From Thermospira aquatica (lineage in GTDB: Bacteria > Spirochaetota > Brevinematia > Brevinematales > Thermospiraceae): a DNA stretch of 64,000 bases. Below, piece after piece: positions 1-64,000 of the stretch (the stretch's first letter is position 1; the number at the start of each line of letters is the position of its first letter). The stretch covers positions 1,364,001 to 1,428,000 of the forward strand of contig NZ_CP073355.1 of the NCBI RefSeq assembly GCF_023525255.1. The letters run 5' to 3'. The translations under genes were made by a program, and so were the position numbers. The notes below the pieces were generated by a model. The model saw only the letters and a program-made list of their open reading frames with translations, was not told the origin of the DNA and did not search any database.

Positions 1-45
1 AGTATTAAGAGAGGCTTTTTGCCTGAACTATCCAAGGAGGAACAT

Positions 46-591
46 ATGGGCGAAAACGAAGATATCAACCTCACTGATGAGCCGGAGACACCGGAAGAGG
101 CGGCGGTTGAAGCGCGAGGTTTTTCGCTAGGGAAGCTTATAGAGTGGATCCTGTCAAATATGATTACCGTGGTGGTAGCGGTGGTTCTTTCTGTGGTGGT
201 TTCTTTTTTCATCATGAATTCGATTATTTCAAAGAAAAGTGAGGACGTGTACAAAACGGTAAAGATTACCCCAAAACCTGCTCCTCTTGCTATCTTTATG
301 CTTGATGACTTTCGCATCAATACGGCGGATATTGATGAACCTCGATTCGTTCGTGTCAAGATCAACCTGGCGTATAATCAGGGTAATAAACAGATCCAGA
401 ATGAGCTGGTCGAACGCAAGGTTCAGATTCGTGATGTGGTGCTCCGGATCTTAAATCGCAAAGAGAAGCGCGATATTGATACGGTCGAAGGCAAGGAACG
501 TCTCAAAGAGGAGATTAAAAAGGAGATAAATAACATTCTCATCAATGGAGAGATTGAGGATGTATATTTTGATGAGTTTGTGATCTCGTAA
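46..591 (+). CDS. fliL: Flagellar basal body-associated protein FliL
   Basis: FliL is a single-pass inner-membrane protein that sits around the flagellar stator and supports torque generation. The 181-residue product has an acidic N-terminal tail (residues 1-30), one strongly hydrophobic segment (about 38-60, rich in Val) and a periplasmic C-terminal domain with the FliL-type run PLAIFMLDDFRIN followed by conserved RFVRVKINLAY. The ATG at 46 is chosen because AAGGAGG lies 5 nt upstream; an in-frame TTG at 19 lies upstream of this ribosome binding site and is rejected. fliM follows after 20 nt and then fliY, the order usual in spirochaetal motor operons, whose start lies outside the window. 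Confidence 0.93.
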   Translation: MGENEDINLTDEPETPEEAAVEARGFSLGKLIEWILSNMITVVVAVVLSVVVSFFIMNSIISKKSEDVYKTVKITPKPAPLAIFMLDDFRINTADIDEPRFVRVKINLAYNQGNKQIQNELVERKVQIRDVVLRILNRKEKRDIDTVEGKERLKEEIKKEINNILINGEIEDVYFDEFVIS

Positions 592-611
592 CAAGAAGGA
601 GAGGTAGAGGG

Positions 612-1679
612 ATGACAGAGATTCTATCTCAAGATGAAATTGACGCACTTTTGACAGCTGTATCCAGTGGTGAGTCTGTACCGGCGGATATAGGAGGAAT
701 AGGTGGTGGGGGTGTTGCGACATCTTCTGCATCAACCCCTGTGAAGCGTGATAAAAAGCGCTTGAAGGTTTACGATTTCCGTCGACCTGATAAATTCTCC
801 AAGGATCAGATCCGTACCCTGCAGATGATGCACGAAACCTTTGCGCGTCTCACGACCACCTCTCTTTCGGCGCAGTTGCGTACGCTGGTTCATGTTCATG
901 TGGTTTCCGTGGATCAGCTGACGTACGAAGAATTTACCCGTTCTATTCCCTCTCCCACGACCATGGGTATTGTCAATATGGATCCCCTGAAAGGGAATGC
1001 CGTGATTGAGCTTGATCCAAGTATTACCTTTGCTATTATCGATCGTCTGTTTGGAGGTAAGGGCGAGTCTCTCAAAACCAATCGAGAACTTACCGATATT
1101 GAACTGTCAGTTATCGAAGGAATCCTGGTTCGTGTGCTGGGAAACCTCCGTGAATCCTGGGCGAATGTGATTGATTTGAGACCACGACTTGGAAACATTG
1201 AAACCAACCCGCAGTTTGCCCAGGTTGTTCCTCCGAATAGCATGGTGGTGCTCACGACTTTTGATACCAAAGTCGGAGACGTTGAGGGAATGATGAATTT
1301 TTGTATCCCTTATATCACTATAGAGCCTATTATTTCCAAGCTCTCTGCTCAGTACTGGTATTCAAGTATCCGAAAGGGTATCTCTACGGAAAACCTTTCC
1401 CTTCTAAAGGAACAACTTGGAGAAGTCGAGGTTGAGGTTATCGCAAAACTTGGTGCGACGGAGCTGAAATTTGGAGAGATTGCTGCTATTCGCGAGGGTG
1501 ATATCATACGACTGGATGAGACCATTAAGCAGGATGCAGAGGTGATTATTGGATCTGGACCAAAATTCTTAGGAAAACCTGGTGTTTCCGGAAACAGAAG
1601 GGCTATCCAGATTCGAGAGGTTCTGACTACTATTACCGAAGAAGTGTTGCAGGATATTTTGCTGGGGAGTGAGGATTAA
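612..1679 (+). CDS. fliM: Flagellar motor switch protein FliM
   Basis: FliM forms the middle ring of the cytoplasmic switch complex and binds CheY-P, setting the direction of rotation. The 355-residue length is typical. The N-terminus MTEILSQDEIDALLTAV carries the conserved CheY-binding motif LSQDEIDALL. After a glycine-rich linker comes the CheC-like middle domain (about residues 45-240, with the SIPSPTTMGIVNM stretch typical of FliM), and then a C-terminal SpoA/FliN-like domain (about 260-345, ending in IQIREVLT). An AGAAGGAGAGG ribosome binding site precedes the ATG. It lies between fliL and fliY and is clearly cotranscribed with them. Confidence 0.97.
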   Translation: MTEILSQDEIDALLTAVSSGESVPADIGGIGGGGVATSSASTPVKRDKKRLKVYDFRRPDKFSKDQIRTLQMMHETFARLTTTSLSAQLRTLVHVHVVSVDQLTYEEFTRSIPSPTTMGIVNMDPLKGNAVIELDPSITFAIIDRLFGGKGESLKTNRELTDIELSVIEGILVRVLGNLRESWANVIDLRPRLGNIETNPQFAQVVPPNSMVVLTTFDTKVGDVEGMMNFCIPYITIEPIISKLSAQYWYSSIRKGISTENLSLLKEQLGEVEVEVIAKLGATELKFGEIAAIREGDIIRLDETIKQDAEVIIGSGPKFLGKPGVSGNRRAIQIREVLTTITEEVLQDILLGSED

Positions 1680-1729
1680 GTTTTCTTCGGAAATACCGAT
1701 ACAATTACAAATAAGAGAGGAGGTTCTTT

Positions 1730-2809
1730 ATGGGCGACGGAACATTGTCCCAAGATGAAATTGATGCGCTCTTACAAGGCACAGATGAACTGATGACGGA
1801 GAGTCTTGGGAATGCCTCCACAAATTTTGGGGTTTCTGCGGCAGCTGCAGGATCAGTTGAAAGTCTCTCCGAGATGGATAAAAATCTTCTTGGTGAGCTT
1901 ATACGTGAGATAGGCAATAGTCAGGCCAATGCGCTTTCTGCTCTTACCGGGATCAATACAGCTTTTGGTTCTCCTTTTATAGATGTTGGGGCTCTTGAGA
2001 ACCTCAAAAAAGATATCAAAGGGAGAGTGGTCCAGGCCAAGGTTTCTATTACCGGTGGTATAGCGGGAGAATGGGTGTATGTTGTTCCTGAAAAAAGTGT
2101 GTTGACTATTACCAACATTTTGATCGGACAGGAGAACAATACGGAAATTACCGATCTGGTAACCAATACCTTTGGTGAGGTGATTACGCAGATCACGGGA
2201 GCCATGATCACGGTACTTTCTGAAAAGCTGAACAAGCCTATTACCCCGGGATTTCCCAATATTGATCTCTTAGAGGATCCAGCAGCCATTTCTGTTGCTG
2301 GAGGTCAGATGGTGGTTCGACTGAACTACGTGTTTAATATCCATGATAGAGGAAGCGCTAAGATCTTTGCTTTTTTGAGTGTGCCGATGGCACGGAGTAT
2401 TGTGAATGCTTATAACGCTGCCAAGGCCACGTCCGCAACCCAGTTTGGTGCTGGTACTCAGCAACAGATGGGAGGAGTCCCTGTTCGACCTGTTGGCTTT
2501 GAACCCTTACAGCTCGGTGTTGCTTCTGAGGGTACGGGGAATATAGCGCTCTTACTTGACGTCAGCATGAAGGTTTCGGTAGAGTTGGGACGAACACGGA
2601 TGACTATCAAGGAGATTTTAGGACTCGGAGAAGGTTCGATTATCGAGCTTGATAAACTTGCTGGAGAACCGGTAGATATTCTTGTCAATGATAAGCTCAT
2701 TGCACAGGGAGAAGTGGTGGTGATCGATGAAAACTTTGCTGTGCGTGTTACCAAAATTGTAAGTCCGATGGAGAGACTTCTCGAGAACACGAGTAGTAGG
2801 CATGGATAA
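1730..2809 (+). CDS. fliY: Flagellar motor switch protein FliY (FliN/CheC fusion)
   Basis: FliY is the long form of FliN used in spirochaetes and Firmicutes: an N-terminal CheC-like phosphatase/FliM-middle type domain joined to a C-terminal FliN (SpoA) domain. The 359-residue product begins with LSQDEIDALLQG, the same CheY-binding motif as FliM. It has a CheC-like domain (about 50-230, with GEVITQITGAMITVLSE resembling the CheC catalytic helix), a short linker, and a C-terminal FliN domain (about 265-350; VELGRTRMTIKEIL, GSIIELDKLAGEPVDI). AGAGAGGAGG precedes the ATG. It is the last gene of the motor block in the window, because a strong terminator follows 5 nt after the stop. Confidence 0.95.
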   Translation: MGDGTLSQDEIDALLQGTDELMTESLGNASTNFGVSAAAAGSVESLSEMDKNLLGELIREIGNSQANALSALTGINTAFGSPFIDVGALENLKKDIKGRVVQAKVSITGGIAGEWVYVVPEKSVLTITNILIGQENNTEITDLVTNTFGEVITQITGAMITVLSEKLNKPITPGFPNIDLLEDPAAISVAGGQMVVRLNYVFNIHDRGSAKIFAFLSVPMARSIVNAYNAAKATSATQFGAGTQQQMGGVPVRPVGFEPLQLGVASEGTGNIALLLDVSMKVSVELGRTRMTIKEILGLGEGSIIELDKLAGEPVDILVNDKLIAQGEVVVIDENFAVRVTKIVSPMERLLENTSSRHG

Positions 2810-2813
2810 TGAT

Positions 2814-2842
2814 AAGCGGTGTCTGAGGACGCCGCTTTTTTC
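2814..2842 (+). terminator. Rho-independent terminator after fliY
   Basis: A 10-bp stem (AAGCGGTGTC / GACGCCGCTT, one G-T pair) with the 4-nt loop TGAG runs straight into six T residues, five bases after the fliY stop codon. It closes the flagellar operon. Confidence 0.93.
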
Positions 2843-3358
2843 TTGCAACCTTTCGTTTTTTTAAGCCTCTTGTCAGAGGTCTTTTCTGATGCTCGGTCTT
2901 TTTGTATTGGTGCAGTTTTGTTTCTTTGGCGTGTTGAGAAAAAGTTTCTTGTTGTTACCATGTCACAGGTAGGATAATGAGGTTTCTGTAGCTATGACTT
3001 TTTCAGTTAGATCACGAGGGAATGGTTATTACCTTATGGCAGTTTAAGCCCGGGAGTTGTTACCTCGTCGCAGCTAAAAATAAAAACGCAAAAGCTTTTC
3101 TTGGGTTACAGTTTCAGTGTGTCTTTCATCAACTGCAACAAAGGAAGAGCAACTCTCAGAAGGTTTGGTTAAACGTTTAACTAAAGCCTTGTACTTTTCC
3201 TTGAACAAGAATACCATATCGTGAATGGAGAATCTTTACGAGATGAGATAGAATGTGTTTTATGCGAAAAATTGGGGGAGGATTTTGTGAAAGGGCGGGT
3301 ATTTGCCAACATCGGAAAAATTTCTCTCTATTTTTCTTTTTTTCTTTTCTCTTAAACC
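2843..3358. repeat. Gene-free spacer with 19-nt dispersed repeats
   Basis: No credible gene is visible in these ~515 bases. The spacer holds a cluster of the 19-nt repeat family found throughout this window (consensus GCTMTTMCCYTDTYRCAGT): forward-like copies at 2951-2969, 3025-3043 and 3056-3074, a shortened one from 2991, and an inverted copy at 3132-3150. A 14-bp perfect palindrome, GTTAAACGTTTAAC, lies at 3168-3181 and recurs in longer form near 40.1 kb. A second small hairpin (CCTCT/AGAGG) lies at 2866-2879. Confidence 0.7.
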
Positions 3359-3387
3359 TTGCAGATTTTTTGAGTTTTGTTTATAAT
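3359..3387 (+). promoter_or_regulatory. Sigma-70 type promoter of the plsC operon
   Basis: TTGCAG (3359-3364), a 17-bp spacer and a perfect TATAAT (3382-3387). Transcription would begin near 3394, which rules out the upstream in-frame TTG (3377) and ATG (3386) as starts of plsC. Confidence 0.85.
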
Positions 3388-3415
3388 GTTATTCCCTGAG
3401 AATAAAGGTATGAGG

Positions 3416-4165
3416 ATGGGTATGAGAAGGTTATTGGGTTTTCTCCATCTTGTTTTGGCCAATTTGCTGGCATATCTTTTTGCTTTGCCCTTTACGGTTT
3501 TGCTGACACCTATTGCATTTGTGATTGCCCTTTTTGGTGGGAAACGGTTGCTTTTGTTCATTACCCGTTTCTGGGCATACCTGCTTTTTATGATCACTCT
3601 TCGCCCTGTCAAGGTTGTTGGGAGAGAGCTTGTTGATTTTTCTCGTCCTTATCTTATCCTCATGAATCATGCAAGTATGTTTGATATCCCCCTGTTGTAC
3701 AGGATTTTTCCCGGAAAAATCCAGTGGATATCCAAGGAGACGATTTTCTCTATTCCTTTATGGGGGAAAATCATGCGAGAGCTAGGATGTATTTCCATGG
3801 AGCGGGAAAAACTCAAGTCTGCAAAATCCTCACTGGAACAGGCAGTAAGAGCGGATGCTCAGGCCTCTATTGCGATGTTTCCCGAGGGAACACGAACTCC
3901 TACAGGGGAACTTCAGCGTTTCAAGAGGGGATTTGTTTATATTCTTCGAAATACAGAGTATGATGTACTTCCCATCACCTTTCGAGGGCTTTTCCGTTTT
4001 TGTCCGAAACATCGTTTTGCGGTGGATCCCCGTTGTCCTATCGAAGTGATCTTTCATAAGCCGCTGAAACGGGAGGAACTCGTGGGAAAAACTGATGAAG
4101 AGATTGTGGCTTATGTGCGTTCTGTCATTGAAACCGATCTCAAGGAGTCTTCATGCTCCCATTAA
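3416..4165 (+). CDS. plsC: 1-acyl-sn-glycerol-3-phosphate acyltransferase (PlsC family)
   Basis: Transfers a second acyl chain to lysophosphatidic acid to give phosphatidic acid, at the inner membrane. The product (about 249 residues) starts with a hydrophobic N-terminal half, then shows the acyltransferase block I NHASMFD (HX4D: catalytic His and Asp), a KETIFSIPLWG-type segment, and block III MFPEGTRTPTG (glycerol-3-phosphate binding). Three closely spaced ATGs (3410, 3416, 3422) are possible starts; AAAGG or GAGG lies in front of the second and third, so the exact residue is uncertain. The 3' end overlaps the next gene by 13 nt, so the two are translationally linked. Confidence 0.92.
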   Translation: MGMRRLLGFLHLVLANLLAYLFALPFTVLLTPIAFVIALFGGKRLLLFITRFWAYLLFMITLRPVKVVGRELVDFSRPYLILMNHASMFDIPLLYRIFPGKIQWISKETIFSIPLWGKIMRELGCISMEREKLKSAKSSLEQAVRADAQASIAMFPEGTRTPTGELQRFKRGFVYILRNTEYDVLPITFRGLFRFCPKHRFAVDPRCPIEVIFHKPLKREELVGKTDEEIVAYVRSVIETDLKESSCSH

Positions 4166-4803
4166 AGGAATTTCTTTCTATCTTTGATGCTCTTGTAAAC
4201 GAGTTTCGTATTATTAATGACCACTTTGAGATGAATGCAAATTCAACGACAGAAGATTATGATGGGGTGTTTGATCGCTGGAGACAGGATATCCAGAGAC
4301 GGTTTAGGCAAGTGGTTATCGATCGTCGCTGGGCAACGAATCAGAAGCTTATTTTACGGAACACTTTGTTTTTTATTGTGCGTTATGGAAAAACCTATAA
4401 TACGGAGGTCAAATATCTTTTTACCGAAGAGTTTCGAAAGGAGTTTGCCGAACAGATTCGAAATGCTATCGATGCACTTATTGAAACACTTTTTCGTTTT
4501 CAGTTGTTTGTGCTTGTGTTTAAGACTGAACATGAGAAAATAAATCGAGGAGAATTTGAAAAAGAATTTCTCGAGTGGAAGAAAACTCTCTACAAAAAGG
4601 CAGAGGTTTATGCTGTTGATTTTCTCTGGGTGGATGAGATAGAAATGGTAGAGAGAGGGGATCAATCTGAAAATGACCAAAAGGTTTCGAATAGGGTTGA
4701 TTTAACCCTTTCGCAGAGGGATAATGTCCAGTTTTTTGTTCGTTATGATCTGGATAATCCCCCGCCACTTATCAAAGACATTCAAATAGAACAGGATATA
4801 TAG
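4153..4803 (+). CDS. Unknown protein of the plsC-trpS operon
   Basis: A 216-residue soluble protein that I do not recognise. It is rich in charged and aromatic residues and looks mainly alpha-helical: residues about 1-60 contain EFRIINDHFEMN and YDGVFDRWRQDIQRRFRQV; residues 90-150 are amphipathic helix-like. There is no signal peptide, membrane span or cysteine motif. The gene overlaps plsC by 13 nt and lies 14 nt before trpS, so it is surely cotranscribed, and the overlap supports it being real. Its tail (DNPPPLIKDIQIEQDI) is proline/acid rich. It may be a lineage-restricted spirochaetal protein; no function is proposed. Confidence 0.8.
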   Translation: MLPLKEFLSIFDALVNEFRIINDHFEMNANSTTEDYDGVFDRWRQDIQRRFRQVVIDRRWATNQKLILRNTLFFIVRYGKTYNTEVKYLFTEEFRKEFAEQIRNAIDALIETLFRFQLFVLVFKTEHEKINRGEFEKEFLEWKKTLYKKAEVYAVDFLWVDEIEMVERGDQSENDQKVSNRVDLTLSQRDNVQFFVRYDLDNPPPLIKDIQIEQDI

Positions 4804-4817
4804 AGAGGAGAAAAGGT

Positions 4818-5828
4818 ATGCGTATCCTGAGTGGAATTCAACCAACAGGTTATCTCCATTATGGAAACTATTTTGGAGCCGTAAGAAACTGGGTACGACT
4901 TCAGAATGATCCGGCCAATGAAACGTTTTATTTTATTGCCGATCTTCATGCGCTCACCTCAAATCAGGCAGGGTACAAATCTGAGGTTCAGGTTTATATT
5001 GAGAATATGGTAGTGGATCTTCTGGCTTCGGGTATTGATCCTGATAACTCTGTACTCTTTCTTCAGTCGGATGTTCCTGAGCACAGTGAGTTGTTCGTGA
5101 TCCTTTCGATGCTGAGTCCTGTTTCCTGGCTTGAACGAAATCCAACCTACAAGGAAAAAATGGAGGAGATCAAGGGAAAGGATCTGGATAACCTCGGTTT
5201 TTTGGGGTATCCGGTTCTTCAAACAGCAGACATTGCTCTCTATGAGGCTACTCATGTGCCTGTAGGAAAGGATCAGATTCCCCACCTGGAGATTAGCCGT
5301 GAGATTATACGTCGTTTCAATACTACGTATGAGACGGAGGCACTGATAGAACCTCAACCACTCTTGTCTGAGGTTCCCAAGCTTAACGGACTTGATGGAC
5401 GAAAGATGTCCAAGTCTTACAATAATGCTATCTACCTCATTGATGATCCGGATACGGTACGTAAAAAGATTATGTCTATGGTTACTGATGTGAAACGTCC
5501 AAAGAAAAGCGATCCGGGGCATCCTGATGAATGTTTGCTGTTTCCTTATTATGCGGTTTTTTGTCAGGATCAGGAGCGTATTGAAGATGTGCGCAGGCGT
5601 TGTATGGCGGCAGAGCTTGGTTGTGTGGAAGATAAGAAGCAAATGGCAGAATTGATCATTGATTATTTTGCTGATTTCCACAGAAAACGTCAGGAGATCC
5701 TGGCAAAGAAAAATATGGTTTTTGATGTTTTGGCAGAAGGGGCTAAAAAGGCTCGAGCTGTGGCTCGTCAAACCATGGAAAAGGTTCGCCAGGCCATGGG
5801 CATGGATACACTTCGTCGCTACAGTTAG
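4818..5828 (+). CDS. trpS: Tryptophanyl-tRNA synthetase
   Basis: Charges tRNA-Trp. The 336-residue length is normal for a bacterial class I TrpRS. The N-terminus SGIQPTGYLHYGNYFGA contains the HIGH-like signature and Trp pocket, and GRKMSKSYNNAI (near residue 195) is the KMSKS loop. In between, LGYPVLQTADIALYEATHVPVGKDQ is the diagnostic TrpRS segment. The ribosome binding site is GAGAGGAG. The stop codon TAG is part of the TAGGAGG that serves as ribosome binding site for scpA. Confidence 0.98.
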   Translation: MRILSGIQPTGYLHYGNYFGAVRNWVRLQNDPANETFYFIADLHALTSNQAGYKSEVQVYIENMVVDLLASGIDPDNSVLFLQSDVPEHSELFVILSMLSPVSWLERNPTYKEKMEEIKGKDLDNLGFLGYPVLQTADIALYEATHVPVGKDQIPHLEISREIIRRFNTTYETEALIEPQPLLSEVPKLNGLDGRKMSKSYNNAIYLIDDPDTVRKKIMSMVTDVKRPKKSDPGHPDECLLFPYYAVFCQDQERIEDVRRRCMAAELGCVEDKKQMAELIIDYFADFHRKRQEILAKKNMVFDVLAEGAKKARAVARQTMEKVRQAMGMDTLRRYS

Positions 5829-5837
5829 GAGGGATGG

Positions 5838-6584
5838 GTGATAGGCATTATTCACCGTGGATACACACTCCATCTTGCCAATTTTGAGGGACCTCTTGAT
5901 CTTTTACTGGAACTCATTCAGGAAAATAAACTCCCCATCAGTGAGGTTTCTCTTTCCGCTGTGACCGATCAGTACCTGACCTATTTGCGAACAATGCAGA
6001 TATTCAATATTGATGTTGCCTCGGAATTTTTTGTCGTAGCAGCGACCCTCGTTTATATCAAGACCCGCCAACTTTTGCCCAGGATGTCCACGGAAGAAGA
6101 CGAAGAGATGCTTTCAGAGTCGGAACTCCTGGAGCGATTGAAAGAGTATAAACAATTCCGGGCGTTGGCTCGTCAGCTTGAAAAACTTGCAGAAAGAGGG
6201 GATGTTTATTATTTTCGGGGGTATATTCCTGATCCGATTGAAGGGAAAACTCATAAGGTTCAGGTAGAGAAAACCCTGTATGTTGGAGATCTTCTCCAGT
6301 GCCTTTATCGATACAAGGGGGCGTTTATTCGAAAGCCTATTCCTATCAAGCGTCGAGAGGTACGGGTAGAAGAAAAAATGGAAAAGATTATGGAAAAGGT
6401 GCAAAGAGAAAAGATGATTCGCTTTAGCCAGATTGCCATGGAAGAGCAGTCAAAGATTGATAAGGTGGCGAGTTTTCTTGGCGGCATTGAGCTCTCCTTT
6501 CGCCAGAAAGTGCTTTTAAAACAGGCCAGGGTGTTTACGGATATTTATATACATTTGCGTGAAACCCAGGGGGCGGCAGTATGA
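5838..6584 (+). CDS. scpA: Segregation and condensation protein A
   Basis: ScpA is the kleisin subunit that bridges SMC heads in the bacterial condensin. The 248-residue product has the conserved N-terminus FEGPLDLLLELIQENKLPISEVSLSAVTDQYL and ends with a winged-helix segment (FSQIAMEEQSKIDKVASFLGGIELSFRQKVLLKQ). A GTG start at 5838 is used; AGGAGG lies 5 nt upstream. The last bases overlap scpB (ATGA overlap), the normal scpAB arrangement, so the partners are coupled in translation. Confidence 0.96.
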   Translation: MIGIIHRGYTLHLANFEGPLDLLLELIQENKLPISEVSLSAVTDQYLTYLRTMQIFNIDVASEFFVVAATLVYIKTRQLLPRMSTEEDEEMLSESELLERLKEYKQFRALARQLEKLAERGDVYYFRGYIPDPIEGKTHKVQVEKTLYVGDLLQCLYRYKGAFIRKPIPIKRREVRVEEKMEKIMEKVQREKMIRFSQIAMEEQSKIDKVASFLGGIELSFRQKVLLKQARVFTDIYIHLRETQGAAV

Positions 6585-7231
6585 TACAATCGCTTTTTTT
6601 GAACAAGACGTATTCGAGACAGGAACTCTACGGGCTTATTGAGGCCATCCTGTTTGTAAACGGCAAGGCTTATGACAAAAAGGATCTGGCGGCTTTGCTG
6701 GAATGCAGTGTCGAAGACCTAGAACATCTGATTGAGGAGATGAACGCGAATTACAAAGAAGCGAAACGCGGGCTTACCATTATCCCGGTAGCTCATGGTT
6801 ATCAGCTGGTTACGAGTCCTCTGTATCATCAAGAGATGAAAGAGCTCTTTGGAAAACGTAGTGAGAACAAGCTTTCTCCTTCGGCGTTGGAGGTGCTGGC
6901 TATTATTGCTTACAAACAACCTGTTTCCAAGGATGAGATTGATAGAATACGTGGCGTATCCTCTTCACGGAGTTTGAATCTGCTTCTTACACTTAAACTT
7001 ATCACTGTTTCTGGATCAAGTGATGATGTTTTTCAAAATCCTTTGTATGTGACGACAGAGAGGTTTCTTGAGCTTTTTCGTATCAACAGTTTAGATGATC
7101 TGCCTGCTCTTTCACAGCTTGAATGGAAGGAGATGGAAGGGTTTGATGAGGAAGGTTTTGCTGAAACAGAAGAAAACGATGAGGATATTTCAGGTGAGGG
7201 AGAGAATACCGAGAAAGAAACACTTTTTTAA
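6581..7231 (+). CDS. scpB: Segregation and condensation protein B
   Basis: ScpB is the kite subunit of SMC-ScpAB, and works with ScpA in chromosome organisation. The 216-residue product carries two winged-helix domains: LYGLIEAILFVNGKAYDKKDLAALL near the N-terminus and LSPSALEVLAIIAYKQPVSKDEIDRIRGV in the middle, followed by a very acidic tail (about residues 180-216). The ATG overlaps the scpA stop codon. Confidence 0.96.
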   Translation: MIQSLFLNKTYSRQELYGLIEAILFVNGKAYDKKDLAALLECSVEDLEHLIEEMNANYKEAKRGLTIIPVAHGYQLVTSPLYHQEMKELFGKRSENKLSPSALEVLAIIAYKQPVSKDEIDRIRGVSSSRSLNLLLTLKLITVSGSSDDVFQNPLYVTTERFLELFRINSLDDLPALSQLEWKEMEGFDEEGFAETEENDEDISGEGENTEKETLF

Positions 7232-7246
7232 AGAAGGAGGTGCCCT

Positions 7247-8323
7247 ATGGCAGAAAGAGATATAGAAACGCTACGTAAGCATATCAATGAGATTGACGAG
7301 CAGCTGGTGAAACTTTTGGACGAAAGAGCAGAGCTTGTCAAAGAGATAGGAGAATACAAGAAGAGCCAGAATATCCCTGTCTATCATCCAGAGAGAGAAC
7401 AGGAGGTGCGAGAAAGAGTACTTTCTATTTCTAAAGGCATTTTTCCGCAAAAAGCTCTTATGCAGGTGTTTACCGAGATTATGTCTGCGGCACGTTCTCT
7501 GGAGGAAACGATTCGTATTGCGTATCTCGGTCCTGAGGGCACACATACTGAACAGGCTGTTATACGGCATTTTGGTTCTTCGGTAGAATTACAATCTTTT
7601 CAGACGATTCCGGATGTGTTTCGTGAAGTGGAAAATGCCAAAACCCATTTTGGTGTGGTGCCTATAGAGAACTCTCTCGAGGGAACGGTGAATATTACTC
7701 TGGATGAGTTTGTTGATTCTCCTTTGCAGATTGTTGGGGAAACGTATCTTTCTATTCATCATTGTCTTTTGGCAAATGTTGGGAATCTTGCTGAGATAAA
7801 GCGAGTGTATTCTCATCCCCAGGCTTTTGCCCAGTGTCGGCTCTGGCTTGAAACCCATCTTCCGAATGTGGAAAAAATTGAGACCTCGAGTACAGCGAAA
7901 GCGGCAAGTATGGTCCCCTGGGATAAGTTTTCCGCAGCGATTGCAGCACCTTTGGCTGCGGAAAAGTATGGTCTTCGTATCCTGGAAGCGAATATTGAGG
8001 ATAACCCGGAAAATTATACACGTTTCTGGGTGATAGGTCAACCTGGCACTCCTATCCAGAATCCGAATAAGACGACGATACTTATTTCAGTGAAGGATAG
8101 ACCAGGGGCTTTGCTTAAACTGCTTTCGCCTTTTCAGGTATATGACATCAATCTTTCAAAGATTGAGTCGCGTCCTTCAAAGAGACGTCCCTGGGATTAT
8201 CTTTTCTTTATCGATATTGATGCAGGGCTTCAGCAGAAAGGCCTTGCCAAGGCGCTCGAAAAGGTGAAAGAGGATGCGGTTTTTGTGAAGGTTTTGGGGT
8301 CTTACATCAAAGGAACCCTTTGA
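7247..8323 (+). CDS. pheA: Bifunctional chorismate mutase / prephenate dehydratase (P-protein)
   Basis: Converts chorismate to prephenate and then to phenylpyruvate in phenylalanine synthesis. Three domains are visible in the 358 residues: an N-terminal AroQ chorismate mutase (about 1-85; LRKHINEIDEQLVKLLDERAELV and YHPEREQEV), the prephenate dehydratase domain (about 92-270; AYLGPEGTHTEQAV, GVVPIENSLEGTVN, SSTAKAA) and a C-terminal ACT domain with the phenylalanine-binding ESRPSKR motif. AAGAAGGAGG lies 6 nt before the ATG. It is the last gene of the plsC operon. Confidence 0.97.
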   Translation: MAERDIETLRKHINEIDEQLVKLLDERAELVKEIGEYKKSQNIPVYHPEREQEVRERVLSISKGIFPQKALMQVFTEIMSAARSLEETIRIAYLGPEGTHTEQAVIRHFGSSVELQSFQTIPDVFREVENAKTHFGVVPIENSLEGTVNITLDEFVDSPLQIVGETYLSIHHCLLANVGNLAEIKRVYSHPQAFAQCRLWLETHLPNVEKIETSSTAKAASMVPWDKFSAAIAAPLAAEKYGLRILEANIEDNPENYTRFWVIGQPGTPIQNPNKTTILISVKDRPGALLKLLSPFQVYDINLSKIESRPSKRRPWDYLFFIDIDAGLQQKGLAKALEKVKEDAVFVKVLGSYIKGTL

Positions 8324-8358
8324 TGGAGAAAAAGGTTAACGAAAAGGCAGGAGTTTTC

Positions 8359-8387
8359 TTGACAAAAAATGAGAAGTATTGTATAAT
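8359..8387 (+). promoter_or_regulatory. Promoter of rplM-rpsI
   Basis: A consensus promoter: TTGACA (8359-8364), 17-bp spacer, TATAAT (8382-8387), with an expected start near 8394, 26 nt before rplM. Confidence 0.93.
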
Positions 8388-8419
8388 ATACTTCCAATTT
8401 ATGGCGTGAGGAGAAATAA

Positions 8420-8848
8420 ATGAAGACCTTTGTGCTCAAATCTAAAGATATCAAGCGAGAATGGTATCTGATAGACGCTGCTGGCCAGCCGGTAGGTCGG
8501 GTAGCTGCAAAGGCTGCTCATATTTTGATGGGGAAACACAAACCTACGTATACTCCCCATCTGGACAATGGAGATTTTGTGATTATTATTAATGCTGGCA
8601 AGGTAATGATGACCGGGAGAAAGCCTAAAACAAAAGTCTATTATCGGTATTCTGGCTATGTGGGTGGCATGAAAGAAACAACCTTCCAGGAGATGATTCG
8701 TCGTAATCCTGTTTATCCTCTTCAGAAGGCTATCAAAGGCATGATGCGCAAGAACAAGCTTGCCAAGACAATGGTAAAAAAGCTTTATCTGTTTCCTGGA
8801 GCTGAACATACTTTGCAGAATGTGAAGCCCACCAAGGTTGAGTTGTAA
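8420..8848 (+). CDS. rplM: 50S ribosomal protein L13
   Basis: A structural protein of the large ribosomal subunit. The 142-residue product matches L13 throughout: WYLIDAAGQPVGRVAAKAAHILMGKHKPTYTPH near the N-terminus and KAIKGMMRKNKLAKTMVKKLYLFPG near the end. A GAGGAG ribosome binding site precedes the ATG. It pairs with rpsI 12 nt downstream, the usual rplM-rpsI operon. Confidence 0.98.
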   Translation: MKTFVLKSKDIKREWYLIDAAGQPVGRVAAKAAHILMGKHKPTYTPHLDNGDFVIIINAGKVMMTGRKPKTKVYYRYSGYVGGMKETTFQEMIRRNPVYPLQKAIKGMMRKNKLAKTMVKKLYLFPGAEHTLQNVKPTKVEL

Positions 8849-8860
8849 TCGGAGGATATC

Positions 8861-9256
8861 ATGGCACAGAAAAAGATTTATGCAACCGGTCGAAGAAAAA
8901 CGAGTGTGGCGCGAGTCTTTTTGATTCCTGGAGGAAAAGGTAAGTTTACTGTCAATGATAAGGATGTTGAGGCTTATTTTCCTTCGTATTATCATGAGAC
9001 AGTGTATCTGCCTTTAACCTTGACAGAGATGAAAAACAAGGTTGATATTTATGCAACCGTGAAGGGCGGTGGTCTGACTGGACAAGCGGAAGCTCTTCGT
9101 CATGGTATTGCCCGTGCGCTTGACAGCTATGATAAGGAAAAATATCACAAGTTGCTTAAAGAACATGGCCTTCTTACTCGTGATGCACGTATGGTTGAGA
9201 GAAAGAAATACGGTCTCAAAAAGGCACGCAAATCTCCTCAGTACTCGAAGCGTTAA
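8861..9256 (+). CDS. rpsI: 30S ribosomal protein S9
   Basis: A small-subunit protein whose C-terminal tail contacts P-site tRNA. The 131 residues include [18 protein letters not shown], the [19 protein letters not shown] block and the basic end [16 protein letters not shown]. It is preceded by CGGAGG and followed by a terminator. Confidence 0.98.
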
Positions 9257-9273
9257 TTGTTTCGGAATATATC

Positions 9274-9299
9274 AGCCGGTCGAAAGACCGGCTTTTTTA
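9274..9299 (+). terminator. Rho-independent terminator of rplM-rpsI
   Basis: Perfect 8-bp stem AGCCGGTC / GACCGGCT with a GAAA tetraloop, followed directly by a run of T residues, 17 nt after the rpsI stop. Confidence 0.95.
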
Positions 9300-9345
9300 T
9301 TTTTTCATCGTGTTTGTCGATAAATTGAAAGAGTATGGAGGTAAG

Positions 9346-10230
9346 ATGGAACAGGAGCTTACGGGTTTTTTGGAGATGCTCCGTTATGAGAAAGCTTTCT
9401 CTGAACATACTCTTGTTGCCTATGCAAATGATGTGAGAGATTTTCTTGCTTTTGCCAGGGGAAAAGCCTGGAATGTACGGGATATCAAGTATTCTCATAT
9501 TCACGAATATATGACAGTGCTGGGGAAAGAGTATCAGCCTACCACGATAGCTAGAAAACAGGCGGCGCTCCGTTCTTTTTATCGCTATCTTGTAAAAAAG
9601 GGGGTGGTTACTTTTAATCCCTTTACTCTTGTCAAGACACCTAAAAAGCCTTCTTATCTGCCGAAGGTTTTTACAGTAGAAGAGGTAATGGAACTTCTTT
9701 CATCGCTTCCAGAAGAAACCCCCCAACAGCGGCGAAATAAGTGTCTTCTTCTTCTGATGTATGGAGGGGGACTGCGTATTTCAGAGGTGGCAGGTCTTCG
9801 TTTGGGAGATATTCATTTTGCAACGGGGACATTGACCATTGTGGGAAAGAGGAAAAAGGTTCGGGAGATTCCTATTGGAAGGGTAGCGATGGATTGTTTA
9901 AAGAAATATCTTCCTTACCGGAGAGAGATCAGTCCTTTTGCAGGAAAAAGTGATGCGGTGTTCTTAACACGGAGTGGAAAGGCGATAACTTCCAGGATGG
10001 TTCGGTATGTGTTTTCTCAGGTCATCTCGGCAATGGCTCTTGAGCGACAACTTTCTCCGCATGCCTTGAGGCATTCTTTTGCAACGCATTTACTTCAAAA
10101 TGGAGCTTCGCTTCGGGCTATTCAGGAAATGTTGGGGCATAGTTCGCTTTCAACGACACAGATCTATACCCATCTTTCCGTTGAAAGGCTTCGTTCTCTT
10201 TATGAGCAGTATCATCCCCATGCAAAGTAG
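9346..10230 (+). CDS. Tyrosine recombinase of the XerC/XerD family
   Basis: A site-specific recombinase, probably one of the Xer proteins that resolve chromosome dimers. The product from ATG 9346 is 294 residues, the normal Xer size. The N-terminal SAM-like domain (FLEMLRYEKAFSEHTLVAYANDVRDF) is followed by the catalytic domain with Arg in GLRISEVAGLRLGD, the HALRHSFATHLL box, GHSSLSTTQIYTH and the nucleophilic Tyr of IYTH. TGGAGG precedes this ATG; an in-frame GTG at 9310 has no such site. Whether it is XerC, XerD or a single XerH-like enzyme cannot be told from one gene, so no symbol is given. Confidence 0.93.
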   Translation: MEQELTGFLEMLRYEKAFSEHTLVAYANDVRDFLAFARGKAWNVRDIKYSHIHEYMTVLGKEYQPTTIARKQAALRSFYRYLVKKGVVTFNPFTLVKTPKKPSYLPKVFTVEEVMELLSSLPEETPQQRRNKCLLLLMYGGGLRISEVAGLRLGDIHFATGTLTIVGKRKKVREIPIGRVAMDCLKKYLPYRREISPFAGKSDAVFLTRSGKAITSRMVRYVFSQVISAMALERQLSPHALRHSFATHLLQNGASLRAIQEMLGHSSLSTTQIYTHLSVERLRSLYEQYHPHAK

Positions 10231-10380
10231 AGTGGCATAGGGTGTTTTCTCTCTGCTGGCCAAAATCTTGCTTTTTGAAAAGACAGCGTGGCTGAAGTAC
10301 GCGAAAACCTGAGAGTTTTGGATGTGTGAGTCGTGCATAGGTTTTTTCTGGCGGGTGAGTCATGGTTTATCAAACGACAC

Positions 10381-10417
10381 ACTGCAAAAGGGTAATAGCA
10401 TCTCTTGGGAAGAGATG
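10381..10417. repeat. Inverted 19-nt repeat plus hairpin between convergent genes
   Basis: An inverted copy of the 19-nt family (ACTGCAAAAGGGTAATAGC, 10381-10399) abuts a perfect 8-bp hairpin, CATCTCTT / AAGAGATG with loop GGG (10399-10417). The hairpin lies between the convergent recombinase and znuB genes and could end transcription from either side, although no T-run follows it. Confidence 0.6.
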
Positions 10418-10449
10418 GGATGTTATGAGTTGCGGGTATACCAGGGTTT

Positions 10450-11298
10450 TCAGCTTGTTTTCAACGCCACTCTTTTCACGAGCAGACTTCCCAGATAGAC
10501 GATTGCTAAAGAGAGAACAGTAAGTGCTCCCGTTGGCAGATCAAGGTAATAACTGAGAACAAGACCAAAAAGAGAGAAAAAAGCCACAAGACTGGAAGCC
10601 ACCACAATGATTCGGGAAAGCTTGTGAAAAAAGAGAGAAGCGATAGCCGCAGGAAGTGTGAGAAGAGCAATGACCATAACAGCACCCATGACCTGTAACA
10701 TCAAAAAGACGGTAAGGGAAACCATGACAATGAGCAATAACTGCAAGAAAGAAACAGCTATTCCCCTTATTCTCGCAAAGTCTTCATCAAAACTTACCGC
10801 TTGTAGCTGGGGATAGAAAAAAAGAGTGGTAGTGGTGACAATGCTACCGAGAATTCCCATCATCCAGAGGTCTTCTCGAGTGAGCAGGAGAATATTGCCG
10901 AAAAGGTAACTCATGGGATCGGTATAGGTCGGTGTGATGGTAAGGAGAAGGAGTCCCAGAGACATCCCAATGACCCAGACGGCTCCCAGAACTGTGTCGA
11001 GACGTTCTTTACCACGGATGAATATCCACCCTATCAATAATCCCACAAGAATCGAGGCAATCATAGCCCCAAGGGTAGGAGACATCCAGGACCATTTCCA
11101 TACTATCTGGAGGTAGACACCAAGTCCCACCCCCCCAATGATGGCATGACTCACCGCTCCAGCCATCGAGCTCATCCTTCGTACAACCACAAAACTTCCC
11201 ATCATCCCAAAAGGAATACTTGCAATCAATGAGGCAATACAAGCATACCGGAGAAAAGGCACATCGTTACTGAAGAGAACCGACAGAAAAGATTCCAT
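10450..11298 (-). CDS. znuB: Metal ABC transporter permease (ZnuB/MntB family)
   Basis: The membrane channel of a zinc or manganese importer (ABC-3 family). From ATG 11298 the product is 282 residues with about eight hydrophobic segments. It contains the family signature SMAGAVSHAIIGGVGLGVYL near residue 45 and a conserved later segment (LMLQVMGAVMVIALLTLPAAIASLF). GAAAGGAGG lies before this ATG; longer in-frame starts fall inside znuC and are rejected. The gene starts 4 nt after the znuC stop. Zinc is preferred over manganese only because the partner binding protein has a His-rich loop. Confidence 0.93.
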   Translation of the reverse strand: MESFLSVLFSNDVPFLRYACIASLIASIPFGMMGSFVVVRRMSSMAGAVSHAIIGGVGLGVYLQIVWKWSWMSPTLGAMIASILVGLLIGWIFIRGKERLDTVLGAVWVIGMSLGLLLLTITPTYTDPMSYLFGNILLLTREDLWMMGILGSIVTTTTLFFYPQLQAVSFDEDFARIRGIAVSFLQLLLIVMVSLTVFLMLQVMGAVMVIALLTLPAAIASLFFHKLSRIIVVASSLVAFFSLFGLVLSYYLDLPTGALTVLSLAIVYLGSLLVKRVALKTS

Positions 11299-11302
11299 TT
11301 TT

Positions 11303-12037
11303 CTACAACCTCCTTTCGTTATTGTGAGAGAGTTTGTGGTAGGTTGTTGAGTAACCATAAGTAGAAGAATCATCTCCTGAGGTAGGAATATCATGTTCAC
11401 AGAGAGTTTGGTGGATACAGAGCACTCGATCGGTTATGGTATTGATAAAACCTGTATCATGTGTAACGAGGAGAATGGTTTTTTCTCTCTTGAGAGTAGA
11501 TAACAGGGAGAAGAGTTTCTCCTCACTTTCGCTGTCAATACTTGCTGAGGGTTCATCGAGGAAAAGAATTCTGGCCTCTGAGGCAAGTGCCCGGGCGATG
11601 AGGACGCGCTGGAGCTGTCCACCCGAGAGGTGAGAGAATGTTTCCTTTTGCAGATGGAGAAGCCCCACCTTGTCCAGTGCTTCGAGAGCACATTTTTTGT
11701 CCTTGTCTGTATACCATCCCCAGGGTTTGAGTCTGCCTTGAAGTACCATTTCTTCTACGGTGAGGGGGAATTGGCGGTCAAAGATACCGGATTGTGGAAC
11801 ATAGCCGATAATTTGCCGTTGTTTGATATTTGGTTGACCGTAGATAAGGATAGATCCACTCCATGGTTGGAGAAGACCAAGCAAAAGCCTCAGAAGAGTA
11901 GTTTTCCCTCCACCATTTGGACCGACAAGCGTTACAAATTCCCCTTCGTTAATGGAAAAACTTACATTGTTGACAATGGGTTTCTCAGCATACCCAAAGG
12001 AAAGATTTTTGACCTCTATAGCGACACTCATTGCCAT
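11303..12037 (-). CDS. znuC: Metal ABC transporter ATP-binding protein (ZnuC family)
   Basis: The ATPase of the importer. The 244 residues show Walker A GPNGGGKTTLL (about 39-49), the Q-loop in IIGYVPQ, the signature LSGGQLQRVLIARALA, Walker B ARILFLDEPSASID and the switch His in LLVTHDTG. The ATG overlaps the 3' end of znuA by 10 nt; a second ATG two codons on is also possible. The C-terminal tail (after CEHDIP) is unusually rich in Ser, Thr, Tyr and His and could be an extension special to this lineage. Confidence 0.95.
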   Translation of the reverse strand: MAMSVAIEVKNLSFGYAEKPIVNNVSFSINEGEFVTLVGPNGGGKTTLLRLLLGLLQPWSGSILIYGQPNIKQRQIIGYVPQSGIFDRQFPLTVEEMVLQGRLKPWGWYTDKDKKCALEALDKVGLLHLQKETFSHLSGGQLQRVLIARALASEARILFLDEPSASIDSESEEKLFSLLSTLKREKTILLVTHDTGFINTITDRVLCIHQTLCEHDIPTSGDDSSTYGYSTTYHKLSHNNERRL

Positions 12038-12912
12038 GCTCCAATGAGAGTCTGACTGATCTTTTTTATCATGGTTTCATAATTGTAATCAAGGGGATTG
12101 ATTTCTACTACTTTCCCGCCGATGGCTTTTGCTATAGCCTGTGCACTTTTTTGAGAAAAGCCCTGCTGGACGAAGATAACTTTTACCTTTTGTTGTTTTG
12201 CTTTTTGAACGAGAGCATGTATCTGGCGGGAGGATGGTTCTTTTCCCTCTATTTCGATGGATTGTTGGATAAGCCCATAGTCATCGGCAAAGTATCCTAA
12301 AACAGGATGGTAGATAAAAAAGGTTTTTCCCCTGTGCCGGTTCAATTGCTGGCGTATTTCGTTGTCAAGATTCTGAAGTTTTTGAATAAGTTGGGAGTAA
12401 TTTTTTTCGTAGATCTCTTTCCCTTCTGGGTCGAGGGAGCTGAGTTTATCGAGGATAGTTTTTGCCTGAAGGGTAGCAAGTCTCAGGCTCATCCAGATAT
12501 GGGGATCAGGTGCACCAACCCTGTCTTCGTGTTCTTCATGGTCCTCTCCGGCTTCATGGTGAGAGGGGATCTCGTGTTCGAGGAGACTTCTTTTTTTGAT
12601 GCCTTGAGAGGTATCGACGATCTGAAGGTTGTGGTATGATTTTTGGATACGGTTTACGAGCTGGGTTTCAAATTCCAGTCCAATAGTAAACCAAACACTG
12701 CTTCGTGAGAGTTCAACCATCTGGGAGGGGAGGGGTTCATACGTATGGGGATTTTTGCCGGATGGAACCATCACATGAACCTGTACTCTGTTTCCTCCGA
12801 TTTTTTCAACAAGGTAGCGTTGAGGTTCCAGGGTTACCGTTACTTTTAAGGGTGTGGCAAACATCCCTCCAGTTATGAGAAGACAATGTACAAGAAAAAA
12901 CCACAATTTCAT
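12028..12912 (-). CDS. znuA: Zinc ABC transporter substrate-binding protein
   Basis: The periplasmic metal-binding protein that feeds ZnuBC. The 294-residue product has a signal peptide (MKLWFFLVHCLLITGGMFA), the first ligand region PSGKNPHTYEP, a His/Glu-rich flexible loop between about 115 and 135 (HEIPSHHEAGEDHEEHEDR) typical of zinc rather than manganese binders, the second ligand FFIYHPVLGYFADDYGL, and the late acidic ligand in INPLDYNYETM. A GGAGGAAAA site precedes the ATG. It is first in a three-gene operon with an operator-like palindrome in its promoter. Confidence 0.95.
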   Translation of the reverse strand: MKLWFFLVHCLLITGGMFATPLKVTVTLEPQRYLVEKIGGNRVQVHVMVPSGKNPHTYEPLPSQMVELSRSSVWFTIGLEFETQLVNRIQKSYHNLQIVDTSQGIKKRSLLEHEIPSHHEAGEDHEEHEDRVGAPDPHIWMSLRLATLQAKTILDKLSSLDPEGKEIYEKNYSQLIQKLQNLDNEIRQQLNRHRGKTFFIYHPVLGYFADDYGLIQQSIEIEGKEPSSRQIHALVQKAKQQKVKVIFVQQGFSQKSAQAIAKAIGGKVVEINPLDYNYETMIKKISQTLIGAWQ

Positions 12913-12943
12913 TTTTTCCTCCTTTGAATTGGTTTACCAAAAC

Positions 12944-12997
12944 GCAACTCAGTTGCATTATATTTAATATTATACTCATAAAGTGGGAAAAAGTCAA
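12944..12997 (-). promoter_or_regulatory. znuABC promoter with palindromic operator (Zur/Fur-family candidate)
   Basis: On the minus strand TTGACT (12992-12997), a 17-bp spacer and TATAAT (12969-12974) form the promoter. Immediately downstream lies the perfect odd palindrome GCAACTGAGTTGC (12944-12956, 6-1-6), placed where bound repressor would block initiation. A Zur-type regulator is the natural guess for a zinc importer; that is inference, since the motif is seen only once here. Confidence 0.75.
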
Positions 12998-13188
12998 GTG
13001 TATGTTTGCGTTTTTTGGTCAGGTAAAGAATCTTTATTTTGGGCTTTTGTGTTACGGGAAAGAAAGTGGAAAAACTTTTTCATCATGTGATAAAGGGCGT
13101 AGAGTGAAATGATTTTTTTACCTCGTTTGAAAGATGACTATGGCCCAGATGTTTTTTTCAAAGATTTAAGGGAGAGTAAGATGCCATG
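12998..13188. other. Spacer without recognisable features
   Basis: I see no gene, repeat copy or clear terminator in the interval between the znuABC promoter and the end of dnaE. Confidence 0.5.
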
Positions 13189-16100
13189 TTATACAAACCA
13201 GAAGGCCTGGAGCCCTTCAAGGGAGGCGATCTTTTCTATTAGTTCAGGCAGGAATTTTACCCCAAAACGAGGATGAGCCTGGATGGAGGAGGTCCTGTCT
13301 TTATCCAGGATATGGAAGATAAGCTGGATGGTTCCATGGTTTTCTTTCTGGCCTGTCCACTGGCAGAGGGTTTCAAGGGAGCTTTTGATCACATGAGATT
13401 GCCCTTCCCAGAGAAGGTGAAGACTTCGTAGGGTAAAACGGTTCGAGAGGACGGTATCTAATGGCATCATTTCCACTATATTGAGATATACCTGGTTGTC
13501 TTTACCCGGATTGTACTGAGCCCGAATAAGGACAAACTGGCCTTCTTTGAGAAGATTTTCGAATCGTTCGTATTCCGGTGAAAAAAGACTGAACTTGAGA
13601 CTGCTGTTTCCATAAAAAAGTTTGAAGCTGGCAAAAGGTTTACCTCGCTGGGTGGTGCGGATGCTGATCTCGGCAAGGTATCCCCAGATGGTGAAGGTAA
13701 TGCCAGGGGGAATCTTTGAGAGAGCCGGGTCTGGTATCCATACGAGATGTTTAAGTTGGTTTTCGTAGTGACTGAGAAATCTCTGGGAGAGGGGGAAACC
13801 GATAACCTCTTTTTCCATGAGAAATTCTTCCTGGTGGGAGAGGATACGGGTTTTGTGTGAGGAAACGGGGGGAAGATGGTGTTCTTCGAGTTCGTCAAAC
13901 AAACCAACAATACCATTGGCTTTATCTTTAGTTTTTTCTTGATAGTGATCAATATACCAATCCAGTTGGTCAAGGTAGAGAGCCTTTTTTTCGGCTCGTG
14001 TTTCTCCCAAAAGATTATCAAAGGCGCCAGCTTTGAGAAGGATTTCTACTACAGGGCGCCGGAATTCCTGATGAGTGTGCATTCTTTCAAGAAAGTTTTC
14101 AAAGCTTGTGAAAGGTCCGTGCTTTTCTCTTTCTTCTTCCATGGCAAGGGCAAACCCTTCTCCCATGCCTTTGATGGCGCCGAATCCAAACCGTATAGCC
14201 CAGCGGTCATTGTCTGTTTTGATTTCCTGAAAGATGTAGCGGCTGTGGTTTATGTCTGGCGGGAGGATGGTGATCCCGGCTTTTGTACACTCCTCGCAGT
14301 AAGCCTGAACGTCTTCGGTTTTGCTCATGTTGGCAGTGAGAAGGCTCGCCATGAATTCTGGGCGGTAGTGTGTTTTGAGGTAAGCGATTTGATAGGCAAG
14401 GATAGCATAAGCAGCCGAGTGGGATTTGTTAAAAGCATACGAGGAAAAGGGAATCAGAATCTCAAAGATCTTTTCAGCAAGTTCCTTTGGATAGCCATTT
14501 TTTATGGAGCCTTCTATCCAGTCAGGACGAATCTTGTCGAGTTCCTCTGGTTTTTTCTTGGCCATGATACGGCGGACGTTGTCTGCTTTGCCGAGACTGA
14601 AACCAGCCATCACCTGGGCTATTTGCATCACCTGTTCCTGATACACGATGATACCATACGTGCTTTCGAGGATGGGTTTGAGGTTTTCGTGGAAACAGTC
14701 AATGGCTTCTTGCCCTTGTTTTCGTCGGATATAGGCGGGGATCTGGTCCATGGGACCTGGCCGATAGAGGGCGTTCATGGCGATAAGATCGTCAATGCAT
14801 GTGGGACGAAGTTGCTTGAGGTATTCTGTCATCCCTGTGGATTCAAACTGGAAGATTCCTTTGGTTTCTCCCCGGGAGAAAACGGCATACACTTCCTGGT
14901 CATCCAGGGGAACATTCTGGATATCAAGTCGGATATGATGATTGTGCCAGACGCGATCAAGAGTATCTTTGATGATACTCAGGTTGGCAAGTCCAAGAAT
15001 ATCCATTTTGAGAAGACCATTTTTTTCGAGGTAGGATCCTTCATATTGTGTAGAAATGGCTCCCGTACTCATATCTTTGTAGAGAGGGACAACATCGGTG
15101 AGATCAACATCTGAGATGATAAGCCCCGAGGCATGGGTTCCGAGGTTTCTGAGGTTGCCATCAAGGCGGATAGAGTACGCTAACCACTTTTTCTGGATCT
15201 CTGTTCCGTTTTTGAGTAAGTCAAGTTCAGGCACATGGGTCATGGCTTCCTCAAGAGATTCGTTGGGGTCAATGAGTTTGGCAATACGGTCCACCTCCGC
15301 GAGAGGGATACCCAATACCCTTCCTACGTCTCGTATTGTGGATCGGCTCTTGAGCATACCAAAAGTGATGATATCAGCGGTTCTGTTGTAGCCATATTTG
15401 CTTCTGATGTATTCTTTGACTTCGTCGCGGCGACTATCCTCAAAGTCAATATCGATATCTGGCATGCTGACACGCTCGGGATTGAGGAAGCGTTCAAAGA
15501 GAAGCTGGTATCGTATGGGATCTACCTGGGTGATTTCAAGAACCCACGACAGGATAGCCCCTGCTGCTGAACCGCGTCCTGGTCCTACCCAGATTCCATG
15601 ACGCTTGGCAAAGTGAACGAAATCACGGACAATGAGAAAGTAATTGGAAAAACCGATGTTTTTGGTTTCCTCCATGTAACGGATGAGATCAAGCTCAGTG
15701 GAAAGTCTCTGTCTATAATCTTCAGGAACGTCTTCGTAGTTTTTAACACCGAAACGGTTTATAAGTCCTTGTTTGGCGAGTTTCGTAAGATAACTGTGGG
15801 CGTTTTCTCCTTCAGGGAGGGGGTAAATAGGAGTGTGCATCTCGTTAAAGGAAAGCTTAAGCGTACACATTTCTGCGATGAGAAGGGTGTTATGAAGACT
15901 TTCTGGAACTTCTCCAAAAATCTGGAACATCTCTTCGGTACTTTTGAGATAGAACTGGTTGGTAGGGTAGCGTTGCAGTTTGGGATCATCAAGAGTGGTT
16001 TTATCCCGGATGGCGAACATTACTTCTTGAAGTTCAGAATCTTGTGGAGAAAGGTAATGGGCATCATTGGTGGCCACAAGAGGAAGCTGGTATTTTTGGG

Positions 16101-16692
16101 AAAGTTTTAGAAGCTCGCGGTTGACAATCTTTTGTTCATTGATCCCCTGGTCCTGCAGTTCGAGGAAAAAGCCGTCTTTTCCGAAAAGCTCCTTGTACCA
16201 TTCGAGGGTATGATGAAGTTTGTCGGTTTGTTCTGAAAGGATGTAGCTTGGGATTTCACCCCCTAAACAGGCAGAGAGGGCGACGAGTCCTTCATGGTGC
16301 ATTTCAAGTAGTTCATGGTCTATACGAGGTTTGGAGTAAAATCCCTCCAGGTAACCGGCCGAGGAGAGTTTGAGGAGGTTTTTGTAGCCGGTGAGGTCTT
16401 TAGCGAGAAGAACAAGGTGGTAGTATTTTTCGTCTTTATCTCTTTCAAAACGGCTTTTTGGGGCTACATAAAACTCGCATCCCAGAATGGGTTTGATGGG
16501 GCTTTCTGGATGTGACTTGGAGTACTCTTCACACTTGGTGTAGAATTCCATCGCACCGAAGAGATTTCCATGATCGGTGAGAGCCACAGCTCTTTGTTTG
16601 TGTTGGGCTACTTGCTTGACGAGAGCAGGGATCTGACTTACACCATCAAGCAGACTGTAGTGAGAATGAACATGAAGATGAACAAAATCCAT
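13189..16692 (-). CDS. dnaE: DNA polymerase III alpha subunit
   Basis: The replicative polymerase. From ATG 16692 it is 1167 residues, a normal DnaE length; an in-frame start at 16728 would place the AAAGGAG ribosome binding site inside the gene. The PHP domain opens with FVHLHVHSHYSLLDG and LTDHGNLFGAMEF. The polymerase core shows VGPGRGSAAGAILSW, the catalytic acidic run MPDIDIDFED, IFQFESTGMTEYL, and FNKSHSAAYAILAYQIAYLK. The OB-fold follows near residue 980 (FTIWGYLAEISIRTTQRGKPFASFKL) and the C-terminal tau-binding region ends the protein. It is divergent from the tRNA-Thr gene. Confidence 0.98.
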   Translation of the reverse strand: MDFVHLHVHSHYSLLDGVSQIPALVKQVAQHKQRAVALTDHGNLFGAMEFYTKCEEYSKSHPESPIKPILGCEFYVAPKSRFERDKDEKYYHLVLLAKDLTGYKNLLKLSSAGYLEGFYSKPRIDHELLEMHHEGLVALSACLGGEIPSYILSEQTDKLHHTLEWYKELFGKDGFFLELQDQGINEQKIVNRELLKLSQKYQLPLVATNDAHYLSPQDSELQEVMFAIRDKTTLDDPKLQRYPTNQFYLKSTEEMFQIFGEVPESLHNTLLIAEMCTLKLSFNEMHTPIYPLPEGENAHSYLTKLAKQGLINRFGVKNYEDVPEDYRQRLSTELDLIRYMEETKNIGFSNYFLIVRDFVHFAKRHGIWVGPGRGSAAGAILSWVLEITQVDPIRYQLLFERFLNPERVSMPDIDIDFEDSRRDEVKEYIRSKYGYNRTADIITFGMLKSRSTIRDVGRVLGIPLAEVDRIAKLIDPNESLEEAMTHVPELDLLKNGTEIQKKWLAYSIRLDGNLRNLGTHASGLIISDVDLTDVVPLYKDMSTGAISTQYEGSYLEKNGLLKMDILGLANLSIIKDTLDRVWHNHHIRLDIQNVPLDDQEVYAVFSRGETKGIFQFESTGMTEYLKQLRPTCIDDLIAMNALYRPGPMDQIPAYIRRKQGQEAIDCFHENLKPILESTYGIIVYQEQVMQIAQVMAGFSLGKADNVRRIMAKKKPEELDKIRPDWIEGSIKNGYPKELAEKIFEILIPFSSYAFNKSHSAAYAILAYQIAYLKTHYRPEFMASLLTANMSKTEDVQAYCEECTKAGITILPPDINHSRYIFQEIKTDNDRWAIRFGFGAIKGMGEGFALAMEEEREKHGPFTSFENFLERMHTHQEFRRPVVEILLKAGAFDNLLGETRAEKKALYLDQLDWYIDHYQEKTKDKANGIVGLFDELEEHHLPPVSSHKTRILSHQEEFLMEKEVIGFPLSQRFLSHYENQLKHLVWIPDPALSKIPPGITFTIWGYLAEISIRTTQRGKPFASFKLFYGNSSLKFSLFSPEYERFENLLKEGQFVLIRAQYNPGKDNQVYLNIVEMMPLDTVLSNRFTLRSLHLLWEGQSHVIKSSLETLCQWTGQKENHGTIQLIFHILDKDRTSSIQAHPRFGVKFLPELIEKIASLEGLQAFWFV

Positions 16693-16721
16693 AGCCAAAA
16701 AGCTCCTTTGTCTTGAGAATA

Positions 16722-16750
16722 TTGACAAATTCAGAAATTTATGTTATACT
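16722..16750 (+). promoter_or_regulatory. Promoter of tRNA-Thr
   Basis: TTGACA (16722-16727), 17-bp spacer, TATACT (16745-16750), 15 nt before the mature 5' end of the tRNA. Confidence 0.88.
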
Positions 16751-16765
16751 ATATGCCTCATATAT

Positions 16766-16838
<73 letters not shown>

Positions 16839-16840
16839 GT

Positions 16841-16866
16841 ACCCCCAGTTTCTGGGGGTTTTTTTA
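16841..16866 (+). terminator. Terminator after tRNA-Thr
   Basis: 8-bp stem ACCCCCAG / CTGGGGGT with a TTT loop and a T-run of eight, 2 nt after the tRNA. It also covers the stop codon of the convergent nrdG gene. Confidence 0.93.
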
Positions 16867-17496
16867 TGCTCGCAGAGCATTTTCTTCTCTGTTTATTGCC
16901 TTTTCATAGATAGTTGGGTCTCGATACTCCTGAAATACCAGAGATATCCCTAGTTCCTGCGTGAGTTTTTCCATACTCTTTGGCGAAATCCCCGGAATAA
17001 GCGTCGTACGAAACTGGTGGGGTTTGCCGCTTGCCTGAATAAGCTTGATGGATTTTTTTAGCAGAGAAATATCACACGATGGAAGTCCTATGGCTTCCCT
17101 ATAGGATTCCCATGTTTGTTTTATATCCATCGCAAAAAAGTCTACGGCTTTTTCTTTTAAGGCGCGCTCTATCCATTCGGGATGGGAACCGTTGGTGTCT
17201 ATTTTGGTTTCGTAGCCCAGAGATTTTGCCCACAAAAGAAACTCGATCAGACGATCTCCCCATAGGGTGGGTTCTCCCCCCGTAACACAGATCCCATCAA
17301 GTTGATCTTTTCGCTGAAGAAGGAAGGCTTTTATATCGTCTTCTGGAAGCGGAGAAAGAAGCCCGAGTCTCTCGGGGTAAACGAGATCTTTGTTGTGACA
17401 CCAGGGACAACGGAAGTTGCAGCCCCCTGTAAACAGGGTAGCTGCAATCCTCCCTGGAAAATCAACAAGAGTGGTTTTCTGAAGGCCGTAAAACAT
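16864..17496 (-). CDS. nrdG: Anaerobic ribonucleotide reductase activating enzyme (radical SAM)
   Basis: NrdG uses a [4Fe-4S] cluster and S-adenosylmethionine to install the glycyl radical of the anaerobic reductase. The product (about 210 residues) begins MFYGLQKTTLVDFPGRIAATLFTGGCNFRCPWCHN, with the radical SAM motif CNFRCPWC (CX3CX2C), and has the GICVTGGEPTL motif near residue 80. Its 5' end overlaps the small glycyl-radical gene by about 35 nt, so its translation is probably coupled. An in-frame TTG two codons earlier (17502) is an alternative start. Confidence 0.92.
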   Translation of the reverse strand: MFYGLQKTTLVDFPGRIAATLFTGGCNFRCPWCHNKDLVYPERLGLLSPLPEDDIKAFLLQRKDQLDGICVTGGEPTLWGDRLIEFLLWAKSLGYETKIDTNGSHPEWIERALKEKAVDFFAMDIKQTWESYREAIGLPSCDISLLKKSIKLIQASGKPHQFRTTLIPGISPKSMEKLTQELGISLVFQEYRDPTIYEKAINREENALRA

Positions 17497-17662
17497 CGCC
17501 AAAAGCCCTGTCGTAGGTTAAACGTTCAGAAAACTCTTGTTTTTTCCCGATGTTCCAGTTTTGAACTGGACGGTAGTACCCAACTACACGGGAATACACC
17601 TCTGTAGGCATAACGAGTTTTTTGTTTTCCTGCACCATCGTTTCAGCTCTCTGTGTGCTCAT
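17462..17662 (-). CDS. Separate glycyl-radical C-terminal segment of anaerobic ribonucleotide reductase
   Basis: A 66-residue protein. Residues about 20-50 (TEVYSRVVGYYRPVQNWN, then GKKQEFSERLTYD) match the extreme C-terminus of class III NrdD proteins, which carries the radical glycine in RVxGY. The main nrdD gene upstream ends before this segment, so the radical site seems to be supplied in trans. The ATG has a strong AAAGGAGG 6 nt upstream and lies in the same frame as nrdD, separated from its TAA stop by only seven codons. The 3' end overlaps nrdG. Small NrdD-like proteins of this kind exist in other genomes, but I know of no functional description. Confidence 0.85.
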   Translation of the reverse strand: MSTQRAETMVQENKKLVMPTEVYSRVVGYYRPVQNWNIGKKQEFSERLTYDRAFGDVLRPSENHSC

Positions 17663-17683
17663 ACGCTTCCTCCTTTTTGTTTT

Positions 17684-19783
17684 TTAAAGTGCTTCAAGGT
17701 ATTTTCCGTAACGTTTTAACTCTGCCTCGGTGTGCGGATAAGGACATGTCCAGTGTTCTCCTGGAATATAGCCATGCACAGGACAGATAGAGAATGTCGG
17801 AGTAATGGAGTAATAGGGGAGATGATAGGTGTGAGCAATCTTTTGAATAAGTTTTGCAACCATAAAGGGATCAGTGATCTTTTCTCCTAAGAAGATATGG
17901 ATCACCGTGCCTCCCGTGAAACGAGACTGGAGTGGATCCTGATGATCCAGAACTTCAAAGATATCATCGGTGTGATTGACAGGAAGATGGACGGAGTTGG
18001 TATAGTAGGGAGCCTCGTCTGTTCCCGCAGTAATGATGTCGGGATAGCGCATTTTATCGGCTTTGGCAAGCCGGTAGGATGCTCCTTCGGCAGGAGAAGC
18101 CTCCAGGTTGTAGAGATGACCTGTTTCGTTTTTGAATTGTTCGAGATGCTTGAGCATAAAATCCAGGACACGGATGGCAAAATCTCTTCCCTCTTCGCTG
18201 TGGTAAGGTATCTTTTTAAGATTCATCACAGCTTCGTTCATCCCCAGTATACCAATGGTGGAGAAATGGTTGGTCCAGTAGTTTCCACTGCGTTTTTTGA
18301 TATCTCCTAAGTAGATCTTGGTGTAAGGGTAGAGATTGCGTTCGGTGAGGTCTTCAACTACTTTGCGTTTCATTTCAAGAGAGTTTTTGCAGATGTGCAT
18401 GACGTCAAGAAGCTTTTCAAAAAACTCCTTTTCTGTTTTTGAGAGGTAGGCTATTCTTGGAAGGTTAATGGTTACCACACCAATAGAACCGGTGAGGGGA
18501 TTGGCAGCAAAGAGGCCTCCGCGTCGTATATGAGATTCTTCTTCGTGAGTGACAGTCTTTTTTGAAAGCTGATCCCGAACTTCGCGGTTGTCAAGACGGA
18601 GACGGCAGCACATGGAACGAGCATCCTCTTCACTCATATCGGAGTTGACAAAATTGCTGAAATAGGGGGTGCCGTACTTGGTAGTCATCTCCCATATGGC
18701 TTGATAGCGTGGATTATCCCACGAAAAGTCTTTGGTAATGTTGTACGTAGGGATAGGGAAGGTAAAGGGTCTCCCCTTGCCATCACCTTCGATCATAACC
18801 TCGGCAAAGGCCTGGTTGATCATATAGATTTCTTCTTGAAACTCGCCATAGGTTTTGTCTTTAATTTCACCTCCAACAATCACGTACTGGTCCTTAAAAT
18901 ATGAGGGCACCCGGAGATCAAAGGTGATATTGGTAAAGGGCGTTTGAAATCCTACACGGGTCGGGACATTGAGGTTAAAGACAAACTCCTGCATGGCCTG
19001 TTTTACCTCCTGGTAAGTAAGCCCATCGTAATAGATAAACGGAGCCAGAAGGGTATCAAAATTGGCAAACGCCTGGGCGCCTGCCGCCTCTCCCTGAAGA
19101 GTATAGAAGAAATTGACAATCTGCCCCAGGGCTGTACGGAAGTGTTTGGCAGGTTTACTCTCGACTTTGCCACTCACCCCCCCAAATCCCCCAATCAGAA
19201 GCTGTTCCAGATCCCATCCAACACAGTAAGCAGAAAGGGCTCCCAGATCGTGGATGTGGATCATGCCGCTTCTATGAGCTTCTCCTATTTCAGGAGTATA
19301 GATCTTGGAGAGCCAGTAGTTGGCGGTGATAGTTGAGGATATATGTGCGTTGAGTCCCTGCAGGGAAAATGTCATGTTACTGTTTTCGTTGATGCGCCAG
19401 TCCCGAATATTGACATAATCATCAATAATTTTGAGGCTTTCGCTTAACGTTCTGTTGATGTTTCTGAGTTCAGTTCTCTTTGCCCGGTAGAGAATATAGG
19501 CTTTTGCTGTTCGTCGGTAGCCAGCATTCATGAGTGTATCTTCAACGATGTCTTGAATGGTTTCTATCTCAACGACTTCACCCTCGAGGCGGGAGACTAC
19601 CACAGCGGTAAGTTCCCATGCTTTTGTTTCATCTGCCTCCCCTGTGCTTTCAAAGGCTTTGGTGATAGCTGCAGCAATCTTTGAAGGGTCAAAATCGACG
19701 ATATTTCCTTCTCTTTTTCGAACAAACATGATCTGTTTTTGTGCCTTTTTTGATTCGGTGATGGTGGACACAACGTCTCGCAT
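17684..19783 (-). CDS. nrdD: Anaerobic (class III) ribonucleoside-triphosphate reductase, main chain
   Basis: Reduces ribonucleotides to deoxyribonucleotides without oxygen. The 699-residue chain starts with an ATP-cone domain (about 18-115; VRKREGNIVDFDPSKIAAAITKAFE), which senses ATP/dATP, followed by the NrdD barrel (LQGLNAHISSTITANYWLSKIY, GFQTPFTNITFDL, TGSIGVVTINLPRIAYL). It ends at the zinc-site region CPVHGYIPGEHWTCPYPHTE and then stops, whereas a full NrdD would continue into a second Cys pair and the RVxGY glycyl-radical site. That missing end is the 66-residue gene just downstream. GGGAGGAGAAA precedes the ATG. Confidence 0.93.
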   Translation of the reverse strand: MRDVVSTITESKKAQKQIMFVRKREGNIVDFDPSKIAAAITKAFESTGEADETKAWELTAVVVSRLEGEVVEIETIQDIVEDTLMNAGYRRTAKAYILYRAKRTELRNINRTLSESLKIIDDYVNIRDWRINENSNMTFSLQGLNAHISSTITANYWLSKIYTPEIGEAHRSGMIHIHDLGALSAYCVGWDLEQLLIGGFGGVSGKVESKPAKHFRTALGQIVNFFYTLQGEAAGAQAFANFDTLLAPFIYYDGLTYQEVKQAMQEFVFNLNVPTRVGFQTPFTNITFDLRVPSYFKDQYVIVGGEIKDKTYGEFQEEIYMINQAFAEVMIEGDGKGRPFTFPIPTYNITKDFSWDNPRYQAIWEMTTKYGTPYFSNFVNSDMSEEDARSMCCRLRLDNREVRDQLSKKTVTHEEESHIRRGGLFAANPLTGSIGVVTINLPRIAYLSKTEKEFFEKLLDVMHICKNSLEMKRKVVEDLTERNLYPYTKIYLGDIKKRSGNYWTNHFSTIGILGMNEAVMNLKKIPYHSEEGRDFAIRVLDFMLKHLEQFKNETGHLYNLEASPAEGASYRLAKADKMRYPDIITAGTDEAPYYTNSVHLPVNHTDDIFEVLDHQDPLQSRFTGGTVIHIFLGEKITDPFMVAKLIQKIAHTYHLPYYSITPTFSICPVHGYIPGEHWTCPYPHTEAELKRYGKYLEAL

Positions 19784-19798
19784 TTTCTCCTCCCATAT

Positions 19799-19858
19799 TG
19801 ATAATAATTATCAGTTGATGACAAATATCAGTATACGACGTTTTTTACCCTCTGTCAA
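19799..19858 (-). promoter_or_regulatory. nrdD promoter with perfect Fur/PerR-type box
   Basis: On the minus strand TTGACA (19853-19858), 17-bp spacer, TATACT (19830-19835). Between the expected start (near 19823) and the ribosome binding site lies TGATAATTATTATCA (19799-19813), a flawless 7-1-7 inverted repeat identical to the consensus for Fur/PerR-family repressors. Control of an oxygen-sensitive reductase by PerR or Fur is plausible; which of the two cannot be read from the site. Confidence 0.85.
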
Positions 19859-19970
19859 AAAAGAAAAAGGGTTTTGTAAATCTTTGTTAGACATGAAGTT
19901 AAAAGAAAATTTAAATTTCTAACTATTTATCTTTTAAAGAGTTAGATTTTCTTTTAAGAGAAAAAATTTT

Positions 19971-21716
19971 TTATTCGTTTGTTTTTAGCTGGGAGAGAAG
20001 GATGGGTGTTTTAACTTCAAGGCTGTAGCCTCCTATTTCTCCCTCACTGATGAGAAAATCGATAGCTGAGGCTACATAGTACGCCTGAGAAAACATATTA
20101 ATCACAGAGGTTTTTGTGGTTATCTTTTTGGAAAGGATTCGATTTTCGATGGAAAGTATTTCATCAGGGTTGTGGAGGATTTTTCGGTCTTTTTCGTAGT
20201 CTTCGAAGATAATTTTGAGATTGAGGGAAAAATCGTGAAGAAGTGATTGGATTTTTTGCCGGATCTTACGAGAGCTCTGGCTTCTTTCCAGTTCAAGTTT
20301 CTGTTGTTTGGCATAGTGCTCTTTACTTGCTCTCGGCAGGGAAGTATCAATCTTTTGGAGTTCTACATAGTTTTTCACGTATTCACTAAAGAGTTTGTAA
20401 ATGTCATCGATGTGGAAATAGAGATCTTTGAACACACTTCGATAATCCCGTCTGGAACCCGCATCAAAGAAGATGTTAAATTGGATCTGGTTAGAGATAA
20501 AGAGGAAGGAGTAGCTTTTATCGAAAAACTCTAAAAGGGTTATCGCGATAAAGGCCTTGTCTTCTATGGGGAGAAGAGATCGTGGGTCACGAATACTTTT
20601 GAAATTGTCCATAACTTCACGAAAGTTAAGAGATTCCCTGAGGATACGCATGCCGAGTCGTACTGGCTCGGGCAGTCCTTCCAGACCATCGTTACTCGCC
20701 ATCGCCTCTTCCATCTCTTTGGCCATTTGTTCTTCCAATGCTTTTTGTCGCTCAAGTTCTTCTCTTCGACGCCTTTCCTGTTCGTCTTCCTCTGCCCAAC
20801 GTCTTGTGTAATAGCCAATCTCATCGGTTTCGTTGAAGTTGAGGAATTCTTTGAAGCTCTGGAATTTACCCATATAACGCATGTCTTTGTAATAGTAGTC
20901 TGCCAGATAAAGAAGTCTCGGGAAAATAGTATAGAAAAGCTTGTAGATGTTTTGATTGACGATCTGAATGTTTTTGTTGACGGTTATGGGTTCAAGTGAG
21001 CGCATCGTTTGTTCTGTCATGAGGACTTTTTCGACAACAATGTTGAGGCTTGCTTTGTACTTATCAAGAATAAGAAGGGCTTTGAAAAGTTTTACAAGAT
21101 TGTTTCTTGCGATGAGAAGAGGGTTCGGGGGATTCATCAAGAGTTGTCTGACAAGTCGAAAAAAGTCCACATCGTAGATCATGTCAAGTCGATAGATAAG
21201 CTCATAGTAATGAGAGAGTCCTATCTCATGGAGTTTTTGTCTGAGATCGTATGAGAAGGCTTTGTCCTGATAGAAAAGAGAGGTGAAGATCTGATGATTG
21301 ATGGTGGAGAGTTTCTCTATATCTCCGAGCAGGGAGAGGAAATGATGGGAGAATTTGGTACCCCAAAAGTTGAAAATACCGTAGAGAATACATATCCATT
21401 TGGCTGCAAATCGCTCCCAGAAAAGATCCCAGCGAGAAACATGGGTTTCTTTTTCGTTTGCTTTTTTTGTTTGGTTTGCTGGTTGTCTGGTGGAAGAGGA
21501 GGAAGACATTGATGTTCTTTTTTCAGCGGCACGACGCTGGGCTTCCTTGGCTTCGACAAACTCTGAAAGTTTTTTTGAGAGTTGAACCGAAGGGTCGGAC
21601 TCGAGGTTAACAACCTTGCCTCCAGCCCTCACAAATTCTTCAAATATCTCTTTTTGTTCTTGAATGTCCAGTTGATCAATGCCGAGTTTTTTCTTTTTTT
21701 CCTCTAGTGTTCCCAT
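19971..21716 (-). CDS. Large unknown cytoplasmic protein, probably spirochaete-specific
   Basis: A 581-residue protein that I cannot assign. No signal peptide is present; one moderately hydrophobic stretch (about 110-125) is not a convincing span. Visible parts: a charged N-terminus, a Ser/Thr/Gln-rich linker (70-90), a helical region with many Phe and Tyr (105-310), a strongly charged coiled-coil-like stretch of Glu, Arg and Gln (about 320-355; RRWAEEDEQERRRREELERQ), then a second helical domain to the end. It recalls the large Phe/Tyr-rich unknown proteins seen in other spirochaetes, but that link is only an impression. It has its own promoter and ribosome binding site (AAAAAGGAG). Confidence 0.8.
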   Translation of the reverse strand: MGTLEEKKKKLGIDQLDIQEQKEIFEEFVRAGGKVVNLESDPSVQLSKKLSEFVEAKEAQRRAAEKRTSMSSSSSTRQPANQTKKANEKETHVSRWDLFWERFAAKWICILYGIFNFWGTKFSHHFLSLLGDIEKLSTINHQIFTSLFYQDKAFSYDLRQKLHEIGLSHYYELIYRLDMIYDVDFFRLVRQLLMNPPNPLLIARNNLVKLFKALLILDKYKASLNIVVEKVLMTEQTMRSLEPITVNKNIQIVNQNIYKLFYTIFPRLLYLADYYYKDMRYMGKFQSFKEFLNFNETDEIGYYTRRWAEEDEQERRRREELERQKALEEQMAKEMEEAMASNDGLEGLPEPVRLGMRILRESLNFREVMDNFKSIRDPRSLLPIEDKAFIAITLLEFFDKSYSFLFISNQIQFNIFFDAGSRRDYRSVFKDLYFHIDDIYKLFSEYVKNYVELQKIDTSLPRASKEHYAKQQKLELERSQSSRKIRQKIQSLLHDFSLNLKIIFEDYEKDRKILHNPDEILSIENRILSKKITTKTSVINMFSQAYYVASAIDFLISEGEIGGYSLEVKTPILLSQLKTNE

Positions 21717-21755
21717 TCATGCTCCTTTTTGAGTGTTTGTTCTTTGTTTTTATTT

Positions 21756-21784
21756 ATTATACATAGTTTTGGGAAAAAATGCAA
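21756..21784 (-). promoter_or_regulatory. Promoter of the 581-residue unknown gene
   Basis: Minus strand TTGCAT (21779-21784), 17-bp spacer, TATAAT (21756-21761). Confidence 0.82.
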
Positions 21785-21798
21785 TACTAAAGAAAATA

Positions 21799-21829
21799 AA
21801 AGGGCGCTTCTTTCAGGAAGCGCCCTTTT
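21799..21829 (-). terminator. Terminator after the PpiC-like lipoprotein gene
   Basis: A strong hairpin with a 12-bp arm, AAAGGGCGCTTC / GAAGCGCCCTTT, with T-rich sequence on the minus-strand exit side and further T residues on the other. It lies 23 nt beyond the stop codon of the lipoprotein gene. Confidence 0.9.
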
Positions 21830-21851
21830 TTCCAGACATGAAAAAAGCTGT

Positions 21852-23279
21852 TTATTGAAATTGTGGTGAGTTACCCTGTATTTCGGCGTTTGCACGGATT
21901 TTGTTTGCTTTTTTGAGCAGATCGTTTAATCCATTCTGGTTGAAGGTAACCTTGTATTCGGATTTTTTCTGGTCAAGCCAGCTCTGGTAGAAGTACCACA
22001 TGCGACTTTGGATAAGCTGATTTCGGATCTGGTTCTTGAGGTTTTCGTCAAAAGGCATTGGTTTGCCATCTTTGACAAGTCTTGCTTTGTTTTGCTCGTA
22101 AAAGTCTTTCACATCTTTGTCTGTGATCATACTACTTGCTTGCTGGAAAAGTATCTGTTCAAAGTTGTTCATAGCGTACTGAATGAGAGCATCTTCGCGA
22201 ACCTTACGTCTTGAGTCTGCATTGTCTTTACCGATTTTTCTTCCACCTTCAACGTTAACAAGAAAACCCTGAGCAGCATTCATGAGAGCATCAAACTGGG
22301 TGGAAAGTTCCTGTTCATAGCCCGGGATAAAGAGGGCAAAGAGGTTTTTGACCTCTTTCCAGGTGTAGTTTTTGCCCCAGACACTGAACAAAACCGTGTT
22401 GTCAGGGATTGCAGTGATCTCGTACTCGTTCTTTCCAACTTTTACCTTGTTATCTTCGAGGGTGTAATTCTTTTTTACAGCCATAGCAAGGGTTTTTGTC
22501 TGGAGATCCTGCTGGAGTTTCATGAGAACATAATAACTCATCTTGCCATCTTGCACCTGTTTTTCTATCCAGCTGTAGGATTTGTCTGTTTTGGGTTCGG
22601 TGACATAGATGATATGGTAGCCATCACTCGTTTCAACAAGCTCGGGGAGGAGACCTTTCTTTTTGGTGGTAAATACAGCATTTTCAAATTCTGGCACCAT
22701 CATTCCTTCGAGGAAGTACCCGAGGTCTCCACCGATATCTTTACTGCCTGGATCCTGAGAGTACTGGATGGCAGCATTGCTGAAATCTTTGGTGAAGTTT
22801 TTGGATTTTTTGAGGGTATCAAGTGTGTTCTGGGCGAGAAGACGTACCTCTTCTTTGGTGGCGTTGGTATTTACTGTAAACAGGATATGGGAAGCCCTTA
22901 CGACCGGGAAAGCGGTATTTTTGGTTTTTTGGGCCACCCAGTTTGTTCCCTCTTGAGCAAGGTAGATGAAGTACTGTTTTTCAATCTCGGAGGAGAATTT
23001 GTCATTGAATTCGGGGCTGTTCGTAAGACCTGCCTTGAGTTCTTCAAAGAGAATAATGTCTTTGGATGCACGACTTTCAGAAAAGAGAACATTTTTTAGC
23101 ATCTCGACATCCTGAAGGTACTGGGGATAGCTGGTAGCCATATATTCTACCAGGTCTTTAACATCGTTGTATGTGACACTTTTTTTCTTGCCACCTATTT
23201 CATAGGTGAGAACAGGCTGGCTACAACTAAAAACAAACACGGTTGTGATACTTGCGAGAAGCCATTTTTTGAAATTCAT
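21852..23279 (-). CDS. PpiC/SurA-type peptidyl-prolyl isomerase lipoprotein
   Basis: A periplasmic foldase-type protein of 475 residues. The signal MNFKKWLLASITTVFVFSC ends in a lipobox-like VFSC, so it is probably a lipoprotein anchored by Cys19. A parvulin rotamase domain spans about 125-240: VVRASHILFTVN, then FSNAAIQYSQDPGSKDIGGDLGYF and MVPEFENAVF, and the closing DGYHIIYV. A second helical region follows, as in SurA/PrsA chaperones. It probably helps fold outer-membrane or secreted proteins. It has its own promoter and terminator, so it is monocistronic. Confidence 0.9.
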   Translation of the reverse strand: MNFKKWLLASITTVFVFSCSQPVLTYEIGGKKKSVTYNDVKDLVEYMATSYPQYLQDVEMLKNVLFSESRASKDIILFEELKAGLTNSPEFNDKFSSEIEKQYFIYLAQEGTNWVAQKTKNTAFPVVRASHILFTVNTNATKEEVRLLAQNTLDTLKKSKNFTKDFSNAAIQYSQDPGSKDIGGDLGYFLEGMMVPEFENAVFTTKKKGLLPELVETSDGYHIIYVTEPKTDKSYSWIEKQVQDGKMSYYVLMKLQQDLQTKTLAMAVKKNYTLEDNKVKVGKNEYEITAIPDNTVLFSVWGKNYTWKEVKNLFALFIPGYEQELSTQFDALMNAAQGFLVNVEGGRKIGKDNADSRRKVREDALIQYAMNNFEQILFQQASSMITDKDVKDFYEQNKARLVKDGKPMPFDENLKNQIRNQLIQSRMWYFYQSWLDQKKSEYKVTFNQNGLNDLLKKANKIRANAEIQGNSPQFQ

Positions 23280-23312
23280 AAGGATACTCCTTCTGTGGTT
23301 TTATAGGTTTTT

Positions 23313-23341
23313 ATTATACCCGGGCTGAAAAAAATATGCAA
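23313..23341 (-). promoter_or_regulatory. Promoter of the PpiC-like lipoprotein gene
   Basis: Minus strand TTGCAT (23336-23341), 17-bp spacer, TATAAT (23313-23318). Confidence 0.82.
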
Positions 23342-23464
23342 ATTTTTGGAGATTTTTGTGATCTCTTTGTCGGTAAAAATGAAAATTGTGCTTTTGGGTT
23401 TCCCTCAAAGTCTCAATTGCTTTTAAAAATTGGGTTGGATCTTTCTTCTTTTGGTTGGGTGTTG

Positions 23465-24946
23465 TTATTTATTTATTTCGCCAATCACCGTTTGTATGGT
23501 TTCCTCAAAAGCGCGGATCTTTTCCTGGGAGAGAATATGCAGACTATAACGACTTTCGTTGAAAATACCTACGATCCAGAAAAGACTTTCCTGGAGAGAG
23601 GGGAGATTCGAGGTGAGTTTTTCGATGTATTCCAGAGGACCGTAGGAATGACGGTAGGGGAGGATGCGACTGCTTGCTGTTTCGATTAACATCACAAAGT
23701 ATTTTACGATGGTCATGATCTCTTCTTTTTTTTCATCGCTGGTGGCGCTGGCATTTTCAAAGAGGGCATACAGCTGTTGTTTCAGAACCTCGTTTTCCTG
23801 TTGTTTTCGCTTGTTTTTTTGGAGCTTTTGCTGGATGAAGCTGATACCTGTAATTGTGAAAAGAATCATGATGAAGAGGCGAATCAGTGTCCCAAAGATC
23901 TGAAAGACAAGACGATTTTTTTCATAAAAAGCGATAAACCATCTGATCAATCGGTTTTTGGGTTTGTAGGACCAGAAAGTGGCAAAAAAGTATCCGATAA
24001 GACCAAAGACGAGATAAACGCCTATCAAAATAATGAGAATACGAAGAGCTCCTCTCAAAACAGGAGAGGGTGGTTTTCTTTCTTGAGTGGCTTCAGAAGA
24101 AGAGATTTCATTGGTAGGGGAGGGGGAAAATTCTTCTGGCGTCTGGAGACTGATTTCGGTTTGCCTTACCGACATTTTAAAACGCTCTCCGAGTTTTTCA
24201 AGAGAGAAGACAACAAATCGATGGGGCAGGAGAAATGCTATACCTAACGAAAGGAGAAGCCCTCCCATAATGAGGGATTTTGGGAAACCCTTGTGTGTTT
24301 GATTGAGAGAAAGGCCTTGCATTTTCCAGTTAAAGATTTGAAACTGTTCGTGAAGCGAGGACCACGATCCCCAAAAACCCAAAAAGAGCAATGCCCAGCT
24401 TACTGTGAGATGGTTTCTAATAGCGGGTTGGACAAGTGAACCTATACTGCTAAAGAAAACACTGAGAAAAAATAACCAGAAAAAAAGTTTTTCCGAGCCT
24501 TCGAGAGAGGTGTTGAGATTAAGCCGGGCGATCTCTTCAGCTGCCCATTTTTCATAGGGCAGGGAATTATCTGCTGGGTAGTCAGACAAGAGATGGGAGA
24601 AGGTTTGAGGTTTCCGGGAAAATCCCCACCACAAAAGAAACATGAGGGTTTCCTGAACACTCAAGAGGATGATAAGGGCAGATAAAGGAACGCGGGGAAT
24701 GAGACCAATATTTCCCACAACAATAATCGCCGGCAAGGAGAGGAGAAACCCCAATACAAGGCGCACAAAGGTTTGGAGTTTTCTCCTTTGTTCGATATGA
24801 AAACCGGTAAAAATGGACTGAATGATTCCACTTATCCAGATGACAGGAACGATCTCTGTTATATTGGAAACAAAGAGGGAGAGAATGCTTCCCATCACGG
24901 TTATGGTAAATCCGAGAAGCATAAGGATCCACGAGAGTGTTGCCAT
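23465..24946 (-). CDS. Multi-span membrane protein of the MoxR-DUF58 cluster
   Basis: A 493-residue membrane protein. The N-terminal half has several spans (about residues 5-30, 65-105, 150-190, 225-245), followed by a Pro/Ser/Glu-rich cytoplasmic or periplasmic linker (265-300), two more spans (about 305-330 and 350-380), and a soluble C-terminal domain (380-493) with SYGPLEYIEKL and IFNESRYSLHILSQEKI. This tail resembles the DUF4129 domain often found as third partner of MoxR and DUF58 proteins; the match is by pattern and context. It starts 9 nt after the DUF58 gene. Confidence 0.8.
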   Translation of the reverse strand: MATLSWILMLLGFTITVMGSILSLFVSNITEIVPVIWISGIIQSIFTGFHIEQRRKLQTFVRLVLGFLLSLPAIIVVGNIGLIPRVPLSALIILLSVQETLMFLLWWGFSRKPQTFSHLLSDYPADNSLPYEKWAAEEIARLNLNTSLEGSEKLFFWLFFLSVFFSSIGSLVQPAIRNHLTVSWALLFLGFWGSWSSLHEQFQIFNWKMQGLSLNQTHKGFPKSLIMGGLLLSLGIAFLLPHRFVVFSLEKLGERFKMSVRQTEISLQTPEEFSPSPTNEISSSEATQERKPPSPVLRGALRILIILIGVYLVFGLIGYFFATFWSYKPKNRLIRWFIAFYEKNRLVFQIFGTLIRLFIMILFTITGISFIQQKLQKNKRKQQENEVLKQQLYALFENASATSDEKKEEIMTIVKYFVMLIETASSRILPYRHSYGPLEYIEKLTSNLPSLQESLFWIVGIFNESRYSLHILSQEKIRAFEETIQTVIGEINK

Positions 24947-24955
24947 ACGTCCCCC

Positions 24956-26137
24956 CTATAGTCGCGTGAGTTGGATCAGGGTTGCCTCGTGTTCAGCATA
25001 GTAGCTCTGAAAACCAATATTCCACAGGCTCAGCTCCCTGGAAATTTCAGGTCCTACCTGAATAATCGTAATCGAATGCCCCATATGTTGGAGATTAATG
25101 AGTTGTTGAATAATTTCATGTGAAAGTCTTGGAGAGATAACAAAGAGGCTTACTCCCCAGGAAATCCCCTGCAGGTGTTTGGATAATATGTCACGAAATG
25201 GGGCATTTTTTGCAGCTTCAATAGTAGCAAGATGAGAAAGCATGTTGGTGAGATGGGATTCACCTTTTCCGAGTTCAATATCAAGCACTTGGTCTACATT
25301 ATCGATACGGCAATTGATGACGAGCGCCATCTCCTGACGGAGAAGAAAAAGCTCACGCAGGAGAGAGGCTGTAACTTCAATAGCTCGTTCTATGTAATAA
25401 TCCTTGTTGTGAAAATCATAGTCTTCGCTGGCAAGATTCAGGATTACCAGGCTTGCAGAGGAGATGGCGGGTTGATAAGTGTTTATGTAGAACTTTCCCT
25501 GACGTGCCGAGACTTTCCAGTTGATACGGCGGATGTCGTCACCGGCGTTATATTCTTTGAGCCCGGTGATAAGGGTAGGATCCTCAAAAATAGGCATGGG
25601 ATTTTTAATTATTCCAAAGGGTTGCATGCTTTTGTATTTGTGACCGGAGAGACGGAAAAGGGTGGGATACACGATGATGGCTTTTCGGGTATCATGTTCG
25701 ATTTCTATTTCATCCCAGCCTATAAAATCAGAAAAAAGTATAGTTGTGGGACCTATGATAAACTTCCCTCTTCGTCTTCCTGAAAAGCTGTACGAAAGCA
25801 TCTGACGTTCTCTGGGTTTCAGTGTCAAAAGGAAAGGGTAACTCTGTCTGGGGGCAAGATGAATGTCAATAGCATCACGGATAAATATATATCCTACAGG
25901 GAGCAAAGAGGTATTGGTAATATGAAGGAAATTGTCTTCGGGAAGAGTGGAAAAAACCTGGGTAGTTTCGAGAAACCTTTTGATGTTGACGTATTTTGGG
26001 ACGAGAAAAAGATACAGCCGGTTTATCCCTAAAAAAAGGAGCGAAGCGTAGAGAAAAATTTTTAGTCCACCAAGTTCAATGAATAACGAGACAAATAGGA
26101 TAAGAATGCCCAGAAAAATCCACAGTCGTTTATTCAT
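24956..26137 (-). CDS. DUF58 (von Willebrand-like) protein of the MoxR cluster
   Basis: A 393-residue DUF58 protein. Two N-terminal spans (about 5-45) anchor it; the body carries the family hallmark GLKEYNAGDDIRRINWKVSARQGKFYINTY (about 190-220) and a degenerate von Willebrand A fold with ASLVILNLASED in place of a full MIDAS. Such proteins are paired with MoxR ATPases and are thought to help assemble or activate metal- or envelope-associated complexes. The gene begins 2 nt after moxR and precedes the membrane partner. Confidence 0.93.
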   Translation of the reverse strand: MNKRLWIFLGILILFVSLFIELGGLKIFLYASLLFLGINRLYLFLVPKYVNIKRFLETTQVFSTLPEDNFLHITNTSLLPVGYIFIRDAIDIHLAPRQSYPFLLTLKPRERQMLSYSFSGRRRGKFIIGPTTILFSDFIGWDEIEIEHDTRKAIIVYPTLFRLSGHKYKSMQPFGIIKNPMPIFEDPTLITGLKEYNAGDDIRRINWKVSARQGKFYINTYQPAISSASLVILNLASEDYDFHNKDYYIERAIEVTASLLRELFLLRQEMALVINCRIDNVDQVLDIELGKGESHLTNMLSHLATIEAAKNAPFRDILSKHLQGISWGVSLFVISPRLSHEIIQQLINLQHMGHSITIIQVGPEISRELSLWNIGFQSYYAEHEATLIQLTRL

Positions 26138-26139
26138 AT

Positions 26140-27102
26140 TTATCCTTGCGTTTTGGGCTGTTCCATGGGTACAGGAATGTTGCTCAGAATGCGCTCAATG
26201 ATGGCCCGTGCATCGATATTTTTAAGTCTTGTTTCCGATCGGAGGACAAGACGATGCTTGAGGACATCAACGGCAAGATTTTTGATGTCCTCGGGGATAA
26301 CGTAATCTCGCCCATTGAGTAACGCATAGGCCTGAGCTGCTTTGTAAAGGGCTATACTTCCACGAGGAGAAGCTCCCAGGAGAATGTTTGGGTCATGGCG
26401 GCTAGCGTCGACTATCTTGAGAAGATACTGTCTGAGGGAAGCATCCACATACACATTGGGAACTTCAACTTGAAGTTTTAGGATATCTTCTACAGATACT
26501 ACCGGTTCAAGGGATTGTATGGGATGAACCTTGTTCTGGCGAAGGATCACTTCGGCTTCTTCTTCGATATCGGGGTACCCCAGCGCTAGACTCATAAAAA
26601 AACGATCCATCTGAGCCTCTGGTAGGGGGAAGGTACCTTCAAACTCTATGGGGTTCTGGGTAGCAATGACAAAAAAAGGTTGGGGAAGAGCGACACTCAT
26701 ACCTTCAATAGATACCTGATTTTCTCCCATAGCTTCAAGAAGGGCGGATTGGGTTTTGGGAGTAGCGCGGTTGATTTCATCGACGAGTAAGATCTGGGAA
26801 AAAATAGGCCCCTTGCGAAACTCGAAGCGTTTAGTATCAGGGTTGTAGATGGATACCCCTGTAATGTCCGCCGGAAGCAGGTCCGGTGTTCCCTGGATGC
26901 GCTTGAAGGTGGCGTTAATGGTTTTGGCTACAGAGCGAGCAAGCATGGTTTTCCCTAACCCGGGCACATCTTCGAGAAGAACATGGCCTTTACACACCAG
27001 GCTTACGAGAAGTTTTTCAATAACCGGTCGTTTGCCGACGATCACCTTTTCAATATTTTTAATAATTTTTTGGGATGTTTGCTGGATAGCATCAAGATCC
27101 AT
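26140..27102 (-). CDS. MoxR-family AAA+ ATPase
   Basis: A 320-residue AAA+ chaperone-like ATPase. It shows Walker A in LEDVPGLGKTMLARS, Walker B LLVDEINRATPKTQSALLEAM, the sensor-1 FFVIATQNPIEFEGTFPLPEAQMDRF, and the C-terminal lid GASPRGSIALYKAAQAYALL typical of MoxR. It heads the operon with DUF58 and the membrane gene. Its substrate is unknown. The promoter lies about 30 bp upstream and diverges from that of cimA. Confidence 0.95.
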   Translation of the reverse strand: MDLDAIQQTSQKIIKNIEKVIVGKRPVIEKLLVSLVCKGHVLLEDVPGLGKTMLARSVAKTINATFKRIQGTPDLLPADITGVSIYNPDTKRFEFRKGPIFSQILLVDEINRATPKTQSALLEAMGENQVSIEGMSVALPQPFFVIATQNPIEFEGTFPLPEAQMDRFFMSLALGYPDIEEEAEVILRQNKVHPIQSLEPVVSVEDILKLQVEVPNVYVDASLRQYLLKIVDASRHDPNILLGASPRGSIALYKAAQAYALLNGRDYVIPEDIKNLAVDVLKHRLVLRSETRLKNIDARAIIERILSNIPVPMEQPKTQG

Positions 27103-27131
27103 ACCCCCGCCTCCTTTTTTAGAATTGATTT

Positions 27132-27159
27132 ATTATAGCATTTTTTTTGGATTTTGCAA
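27132..27159 (-). promoter_or_regulatory. Promoter of the moxR operon
   Basis: Minus strand TTGCAA (27154-27159), 16-bp spacer, TATAAT (27132-27137), followed by AAGGAGG before the gene. Confidence 0.78.
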
Positions 27160-27256
27160 GCCTTTGGAAAAATTTATTTTCAATAGAGGTGTACGGGATA
27201 ATAGCGAAAAAAAGGTTTTTTAAGGTGACAATGCAAGGTGAAAATTTTGCATTTTT

Positions 27257-27285
27257 TTGACAGGAAAGGAGAAGCTATGTATAAT
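27257..27285 (+). promoter_or_regulatory. Promoter of the cimA-lptG operon
   Basis: TTGACA (27257-27262), 17-bp spacer, TATAAT (27280-27285). The ATG at 27277, although it has its own purine-rich stretch, lies inside this promoter and cannot be the main cimA start. Confidence 0.88.
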
Positions 27286-27309
27286 ATAGAGAGAAAAAAG
27301 GAGTGGCCC

Positions 27310-28875
27310 ATGAAACGTATCTGGATCTATGATACCACCCTTCGAGATGGGAAACAGGCAGAAAATGTGAATCTTTCTCTCACCGACATGCTTGCTATTG
27401 CAAAGAGACTGGACCAATTTGGTGTTGATTATCTCGAATGTGGTTGGCCCGCGGCAAATCCCAAGGATAGGAGTTTTTTTGAAGAGATTAAGAAAGTCGA
27501 GCTTCACCATGCTCAGATTGCTGCTTTTGGAAGTACTCGTCATGCTAAAAACAAGGTTCAAGAGGACCCCAATATTGAAGCCCTTCTTAAAGCAGATACT
27601 CCTGTAGTTACTATTTTTGGGAAAAGCTGGGATCTCCATGTCAGGGAAGTCTTTCATATCTCTCTCGAAGAGAATCTGAAACTCGTCTATGAGTCTATTG
27701 ACTATCTCAAGAGGCACAACAAACAGGTCTTTTTTGACGCCGAGCATTTCTTTGATGGTTACCGCAGTAACCCGGAGTATGCTCTCAAGGTTTTGGAAAC
27801 TGCGGAAAAAGCCGGGGCAGATGCGATTATCCTCGCTGATACGAATGGTGGAATGTTGCCCTCGATGATCCGGGAGATTATGAGTGTGGTGACAAAAGAG
27901 GTCAAAACCCATATAGGCATTCATGCGCATAACGATAGTGATTGTGCTGTTGCGAACTCTCTGGAAGCAGTGCTGGCCGGTGCGGTTCAGGTTCAAGGGA
28001 CCTTTAACGGGGTAGGAGAGCGTTGTGGCAATGCCAACCTTGTGTCGATTATTCCTAACCTGGTTTTGAAGCTGGGATATGATTGTGGGGCTATTACTCT
28101 CGAGCGTTTGAAACAGTTAACAGAGGTTTCTCATTACATCTATGAGATAGCTAACCTCTCGCCGGATAACAAACAACCTTATACGGGGCATAGTGCTTTT
28201 GCCCATAAGGGAGGGGTGCATGTTAACGCTGTTGAAAAGAATCCTAAAACCTATGAGCATATTGATCCTGAAATGGTAGGGAATCGCCGCAGGATCCTTA
28301 TCTCCGAACAGTCGGGTAAGTCTAACATCCTTGAGAAAGCTCATGAACTGGGTTTAGAGATTAAAGATGCCTTTATTCAACCCCTTCTTCATAAGGTAAA
28401 AGAAATGGAGAATATGGGGTATGAGTTTGAGGGTGCTGACGCTTCTTTTGAGCTTTTGGTGAAGCGGATTACAGGGAATTTTGTTGAGCGATTTGATATA
28501 ATTTCTTTCCGTGTTTCTTCTTTTGTGAAGACAAATGACTATAGTTACGTGGAAGCGACGGTGAAGCTTCGGGTGGGAGAGATGGAGGAACTTACCGTCG
28601 GAGAAGGGGACGGTCCGGTCAATGCCCTCGATATTGCCTTAAAAAAGGGACTGTCAGTTTTCTATCCTGTGATAAAAGCGGTGAAACTCACGGACTACAA
28701 GGTACGTATTCTTAACCCTAAAGCGGGGACAGCAGCGGTTACGAGGGTGCTTGTTTCTTTTCAGTACAATGGTTATGAGTGGCAAACCGTAGGGGTTTCC
28801 AGTAATATCATTGAGGCAAGCTGGCAGGCGTTGGTAGATAGTATGCATTATATTTTGATGAAAGTGGAAAAATAA
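27310..28875 (+). CDS. cimA: (R)-citramalate synthase
   Basis: Condenses pyruvate and acetyl-CoA to citramalate, the threonine-independent route to isoleucine. The product from ATG 27310 (AAAAGGAG upstream) is 521 residues. It has the DRE-TIM barrel start IYDTTLRDGKQAENVNLSL, the CimA-specific YLECGWPAANPKDRSFFEE, metal ligands in GIHAHNDSDCAVANSLEAVLAGA, and a C-terminal LeuA-type dimer/allosteric domain (about 400-515). The segment GWPAANPKD separates it from isopropylmalate and homocitrate synthases. It leads an operon with murI and lpt genes, unrelated in pathway. Confidence 0.94.
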   Translation: MKRIWIYDTTLRDGKQAENVNLSLTDMLAIAKRLDQFGVDYLECGWPAANPKDRSFFEEIKKVELHHAQIAAFGSTRHAKNKVQEDPNIEALLKADTPVVTIFGKSWDLHVREVFHISLEENLKLVYESIDYLKRHNKQVFFDAEHFFDGYRSNPEYALKVLETAEKAGADAIILADTNGGMLPSMIREIMSVVTKEVKTHIGIHAHNDSDCAVANSLEAVLAGAVQVQGTFNGVGERCGNANLVSIIPNLVLKLGYDCGAITLERLKQLTEVSHYIYEIANLSPDNKQPYTGHSAFAHKGGVHVNAVEKNPKTYEHIDPEMVGNRRRILISEQSGKSNILEKAHELGLEIKDAFIQPLLHKVKEMENMGYEFEGADASFELLVKRITGNFVERFDIISFRVSSFVKTNDYSYVEATVKLRVGEMEELTVGEGDGPVNALDIALKKGLSVFYPVIKAVKLTDYKVRILNPKAGTAAVTRVLVSFQYNGYEWQTVGVSSNIIEASWQALVDSMHYILMKVEK

Positions 28876-28877
28876 TC

Positions 28878-29696
28878 ATGGGTGAGATGCGATACAAACC
28901 AATAGGGGTTTTTGATTCTGGTGTGGGTGGTCTTACGGTAGTGAAGGCATTGATGGAACTGTTGCCATCGGAGTCTTTTGTGTATCTGGGGGACACAGCC
29001 AATCTCCCGTATGGTGAAAAATCGGCTGAAATGGTTCGGCAATATGCTTTCCATAATGCCCAGTTTTTACAGGAGTTTGATATCAAAGTGATGGTGGTAG
29101 CCTGTAATACAGCCTCTTCTGTAGCTCTCGAAGAGCTTCAGGAGAATTTTGATTTTCCTGTGCTGGGGGTCATAGAGCCAGCAGCGAGAGAAGCTGTGAG
29201 GGTGAGTCGTTCCCAGCAGATAGGAGTGATTGGTACCAAGCGGACCATCCGTAGTGAGATGTATACTCACAAAATTCATGAACTCTCTCCCCAGGCGAGG
29301 GTTATAGGCAAAGCCTGTCCTCTTTTTGTTCCTTTGATAGAGGAGGGTTTTTTGCATCACGAGGCAACAATGCTTGTCGCCAAAGAATACCTCTCTCCTC
29401 TGGCAAACGATATTGATACCCTTATCCTGGGTTGTACCCACTATCCTCTGATACGGGATACTATCCAGTCTGTTCTCCCTCATGTGACGATTGTGGATTC
29501 AGCAACCTCTACGGCGAGAGAACTTCGCCAACTGCTGTTGGAGCGAGATTGGCTTTCTGATCAGCTCTCTCCAAAAAGACAGTTCTTTGCGACAGATATT
29601 ACCGAGCATCTTCACGGACTTGCCAGGATGATTCTTCCTGATGTGCCTTCTCTGATATTTGAAGAGGTTCGATTGGCATCTACACCGGTGGTGTAG
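28878..29696 (+). CDS. murI: Glutamate racemase
   Basis: Makes D-glutamate for peptidoglycan. The 272-residue protein starts with IGVFDSGVGGLTVVKAL and has the two catalytic cysteines in VVACNTASSVAL (about residue 75) and ILGCTHYPLI (about 185), each with its expected Thr partner. It starts 2 nt after the cimA stop; the ribosome binding site is weak, so its translation likely depends on coupling. A second ATG three codons later is also possible. Confidence 0.96.
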   Translation: MGEMRYKPIGVFDSGVGGLTVVKALMELLPSESFVYLGDTANLPYGEKSAEMVRQYAFHNAQFLQEFDIKVMVVACNTASSVALEELQENFDFPVLGVIEPAAREAVRVSRSQQIGVIGTKRTIRSEMYTHKIHELSPQARVIGKACPLFVPLIEEGFLHHEATMLVAKEYLSPLANDIDTLILGCTHYPLIRDTIQSVLPHVTIVDSATSTARELRQLLLERDWLSDQLSPKRQFFATDITEHLHGLARMILPDVPSLIFEEVRLASTPVV

Positions 29697-29706
29697 GGGG
29701 CTAAGT

Positions 29707-30282
29707 ATGAGAGATATTCTTTTCCGTATAGGTATATGGTGGTGGCGACCATCCGTGGGAGCAAAGGAAGCGATCATGTATCATCCTCGATGGTCTGAAA
29801 TCGTGTGGCTTATTGTGATGAATATGGTTGCTATGGGGATTATGACACTTCTGGCTATAGGGGGAAGTTTTCGATCTCTGGTGGAAACCCTTGGCGGAAT
29901 AGTACTTTTTTCTCTTTCTTTTGTGGTGTGGTGGGTAGTGGTGTTTGCTGTGATGATGATGCTTCTCGTGGCTGGATTTCGGCGTGTTGTGGTGCCGGAG
30001 AGACTGCTTTTTCTTCTCGGGGTATCTCATCTGTCATGGGTTTTTCTTTTGCCTGTGGCTCTTGTTGGTGTCTGGATTGGAACAGGATTTGTTACGTTTG
30101 TTTCTTTTGTCGCAGGGTTGCTTTCTTTTTTGTGGCTTGTTGAGGTTTTTCGAAAAGAGTATGCTCTCTCTTTTGCTAAGACTCTGGTGATTGTGGTTTT
30201 TCCAGCGTTTATTATTTTTTTGCAGGGGATTTTCTGGGCTTTGAGAACTCTGGTTACGCTGGTGCTTATGGGGAGTTTATGA
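29707..30282 (+). CDS. Yip1-like small membrane protein
   Basis: A 191-residue integral membrane protein with five hydrophobic stretches (about residues 34-56, 63-96, 99-120, 123-145, 156-190). The N-terminus RDILFRIGIWWWRPSVGAKEAI resembles the entry of Yip1-family bacterial proteins, whose function is unknown. It lies between murI and lptF and overlaps lptF by 4 nt, so it could be linked to envelope transport. The ATG at 29707 follows a GGGGG stretch; an upstream in-frame start inside murI is rejected. Confidence 0.8.
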   Translation: MRDILFRIGIWWWRPSVGAKEAIMYHPRWSEIVWLIVMNMVAMGIMTLLAIGGSFRSLVETLGGIVLFSLSFVVWWVVVFAVMMMLLVAGFRRVVVPERLLFLLGVSHLSWVFLLPVALVGVWIGTGFVTFVSFVAGLLSFLWLVEVFRKEYALSFAKTLVIVVFPAFIIFLQGIFWALRTLVTLVLMGSL

Positions 30283-31610
30283 AAAGTATTGGTTCTCTGG
30301 CAAGGCAGTATCTCTGGAGCACGTATGATAGATATTTTTATAAAACGCTGATACCTTCTTTTCTGGTTGGTTTTGTCTTTGTGACCCTTTTCCAGGGGAT
30401 TGTGGAGTTGTACAATCTTATACAACTCTATATTAAATCAAACGTACCCCTCAAAAATATCTTCTTGATGACAGTGAATCTTGTTCCTTTTTTGGCAACG
30501 ATCACCCTGCCTTTGGGAGTTCCTTTTGGATATATCCTGGCCATGGGAAGACTTTCCCGGGATTCGGAGATTATTGCTCTGCGTGCTTGTGGTGTGTCGA
30601 ATTTTCGAATCGTTCTTCCTGGCCTGGTGTTTGCTGTTTTTCTTACCTTGTTTGCCTGGGTTTTTAATAATTTTATAGGCTATCCAGCAACAAAAAGTTA
30701 TATTCTCTTGCGTGCTCAGTCTGAGCGTGAGAAACCGATAGTTCAGCTGAAAAATCAGGCTTTTCTCAGTGTGGGCAAGTACCAGTTAAAATTTGATAGA
30801 AGTATCACTTTTGAGAATCTTGAGGTTTTGCTCAATGTTCAACTGGTAGATCTTCCCGGGAAACGTACTATCATGGCAGAGAAGGGCAGACTCTACAAGG
30901 ATCCCGAATCTGCGAATAACTATGTGATCAAGCTTCAAAATGGCAGTATCTCGGAAATCCAGGAGATAGAAAATGAAATGGGCCGAAAAGAACAGAAAAT
31001 GTTTATTGTTTCTTTTCGGTATCTGACGGTGTATATTCCTATCTCTGTTGAGGGTTTCAATATTCGGACGTTGCCGGAAAGCATGAGTGTTTGGGAACTC
31101 AAGAAACAAATTGAAGAGGAAATTAAGAAAAACACTTCCTGGCAAAGTTTTTTGCGAGAAGAAAAAGAGCTTTTGGAGGATGAAAAAAAGATTCAACGGG
31201 AGCTTAAGAATCTTGCAAAGCTTGTTCCTGATCCTGCACAAAGGAAGGCAAGGGAACAAGAGCTTAAAACTCAGCTTGATGAGACGAAACGGAAACAGAA
31301 AGACCTGGTGCGTCAGGTTCGGAGTGTCATGCCAAGAGAGCGTATGAGTTTAATGGAGAAGTATTCGTTTCCTGCGGCTATTTTGGTCTTTGCTTTGCTG
31401 TGTGTTTTTTTGGGCATGTTTTTACCCCGCGGAGGGAGAAATGAAAACCTTGGAATAGCGATGATTGTGATGATTGTGTACTATGGTATATGGATGGGTA
31501 TGCGAAGGCTTATCGAGGCCCAACAGGGGGACCCCTGGTTGGTGTGGGTGCCGAATCTTGTTTATTTGGTGGTGGGTTTAGGGGTGATGATGAAAAAAAT
31601 TCGGGAGTAG
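30279..31610 (+). CDS. lptF: LPS export permease LptF (YjgP/YjgQ family)
   Basis: One of two permeases that pull lipopolysaccharide from the inner membrane into the Lpt bridge. The 443 residues have spans near 25-50, 65-85, 100-130 at the N-terminus, a periplasmic beta-jellyroll, and three C-terminal spans (about 360-440). Early motifs include LVNLVPFLATITLPLGVPFGYILAMGRLSRDSEI. A long charged coiled-coil-like segment (about 270-350, KKQIEEEIKKN... to ...KQKDLVRQVRS) sits between jellyroll and membrane, longer than in enterobacterial LptF. LptF/LptG assignment between the two is by order only. Confidence 0.88.
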   Translation: MKSIGSLARQYLWSTYDRYFYKTLIPSFLVGFVFVTLFQGIVELYNLIQLYIKSNVPLKNIFLMTVNLVPFLATITLPLGVPFGYILAMGRLSRDSEIIALRACGVSNFRIVLPGLVFAVFLTLFAWVFNNFIGYPATKSYILLRAQSEREKPIVQLKNQAFLSVGKYQLKFDRSITFENLEVLLNVQLVDLPGKRTIMAEKGRLYKDPESANNYVIKLQNGSISEIQEIENEMGRKEQKMFIVSFRYLTVYIPISVEGFNIRTLPESMSVWELKKQIEEEIKKNTSWQSFLREEKELLEDEKKIQRELKNLAKLVPDPAQRKAREQELKTQLDETKRKQKDLVRQVRSVMPRERMSLMEKYSFPAAILVFALLCVFLGMFLPRGGRNENLGIAMIVMIVYYGIWMGMRRLIEAQQGDPWLVWVPNLVYLVVGLGVMMKKIRE

Positions 31611-31613
31611 GGT

Positions 31614-32885
31614 GTGCCTTTTTGGAAAAAGGAGTATGGTGCTTTGATTCGGGAAAGACTGAGACTGTTATGGAAATATTATCGATTCTCAATATTTGAC
31701 CGGTATATTTTACGACAGTTTGTCCTGGTGAGTTTGTTTTCTCTTGTTTTTATCGTTGTTCTGTATGAGGTTGTTCAGGTTTTTCAGTTTTTGCGATGGT
31801 TTCCGGAGGGGACAAGGGGCATAGACATATTTTTCATGAACCTGTATGAAAGTGCTTACTGGGCGATGATTTTTCTTCCTCTTTCACTTACCCTTGGAGC
31901 GGTGGTGGTTTTTACAAGACTTGCTAACCACTATGAGCTTCGGGCGATGGTCTCTACTGGTATCAGTCTCAAACGAGTGATGTTTTACCCGTTGTTTTTT
32001 ACAGCTGTTTTTGTGTTGGTGATGATTTTTTTTCTCCAGGAAAATGTGATTTTCCCCATTTATCAGCGTTATTTTGCCTACCAAAAGCTCGTGTTTGAAA
32101 AGGTTCCTGTGAAGGAAGTAGACAGGTTTAAGGATAACCAGAACGTGGTTGTGTATGGGCCGAATCATACCTTATACATGGGAGATAGATATCTGGCGCT
32201 CGCAAAGCGGCTCGAAAATGTGGTGATTTTGTCTCTGATACCCAAGGATGGTCCTGAGTTTGTTATTTCTCAAGTTTTTTCTAACGAATATCTTATGAGT
32301 AATCTTCAGCTTATAGAAAAAGAAAGGCTTCTTGATGTTCTTCAGAGGATTAATTTTACCATGCGTATCGATGCGAGGTCAATGGTTTGGGATAAGGATC
32401 ACTGGGTTCTCTATGATGGAACAATATGGAGGATTAATCCATTCTCTGCGAGCGTTCAGGTGGACCAGTTTTCTCAATTTACAACGAATGTGCTTTCGAT
32501 AGAGCCTTTTTATCTGGAAAAGATCTGGTATGATATGAATGCTATGAAGCCATCGCAGTTAAAAGCGCTTATCCGTTTGAGAAAACAGTCGGGGCAGTTT
32601 TATGCGGATCTTGAAGCGGTTTGGTATTCGAATATTTCGTATATGCTGAATGCTTTTTTTCTGGTACTTCTTATCGTGGGTTTTATCGATATATCGAGGA
32701 AAAAGATCTCTCTTATTGAAAATCTGGTGATCTGTTTTGTAAGTTTTGGAGTTTCCTACATCGTATTTGCGATGGGGGCAAGTTTTGCAGCCAATGGAGA
32801 TCTTCCTCCTTTTTTAGGAGGGTTTCTCGGGACGATAATTCTGGGAGTGTCTGCTATCTGGTTGTATCGTCGACTCCCCACGTAG
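31614..32885 (+). CDS. lptG: LPS export permease LptG (YjgP/YjgQ family)
   Basis: The partner permease. The 423-residue protein starts with a GTG just after the lptF stop (GGGAG upstream). It has N-terminal spans (about 35-60, 80-100, 120-145), a periplasmic beta-rich domain (about 160-310), and C-terminal spans (about 335-360, 368-390, 395-415). The motifs SAYWAMIFLPLSLTLGAVVVFTRLANHYELRAMVSTGISLKRV are typical. The 3' end overlaps the convergent yjbQ-like gene by 32 bp. Confidence 0.88.
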   Translation: MPFWKKEYGALIRERLRLLWKYYRFSIFDRYILRQFVLVSLFSLVFIVVLYEVVQVFQFLRWFPEGTRGIDIFFMNLYESAYWAMIFLPLSLTLGAVVVFTRLANHYELRAMVSTGISLKRVMFYPLFFTAVFVLVMIFFLQENVIFPIYQRYFAYQKLVFEKVPVKEVDRFKDNQNVVVYGPNHTLYMGDRYLALAKRLENVVILSLIPKDGPEFVISQVFSNEYLMSNLQLIEKERLLDVLQRINFTMRIDARSMVWDKDHWVLYDGTIWRINPFSASVQVDQFSQFTTNVLSIEPFYLEKIWYDMNAMKPSQLKALIRLRKQSGQFYADLEAVWYSNISYMLNAFFLVLLIVGFIDISRKKISLIENLVICFVSFGVSYIVFAMGASFAANGDLPPFLGGFLGTIILGVSAIWLYRRLPT

Positions 32886-33276
32886 GGGGAATGATCTGAA
32901 CCCATACCTCGCGTTTTCTTGGACCGTCAAACTCACAGAAAAAAATGCTTTGCCATGTTCCAAGCTGGATTTTACTCTCTGAGATGGGTACTATCACAGA
33001 GGAACCTGTGAGAACGCTCTTGATGTGGGCGTCTGAGTTTCCTTCTCGGTGATGAAAATCATCTCGCGGGGAGATGGTATGAGACAACCAGAGAAGAATA
33101 TCATGCTGTACGTCTGGGTCGGCATTTTCGTTTATGGTTACTGCAGCTGTGGTATGAGGAATGAATACCATCGCTATCCCTTCTTTTACGCCAGAGGTTC
33201 TTACAGCTTCTTCAACAAGAGTATCAATGGGAAGCATGCATTGTCGCTTGGGTGTCGAAAGGTGAAAACGGTACAT
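32854..33276 (-). CDS. YjbQ family protein (UPF0047)
   Basis: A 140-residue member of the YjbQ/UPF0047 family, sometimes called a secondary thiamine-phosphate synthase but without a firm cellular role. Key residues: GIAMVFIPHTTAAVTINENADPDVQHDI (about 35-60), HREGNSDAHIKSVLTGSSVIVPI (metal-binding His), and the closing LGTWQSIFFCEFDGPRKREVWVQI. It overlaps the stop codon of the upstream phosphoesterase gene (TGATG) and its end overlaps lptG on the other strand. Confidence 0.93.
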   Translation of the reverse strand: MYRFHLSTPKRQCMLPIDTLVEEAVRTSGVKEGIAMVFIPHTTAAVTINENADPDVQHDILLWLSHTISPRDDFHHREGNSDAHIKSVLTGSSVIVPISESKIQLGTWQSIFFCEFDGPRKREVWVQIIPPTWGVDDTTR

Positions 33277-34553
33277 CAGAGGTTACTCCAAGCTCCTGTG
33301 GGAAGATGGATACGGAGGTTTTTATCGGGAGGAAGGAGATCAGTTTGCAGTCCCCGGATTACATACCCTTGATACCAGAGAATGAAGCGTGCTCGTGCTC
33401 CCATTTCTTTCCCTGTTGGGGAAAAGGTTACTCCGGGCTCATCTCCCGCGTAATGAACGGCAAAACCTTTGGCTACATCTTCTGCTATTTTGACTCCTTC
33501 AGCGTCAGGTACTCCGTACTTTCGAATGGTGTTGAGAGCCTGTCCGGTAAGTCCTTTGATCAAGTATTGCCGGCTGTATTCCTCAAAACCTGGATAGATG
33601 GAGACTGTGCTTGTTTGAATGGTGAGGAAAGCGTCTTCGAGAGAACAGATACGATAAGGGGAGGGATAGGAAACGAGGGAGCCTGTCTCAATATCGTAGA
33701 GGGTTTCTTTGTCTACCACAGAGGCGGTGATGTCCTGAGAATGGTAATGTCCTGTGAAAACGAGACGGATACGGTATTTTGCCATGAGTTTTGCCAGGTC
33801 TTTGCGGTTATTGAGGAGGTACTCGGGATGGAGTTTTCTCTGACCGGGCCAGTGTTCAAAAAGCCCGTGGTGCATCATTAAGATGAGCGTGGCGTTGCTT
33901 TTTTTTGCCTCCTGGGCAATGCCTTCAAGCCATTTGAGGGTTTGGGGTTTGAGTCTTCCTTCAGTTACGGGGTGTTTGAGCATGCGGTTGGATTCGTTGA
34001 TGGTGGAATCCAGCGCTGCAAGCCAGAAGTCAGGGGTAATACGAACAGCATACGAGAGAGAAAAGGTATCCCGACTAAAAGCGTCTCTGTAACCAAAATC
34101 CGCATAGAATTCTGCAAAATCTTTATCAGAAAGATAGGCAACAGGTAAGGTCTTGTCTTCTTCGTAACGAAAAGCCTCAGGGTTGTTGAGATCATGGTTT
34201 CCGGGAATGACAAATATTTTGGGTTGACGGGGATGATTTTTCTTGATTTTTTGAAGGGCGGAACGTACCGCCTCATGGTTGACGAGTTCTCCATCTTTGG
34301 TCAGGTCGCCCGGGATAAGGATAAAATCAACGTTAAGTTGCATCACTTCTTGTATCCATGCTTCGAGGAGTTGAGGTGCTTCTCGAAGAAGTTTTCTATC
34401 ATCGGCGAGATAGCTTTCAAAAGCTTTACCGTTGGTTCCCAGTTCACTACTGTAATAGTGAAGATCGGACACGACAACCCACGAGAGGGATGTCTGACCA
34501 TACAATGTTTGCATGAGGAAAATGGAAAGAAAAATTCGCATAAACGATTTCAT
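33276..34553 (-). CDS. Secreted calcineurin-like metallophosphoesterase
   Basis: A 425-residue exported hydrolase. A signal peptide (MKSFMRIFLSIFLMQTLYGQ) is followed by the metallophosphoesterase motifs VVVSDLHYY (D-x-H), FILIPGDLTKDGE (GD), FVIPGNHDLNN (GNHD), MMHHGLFEHW and FTGHYHSQD (GHxH). Its substrate is unknown. From ATG 34553 there is an AAAGGAGG ribosome binding site; longer in-frame starts are rejected because they lie in the promoter. It is transcribed with the YjbQ-like gene. Confidence 0.92.
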   Translation of the reverse strand: MKSFMRIFLSIFLMQTLYGQTSLSWVVVSDLHYYSSELGTNGKAFESYLADDRKLLREAPQLLEAWIQEVMQLNVDFILIPGDLTKDGELVNHEAVRSALQKIKKNHPRQPKIFVIPGNHDLNNPEAFRYEEDKTLPVAYLSDKDFAEFYADFGYRDAFSRDTFSLSYAVRITPDFWLAALDSTINESNRMLKHPVTEGRLKPQTLKWLEGIAQEAKKSNATLILMMHHGLFEHWPGQRKLHPEYLLNNRKDLAKLMAKYRIRLVFTGHYHSQDITASVVDKETLYDIETGSLVSYPSPYRICSLEDAFLTIQTSTVSIYPGFEEYSRQYLIKGLTGQALNTIRKYGVPDAEGVKIAEDVAKGFAVHYAGDEPGVTFSPTGKEMGARARFILWYQGYVIRGLQTDLLPPDKNLRIHLPTGAWSNL

Positions 34554-34575
34554 AAAAACCTCCTTTGTGGTTTTT

Positions 34576-34604
34576 ATTGTAATGAACAAGAAGGAAAAAG
34601 ACAA
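34576..34604 (-). promoter_or_regulatory. Promoter of the metallophosphoesterase gene
   Basis: Minus strand TTGTCT (34599-34604), 17-bp spacer, TACAAT (34576-34581). Confidence 0.72.
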
Positions 34605-34694
34605 GTTTTTACTTTAGTTTTTACTTTTTTTCAAAAAGGGGGAGAAAAAAGCACCCGAAGGGAAAAGAGGTTATTGAGGGGGATGGCAAAGAGG

Positions 34695-35302
34695 GCTATG
34701 ACTTTGTCGCAGTGAGAAAACTGCTGTTTTTTTGTTGCAGTACGAGAGGGAAAACAAGCTCTTCCCGTGTTGCAGTGAGCTCGAAAAATTCCCCTGCTCT
34801 TCCTTTCTTGCAGGAGAACAAGTTCCCTCTTGTCGAGTAAAGAAATGTCTCGAGATGAGCGGGGGTCACCTCGATACGCTTCGCTACTCGGTCACCTCGA
34901 TACGCTCCGTTGGAGCTACTCGGTGACCGTTCTCGATACGCTCCGTTGGAGCTACTCGGTGACCGTTCTCGATACGCCCCCTTAGGGCTACTCGGTGACC
35001 GAGTGGGTACGCTTCGCTACTTGGCGACCAAAAAACCTTCGGCTCTTACCCTATCGCAGTGAGAAGACTTGCTATTACCATGTTGCAGTCAATTTTTGGG
35101 GTGAGAGGTTTTTGGGGCGTGCTCTTTCCTTCTTACAGTCAAAAAACCCTCAGAGAAAATCACAAAAACTGAAACAGGGTAAGATCACTTTCTTCTCTTG
35201 CTGAAAAATTTGTTTTTACCCTCTTTTCGTGAAGGCAAAAATCACGTGCTCTTTCCCTGTCACAGGACGCCTCTTCTCTCTTTCCTGCAATAAGGGAATA
35301 GC
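34695..35302. repeat. Cluster 2 of the 19-nt dispersed repeat
   Basis: No gene is visible between the phosphoesterase promoter and the first propeller lipoprotein. Copies of the 19-nt unit lie at 34695-34713, 34723-34741, 34758-34776, 34796-34814, 35042-35060, 35071-35089, 35121-35139 and 35248-35266 (all forward), with an inverted copy at 35284-35302. Forward copies generally start GCT and end CAGT or CAGG. Two pairs are spaced 28-29 nt start to start. Confidence 0.8.
34863..35035. repeat. REP-like hairpin repeats (array 1)
   Basis: About five head-to-tail units of the form CTCGATAC-[variable hairpin]-TACTCGGTGACC. The centre differs between units yet stays self-complementary: GCTTCGC, GCTCC-GTT-GGAGC (present twice here) and GCCC-CCTTA-GGGC. 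This resembles bacterial REP/BIME sequences. The equivalent array near 36.8 kb has one GGAGC unit fewer. Confidence 0.75.
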
Positions 35303-35366
35303 ATACCGCCTGTTTTTAAGAGAAAAACCCGCCCACTATGAAAAGAAAAAGAAGAGACACTTCTTC

Positions 35367-36503
35367 TTATTTGTAGACCATCACGGTGGCTTTGTTGCCA
35401 TTTGCCACATCTTGATAAGCCACGTAGGGAGTACCGTTGTCGACGTAGAGAGAAATAAAGTTGGCCGCTCCAGCTGAAAATCCGGGATTTCCCACGTTAG
35501 TCCACTCTGTTCCAGTAAACCTCATCACGGTGGCTTTGTTGCCATTTGCCACATCTTGATAAGCCACGTAGGGGGTACCGTTGTCGACGTAGAGAGAAAT
35601 ATAGGCGGCCTCTCCAGCTGAAAATCCCGGGCTTCCGACGACTTGCCAACTTGATCCATTCCATTTCATGACGGTGGCTTTGTAGCCATTTGCCACATCT
35701 TGATAAGCCACGTAGGGAGTACCGTTGTCGACGTAGAGAGAAATATAGTAGGCCTCTCCAGCTGAAAATCCCGGGCTTCCGACGGGTTGCCAACTTGATC
35801 CATTCCATTTCATGACGGTGGCTTTGTAGCCATTTGCCCAATCTTGATAAGCCACGTAGGGAGTACCGTTGTCGACGTAGAGAGAAATATAGTAGGCCTC
35901 TCCAGCTGAAAATCCCGGGCTTCCGACGGGTTGCCAACTTGATCCATTCCATTTCATGACGGTGGCTTTGGTGCCATTTACCCAATCTTGATAAGCCACG
36001 TAGGGGGTACCGTTGTCGACGTAGAGAGAAATATAGGCGGCCTCTCCAGCTGAAAATCCCGGGCTTCCGACGGGTTGCCAACTTGATCCATTCCATTTCA
36101 TGACGGTGGCTTTGTAGCCATTTGCCACATCTTGATAAGCCACGTAGGGGGTACCGTTGTCGACGTAGAGAGAAATATAGGCGGCCTCTCCAGCTGAAAA
36201 TCCCGGGCTTCCGACGGGTTGCCAACTTGATCCATTCCATTTCATGACGGTGGCTTTGGTGCCATTTACCCAATCTTGATAAGCCACGTAGGGGGTACCG
36301 TTGTCGACGTAGAGAGAAGTATAGGCGGTCCCTCCCGCTGAAAATCCCGGGCTTCCGAGGACCTGCCAGCTTTTTCCTCCATATCCAGGGAAATAGAGGT
36401 CGATGAATTCATCAAGTGTCATGGTGGGAAAAGTGAGAGAGCATCCATAAAAACCAACCACTACCACGATGATACTCTCAAGGAAGATGCTTTTTTTCTT
36501 CAT
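35367..36503 (-). CDS. Lipoprotein built of seven 48-residue propeller-like blades (copy 1)
   Basis: A 378-residue predicted lipoprotein. The signal peptide MKKKSIFLESIIVVVVGFYGC ends in a lipobox-like FYGC, then a short linker (SLTFPTMTLDEFIDLYFPGY) leads into seven near-identical 48-residue repeats: SWQPVGSPGFSAG - AYISLYVDNGTPYVAYQD - NGYKATVMKWNGS. Seven beta-rich repeats with this pattern suggest a seven-bladed beta-propeller on the cell surface or in the periplasm. The DNA of the 144-bp units is almost identical, so recombination can change it. It stops cleanly at MVYK. Ligand unknown. Ribosome binding site GGGGG. Confidence 0.87.
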   Translation of the reverse strand: MKKKSIFLESIIVVVVGFYGCSLTFPTMTLDEFIDLYFPGYGGKSWQVLGSPGFSAGGTAYTSLYVDNGTPYVAYQDWVNGTKATVMKWNGSSWQPVGSPGFSAGEAAYISLYVDNGTPYVAYQDVANGYKATVMKWNGSSWQPVGSPGFSAGEAAYISLYVDNGTPYVAYQDWVNGTKATVMKWNGSSWQPVGSPGFSAGEAYYISLYVDNGTPYVAYQDWANGYKATVMKWNGSSWQPVGSPGFSAGEAYYISLYVDNGTPYVAYQDVANGYKATVMKWNGSSWQVVGSPGFSAGEAAYISLYVDNGTPYVAYQDVANGNKATVMRFTGTEWTNVGNPGFSAGAANFISLYVDNGTPYVAYQDVANGNKATVMVYK

Positions 36504-36533
36504 ATTGTCCCCCTTCGAGAACTTTTCATCTGA

Positions 36534-36562
36534 ATTATAAAGGGTGTGGGTATCTTTGTCAA
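36534..36562 (-). promoter_or_regulatory. Promoter of propeller lipoprotein copy 1
   Basis: Minus strand TTGACA (36557-36562), 17-bp spacer, TATAAT (36534-36539): a consensus promoter, suggesting strong expression. Confidence 0.9.
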
Positions 36563-37160
36563 GCTAAAGACATTCCTCAAAAATAATCTCCGTGAAAGGA
36601 TGTTGTTTCCTCATAATTGCCAAAAAAAAGGTGGGGGAGGGGATTTGGTGCTCTTCCCTTGTTGCAGTGAGCTCGAAAAATTCCCCTGCTCTTCCTTTCT
36701 TGCAGGAGAACAAGTTCCCTCTTGTCGAGTAAAGAAATGTCTCGAGATGAGCGGGGGTCACCTCGATACGCTTCGCTACTCGGTCACCTCGATACGCTCC
36801 GTTGGAGCTACTCGGTGACCGTTCTCGATACGCCCCCTTAGGGCTACTCGGTGACCGAGTGGGTACGCTTCGCTACTTGGCGACCAAAAAACCTTCGGCT
36901 CTTACCCTATCGCAGTGAGAAGACTTGCTATTACCATGTTGCAGTCAATTTTTGGGGTGAGAGGTTTTTGGGGGCGTGCTCTTTCCTTCTTACAGTCAAA
37001 AAACCCTCAGAGAAAATCACAAAAACTGAAACAGGGTAAGATCACTTTCTTCTCTTGCTGAAAAAATTTGTTTTTACCATATTCTCGTGAAGGCAAAAAT
37101 CACGTGCTCTTTTCCTGTCACAGGACGCCTCTTCTCTCTTTCCTGCAATAAGGGAATAGC
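36563..37160. repeat. Cluster 3 of the 19-nt repeat with REP-like array 2
   Basis: This spacer is a near copy of the one at 34.74-35.30 kb. 19-nt units: 36650-36668, 36688-36706, 36898-36916, 36927-36945, 36978-36996, 37106-37124 (forward) and 37142-37160 (inverted). REP-like hairpin units occupy about 36759-36885. The block starting CTAAAGACATTCC at 36563 reappears at 39836. Confidence 0.8.
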
Positions 37161-38338
37161 ATACCGCCTGTTTTTAAGAGAAAAACCAGCCCACCATGAA
37201 CAGGAAAAGAAGGGAAAAGAAGAGTGTAGACCATCACGGTGGCGTGGGAGCCATCCCAATATCGATAAGCCACGTAGGGAGTACCGTTGTCGACGTAGAG
37301 AGAAATATACTCGGCCCCTCTCGCTGAAAATCCCGGGCTTCCGACGGGTTGCCAACTTGATCCATTCCATTTCATGACGGTGGCTTTGTTGCCATTTGCC
37401 CAATCTTCATAAGCCACGTAGGGGGTGCCGTTGTCGATGTAGAGAGAAGTCCAGTTGGCCTGTCCAGCTGAAAATCCCGGGCTTCCGACGGGTTGCCAAC
37501 TTGATCCATTCCATTTCATGACGGTGGCTTTGTTGCCATTTGCCCCATCGCTATAAGCCACGTATGGGGTGCCGTTGTCGATGTAGAGAGAAGTCCAGCT
37601 GACCCCTCCCGCTGAAAATCCCGGGCTTCCGACGGGTTGCCAACTTGATCCATTCCATTTCATGACGGTGGCTTTGTTGCCATTTGCCCAATCTTCATAA
37701 GCCACGTAGGGGGTGCCGTTGTCGATGTAGAGAGAAGTCCAGTTGGCCTGTCCAGCTGAAAATCCCGGGCTTCCGACGGGTTGCCAACTTGATCCATTCC
37801 ATTTCATGACGGTGGCTTTGAAGCCATTTGCCCCATCTTGATAAGCCACGTATGGGGTGCCGTTGTCGACGTAGAGAGAAGTATACTCGGCCATTCCAGC
37901 TGAAAATCCCGGGCTTCCGACGACTTGCCAACTTGATCCATTCCATTTCATGACGGTGGCTTTGTTGCCATTTGCCCAATCTTGATAAGCCACGTAGGGA
38001 GTACCGTTGTCGATGTAGAGAGAAGTCCAGCTGGCCCCTCCCGCTGAAAATCCCTGGCTTCCGACAACCTGCCAAATTAATCCATCCCATTTCCTCACAG
38101 TGGCTTTGTAGTCATCCCCATCGCTATAAGCCACGTAGGGCGTACCGTTGTCGACGTAGAGAGAAGTATACCCGGCTGAATATGCCGAGGTTCCGACGGG
38201 TTGCCAGCCTTTTGACCATTTTGGGAAAAAAAGATCGATGAATTCATCAAGGGTCATGGTGGGAAAAGTGAGAGAGCACCCATAAAAACCAACCACTACC
38301 ACGATGATACTCTCAAGGAAGATGCTTTTTTTCTTCAT
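37118..38338 (-). CDS. Lipoprotein built of seven 48-residue propeller-like blades (copy 2)
   Basis: A 406-residue paralogue of the gene at 35.4-36.5 kb with the same signal peptide and linker, and again seven blades. Blade 1 is shorter and more diverged (GWQPVGTSAYSAGYTSLYVDNGTPYVAYSDGDDYKATVRKWDGL); the others contain SLYIDNGTPYVAYEDWANGNKATVMKWNGS. The last blade lacks the stop codon of copy 1, so the frame runs about 35 residues further into the repeat spacer (LLFPSFPVHGG...), ending inside the 19-nt repeat zone. The added tail is therefore probably not a selected domain. Its promoter touches the IS-A1 insertion. Confidence 0.85.
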   Translation of the reverse strand: MKKKSIFLESIIVVVVGFYGCSLTFPTMTLDEFIDLFFPKWSKGWQPVGTSAYSAGYTSLYVDNGTPYVAYSDGDDYKATVRKWDGLIWQVVGSQGFSAGGASWTSLYIDNGTPYVAYQDWANGNKATVMKWNGSSWQVVGSPGFSAGMAEYTSLYVDNGTPYVAYQDGANGFKATVMKWNGSSWQPVGSPGFSAGQANWTSLYIDNGTPYVAYEDWANGNKATVMKWNGSSWQPVGSPGFSAGGVSWTSLYIDNGTPYVAYSDGANGNKATVMKWNGSSWQPVGSPGFSAGQANWTSLYIDNGTPYVAYEDWANGNKATVMKWNGSSWQPVGSPGFSARGAEYISLYVDNGTPYVAYRYWDGSHATVMVYTLLFPSFPVHGGLVFLLKTGGMLFPYCRKERRGVL

Positions 38339-38368
38339 ATTGTCCCCCCTCGAGAACTTTTCATCTGA

Positions 38369-38397
38369 ATTATAAAGGGTGTGGGTATTTTTGTCAA
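38369..38397 (-). promoter_or_regulatory. Promoter of propeller lipoprotein copy 2
   Basis: Minus strand TTGACA (38392-38397), 17-bp spacer, TATAAT (38369-38374). IS-A1 begins 5 bp beyond the -35 box, leaving the promoter intact. Confidence 0.88.
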
Positions 38398-38402
38398 TTT
38401 TT

Positions 38403-39834
38403 CGAATTGCTTCATAATAAAAGTACTCGAAAAGGGAACGCTATTGCAAAATAAAAAAGTACTTTAAATTTGTGTAAAATAATCCAGTTCATGGCTCGAC
38501 AAGCTCGCCAACCGTGGCTCGACAAGCTCGCCAACCGGAATTGGGGTGGCGATGTTTGAAAAAAGACCTATTGACAGGGAAACGGCAAAACAATATCAAA
38601 AAGCCAGCAAAAAGGAGAAAAAGGAGATACTGGATTATTTTGTGAGGATAACAGGCCTAAAAAATCGAAACTATGCCGCCAGGCTCTTGAGGCAGCACGG
38701 AAAAACCATCTATGTAGGCAAGAAAAATTACCTTAAAGCCGACATAGCCAAGAAGGGCAAAAGACCTGGCAGAAAGAAAAAATTCGGCGAAGAGGAACTA
38801 AAAATGCTAAAACAGGTCTGGGAAATTGAAAACTACATGTGTGGCAAACGTTTAAAGCCAATTTTAAATGAAGTTTTAGATAATCTCTTAGCAAACGGAC
38901 ATCTCCACGGTTCTCCACAGGCTATAGAAAACTTGCGCCATATAAGTGCCTCAAGTATTGACCGACTTTTGAAACATGAGCGTAAAAAGCTTGAGATAAA
39001 AGGACGAAAAGGCACAAAACCTGGAACCTTATTAAAGCAACAAATAGCTATACGCACTTGGGCAGAGTGGGATGAAAATTGCCCTGGTTTTATGGAGATT
39101 GATCTGGTTGCCCATGAGGGAGGAAATAGCCGGGGAGATTTTGCTCAAACATTAAATATGGTGGATGTTTGGAGCGGTTGGACAGAACTTGTGGCAATCA
39201 AAACAAAGCTTCAAAATGGGTAAGAGAAGCCATAGAAAAGTCCAAAGAAGACTTCCTTTTGATTTACGGGGAATTGATTCTGATACCGGTGCTGAATTTA
39301 TTAATCATCCTCTACGCGAGTGTGAGAAGCACCAGATAAAATTTACAAGGGGGAGAAGCTCCCGTTCCAATGATAACTGCTACGTTGAGCAGAAAAACTA
39401 TTCCATAGTCCGCCAGAATGTTGGATACTTCCGCTACGATACCGAGGAAGAAGTCTACTACTTGAACCGACTCTATGCGTATCTCAGGCTTTATGCCAAC
39501 TTTTTTCAACCGGTTATGAAAATGACAGAGAAAAAGAGAATCGGAAGCAAGGTGCAAAAGAAGCATGATGATATTAAAACTCCCTACCAACGGCTTTTAG
39601 AAAGCTCTTATGTAAGTGAGGCACAAAAGGAACGCCTAACAAGGCTTTATAAGGCTCTCGATTTGTTTCACCTAAGACAAAAAATTACGGCTTGCCAGAG
39701 AAAACTTTTCAGCCTTCAAAAGAAAAAGAATGTAAAAAACAAAAATTTGGAGGAAACTGTATGGAATTTTTGAGTACTTTTTTTTATGAGGCAATGATTC
39801 GAATTTCGAGTACTTTTTTATTTGACGCAACGGG
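38403..39834 (+). mobile_element. IS-A copy 1 (integrase-core insertion sequence, defective)
   Basis: About 1.43 kb, ending in imperfect inverted repeats that share TTGCNTCA...AAAAGTACTCGAAA. Two tandem repeats of GGCTCGACAAGCTCGCC precede the transposase. The gene is frameshifted, and no clean target duplication is seen. It sits between the promoter of propeller lipoprotein 2 and the third copy of the repeat spacer; the sister unit has TTGTCAA directly joined to GCTAAAGAC at this place, marking the empty site. Confidence 0.88.
38552..39773 (+). pseudogene. IS-A transposase, frameshifted (copy 1)
   Basis: Transposase with a helix-turn-helix N-terminus (EILDYFVRITGLKNRNYAARLL) and an integrase-like DDE core (MEIDLVAHEGG; GIDSDTGAEF; a later Glu in CYVEQKNYSIVRQ). 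The frame breaks near 39200 where the other copies have AAAAA and this one AAAA (VAIKTKLQNG-stop); it also lacks 3 bases in HPLREC. Its start (MFEKRPIDRETAKQYQKAS) is the best preserved of the four copies. Confidence 0.88.
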
Positions 39835-39835
39835 G

Positions 39836-40293
39836 CTAAAGACATTCCTCAAAAATAATCTCCGTGAAAGGATGTTGTTTCCTCATAATTGCCAAAAAAA
39901 AGGTGGGGGAGGGGACTTGGTGCTCTTCCCTTGTTGCAGTATAGGAGGAAGAAAAGTTTTTTTGCTCTTACCATATCACAGTGAGGGGGAAACCCCCTAA
40001 GCTATTCCCTTATCACAGTAAAAACCCTTGCTCTTACCTTGTCACAGTGGGAAAAATTCCAGCTATTACTTTTTTACAGTGTTAAACCTCCCGATAACAC
40101 TGTAAAAAGGGAATAGCTTATGTCAAGAACTCCAGGTTAAACGTTTAACCGACTTTCTCCTATCCTACCGCAGCTATTTTGAACCTTACTCTTTCCTGAT
40201 CACAGTCTAAGGTTAGGAACCTATCAATTGCAACAAGGGAAGAGCATTCCCCTCCGGGAAAGCACTCCGCTCAGGTGAGAGTGCGAAAGGTTT
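39836..40293. repeat. Third repeat spacer: cluster 4 of the 19-nt repeat
   Basis: A gene-free stretch with the densest set of 19-nt units: 39922-39940, 39964-39982, 40001-40019, 40030-40048, 40062-40080 and 40188-40206 forward; 40099-40117 and 40227-40245 inverted. The facing pair 40062-40080 / 40099-40117 can form a long hairpin. The 16-bp perfect palindrome GGTTAAACGTTTAACC is at 40135-40150. The first 100 bases repeat those at 36563. Confidence 0.82.
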
Positions 40294-42627
40294 TTACCTT
40301 TCCAGGACAAGGATTCGAACTCGTTTTCTCTCGTCATTCCAAACGGCTTCTATAACATGTTCTCCCGGGCGCAATGTCCAGAATATTTTTGTTCCTTTTC
40401 CTATTTTTTCTCCATCACAGAACCATGTAATTTCGCCGTTTCCCATAGCTTCAAGGGGGATAGACTGGTATTGCTCTGGAATCTGAGTATCAACTCCAAA
40501 TACTGCTCCATCCTTGGGAAAGAGAATTTCCAACCTTTCTGGCTTTTGAATCCCAAACTGCTTTTTTTCTGCCCACGATTGATATTCAGGTGGGACTACG
40601 GTTTCCCCTTGAGGTGTATGCCACGTGCAAGATTCCTGGGGAAGATTGGAGGGAACAAATATCTCCTCTGTGGTTTCCTTACACCCCTGGTGTGCAATCA
40701 TCCCTGAGAGAACACATATGCGCTGGGTAATGAGTGTCATATTGCTTGCCCTGAAAGGAGGAAAAGGAAATCCCTGGTTCCACAAAAGAAGCATCACATT
40801 GCGAAGCACTTTTCCCGCTCCAGCGACGGCCGCCAGGTCTTGCATGGGCTCCTCGTAGAGATTTCCCACCCACACAGCTGTGGTTATCAAGGGGGTATAT
40901 CCCACCACACAGTTATCCCTGAAATCCTTCGTCGTCCCTGTCTTAACCGCTACAGGGAAGGGGAAATAGATAGGCGAATTTATCCCAAAAGCGGGAAACT
41001 TGTATTGATGTTCTGAGAGGATCCTGGAGATAAGAAAACACGTTTCTCGTGAGAGCACGTGTTCTGATTTTGGGGTGGGAAGAGAGACCCGACGGCCATT
41101 TTTAAGCATGATGAAGCGAAGCGAACGAACATGCTGGAAGATTCCCTCTTTGGGGAAAATGGTGTACCCCTGGGCCAGTTCGAGAAGGGTAAGGTTGGCA
41201 TTTCCCAGCACAAGTCCAAGCCCATAGAAAGCCGGATTTCTTACAAGAGAATCAAACCCAATTCTTTTAAGAAAGAAATAGAATGGTTCTATGCCTATGG
41301 TTGCGGCGACATGGACAGCTGAAACATTATACGAGGATGCCAGCGCTACTGCCAGCCGTACAGGCCCGTGATAGGTACGGGTAAAATTTTTGGGAATATA
41401 ACGCCCAATCGCGGCAGGGTATTCCTGGTAAATATCCGGCAGAATACTCGAAGGATGGTAGAGACTGTTTTCCATTGCCAGAGCATAGGCAAAGGGTTTC
41501 ATCACAGAACCAACCTGTTTTCGGATAAGGGTGGCATTGATCATACCCTTTTCCTCGTCAAAAAAATCAAGAGAACCTACCATTACCCGCAGTTCTGAGG
41601 TGGGATTATCTATCATGACAAGGCTGGCATGTTTCGCATTGTAGGTCTCAAGACTTTTGAGAACATCGAAGATTACCGGTCGAATGTTGGTGTACATCTC
41701 AAGGTCGAAGGTGGTATAAATCTCAGCAATCTGAGAGGCAGGAACATACTTTTTTGCCTCCTGCAGGGCATACAAACAGAAAAGAGGAGCATAAACACGC
41801 TGCTCCATCGGGTATACGTGAAGCCACATTTCCTCGTAGGTTTTCATCATTTCTTGTGGAAAAGAGAGAATGTGAGCCTCCCAGGCTCGTCGTAAAAGTT
41901 TTCGAGCTCGAATCGTAAACTCCATCCCCGAACGATAGGGTTGATGTTTCGATGGGGCGGGTATCATCGCTATTAACGCACTCATCTCAAGTAAGTTTAG
42001 GGATTGCAGGGATTTTCTGAAGTAAATCTCAGCAGCCTTTTCAAATCCGTAGATATGGTTTCCCAGGAAGACAGTATTGATATACGCCTCAAGAATCTCC
42101 TCCTTAGAAAAATGTTGCTCGAGGCGATATGCCTCAAGAATCTCGGTAAATTTGGACCAGAGAGTGTTTCGCATTTTTCCCCGTCGCATACGGACAAGCT
42201 GCTGGGTAAGCGTTGAACCTCCGGAAACGATTCTCCCTTTTTTTACGTTCTGAAACGTGGCACGTAGCAGAGAAGAAGGTCTCCATCCCTTATGAGAGAA
42301 AAATGTTCTATCTTCTGAAAAGAGAAGAAGCTCGATAAAATCCTGTGGCACCTCGCAGAGAGAGATTTTCTTACACAATCCCCCTTTTTCGGGTGTCATT
42401 TCCATGAGAAGGTGACCATGCCTATCATATACCTTGATGCTTCGCTCGGAGAAGCGGGAAAGTTCATCCGGTGGGTAAGGCCACAAAGAAAACACCGTAA
42501 ATATTCCCCCCAGGACAAGCACCATATATACCCAGAGATGGTTTTTGTTTTCTTTTAAAAAATTTTTCAAAAAGATGAAAAACTTCACCACACGAACCAT
42601 TGTGTCAAGAAAATTGTGTCTAGTCAT
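40294..42627 (-). CDS. pbpC: Penicillin-binding protein 1C-like peptidoglycan synthase
   Basis: A bifunctional transglycosylase/transpeptidase of 777 residues. One span (about 31-50) precedes the glycosyltransferase domain with SEDRTFFSHKG (catalytic Glu105) and SGGSTLTQQLVRM; the transpeptidase has SVMK (Ser374/Lys377), SYN (432-434) and KTG (562-564); a C-terminal BiPBP_C-like domain (about 690-775) marks PBP1C. An IS256-type element sits exactly at the 5' end. The present start (ATG 42627, GAGG 7 nt upstream) lies inside the IS and overlaps the transposase stop as ATGA; the first ten residues are IS-encoded. The original start was probably a GTG beside residues VRVVKFF. Confidence 0.9.
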   Translation of the reverse strand: MTRHNFLDTMVRVVKFFIFLKNFLKENKNHLWVYMVLVLGGIFTVFSLWPYPPDELSRFSERSIKVYDRHGHLLMEMTPEKGGLCKKISLCEVPQDFIELLLFSEDRTFFSHKGWRPSSLLRATFQNVKKGRIVSGGSTLTQQLVRMRRGKMRNTLWSKFTEILEAYRLEQHFSKEEILEAYINTVFLGNHIYGFEKAAEIYFRKSLQSLNLLEMSALIAMIPAPSKHQPYRSGMEFTIRARKLLRRAWEAHILSFPQEMMKTYEEMWLHVYPMEQRVYAPLFCLYALQEAKKYVPASQIAEIYTTFDLEMYTNIRPVIFDVLKSLETYNAKHASLVMIDNPTSELRVMVGSLDFFDEEKGMINATLIRKQVGSVMKPFAYALAMENSLYHPSSILPDIYQEYPAAIGRYIPKNFTRTYHGPVRLAVALASSYNVSAVHVAATIGIEPFYFFLKRIGFDSLVRNPAFYGLGLVLGNANLTLLELAQGYTIFPKEGIFQHVRSLRFIMLKNGRRVSLPTPKSEHVLSRETCFLISRILSEHQYKFPAFGINSPIYFPFPVAVKTGTTKDFRDNCVVGYTPLITTAVWVGNLYEEPMQDLAAVAGAGKVLRNVMLLLWNQGFPFPPFRASNMTLITQRICVLSGMIAHQGCKETTEEIFVPSNLPQESCTWHTPQGETVVPPEYQSWAEKKQFGIQKPERLEILFPKDGAVFGVDTQIPEQYQSIPLEAMGNGEITWFCDGEKIGKGTKIFWTLRPGEHVIEAVWNDERKRVRILVLER

Positions 42628-43869
42628 AGGATAACCTCGCTGTGAATATTTTCTTTGGTGTATGAGTGTTGCTCACGATAGAGTTGAAAGTAATACTCCC
42701 AATTTTTTAACTTTCTTTTTAAGAACTTCTCATTTTGGTATCTTAATAACAGGTAAAGATATTTCTCAGCTGAAGCCTCGCTTTGACACATTTCCATTGT
42801 TTTTAATCTCCTTTTAAGTTCTTTAAAGAGTCTTTCCAGGGCATTGTTTGTATACACCATGCTTCGTATTCCTTCAGGTAATTCCATGTAAGTGAATATA
42901 TTCTCTCTTATTGTCAAGAGGTTATTCATTAAGTTGGGATAGATATTTTTCCATTTTTGTGTAAATTTCATAAACAATTGTTCTGCCTCCTGTTTGTCTT
43001 TGGCATGAAATACCTCTTTTATTTCAGTGGCAATGATATTTCTGTGTTGAACTCTCACTTTAGCCAGTATGTTTCTCATGACATGGACTACACAGGGCTG
43101 ATACTTTGCGTGGATATATCTCTGTTATGACGTTTTTCATACCACTTAAGCCATCAGAGACAATAAAATGAATCTGTTTGACACCTCTTTCTCTTATATC
43201 TAGCAAAATTTCCCGCCAGTTATAAGCACTTTCCATGCCTCCTGGCAGGTAGTATCCTAAAATCTCCCGTCTTCCCTCAGGTGTAATGCCTATAGCTACA
43301 TATATTGATTCATTTTCTACCCTATCTCTCTTGATAGGAAACACCATAGCATCCAGAAATACCACGGCATATTCTTCCTTGATGAGGGCGACTACGCCAC
43401 TTCTGAATCTCTTCTATGCCTACCTGGCTTATCCTTGAGATGTTAGCATAAGAAATCTTTATTTCATAAAGCTCTTTTAAAACTTCTGCTATCTTCCTTG
43501 TTGACATTCCTGATATCAACATAGCCCTGATTAATGCATCTAAGTCTTCTGTGATGCGTTTGCGATAGGGAAGAAGGGCACTTTTAAATCCATTATCCCT
43601 TGTTCTTGGAACACGTATGGCTGTAAGCTCGCCAAAAGCTGTCTTTAAATCCCTTTCGTAAAAGCCATTGCCTTTTGTGGGAGGATTGTTTTCCAGGTAA
43701 ATCTCTCTTTCCTCTTTTAACATACTCTCTAATACTTCCTTGACAATTGGTTTGAATAGCTCTAAAATATTCTTCGTCTCAATCATATCTGGCCTCCTGT
43801 GATAGTTTTATTTATATTATCACAGGAGGTTATCTTTTTCCTACCAGACACAATTAAGTATACACTGCC
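42598..43869 (-). mobile_element. IS256-family element, copy 1
   Basis: A 1272-bp element with terminal inverted repeats that share AATTGTGTCT, flanked by the 8-bp direct repeat ACACGAAC (42590-42597 and 43870-43877). It has inserted into the 5' end of pbpC, between that gene and the divergent alpha-2-macroglobulin gene. Confidence 0.93.
42624..43786 (-). pseudogene. IS256-family (Mutator-type) transposase, two frameshifts
   Basis: A Mutator-type DDE transposase. The start MIETKNILELFKPIVKEVLESML is intact; conserved parts include VVFLDAMVFPIKRD (first Asp), FIVSDGLSGMKNVI (second Asp) and YTNNALERLFKELKRR (Glu). Compared with copy 2 it has one extra base near 43385 and two missing bases near 43110, breaking the frame twice. 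Confidence 0.9.
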
Positions 43870-43880
43870 ACACGAACCTC

Positions 43881-43909
43881 TTGAAATTTTTTTTTGTTTT
43901 TCTTATCAT
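43881..43909 (+). promoter_or_regulatory. Possible promoter of the alpha-2-macroglobulin gene
   Basis: TTGAAA (43881-43886), 17-bp spacer, TATCAT (43904-43909). It begins only 3 bp beyond the IS256 target duplication, so the insertion just missed it. The -10 box is weak, so this is tentative. Confidence 0.45.
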
Positions 43910-43947
43910 TTATTATAAGGAAAACATTCAAAAAAAGGAGAAAGCAT

Positions 43948-46900
43948 ATGTGGAAATGGATGGGAGGGGTACTGTTGTGTTGGGGGATGCTGTTTTCTCA
44001 AAGTAGGCTACCAGTAACGATATATCCGTGGGATCTTGAGTCAGCTTCGCCAGTGAGGTTGGTGTTTCGCTTTGATACTCCTGTGGTTAAGATGAGTGAT
44101 ATTGCTTCCATGACAGAGGAAGTTACGAAGAACATCTTTTTTGACTTTAGTCCTCGTCTTAAATACAGGATTGAGGTTATTGATGAACAGAGTTTTGCCC
44201 TGACCATAGAGGAAAAACTTCTTCCTGCCAGAAGGTACTACCTCACCGTTAGGATCTCAACAAACTTTCCACAGGTTTTTAAGATAGGAGGGAAAAAGTA
44301 TTCTACCAATGAGCTTCTTTTCTTTGATACTCCCTCTCAGGAGATTGTAAGAGCAGAGAAAGCCTCAGAGCTTCCCGATGCTCCTATTACCATTTCTTTT
44401 CGCTTTCCGGTAGAGATCGAAAAGCTTCGTTCTCTTCTCAAGATTTCAATGGTGCCAAAAGTGGATGATTTAAAGAACTCGCTCAATGTTGAAATCTCTT
44501 TTTCTCTTCGGTATAGCACGAATGGTTCCAAGGAAAACAAATCGAGGGTCCTCGTGATCCCGAAGGGTGAGAAAGAGCATAGTGACTACATTCTCACCAT
44601 TGACAAAGCCCTCACTCCTATAGGGGGAGAGCTTCCTATGAAGGCAAACTACCAGTTTAAGTATGCTACCTATAAACCCCTGAGGGTAGTCAGGATTGGT
44701 TCATCGGACGAAAAAAAGTTTTACCGTGATTCGACGATTGTTATATTTTTTAATAATCCTCTCCCCCCTCGAACAGAAAAAGCAGGCTGGGTTAAGATAA
44801 CGCCTGCAGTCCAGAATCTTTCTGTCAGTTCTGAGGGAAAGATGCTCTACGTTTCTGGTGTTTTTGTTCCTGGTACCAGGTATAAACTTGTGGTTCAACC
44901 GCTGGTAACCGATATCTACCGGCAAACTCTTGATAAAGAAAGTGAATATACCTTTGAGGTTGAGGATTCTCCTTCGTTTTATTCTGCCCCTGCTGGGTAT
45001 CTTCTGATGGAGAACTATCTTGCCAATCTTTTCCCTATTAAAACGAGAAACATTGAAAAAATCTTTTTCTCTTATAGGTCTCTTACCAATGAGAGAGAAA
45101 TATTTTCATTTCTTGAGGCGCTCTCAAAGTCTGAAAAAGAGGCTTTGAAGAGCAGGATAAAAGACACCCATGAGTACACGCTTCCGCCACGGTGGAATAG
45201 TGTTGAAATCTATAAAATTCCTCTTAAAAGGTTTCACCCATCGAAAAGTGGTTTTCTTCTTTATGAGATTACGGTGAAAAGACGTACTCCTGCCTATAGT
45301 TCATGGGAGGATGAATATCCCTCTCGAGGTTATGTGCAATTTTCGGATATGGCAGCCACGCTCAAACGTGGTCCCTGGGCAGATCTTCTTATAGCCCGCT
45401 ATCTCAAAAACAACGCACCTGTGACCAACGCAGAGGTGTATAGTTATCGAAAAGGTCAACTTGTGTTAGTGGGGAAAACAGGGAGCCTTGGTACCCTCCT
45501 TATAACCAATAATAGGGGAAATGTTTATATGCTCAAAACTGATAAGAGCCGCTTTTTCCTTTCTCATGTTTCAGGAAAGGTAAGTGAGAGGGTAAACTGG
45601 GGATCATGGTATGCTGCCGATAGACCTGGGTGTGTTATCTTTACGGAACGGTATCTCTATCAACCAGGAGAGAGGGTTTTTATTAAAGGGATTTACCGGT
45701 ATCGAACGAACGATACCTGGACAGTTGTACCTTTTTCACTTGCACCTTTCTCAAAGGATTCTATCGAGATTCTCATTGAGGACTCCCGCGGCGAAACTCT
45801 TTTATCAACTAATATAAGTCCGACTTCAAAAGGAAGCTTCGATTTGAGTGTGGTTGTTCCAAAGGATGCCCCTACAGGGACCTATTCGATAACTGCTTCA
45901 GTTCGAGGAAAGTTTTGGAGTTTGAGTGGCTACAATCCTGAGTTTTATAGTTCTTTCCAGGTGGAAGAATTTCGTCCCGCGAGGGCGGAGATGAAGATCC
46001 AGCCCAATAAACCATTGTACCTCGTTGGAGAGAGTATGCGGGTAGATCTGATCGGCTGGTATCTTTTTGGTGCGCCTATAGGAAGGGATGTCGAGTATAG
46101 TGTAGGTTTTCGTCCAACAGGATATTCGAGCAAACGGTTCCCATCATATTCGTTTAGCTTTTCTGGGTGGTATGATGAGGAGTATGATGAATACGGAAGT
46201 TATTCGTCTTCTTCGGAAATTAGCAGCGGCACCCTTTCTCCCGATAAGAATGGTGTTGCCTCTCTCAAGGTTGATCTTACCAAGATTGAGGAAGATGGTT
46301 TTCTCTCGGTATGGGCTAAAACTACCTTGCCTGACAATACCCCTGTAAGTGGGTACAAGGGGGATATCGAGGTGAGGAAAAAGCTTCATCTGGGTCTTCG
46401 TGTTCCCTCGTATTTTCATTTTCTTGATAAGCCTCTGTCTATTGATTTGGTTGCTGTCGACGGAGAGGACAAAATAACAACCAACGAGGGACTTCTCGTG
46501 GTCACCCATCATGAGTGGAATTCTTTTCTTGTGGCTGGACATGGAGGTCGTTATCAGTGGGAGTGGAGGGAGGTGGTTACCCCTGTCTATTCCAATACCG
46601 TAAAAATTTCCCAAACCACTATTCCCATAAAACTCTCGAAAGGCGGTTCCTACGTGGCTACCGTCTATGAAAGACGAGGGAAAAAGCTTATTCCCCATGG
46701 GAAAGAGTGGTTTTATGTGATTGGTGGGGGTTTTTATGGATGGCGTATCTCTGAGGATGATAGAACAGAGGTGATTTCCGACAAATCCTCGTATGATGTT
46801 GGGGAGACAGCGACTCTTCTTATCAAAAACCCTTACAAATCAGCCCGAGCCCTTATCACCATAGAGAGGGAAAAGTTTTACAAGACCTTTGATATTCCGG

Positions 46901-49406
46901 CAACGAATAGTATGGTCATTTTCAAACTTCCCATTGAAAAAGAGTATATCCCCAATGTGTATGTTTCGGTTATTCTCTATACAGGGAGGACAGGAATCAA
47001 CAGGGTTTCCAATGATGTGGATTTTGCCCGTCCCCAGTATCGCATAGGGTATGCCAATCTCTCGGTGATTCCAAAAGAAAAGTCTCTTCAGATTACGGTG
47101 AATACGGATAAAGCTACCTATACGCCCAGGGAAAAAGTCACTGCCAAAATCCAGATTCGTGATCATGCGGGCAAGCCTGTAAGTGGTGAAGTCACAATTT
47201 CTGTCGCGGACAGAGGGGTGTTGAATCTTGCGGGGTATAGCCTTCCTAATCCTCTTTCCTACTTTTATCAGTCAAGAAGTCTAGCTATCTCAACCTACGA
47301 AACACGAAACTTTATCTATGGGCAGCGGTATCTCACGGAAAAAGGAGAAATCCTTGGTGGTGATGGTGGTATTTCGCTGGGAATGATCGTCCCAAGGGCA
47401 ATTATCAAGTATACGGCTTTTTATGAGGCAAAGCTCGATGTCACCAATGGAGAGGCAACAGTTTCTTTTACCCTTCCTGACAATCTTTCCAGTTTCAAGG
47501 TGATGGCGGTGGCGCATACCCCTGATTCTATGTTTGGATACGGAGAAAACACTTTTACCGTCAAAAAACCTCTGATGGTACTGGAAAGTTTCCCCACCTT
47601 TGTAAGAATGCGGGATAGTTTCATGGCCGGCGGAATAATATTTAACTACACGGGGCAGAAACAAACCTTCACCGTTGAAATGAGCACAGGCGGTGGTCTC
47701 AGGGTAGGCGGGGACAAAAGCGTCATGACCAATATTACCCTCGAGAACAATACCTCTCAAGAAGTCCTTTTCCCGGTCAAGGTTACTGCCAAAGAAACTG
47801 GTGAAACCTCTCTTACTATGAAGGTAAAAGGAACAGCAGCAGAGGATGGTATTACCAAAACGATTCCTGTGACGATGATGCGCTATCCAGAAACTGTTGC
47901 CATCTATGGGATGCTCTCAAACGGTCAGAACCAGGCAGTAAACAATGTGACAGTCACCTCTCAGGTAATTCCTGAGCTCTCGAGTATAGAGACGACAGTG
48001 GCTCCTACCGCCTTTGTGGAGCTTAAAGGAAATCTGGACTACCTGGTTTCCTATCCCTATGGGTGTGCGGAACAAAAGACATCAAAGATTCTTCCGCTAA
48101 TTACAGGAGAAGAAGTGATTCTCAAGTATCGTCTGCTTGCTACCAAGACCAGAGAGGATCTGCGAGAGGTAGTCCAGAGTGTGCTAAAGGAACTCCCCGA
48201 GTATTTCAAGGGTAATGGTTTTTCCTACTGGAAGGATAGTACCTACGTTTCAAGCTACCTTACGGTGTACATCTTTTGGGTGATGACGCTTGCGAAAGAG
48301 AGAGGGTATAGGTTTGAGTCCTCTTTCTATGAAAAGGTGTTTCAGGTCGTAAAGGATTATATAAGCAAGGGAACAATTTCAGATGAATCTTTCCCCTCGT
48401 ATCGTTGGCTGGCGCTCTCGTATGCCCTTTATGTGGCTTCTCTTAATAACTATAACGATGTTTCCCGTCTTCGCTGGGGTTCGAAGCAAGGAAACAAATC
48501 TCCCCTGGACAGATATACTTTGAAACCGCGAGCTCGTGGGACTGGTTCTATTATACCAAAACGATCGAAAACGCCCTGGCCCTTCATGCGTATCTTGCAA
48601 GCGGAATCGATTTTCCTGATGCCTACAAGGTGATAAACTTCCTCATCAAAAGCCGGAATGGGTATGCCTGGCGCCATACCCATGAGAATGGTTGGGTCTT
48701 CTATGCGTTTTCTTCGTACCTCAACAAATACGAAAAAGACGAACCAATGACCTCTTGCCAGGTGCGAGTTGCAGCTCAGGAGATCCTTTCCGGCAGGTTT
48801 GAGAACAGACTCCAACCTGCTCAAACGGGAAGTATGTTTTTCAAAGCAGGCGATGAGGGAGAGTTTCCCATCACGCTTTCAAGAACAGGACAGGGAGCCC
48901 TGTATTACACTTACCGTTATCGTTATATTGCCAAAAAATTGCCAGCCTCCGTAAGTTATGGTTTTAGCCTTAAAAAAACCTACCTTGATCCTGATACGGG
49001 AGAACCTGTTTCTGTGTTTACTCGAGGCAAGGATTATCTGGTGAAAATTGAGGTGGCAGTTTCTCAACCTCGTTATATGGTGGTACTGGAGGATCATCTT
49101 CCTGCTGGTGCTGAGGCTGTCAACCTCTCTTTTGTTACGGAAGCAGGAAATCCAAACGCTGCACGGACGGGCACAAAAAGGGCAGGATACGATTTTTGGT
49201 GGAGTGGTTTTTCTCACAAAGAGATCTATAAAGACAGGGTCATCTATGCTGCGGATGTTCTTTATCCCGGTACCTACACTCTGACCTATCTCCTTCGTGC
49301 TAATTTGATGGGAACTTTTGCACTTCCTGGATGCCATATCGAGGAGATGTATGCCCCTGAGAATTTTGCTACCCTGTATACTCCGGAGAGTGTTGTGATT
49401 CAGTAA
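43948..49406 (+). pseudogene. Alpha-2-macroglobulin family protein, one frameshift near the 3' end
   Basis: A large periplasmic protease trap, about 1820 residues if the frame is restored. A signal peptide (MWKWMGGVLLCWGMLFSQS) follows a good ribosome binding site (AAAAGGAG). MG domains fill the N-terminal part; the thioester motif YGCAEQ is present (Cys near residue 1373), so it is the covalent-trapping type. The frame breaks in the GGGG run at 48476-48479: upstream the frame reads nonsense to a stop at 48633, while the other frame continues sensibly (ETASSWDWFYYTKTIENAL...) to 49406. It may be a real mutation or a sequencing slip. Divergent pairing with pbpC is the classic arrangement. Confidence 0.88.
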
Positions 49407-49411
49407 GGGAT

Positions 49412-49437
49412 GGGGAGTATCGTTTGTGATACTCCCC
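49412..49437 (+). terminator. Hairpin after the alpha-2-macroglobulin gene
   Basis: Perfect 10-bp stem GGGGAGTATC / GATACTCCCC with loop GTTTGT, 5 nt after the stop codon. No T-run follows, so it may act as an mRNA end stabiliser or weak terminator. Confidence 0.65.
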
Positions 49438-49469
49438 TACATCCCACGTGTGGAGGAAAGCAAAAAAGT

Positions 49470-49488
49470 GCTCTTACCCTGTTGCAGT
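49470..49488 (+). repeat. Single 19-nt repeat unit
   Basis: GCTCTTACCCTGTTGCAGT, an isolated copy of the dispersed family between the alpha-2-macroglobulin hairpin and IS-A copy 2. Confidence 0.8.
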
Positions 49489-49685
49489 GAGAAAAGAAAA
49501 ACCCCATGATGTATTTCCTTTTTGTGGCCCGAGTTTGAACAGTTTAAGTATTTTTCCATCAAGAAGATAAAGTTTTTCTTTGCTTATTACCGCTTTGGTG
49601 TACTGTCTGGATACAGAGGTTTGCCCCGTTGCGTCAAATAAAAAAGTACTCGAAATTCGAATCATTGCCTCATAAAAAAAAGTAC

Positions 49686-50842
49686 TCAAAAATTCCATAC
49701 AGTTTCCTCCAAATTTTTGTTTTTTACATTCTTTTTCTTTTGAAGGCTGAAAAGTTTTCTCTGGCAAGCTGTAATTTTTTGTCTTAGGTGAAACAAATCG
49801 AGAGCCTTATAAAGCCTTGTTAGGCGTTCCTTTTGTGCCTCACTTACATAAGAGCTTTCTAAAAGCCGCTGGTAGGGAGTTTTAATATCATCATGCTTCT
49901 TTTGCACCTTGCTTCCGATTCTCTTTTTCTCTGTCATTTTCATAACCGGTTGAAAAAAGTTGGTATACAGTCGAAGATAGGCATAGAGTTGGTTCAAGTA
50001 GTAGACTTCTTCCTCGGTATCGTAGCGGAAGTATCCAACATTCTGGCGGACTATGGAATAGTTTTTCTGCTCAACGTAGCAGTTATCATTGGAACGGGAG
50101 CTTCTCCCCCTTGTAAATTTTATCTGGTTCTTCTCACACCAATCACGCAGAGGATGATTAATAAATTCAGCACCGGTATCAGAATCAATTCCCCGTAAAT
50201 CAAAAGGAAGTCTTCTTTGGACTTTTTCTATGGCTTCTCTTACCCATTTTGAAGCTTTGTTTTTGATTGCCACAAGTTCTGTCCAACCGCTCCAAACATC
50301 CACCATATTTAATGTTTGAGCAAATCTCTCCCGCTATTTCCTCCCTCATGGGCAACCAGATCAATCTCCATAAAACCAGGGCAATTTTCATCCCACTCTG
50401 CCCACGTGCGTATAGCTATTTGTTGCTTTAACAACGTTCCAGGCTTTGTACCTTTTCGTCCTTTTATCTCAAGCTTTTTACGCTCATGTTTCAAAAGTCG
50501 GTCAATACTTGAAGCACTTATATGGCGCAAGTTTTCTATAGCCTGTGGAGAACCGTGGAGATGTCCGTTTGCTAAGAGATTATCTAAAACTTCATTTAAA
50601 ATTGGCTTTAAACGTTTGCCACACATGTAGTTTTCAATTTCCCAGACCTTTTTTAGAAGTTTTAGTTCCTCTTCGCCGAATTTTTTCTTTCTGCCAGGTC
50701 TTTTGCCCTTTTTGGCTATATCGGCTTTAAGGTAATTTTTTTTGCCTACATATATGGTTTTTCCGTGCTGCCTCAAGAGCCTGGCGGCATAGTTTCGATT
50801 TTTTAGGCCTGTTATCCTCACAAAGTAATCCAGTATCTCCAT
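49686..50842 (-). pseudogene. IS-A transposase, frameshifted (copy 2)
   Basis: Same transposase as copy 1; the frame breaks near 50310 by loss of one base in the stretch after VAHEGGNS. The N-terminal coding region is also altered: an inserted GAGCTTGTCGAAGC-type segment and an in-frame TGA separate the former ATG (MFERRPIYRETAK) from the rest. Confidence 0.88.
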
Positions 50843-51071
50843 TTTTTCCTTTTTGCTGGCTTTTTGATACTCTGCTTCGACAAGCTCAGCATATCATTTC
50901 GCCGTTTCCCTGTAAATAGGTCTCCTTTCAAACATCGCCACCCCAATTCCGGTTGGCGAGCTTGTCGAGCCACGGTTGGCGAGCTTGTCGAGCCATGAAC
51001 TGGATTATTTTACACAAATTTAAAGTACTTTTTTATTTTGAAGCAACGTTCCCTTTTCGAGTACTTTTATT

Positions 51072-52342
51072 GGCAGTGTATACTTAATTGTGTCTGGTAG
51101 GAAAAAGATAACCTCCTGTGATAATATAAATAAAACTATCACAGGAGGCCAGATATGATTGAGACGAAGAATATTTTAGAGCTATTCAAACCAATTGTCA
51201 AGGAAGTATTAGAGAGTATGTTAAAAGAGGAAAGAGAGATTTACCTGGAAAACAATCCTCCCACAAAAGGCAATGGCTTTTACGAAAGGGATTTAAAGAC
51301 AGCTTTTGGCGAGCTTACAGCCATACGTGTTCCAAGAACAAGGGATAATGGATTTAAAAGTGCCCTTCTTCCCTATCGCAAACGCATCACAGAAGACTTA
51401 GATGCATTAATCAGGGCTATGTTGATATCAGGAATGTCAACAAGGAAGATAGCAGAAGTTTTAAAAGAGCTTTATGAAATAAAGATTTCTTATGCTAACA
51501 TCTCAAGGATAAGCCAGGTAGGCATAGAAGAGATTCAGAAGTGGCGTAGTCGCCCTCTCATGGAAGAATATGCCGTGGTATTTCTGGATGCTATGGTGTT
51601 TCCTATCAAGAGAGATAGGGTAGAAAATGAATCAATATATGTAGCTATAGGCATTACACCTGAGGGAAGACGGGAGATTTTAGGATACTACCTGCCAGGA
51701 GGCATGGAAAGTGCTTATAACTGGCGGGAAATTTTGTGATATAAGAGAAAGAGGTGTCAAACAGATTCATTTTATTGTCTCTGATGGCTTAAGTGGTATG
51801 AAAAACGTCATAACAGAGATATATCCCCACGCAAAGTATCAGCCCTGTGTAGTCCATGTCATGAGAAACATACTGGCTAGAGTGAGAGTTCAACACAGAA
51901 ATATCATTGCCACTGAAATAAAAGAGGTATTTCATGCCAAAGACAAACAGGAGGCAGAACAATTGTTTATGAAATTTATACAAAAATGGAAAAATATCTA
52001 TCCCAACTTAATGAATAACCTCTTGACAATAAGAGAGAATATATTCACTTACATGGAATTACCTGAAGGAATACGAAGCATGGTGTATACAAACAATGCC
52101 CTGGAAAGACTCTTTAAAGAACTTAAAAGGAGATTAAAAACAATGGAAATGTGTCAAAGCGAGGCTTCAGCTGAGAAATATCTTTACCTGTTATTAAGAT
52201 ACCAAAATGAGAAGTTCTTAAAAAGAAAGTTAAAAAATTGGGAGTATTACTTTCAACTCTATCGTGAGCAACACTCATACACCAAAGAAAATATTCACAG
52301 CGAGGTTATCCTATGACTAGACACAATTTTCTTGACACAATG
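51072..52342 (+). mobile_element. IS256-family element, copy 2 (nested in IS-A copy 2)
   Basis: 1271 bp, almost identical to copy 1, opposite orientation, flanked by the 8-bp direct repeat CTTTTATT (51064-51071 and 52343-52350) that derives from the IS-A right end. Confidence 0.93.
51155..52316 (+). pseudogene. IS256-family transposase, one frameshift
   Basis: The frame is intact where copy 1 is broken (SRPLMEEYAVVFLDAM; EIYPHAKYQPCVVHVM) but loses two bases near 51740 (copy 1 reads REILLDIRERG there). The two copies together give one uninterrupted reading frame of about 388 residues. Confidence 0.9.
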
Positions 52343-52368
52343 CTTTTATTATGAAGCAATTCGTTTGC

Positions 52369-52397
52369 TTTACTTTCATTTTTTTTATCTTTATAAT
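52369..52397 (+). promoter_or_regulatory. Promoter of the SH3-domain protein gene
   Basis: TTTACT (52369-52374), 17-bp spacer, TATAAT (52392-52397). It starts directly after the target duplication of IS-A copy 2, so the insertion spared it. Confidence 0.7.
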
Positions 52398-52460
52398 ACG
52401 TGAGTGCTGGCTTTGCATATTTATTGAAAACAATGTTTACACTCTTGTTGGAGGGTAACC

Positions 52461-53270
52461 ATGAAAAAAATACTTTTCTTTTTTTTCTCCGTGATGGGAT
52501 TGATGTTTTTAAGTGAACGGGATTATCTTCGGGAGGATGTGGGGTTTGTGGGGGTCAAAATTTGGCGATTGGGGCTTTATGATTTGCCGCAGGGGGATCT
52601 CATCTTGAAACTCTCAGCTTTGCAGACGGTTGATGTTCTTGCAAGAACCAATCTCGGAAAAGAGGTATGGTATCAGGTTTCGGTGATGTCTTCTGATAAC
52701 GAAACAACTGTCAGGGGATGGGTGAACGCCTCAGGACTTTTTTGTGAAAAGGATTTCCGGGTGGTGAAAAAGATTCCCCCCTGGTTCTTGTTTGTGGAAT
52801 ATTCTGATGGTCAGAAGATCGTCTGTCAGGTCCTTGAATCAGGACGGGTGCGCTTCTATGACGGTAAGGAGGTGAGTGAAGAGACGCTCAAAGTGTATGA
52901 TTCTATCTTTCTCGTGGGAAAGGTGATGTTATACTATGATGGGACAAATAGCTATGTGCCCTGGATGAGACGATTGGATATTATCACCAATGCGTCACTT
53001 TTTCCTCATGAGGAGGATTTGCGTAGAGGGGTAGGAAATGTGTATATCCTTACTGGAGACAGGGTAAATCTTCGTGTTCTTCCTTCTACGAATGCGACGG
53101 TAAAAAAGCAACTTAACAAGGGGCAGGAGGTGATTTTTCTCTGGAGAGTGGGTAAACGCGAAAAAATTGCAGGAAAATGGGGATACTGGGCAAGGGTGAT
53201 TGTGCCTGAGAAAAAAGGGGTAGAGGGGTATGTCTTTGACGCTTACCTCGAGGAGAAAAGAGTTCCATGA
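52461..53270 (+). CDS. Secreted protein with two SH3-like domains
   Basis: A 269-residue exported protein of unknown role. The N-terminus MKKILFFFFSVMGLMFLS is a signal peptide. A first SH3b-like region covers about 30-95 (LPQGDLILKLSALQTVDVLARTN... WYQVSV... RGWVNASGLF), a central segment (95-190) is unassigned, and a second SH3b domain (about 200-265) reads DRVNLRVLPSTNATVKKQLNKGQEVIFL ... YWARVIV ... GYVFDAYL. SH3b domains usually bind cell-wall or other peptides. TTGGAGGG precedes the ATG. Confidence 0.85.
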   Translation: MKKILFFFFSVMGLMFLSERDYLREDVGFVGVKIWRLGLYDLPQGDLILKLSALQTVDVLARTNLGKEVWYQVSVMSSDNETTVRGWVNASGLFCEKDFRVVKKIPPWFLFVEYSDGQKIVCQVLESGRVRFYDGKEVSEETLKVYDSIFLVGKVMLYYDGTNSYVPWMRRLDIITNASLFPHEEDLRRGVGNVYILTGDRVNLRVLPSTNATVKKQLNKGQEVIFLWRVGKREKIAGKWGYWARVIVPEKKGVEGYVFDAYLEEKRVP

Positions 53271-53352
53271 CATATCTTTTGAAAATGGCTTTGTTGGGCT
53301 TTTTATAGTGTTGCCGAGAAGGAAGTTTCTCTTGGCTTGCCGAAGAAAAAAC

Positions 53353-54813
53353 CCCGTTGCGTCAAATAAAAAAGTACTCGAAATTCGAATCATTGCCTCA
53401 TAAAAAAAAGTACTCAAAAATTCCATACAGTTTCCTCCAAATTTTTGTTTTTTACATTCTTTTTCTTTTGAAGGCTGAAAAGTTTTCTCTGGCAAGCCGT
53501 AATTTTTTGTCTTAGGTGAAACAAATCGAGAGCCTTATAAAGCCTTGTTAGGCGTTCCTTTTGTGCCTCACTTACATAAGAGCTTTCTAAAAGCCGCTGG
53601 TAGGGAGTTTTAATATCATCATGCTTCTTTTGCACCTTGCTTCCGATTCTCTTTTTCTCTGTCATTTTCATAACCGGTTGAAAAAAGTTGGCATAAAGCC
53701 TGAGATACGCATAGAGTCGGTTCAAGTAGTAGACTTCTTCCTCGGTATCGTAGCGGAAGTATCCAACATTCTGGCGGACTATGGAATAGTTTTTCTGCTC
53801 GACGTAGCAGTTATCATTGGAACGGGAGCTTCTTCCCCTTGTAAATTTTATCTGGTTCTTCTCACACCAATCACGCAGAGGATGATTAATAAATTCAGCA
53901 CCGGTATCAGAATCAATTCCCCGTAAAACAAAAGGAAGTCTTCCTTTGACTTTTTCTATGGCTTCTCTTACCCATTTTGAAGCCTTGTTTTTGATTGCCA
54001 CAAGCTCTGTCCAACCGCTCCAAACATCCACCATATTTAATGTTTGAGCAAAATCTCCCCGGCTATTTCCTCCCTCATGGGCTACCAGATCAATCTCCAT
54101 GAACCCAGGGCAATTTTCATCCCACTCTGCCCACGTGCGTATAGCTATTTGTTGCTTTAATAGCGTTCCAGGCTTTGTACCTTTTCGTCCTTTTATCTCA
54201 AGCTTTTTACGCTCATGTTTCAAAAGTCGGTCAATACTTGAAGCACTTATATGGCGCAAGTTTTCTATAGCCTGTGGAGAACCGTGGAGATGTCCGTTTG
54301 CTAAGAGATTATCTAAAACTTCATTTAAAATTGGCTTTAAACGTTTGCCACACATGTAGTTTTCAATTTCCCAGACCTTTTTTAGAAGTTTTAGTTCCTC
54401 TTCGCCGAATTTTTTCTTTCTGCCAGGTCTTTTGCCCTTTTTGGCTATATCGGCTTTAAGGTAATTTTTTTTGCCTACATATATGGTTTTTCCGTGCTGC
54501 CTCAAGAGCCTGGCGGCATAGTTTCGGTTTTTTAAACCTGTTATCCTCACAAAGTAATCCAGTATCTCCTTTTTCTCCTTTTTGCTGGCTTTTTGATACT
54601 CTGCTTCGACAAGCTCAGCATATCATTTCGCCGTTTCCCTGTAAATAGGTCTTTTTTCAGACCTCGTTAACCCAATTCCTGTTGGCGAGCCTGTCGAGCC
54701 ACGGTTGGCGAGCTTGTCGAGCCATGAACTGGATTATTTTACACAAATTTAAAGTACTTTTTTATTTTGAAGCAACGTTCCCTTTTCGAGTACTTTTATT
54801 ATGAAGCAATTCG
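53353..54813 (-). mobile_element. IS-A copy 3 (left arm of the composite transposon)
   Basis: 1461 bp with both ends complete. Each end holds two tandem copies of the motif TTGCNTCA(N)AAAAGTACT. Its right end is duplicated by the ISNCY-type insertion next door. Confidence 0.9.
53414..54550 (-). CDS. IS-A transposase (copy 3, longest open frame)
   Basis: 378 residues open from a GTG at 54550: helix-turn-helix region (NRNYAARLLRQHGKTIYVG), then an integrase core with Asp in FMEIDLVAHEGG, Asp in GIDSDTGAEFINHPL and Glu in NDNCYVEQKNYSIVRQ, and a C-terminal basic region. The reading frame lacks its original N-terminal ATG: the stretch that is MFEKRPIDRE in copy 1 is altered, and an in-frame TGA follows. 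It may start within the gene or be inactive. Confidence 0.8.
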   Translation of the reverse strand: MRITGLKNRNYAARLLRQHGKTIYVGKKNYLKADIAKKGKRPGRKKKFGEEELKLLKKVWEIENYMCGKRLKPILNEVLDNLLANGHLHGSPQAIENLRHISASSIDRLLKHERKKLEIKGRKGTKPGTLLKQQIAIRTWAEWDENCPGFMEIDLVAHEGGNSRGDFAQTLNMVDVWSGWTELVAIKNKASKWVREAIEKVKGRLPFVLRGIDSDTGAEFINHPLRDWCEKNQIKFTRGRSSRSNDNCYVEQKNYSIVRQNVGYFRYDTEEEVYYLNRLYAYLRLYANFFQPVMKMTEKKRIGSKVQKKHDDIKTPYQRLLESSYVSEAQKERLTRLYKALDLFHLRQKITACQRKLFSLQKKKNVKNKNLEETVWNF

Positions 54814-54819
54814 GCCTAT

Positions 54820-56135
54820 GTCGAAAACAATTTAAAATGTCACACTTTGTGCAAATAGAAATGTCACCTTTTAAAATACTGCAACTAAAAAAACGAGAGG
54901 TTGCAGATGAGAGAGGTGATAACGATGACACTTAAAGCACAGAAGAGGGCAAAAATACTGGAGATGGTAAAGAACAAGAAAATCAAGCAGAAAGATGCTG
55001 CAATAATACTGGGGATTTGCAGAAGGCAACTTATTCGAATTTTTAAAGAATATTTATCAAAGGGTGATGAAGCCCTCAATCACAAATTAATAGGCAAACC
55101 GGGGAATCACAGAATTAGCAGTGATATCAAAGAGAAAATTATGCAGATAGTACGGAATAATTATAAAGGTTTTAAGCCGACATTTATAGCTGAAAAGCTT
55201 TATGAGGAACATCATATAAAAATAGGAGCATCAACGCTTCGTTTATGGATGATGGAAACAGGATTGTGGAAGAAAATAAGAAAAACTGCGAAACACCGTA
55301 CCAGAAGGCCGAGAAAAGAGCATTTTGGAGAAATGATTCAAATGGACGGCAGCATTCACGACTGGTTTGGGACAGGCAAAGAAGTCTGTCTGATGAATAT
55401 GGTGGATGATGCTACAGGCACATCTTACGGTCTTTTCGACACAGGAGAAACGACACAAGTAGCGCTGCAATGTTTGTTTGACTGGATAATGAAATACGGT
55501 ATTCCTTATTCGATCTATTGTGATTATAAAAGCCTGTTCTATACGAAACGGGAAGCGACCATAGAAGAACAGCTTGCAGGGAAATTGCCTCTAACAAAGT
55601 TTGGAGAGGTCTGCCATAGGCTGGGGATAGAAATGATATATGCCCATAGTCCCCAGGCAAAAGGACGCGTAGAGAGATGGAATGGGATCCATCAGGACAG
55701 GTTAATAGCAGAAATGAAACTAAAAAACATAAAGGATATTGACAGTGCCAATCGTTTTTTGAAAGAATATTACTGGGAAAAGAATAACCGAAAATTTAGT
55801 AAAAAACCTCTGTCGGATGAAGATTTTCATATTGCATTAATGCCTGATCAGGACTTAAGGAACTATGTTTGTTATACGGCCGAGTGCAAAGTCTATAGAG
55901 ATTATACAATAAAGTTTTCTAAAAGAATATACCAGATTGAAAAGAAACAACCTATAGCCATAAAACCCGGGGACAATGTTATCTTAAAAACCTGGCTTGA
56001 TGGAAGTATACATATTTTTAAGAAAAATATCGAATTGAACTTTTTTGAAATAGATGATTATGGTCGTAGAGTTTCGGCATAAAAAAGTGACATTTCTATT
56101 TCAATAAAAAGGTGACATTTTAATTTATTTGACAG
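54820..56135 (+). mobile_element. ISNCY/IS1202-type insertion sequence
   Basis: 1316 bp. Long related ends both contain AAAATGTCAC followed by AATAGAAATGTCAC, a double-motif terminus. The flanks carry a 19-bp direct repeat, ATGAAGCAATTCGGCCTAT (54801-54819 and 56136-56154), made partly of the IS-A copy 3 end. Long target duplications of this order are reported for parts of the IS1202 group (including a Treponema element), which fits the transposase type. Confidence 0.85.
54907..56082 (+). CDS. ISNCY-family transposase
   Basis: About 391 residues, complete. N-terminal helix-turn-helix (KIKQKDAAIILGICRRQLIRIFKEYL), then the DDE core: Asp in MIQMDGSIHDWFG, Asp in IYCDYKSLF, Glu in AKGRVERWNGIHQDRLI. 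GAGAGG lies 6 nt before ATG 54907; ATG 54925 is another possible start. It is the only insertion-sequence transposase in the window that looks fully intact, so this element may still be mobile. Confidence 0.9.
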   Translation: MREVITMTLKAQKRAKILEMVKNKKIKQKDAAIILGICRRQLIRIFKEYLSKGDEALNHKLIGKPGNHRISSDIKEKIMQIVRNNYKGFKPTFIAEKLYEEHHIKIGASTLRLWMMETGLWKKIRKTAKHRTRRPRKEHFGEMIQMDGSIHDWFGTGKEVCLMNMVDDATGTSYGLFDTGETTQVALQCLFDWIMKYGIPYSIYCDYKSLFYTKREATIEEQLAGKLPLTKFGEVCHRLGIEMIYAHSPQAKGRVERWNGIHQDRLIAEMKLKNIKDIDSANRFLKEYYWEKNNRKFSKKPLSDEDFHIALMPDQDLRNYVCYTAECKVYRDYTIKFSKRIYQIEKKQPIAIKPGDNVILKTWLDGSIHIFKKNIELNFFEIDDYGRRVSA

Positions 56136-56153
56136 ATGAAGCAATTCGGCCTA

Positions 56154-56182
56154 TTGACAAAAAGACTTTTTTACATTACAAT
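56154..56182 (+). promoter_or_regulatory. Promoter of the restriction-modification operon
   Basis: TTGACA (56154-56159), 17-bp spacer, TACAAT (56177-56182). The first T of the -35 box is the last base of the 19-bp duplication left by the neighbouring IS. The 180 nt from here to the endonuclease gene are A+T-rich and show no further gene that I can support. Confidence 0.75.
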
Positions 56183-56365
56183 TAATTATAGAAAAATTTA
56201 AAGTAAATTTTTAAATAGCACCTAAAAGCGATCACCTGCCGTCAAAGGAACGTAAAATCGGGAAGTTACGAAATATATGAGGCAATGATGGTGAAAAGCA
56301 TGAAAAGGGTTTTATTCGCTAAAAAGAATGAATTTATTAACTAAAAGTATTTTGTGGAGTACGGC

Positions 56366-57226
56366 ATGACACTCTGGAATAATAATACCGAAATAGAATT
56401 TTTTACAGAAGCATTAAAGAATTTTGCTTCACCGGAGCAACTTTTTTACAATTTACAGGGCAGCTATTATGCCTATATTCCAAAAGGTTTTGACGCGGAA
56501 GGACAAACTTTACAAAGCAGAAACGCTCTCATCGGCCAATTTACTGAAAAATGGTGTAGATCCCTTTTTGAGTCAATCGCTAAAGAATTAGGATTATACG
56601 CCTTAAATAGCGTAATTTGTGAAGAAATTGGTTTATCCAGACAATCAAGTGCAGATCTTGCATTTTGCACAACCAGTGACACACTTCAAAAACCTGAAAA
56701 CATAAAGTTCCTGTTTGAAATAAAAATGAGTGTTGTTTCAAATTACAAATATACTTATCCAAATTTGATTGAATATATAGGCGACTATAAACAACACAAA
56801 GGTAATCCATCATTATTACGATCAGATTCGATGTTAAAAGCAATTGGGAAATCTATAAACATTCGTGTTTCTAGTTTTGCTGCGGCAAAAATTCCCATTA
56901 TTATTTTAGGTAATAGCCCAATAACAGAAAATTATGTAAAAAAAGTAGATTTTTTGAAAACTTCTGGTGTGATTCAAGGTTTTTGGTCATTAAATCCAAA
57001 CCCTACAAGCTCTGAATATATAAAGAACACCCCAAAATTCGGATTTAAAACAATAATAAATGAAGAGCAACTTTTCAATAATTGCGAAGAACTTATTTCT
57101 AGTGATATGAATTACTTTTCTTCAATGATTTCAAAAAGTAAACTAGGAGAAATCATTACAATTGCAAGTCAAGAAAATACAGATATTGCAAAAGCAGAAA
57201 AATTTTTAACCTTAATCCGGAGCTAA
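56366..57226 (+). CDS. Probable type II restriction endonuclease
   Basis: A 286-residue protein placed 1 nt before a DNA methyltransferase. No close family is recognised by eye, but a PD-(D/E)XK-like core is visible: Asp in SSADLAFC (about residue 95) followed after some 25 residues by FLFEIKMSVV (E-x-K). The sequence is low in G+C, like that of its partner. GGAG lies 6 nt before ATG 56366; a GTG four codons earlier is an alternative. Calling it the cognate endonuclease rests on the E-x-K core, its size and its position; the recognition site is unknown. Confidence 0.75.
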   Translation: MTLWNNNTEIEFFTEALKNFASPEQLFYNLQGSYYAYIPKGFDAEGQTLQSRNALIGQFTEKWCRSLFESIAKELGLYALNSVICEEIGLSRQSSADLAFCTTSDTLQKPENIKFLFEIKMSVVSNYKYTYPNLIEYIGDYKQHKGNPSLLRSDSMLKAIGKSINIRVSSFAAAKIPIIILGNSPITENYVKKVDFLKTSGVIQGFWSLNPNPTSSEYIKNTPKFGFKTIINEEQLFNNCEELISSDMNYFSSMISKSKLGEIITIASQENTDIAKAEKFLTLIRS

Positions 57227-57227
57227 A

Positions 57228-58115
57228 ATGAAAAAGCTAAAAGGAACAAAAACAAGTACTTTTGGAACAAAAGGTAGAATTAACCACGACAGCTCTAAAT
57301 TTTATAATTCAAAATTGTATAAGGAGCTTGGAGGAAATAAAATCATTGATAAGAAAGAAAATGAATTTCCCAAGGAGTTAGAAAATAAGTTTATTCTTGG
57401 TTCTGCTGAAAATATGAAAGAAATACCTGATAATTCAGTTCATTTAATGATTACTTCGCCTCCTTACAATGTTTCCAAAGAATATGATAAAGACTTATCT
57501 TTAAAAGAGTATTTACAGCTTTTAGAAAATGCTTTTAGAGAAACTTTTAGAGTTTTAGTAAATGGTGGCCGTGCTTGTATTAACGTTGCTAATCTTGGGA
57601 GAAAACCATATATACCACTTTCTGACTATATTTCGAGAATGATGATAGATATTGGATTTAATATGCGTGGTGAGATAATTTGGAATAAAGGAACAAGTGC
57701 AAGTTCTTCAACAGCATGGGGTAGCTGGAAAAGTGCCACTAATCCAATTTTAAGGGACATACATGAATATATTTTAATTTTTTCAAAAGGTGACTACAAA
57801 AGAGAAAAAAGGGGAAAAGAAAACACCATAACTAAAGAGCAATTCATAGAGTGGACGAAATCTATATGGACAATGAATGCGGAGAGTGCAAAAAGAATCG
57901 GACATCCTGCACCTTTCCCCGAAGAACTTCCATATAGATTAATACAACTTTATTCATTCAAAGGAGATATTATACTTGATCCATTTATGGGAAGTGGAAC
58001 AACAGCGATTGCAGCAATTAAATCCGATAGAAAGTTCGTAGGTTATGAAATTTCACAAGAATATATTAAGTTAGCAGAAGAGAGACTAAAACCAATTTTA
58101 GAAGAAAAAAGGTAG
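57228..58115 (+). CDS. DNA methyltransferase of the type II system (beta class, N4-cytosine or N6-adenine)
   Basis: A 295-residue SAM-dependent DNA methyltransferase. The catalytic motif IV is SPPYN (about residues 83-87, in HLMITSPPYNVSKEYD) and the SAM-binding motif I DPFMGSGTT comes later (about 254), the beta-class order. SPPY is commonest in N4-cytosine enzymes, though N6-adenine is possible. The last codons (EEKR-stop) abut an IS256 remnant, whose end supplies the TAG stop. It starts 1 nt after the endonuclease. Confidence 0.92.
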   Translation: MKKLKGTKTSTFGTKGRINHDSSKFYNSKLYKELGGNKIIDKKENEFPKELENKFILGSAENMKEIPDNSVHLMITSPPYNVSKEYDKDLSLKEYLQLLENAFRETFRVLVNGGRACINVANLGRKPYIPLSDYISRMMIDIGFNMRGEIIWNKGTSASSSTAWGSWKSATNPILRDIHEYILIFSKGDYKREKRGKENTITKEQFIEWTKSIWTMNAESAKRIGHPAPFPEELPYRLIQLYSFKGDIILDPFMGSGTTAIAAIKSDRKFVGYEISQEYIKLAEERLKPILEEKR

Positions 58116-58200
58116 TGTATACTTAATTGTGTCTGGTAGAAAAAATAACCTCTTGTGGGGGTGTTTTTCATCTCACGTAAACTATCACAGATGATAACAT
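58111..58200 (+). mobile_element. Degenerate IS256-type end
   Basis: GTGTATACTTAATTGTGTCT, then a diverged AACCTCTTGTG and AAACTATCACAG, matching the first ~90 bp of the two full IS256 copies, with no transposase following. A solo remnant directly after the methyltransferase. Confidence 0.75.
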
Positions 58201-58314
58201 GAAACCGTTGTTTCTCCTTTCTTTTTTGTATCTAGCAGATTTTGTTATGGTTTTCTCTATGGTATTAGAGGAGGTTGTCTTTTTTTTACCTACAATGAAG
58301 TTACAGTGCTTTAC

Positions 58315-59774
58315 CCCGTTGCGTCAAATAAAAAAGTACTCGAAATTCGAATCATTGCCTCATAAAAAAAAGTACTCAAAAATTCCATACAGTTTCCTCC
58401 AAATTTTTGTTTTCTGCCTTTTTTTCTTTTGAAGGCTGTAAAGTTTTCTCTGGCAAGCCGTAATTTTTTGTCTTAGGTGAAACAAATCGAGAGCCTTATA
58501 AAGCCTTGTTAGGCGTTCCTTTTGTGCCTCACTTACATAAGAGCTTTCTAAAAGCCGTTGGTAGGGAGTTTTAATATCATCATGCTTCTTTTGCACCTTG
58601 CTTCCGATTCTCTTTTTCTCTGTCATTTTCATAACCGGTTGAAAAAAGTTGGCATAAAGCCTGAGATACGCATAGAGTCGGTTCAAGTAGTAGACTTCTT
58701 CCTCGGTATCGTAGCGGAAGTATCCAACATTCTGGCGGACTATGGAATAGTTTTTCTGCTCAACGTAGCAGTTATCATTGGAACGGGAGCTTCTCCCCCT
58801 TGTAAATTTTATCTGGTGCTTCTCACACCAATCGCGTAGAGGATGATTAATAAATTCAGCACCGGTATCAGAATCAATTCCCCGTAACTCAAAAGGAAGT
58901 CTTCTTTGGACTTTTTCTATGGCTTCTCTTACCCATTTTGAAGCTTTGTTTTTGATTGCCACAAGTTCTGTCCAACCGCTCCAAACATCCACCATATTTA
59001 ATGTTTGAGCAAAGTCTCCCCGGCTATTTCCTCCCTCATGGGCTACCAGATCAATCTCCATGAACCCAGGGCAATTTTCATCCCACTCTGCCCACGTGCG
59101 TATAGCTATTTGTTGCTTTAATAGCGTTCCAGGCTTTGTACCTTTTCGTCCTTTTATCTCAAGCTTTTTACGCTCATGTTTCAAAAGTCGGTCAATACTT
59201 GAAGCACTTATATGGCGCAAGTTCTCTATGGCCTGTTGAAAACCCTGGAAATGCCCGTTTGCTAAGAGATTATCTAAAACTTCATTGAGAATCGGCTTTA
59301 AGCGTTTGCCACACATGTAGTTTTCAATTTCCCAGACCTGTTTTAGCATTTTTAGTTCTTCTTCGCCGAATTTTTTCTTTCTGCCAGGTCTTTTGCCCTT
59401 TTTGGCTATGTCGGCTTTAAGGTAATTTTTTTTGCCTACATAGATGGTTTTTCCGTGCTGCCTCAAGAGCCTGGCGGCATAGTTTCGATTTTTTAGGCCT
59501 GTTATCCTCACAAAATAATCCAGTATCTCCATTTTCTCCTTTTTGCTGGCTTTTTGATACTCTGCTTCGACAAGCTCAGCATATCATTTCGCCGTTTCCC
59601 TGTAAATAGGTCTTTTTTCAGACCTCGTTAACCCAATTCCTGTTGGCGAGCTTGTCGAGCCACGGTTGGCGAGCTTGTCGAGCCATGAACTGGATTATTT
59701 TACACAAATTTAAAGTACTTTTTTATTTTGAAGCAACGTTCCCTTTTCGAGTACTTTTATTATGAAGCAATTCG
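58315..59774 (-). mobile_element. IS-A copy 4 (right arm of the composite transposon)
   Basis: 1460 bp, both ends complete, same orientation as copy 3. Its outer flank AAAAC matches the outer flank of copy 3, not its own inner flank (TTTAC). Confidence 0.9.
58360..59532 (-). CDS. IS-A transposase (copy 4)
   Basis: 390 residues from ATG 59532 (MEILDYFVRITG). The DDE integrase core is intact. The last residues differ from the other copies through a small deletion that shifts the frame (KKKRQKTKIWRKLYGIFEYFFL in place of KKKNVKNKNLEETVWNF). As in copies 2 and 3 the original N-terminus is separated by an inserted segment with a TGA. Confidence 0.82.
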   Translation of the reverse strand: MEILDYFVRITGLKNRNYAARLLRQHGKTIYVGKKNYLKADIAKKGKRPGRKKKFGEEELKMLKQVWEIENYMCGKRLKPILNEVLDNLLANGHFQGFQQAIENLRHISASSIDRLLKHERKKLEIKGRKGTKPGTLLKQQIAIRTWAEWDENCPGFMEIDLVAHEGGNSRGDFAQTLNMVDVWSGWTELVAIKNKASKWVREAIEKVQRRLPFELRGIDSDTGAEFINHPLRDWCEKHQIKFTRGRSSRSNDNCYVEQKNYSIVRQNVGYFRYDTEEEVYYLNRLYAYLRLYANFFQPVMKMTEKKRIGSKVQKKHDDIKTPYQRLLESSYVSEAQKERLTRLYKALDLFHLRQKITACQRKLYSLQKKKRQKTKIWRKLYGIFEYFFL

Positions 59775-59779
59775 AAAAC

Positions 59780-59808
59780 TTGATTTATTTGCCTGTTTTT
59801 CCTATAAT
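59780..59808 (+). promoter_or_regulatory. Promoter of dapB-guaB
   Basis: TTGATT (59780-59785), 17-bp spacer, TATAAT (59803-59808), immediately next to the target duplication of the composite transposon. Confidence 0.85.
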
Positions 59809-59834
59809 ATGAAAAAGGAAAAAGAGAGGTTTTC

Positions 59835-60623
59835 ATGGTCACGATTGCTATCATGGGAGCTGCGGGGAGGATGGGACGAACACTTATCCAGGTTATCAGT
59901 CAGGATCCGCAGTGCCGTTTGGGTGGAGCACTGGAGTCATCACAGTGTGCTCTGTTGGGACAGGATGCGGGTGTAGTGGCTGGCGTTGGAACTCAGGGAG
60001 TATCTCTTTCCTCAGATCCCGATGATCTTTCAGCATGTGATGTGTTTATTGATTTCAGTTCTGTTGAGGCTTTTGAACACCATGTGGAGATAGCCTCGCG
60101 TTTCAAAAAAGCTTATGTTGTGGGTACGACTGGACTTCGCGAGGAGCATTTTAAGGCACTTGATGAGGCAAGTAAGGTGATCCCTGTTCTCTGGGCACCA
60201 AACTTTAGTGTTGGTGTGAATCTCATGGTAAAACTTGTTCAAATGGCAGCAGAGGTGCTTTCTTCGGGCTTTGATGTTGAGATTGTTGAGGCACACCACC
60301 GTCTCAAAAAAGATGCTCCCAGTGGTACGGCTGTGAAGCTTCTTGAGGTACTCAAAGAGGCATACAAAACAGAAGATGTGATTTATGGCCGTTCTGGTAT
60401 CACGGGAGAACGCCCTCAGGGTCAGATTGGCGTGCACGCTGTACGAGGTGGCGACATCGTTGGAGATCATACCGTAAGTTTTTGCGGGATTGGTGAGAGA
60501 ATAGAGATTACGCATAGAGCATCTTCTCGGGAAACCTTTGCTCGTGGGGCGGTTCGAGCCGCTAAGTTTCTTGCCGGCAAGCCAGCGAAACGCTACACGA
60601 TCGAAGAGGTTTTGGGTTTATAG
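59835..60623 (+). CDS. dapB: 4-hydroxy-tetrahydrodipicolinate reductase
   Basis: Reduces hydroxytetrahydrodipicolinate with NAD(P)H in the lysine / diaminopimelate pathway needed for peptidoglycan. The 262 residues start with the nucleotide-binding IAIMGAAGRMGRTLIQ, and have VGTTGLREEH, APNFSVGVNLM and the catalytic EAHHRLKKDAPSGTA, then the late VRGGDIVGDHTV. GAGAGG precedes the ATG. Confidence 0.97.
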   Translation: MVTIAIMGAAGRMGRTLIQVISQDPQCRLGGALESSQCALLGQDAGVVAGVGTQGVSLSSDPDDLSACDVFIDFSSVEAFEHHVEIASRFKKAYVVGTTGLREEHFKALDEASKVIPVLWAPNFSVGVNLMVKLVQMAAEVLSSGFDVEIVEAHHRLKKDAPSGTAVKLLEVLKEAYKTEDVIYGRSGITGERPQGQIGVHAVRGGDIVGDHTVSFCGIGERIEITHRASSRETFARGAVRAAKFLAGKPAKRYTIEEVLGL

Positions 60624-62138
<1,515 letters not shown>

Positions 62139-62175
62139 AGGAATATATGACGGGGGCATAATTGGGGAGGAGAAA

Positions 62176-63114
62176 ATGTCAACCTATTTTTTCTCGTTAG
62201 AAGAACTCCTTAAGCTTATTCGGGAGGGGAAGAGTTTCTTTCTTGTTGAGCCGGTTTATGATAGCCGTCTCAATCCTTTGGTGGGGACGGAGAAGGTTTT
62301 GACTGAGAAAGATATCTATAGAATTCAAGATCGTTGCCCGGAGATAAAAAACAAAAAACTCCATGTGAAAGAGGCTTTTCTTCATTATATTGAGGAGAGC
62401 AAGCGTATTCAGTGGGCCGCATACGCGGTTTCTTTTGTAAGCACTTATCCGCTTTTTGCCGGGCTCCCTCATCAAAAAAAGGACTTTATCAACAAGTACC
62501 TCAAGGCTGTTATCATGGATGAGGACTATCTCGTCTGGAAGCTTTCTCAAATGAAAAACTTTTCTAAAAAACTTTTTGAACAGTCGCTTTTGTTTAGTGC
62601 TGTTGGGCTTACTTTGTATCATAGTTATTCTATTTCAGCCCTGCAGGGGATGATCGATGCGAGCTATGTGCACAAATTGATTCAGGGGACGCTTCTTATG
62701 GATGTTGGTTTGTTGAAGTACAATCAGCAACTTGTAGAGGCAAAGCGAGCAGGGCTTCCGCCGGAACATGCCCAACTCTTAAGGGATCATGCTCATGATT
62801 CAGCTCAGCTCATCCTCTCCGAGAAGAGTCGTCATCAGATAGAGGATAGTGTCATAGAAGCGATTGCCAATCATGAGGAGTATATTGACGGAACAGGCCA
62901 ACCAGCAGGCAAAAAAGGAGCAGAACTCAGTGAGATGAGCCGGTTTCTCTCAGTAGTGAATTATTTTACACTTTTGATGACAGGGGAATTAACCCTGGCG
63001 AAGAAAAGCTGTCGGGAATGTTTTATCAAAATGAAAGCGGACAAGAATCATTTTGATCATAGATTTTATGATCTTCTGGAGCCGACGTTTCGCTATCTTT
63101 TGACACTTTCATAA
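62176..63114 (+). CDS. HD-GYP-like domain protein
   Basis: A 312-residue protein. The C-terminal half resembles HD-GYP cyclic-di-GMP phosphodiesterases: YVHKLIQGTLLMDVGLLKYN, HAHDSAQLILSEK and AIANHEEYIDGTGQPAGKKGAELSEMSRFLSVVNYFTLL (the HHE-x-x-DG-x-GYP motif appears as NHEEYIDGTGQP). Several metal ligands of the classic motif are altered, so it may be degenerate or bind rather than cleave. The N-terminal part (1-130) is unassigned. GGGGAGGAG precedes ATG 62176. It is likely cotranscribed with guaB. Confidence 0.85.
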   Translation: MSTYFFSLEELLKLIREGKSFFLVEPVYDSRLNPLVGTEKVLTEKDIYRIQDRCPEIKNKKLHVKEAFLHYIEESKRIQWAAYAVSFVSTYPLFAGLPHQKKDFINKYLKAVIMDEDYLVWKLSQMKNFSKKLFEQSLLFSAVGLTLYHSYSISALQGMIDASYVHKLIQGTLLMDVGLLKYNQQLVEAKRAGLPPEHAQLLRDHAHDSAQLILSEKSRHQIEDSVIEAIANHEEYIDGTGQPAGKKGAELSEMSRFLSVVNYFTLLMTGELTLAKKSCRECFIKMKADKNHFDHRFYDLLEPTFRYLLTLS

Positions 63115-63130
63115 GACAAGGAGTGCTTCT

Positions 63131-64000
63131 ATTAGTCAGAAGGAAGATTATCTTTTCCGAAAACAGATCACTGAGCTGTATCCGTTCCAAGAAAAGGCTT
63201 TAGATTCCTGGAGGAAAAGAAGGGATATGTTGATTACCCTTCCTACGGGAAGGGGTAAGTCTCTCTGTTACCAGCTTCCGTCACTGGAGCAGGATGGTCT
63301 CACACTTGTCATATCGCCATTGATCGCTCTCATGCAGGATCAGGTAATGGGGCTGACAGAAGCGGGGGTGAAAAGTGGTTATCTTTCTTCTCTTCAGGAT
63401 CCGGAAAAGCAGGAAAAAGTTCTCCAGGAAATGGGACAGTATGCGCTTCTCTATGTTACGCCGGAGAGACTGGCCTCGAGGCGTTTTCTTGAGGTTTTGA
63501 AAATGCAGACAGTTGAAGCAGTAGTTATTGATGAGGCGCATTGTGTTTCACTGTGGGGGAGAACTTTTCGCCCCTCTTATCGTAGGTTAAAGGATTTTTT
63601 GCGGCAGTTTCCGGGTGCAAGGAGGGTGGCGCTCAGTGCTACGGTAACGCCTGTGGTAAAAAGAGATATTTATCACTTCCTTGAACTTCGTAATCCTGTA
63701 GAGATTATTGAATCCCCTCTTCGCAATGATCTTACGCTTCATTTGGAAGTGAGGGAAAACCCTTTATCCCTTCTTAGAAGAGTTATCCACACGGGTGGTC
63801 CTGGTATCATCTATACTCAATCTCGCTATGAGTGTGAGAGATTGGCTTTTCTGTTATCTCATGATATTCCCACGGCTTTCTATCATGCAGGGATGTCTCG
63901 TAAGGAAAGGGATGAGAGTCTTCGACAATTTCTTGCCAATGAGGTGCAATGGATGGTGGCGACTTCGGCTTTTGGTATGGGGATTGACAAGTCGGATATT
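63131..64000 (+). CDS. recQ: RecQ-family ATP-dependent DNA helicase (5' part, runs off the window)
   Basis: 290 codons are present and the frame is open at the window end. Helicase motifs: LYPFQEKALDSW (motif 0), Walker A LPTGRGKSLCYQLP, SPLIALMQDQV (Ia), VVIDEAHCVSLWGRTFRPSYRRL (II plus the RecQ-specific aromatic region), ALSATVTP (III), then FYHAGMSRKERDESLRQF (V) and VATSAFGMGIDKSDI. No ATG, GTG or TTG lies in frame ahead of motif 0; the best placed start is ATT at 63131 with AGGAG 8 nt upstream. The zinc and HRDC domains lie beyond the window. Confidence 0.9.
   Translation, partial: MSQKEDYLFRKQITELYPFQEKALDSWRKRRDMLITLPTGRGKSLCYQLPSLEQDGLTLVISPLIALMQDQVMGLTEAGVKSGYLSSLQDPEKQEKVLQEMGQYALLYVTPERLASRRFLEVLKMQTVEAVVIDEAHCVSLWGRTFRPSYRRLKDFLRQFPGARRVALSATVTPVVKRDIYHFLELRNPVEIIESPLRNDLTLHLEVRENPLSLLRRVIHTGGPGIIYTQSRYECERLAFLLSHDIPTAFYHAGMSRKERDESLRQFLANEVQWMVATSAFGMGIDKSDI

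Follow-up and report, generated by a model that had tools for sequence, protein, structure and literature searches.

Tandem genes for putative propeller lipoproteins with seven blades each and a candidate variable face in Thermospira aquatica

The window analyzed here, a stretch of 64,000 nucleotides from Thermospira aquatica, contains two tandem genes whose products are probably lipid-tethered and are predicted to fold into closed rings of seven blades. We consider it moderately likely that half-blades are exchanged within these genes, that the loops of one face have been diversified as a binding platform and that ring closure removes other blade numbers. Under this explanation the variable face would be under diversifying selection as a platform that binds a glycan, a peptide, a phage or an adjacent cell. 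Intragenic conversion would generate new loop combinations, while products with another blade number would leave the ring unclosed and be lost.

Gene organization, predicted fold and relatives

Both genes lie on the minus strand: gene 1 at 35367..36503 (P0001, 378 aa) and gene 2 at 37118..38338 (P0002, 406 aa including a C-terminal tail). The blade array of the former spans residues 45-378 (35370..36371, minus strand) and that of the latter residues 44-373 (37220..38209, minus strand). P0001 is composed of six 48-aa blades and a seventh of 46 aa; P0002 begins with a blade of 44 aa, followed by five 48-aa blades and a final blade that continues into the tail, so that 48-residue blades make up 11 of the 14. 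TRF detected two arrays with a 144-bp unit (6.8 and 6.3 copies, 93% and 89% matches), and blades 4 and 6 of P0002 are the same at 144/144 nucleotides. The open reading frames and blade matches agree with the original prediction of two lipoprotein genes with exactly seven tandem blades each. Its description of the blades as near-identical suits the internal ones and fits the terminal ones less well (median pairwise protein identity 85% in P0001 and 74% in P0002).

The best AlphaFold2 model of P0001 has a pLDDT of 88.5 and a pTM of 0.84; that of P0002 reaches 81.5 and 0.79, with residues 376-406 below pLDDT 50. In both proteins 28 strands are predicted, that is, seven blades of four strands. In P0001 a type D strand comes first (residues 46-48) and the chain stops after a strand C, an order which suggests a velcro closure, with the N-terminal strand D completing the last blade. 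VIA-align superposes both models end to end on the C-terminal propeller of CylK (P0001, Z 32.6, 319 aligned; P0002, Z 30.8, 313 aligned), its best match across the whole ring. With the two models and the alignments to solved propellers in agreement, each protein is predicted to be a closed seven-bladed beta-propeller with four-stranded blades, as originally proposed; an open solenoid is rejected by both models. The top face of CylK carries the blade-connecting loops and the inner loops, as described in the available text of PMC8916777, but CylK is an enzyme joined to a calcium-binding domain and shares 17-18% identity. The Foldseek list is led by LGI1 EPTP, and CylK is absent from its 50 best matches. 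A viral fold library yielded many phage and large-virus propellers, the best of them unnamed (TM 0.73 by query length), with nothing telling on function.

Each array is preceded by a putative signal peptide and tether with a lipobox-like GFYGC at Cys21 (gene 1, 36375..36503; gene 2, 38213..38338; both minus strand). Judged by eye GFYGC is a loose lipobox, and the leaders of relatives end in more canonical ones, such as LAASC and LVSSC. From these sequence features, P0001 and P0002 are probably lipid-anchored, and the lipobox-like cysteine, together with what is generally known of spirochaete lipoproteins, would suggest a location at the cell surface. Searched by itself, the leader also has two weak matches in other parts of the genome (E 0.009 and 0.47). 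Upstream of gene 1 we noted by eye a promoter-like TTGACA-N17-TATAAT and 5' leader (36504..36562, minus strand), matched at 57/59 bases by the corresponding element of gene 2 (38339..38397, minus strand).

How far blade number varies was assessed in 34 ORFs of relatives, a subset of the matches, with count and classes read by hand and omitting the rows of the genome itself, L011 (the L079 ORF), L010 and the weak relatives L018, L020 and L027. Exactly seven confident contiguous blades were found in 16 ORFs, and another 14 span about seven; L010, left out for its runs of X, also gave seven blade matches. One complete lipoprotein-like relative, L083, has three. Median blade identity in the counted relatives is 58% at most, against the far higher values of the window genes. 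Repeat number is thus not freely variable among the relatives fetched. Selection for blade number, as originally proposed, is a conjecture: seven is the usual number across a wider, diverged family, so it reflects above all a constraint inherited with the fold, and two arrays from one strain give no measure of selection against other numbers.

The family to which P0001 and P0002 belong is without a clean curated model, as Pfam, NCBIfam and PHROGs yield sum-of-repeat or weak matches only. Whole-protein scores against Pfam PF12768 (the Rax2 C-terminal propeller) are 33.8 for P0001 and 26.5 for P0002 (cut-off 28.8), and against PF19565 (DUF6087) 41.9 and 43.0 (cut-off 27.1), but these are sums of short repeats, with no single stretch above the cut-off. 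Among nine family members at E 0.01, Rax2 is matched by five and DUF6087 by four. One stretch of P0001 matches a PHROG of unknown function (E 0.0005), and no WD40 model is among the Pfam matches up to E = 1. A family profile found no match among PDB sequences at E 0.01; the single-sequence search gave three weak ones up to E 1, the best being TolB (0.012). Six short blade peptide strings were not found in the open-access literature searched.

Loop variation and exchange between blades

The variation analyses concern the 11 complete blades of one strain. Nineteen of the 28 extra amino-acid types fall in the 13 codons that follow FSAG and surround YQD, codons picked in the original prediction once the variation had been seen; a free shuffle gives p = 0.0002, and among 48 circular shifts only the true register attains this value. 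The predicted concentration of variation in these segments is thereby upheld. In the 13 loop codons pN is 0.239 and pS 0.013, the latter from roughly 7 synonymous sites in each blade, while the remaining 35 framework codons have a pN of 0.037 and a pS of 0.112 (pN/pS 0.33). Loop pN divided by framework pS comes to 2.13 (1.65-3.11 when blades are bootstrapped). When blades are instead halved according to the predicted strands, a division also made after the variation was known, pN/pS is 3.9 on the variable face versus 0.19 on the other, and pN minus pS of the variable face tops 48 rotations. One variable stretch covers the D-A loop and the start of strand A, the other the end of strand B and the B-C loop. 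The predicted strand order would place both on one face, in keeping with the original proposal.

Among relatives, the next most homogeneous one, L013, has a pN/pS of 1.74 in the loops versus 0.50 elsewhere (six of its seven blades used), a hint of independent support for loop diversification. The older L056 (0.61 in the loops, 0.63 elsewhere) and L057 (0.68 and 0.41) do not exceed 1 in the loops, with synonymous sites near saturation. Across 158 relatives' blades, the five most variable columns include sites 14, 16, 32 and 34, and the mean over the nine variable sites is 3.29 bits, versus 2.11 for positions beyond the segments; sites 15 and 18 do not reach the top 18. Because the variable sites vary in relatives too, part of the loop signal may reflect relaxed constraint.

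The arrays also bear signs of recombination. Each of the blades A2, A3 and A5 can be assembled exactly from the front and back parts of other gene 1 blades, with breakpoints in the conserved stretch between both loops; the three mosaics are mutually dependent, A2 being also a parent, and none arose in 500 column shuffles. Incompatible site pairs are fewer at short distance (6/22 at 15 nt or less versus 55/83 farther apart; permutation p 0.003). Blades differ on average by 11.1 nt within a gene and by 15.3 nt between genes (p 0.0046), and the closest cross-gene pair of complete blades differs at 10/144 nt; the 3' flanks, by comparison, differ at 13/568 aligned bases between copies. These patterns show half-blade exchange within the gene, which keeps the framework uniform, and the view that recombination shaped the family is sustained by the exact mosaics and by concerted evolution, seen as within-gene likeness. 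The arrays may contain repeat assembly errors.

Alternative readings and known propellers

A simpler account, which we regard as possible but rather unlikely, is that of an ordinary, recently amplified propeller, where each array was regrown from one blade and the loops are merely the least constrained part, with neither recognition nor selection for diversity. Continuous amplification from single blades has been described, as has an excess of non-synonymous over synonymous changes among WRAP homologues (available text of PMC9218822). Several of the variable sites being among the most variable in relatives also favours this account, as does the finding of the genes in neither sister species, for which reason they are dispensable in the genus. 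Yet relaxed loops should give a pN near pS, whereas loop pN is about twice framework pS; the exact half-blade mosaics require exchange after amplification; and both arrays stand at the family's usual seven.

Recently amplified propellers are characterized by high blade identity and by blades more alike within a protein than to those of a close homologue, with disrupted pieces nearby in some genomes (PMC9218822, PMC6805158, in the parts available). Similarly, median blade identity in P0001 and P0002 lies above the 60% taken as criterion in the available text of PMC9218822, and their blades are more alike within than between genes. According to the searches run, their blades form a family apart from WRAP, and they are two tandem paralogues with equal blade number and half-blade mosaics. 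The main text of PMC9218822, as far as available, makes no mention of gene conversion, concerted evolution, loops or positive selection.

A parallel to the loop pattern is found in the WD40 arrays of Podospora anserina HET-D, HET-E and HNWD, where near-identical blades evolve in concert under diversifying selection on residue pairs of the d-a loop and b-c turn, on the top face (available parts of PMC1805685, PMC2873952). These repeats occupy the C-terminus of eukaryotic NACHT/STAND proteins and their number is highly variable, from 2 to 15 in one table (same sources and extent). Blades of P0001 and P0002 likewise evolve in concert. Their non-synonymous excess in the D-A and B-C loops, seen among 11 blades of one genome, may reflect similar selection. 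In contrast to the fungal arrays, the proteins are bacterial and lipoprotein-like, not WD40 by the searches run, and have seven blades in both genes. We put forward, tentatively and with some doubt, that they might be a bacterial counterpart of the fungal allorecognition propellers, by analogy, as tandem surface lipoproteins in which half-blade exchange within the array and selection on two loops diversify the top face, while the need to close the ring fixes blade number at seven; the expected contrast would be with fungal arrays variable in repeat number. The kind is a known one, represented by recently amplified propellers and by the HET-D/E arrays, which diversify the same two loops, while the bacterial lipoprotein setting, a family with no clean curated model and seven blades in both copies are new here. 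One small bacterial locus would bring together propeller amplification and differentiation, loop diversification and a constraint on blade number.

The lectins PLL/PHL and BP39L are seven-bladed rings with repeated sites. A multivalent lectin-like propeller, with seven repeated sites and loops tuned to a glycan outside any arms race, overlaps the explanation we favour but is in itself improbable. These lectins rank high among the fold matches, with Z values of about 25.6 to 27.9, and W, Y or F occurs at variable loop positions 16, 17, 34 and 38. Identity is only 9-13%, many unrelated propellers score equally, and the blades differ at just those positions that should coincide if the sites were uniform.

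Duplication, an apparently decayed copy and an inserted segment

The two genes arose in a tandem duplication of about 1.9 kb bordered by copies of a dispersed 19-mer (plus strand) at the left (34758..34776), at the junction (36650..36668) and at the right (39922..39940); three 19-mer clusters returned nothing from Rfam at gathering thresholds. Copy 1 (34758..36649) comprises 3' flank, gene 1, promoter and upstream stretch, while copy 2 (36650..39921) is enlarged by an IS-like segment inserted upstream of the gene 2 promoter (38398..39834). This segment has 22-bp inverted repeats (38449-38470 / 39802-39823) and two overlapping ORFs. The first has no convincing family match among those found, and the second a weak one to an IS481 transposase (E 0.0017, 17.9 bits versus a cut-off of 224).

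Further family members, which the original prediction had proposed to seek in the genome, came down at E 0.001 to one place elsewhere in the genome, a third copy with a single blade. It has the leader and 3' flank in common with the window genes and a stop at the position of the lipobox cysteine, and is apparently dead. If the fungal analogy is true, it would be either a collapse product removed by selection or a fossil of the single-blade seed of the arrays; a one-blade copy with a stop fits selection on blade number. Gene 2 itself no longer terminates where gene 1 does and runs on into the low-confidence tail, which could be early decay. A failing young family, duplicated, shuffled and already decaying, as described for young propellers (available text of PMC9218822), would account for this copy and this tail, but it is an improbable reading, a little more so than the lectin: both window genes have an intact frame, seven blades, a leader and a promoter-like element, and framework pN/pS is low.

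Programmed antigenic variation, with silent cassettes or a diversity-generating retroelement rewriting the loops, would suit changes confined to few codons, several of them NNC, but is very improbable; strong evidence against it is the lack of any reverse transcriptase match in the genome (PF00078, E 0.001; control matches in 3/14 genomes) and of matching loci beyond the single-blade copy. Peptide-pattern searches of genome contigs and of viral contigs gave one locus each, and included a match to an 810-aa propeller ORF in apparent phage tail DNA.

Locus and predicted fold of the propeller pair

Judging by its relatives, the source genome (2.52 Mb, single contig) would be that of a spirochaete of the order Brevinematales. 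Two minus-strand propeller genes, P0001 (35367-36503, 378 aa) and P0002 (37118-38338, 406 aa), sit in the interval from a metallophosphoesterase gene (33276-34604, Pfam Metallophos) to a pbpC-like gene (40294-42627). The original observation of a tandem pair of seven-blade lipoprotein-like genes is confirmed: the first 36 residues, identical in both, comprise a signal peptide, with GFYGC at its end, plus a short helix, and are followed by seven blades. A TTGACA-N17-TATAAT element, read by eye, lies immediately 5' of each gene. Near the pbpC-like gene, an Alpha-2-macroglobulin-like gene (43894-49406) is broken into two overlapping ORFs, of 1579 aa and then 258 aa, the latter with a bMG10 domain. 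A Mutator-type transposase (42624-43786) is also found in two pieces, which together lack the middle of the profile.

Five AlphaFold2 models per protein were built from two-sequence alignments. The best models have seven four-stranded blades in both P0001 (pLDDT 88.5, pTM 0.84) and P0002 (pLDDT 81.5, pTM 0.79), the weakest of the five scoring 74.1 and 67.6, respectively. The model opens with a D strand and finishes with strand C of the seventh blade, as a velcro-closed ring would. Residues 376-406 of P0002, its C-terminal tail, have pLDDT below 50, and the alignment has a gap at the position of the P0001 stop. With VIA-align, residues 45-378 of P0001 best match CylK's seven-bladed domain (Z 32.6, rmsd 2.7, 319 aligned, 17% identity), which P0002 also matches (Z 30.8, 313 aligned); Foldseek's own ranking places LGI1 EPTP first, and CylK is absent from its top 50. 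Models and structural match thus uphold a closed seven-bladed ring. Since lectins and G-protein beta subunits also score about 25-28, the CylK match of the modelled structure is evidence of a ring, not of function.

Duplication, a dispersed 19-mer and a third copy

The pair occupies two copies of a duplication unit (34758-36649 and 36650-39921). A degenerate 19-mer, GCTMTTNCCNTNTYRCAGT, stands at all three borders: between unique DNA and unit at 34758, between unit end and unit start at 36650, and between unit end and unique DNA at 39922. Unequal recombination between two 19-mer copies would leave such a mark. The 19-mer has 374 exact matches in the source genome (reversed-pattern control, 0) and 0 in two sister genomes. 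In the stretches examined (including the fetched loci L087, L088 and L089) it is clustered, often at a spacing of 32-37 bases, with inverted pairs seen by eye near cluster ends. Clusters surround the propeller genes at 34695-35302, 36650-37160 and 39922-40245, and Rfam gave no match in three clusters. The second duplication copy is broken directly upstream of the promoter by an inserted segment (38398-39834) that carries inverted repeats and a pair of overlapping ORFs, of which the second is weakly IS481-like. Additionally, 23-bp tandem pairs of the TTGGCGAGCTTGTCGAGCCA type, which we take to be REP-like, are dispersed in the window (38492-38537, 50950-50995, 54681-54724, 59642-59685).

Few differences separate the two copies in their 3' flanks (13 of 568 aligned bases, with 46 gap columns) and promoter stretches (2/59), whereas their leaders differ at 11/126 and even the closest pair of complete blades across the genes differs at no fewer than 10 of 144 nucleotides. 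Either the arrays outpaced the flanks once the unit had duplicated, or homogenisation acted on the flanks afterwards. A search for other members in the genome, as had been suggested, recovered a third copy (G000:C1:1202869-1203129) with the leader and 3' flank of the window genes, one blade and a stop at the place of the lipobox Cys. It looks dead from its sequence, and either lost its array or never had one. Neither remaining genome of the genus gave a match to the propeller genes, although their gene order is conserved for the neighbours up to the metallophosphoesterase.

Loop variation and recombination among blades

Variation had been proposed to concentrate in short segments of each blade lying on one face. 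Over the 11 complete 48-codon blades, these segments (positions 14-18 and 31-38) have pN 0.239 and pS 0.013, against 0.037 and 0.112 in the rest of the blade. Because few sites underlie the low loop pS, loop pN is more fairly set against framework pS, which gives a ratio of 2.13 (bootstrap over blades 1.65-3.11). Modelled strands (A 15-23, B 26-33, C 39-45, D 2-4) place positions 14-18 at the end of the D-A loop and start of A, and 32-38 at the end of B and in the B-C loop, so that both would share the same strand ends. Partitioning half-blades by these strands gives pN/pS 3.9 on the variable face and 0.19 on the other, and among 48 rotations none exceeds this partition in pN minus pS. In relatives (158 blades), sites 14, 16, 32 and 34 are within the five most variable columns, indicating that tolerance in the loops contributes; pN above pS does not follow from tolerance alone. 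L013, the relative that comes next in blade homogeneity (58%), has the same sign (1.74 versus 0.50, six of its seven blades), and two more diverged relatives do not exceed 1 (L056, 0.61 versus 0.63; L057, 0.68 versus 0.41).

The proposed recombination within the arrays is likewise supported. In P0001, the third blade (A3) has the front of A2 and the back of A1, A5 reads as A4 then A2, and A2 as A3 then A5, although these composites are not mutually independent. Each composite switches parent between nucleotides 53/78 and 100, in the conserved stretch from A to B that separates the two loops, and 500 column shuffles yielded no comparable composite. Incompatible site pairs are fewer at short range (6/22 near versus 55/83 far, p 0.003), blades resemble those of their own gene more than those of the other gene (p 0.0046), and the P0002 blades B4 and B6 are identical.

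Blade number in relatives

P0001 was matched in 31 of the 392 genomes of the phylum sample at E 1e-10, source genome counted. An iterated blade HMM scan of the 34 distinct relatives' ORFs fetched found exactly seven confident contiguous blades in 16; another 14 have three to six confident blades but extend over roughly seven blade lengths (5.9-7.6), seven being deduced there from span only. One more (L025) has seven blades scattered across 744 residues in a cut frame. Of the three short ORFs, L082 ends at a contig edge, L084 is a two-blade piece, and L083:3879-4412 is a complete lipoprotein-like ORF of 178 aa with only three blades of the family. Blade number thus does not vary freely among these relatives, but the rule is not absolute. 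The three-blade product might close as an oligomer; few-blade engineered WD40 fragments can close as homo-oligomers, according to PMC6805158.

Propellers are continuously amplified from single blades, with blade numbers mostly usual for the lineage but many larger or smaller and some disrupted, as PMC9218822 describes. In fungal HET-D/E, PMC1805685 and PMC2873952 describe concerted evolution of the arrays, selection on d-a and b-c loop residues of the top face, and a highly variable repeat number. As far as one genome shows, P0001 and P0002 resemble the HET-D/E described there in concerted evolution and may do so in d-a/b-c loop selection, but with seven blades each would not share the highly variable repeat number. 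They are not WD40 by Pfam search, and therefore not members of that kind. We infer selection on the blade number of the arrays, and surface exposure of both proteins. In a Brevinematales MAG, a propeller of the same family lies within an 810-aa ORF (L028:3191-5623, also L086) adjoining one gene that is tape-measure-like and another that is endolysin-like, in what seems to be phage tail DNA.
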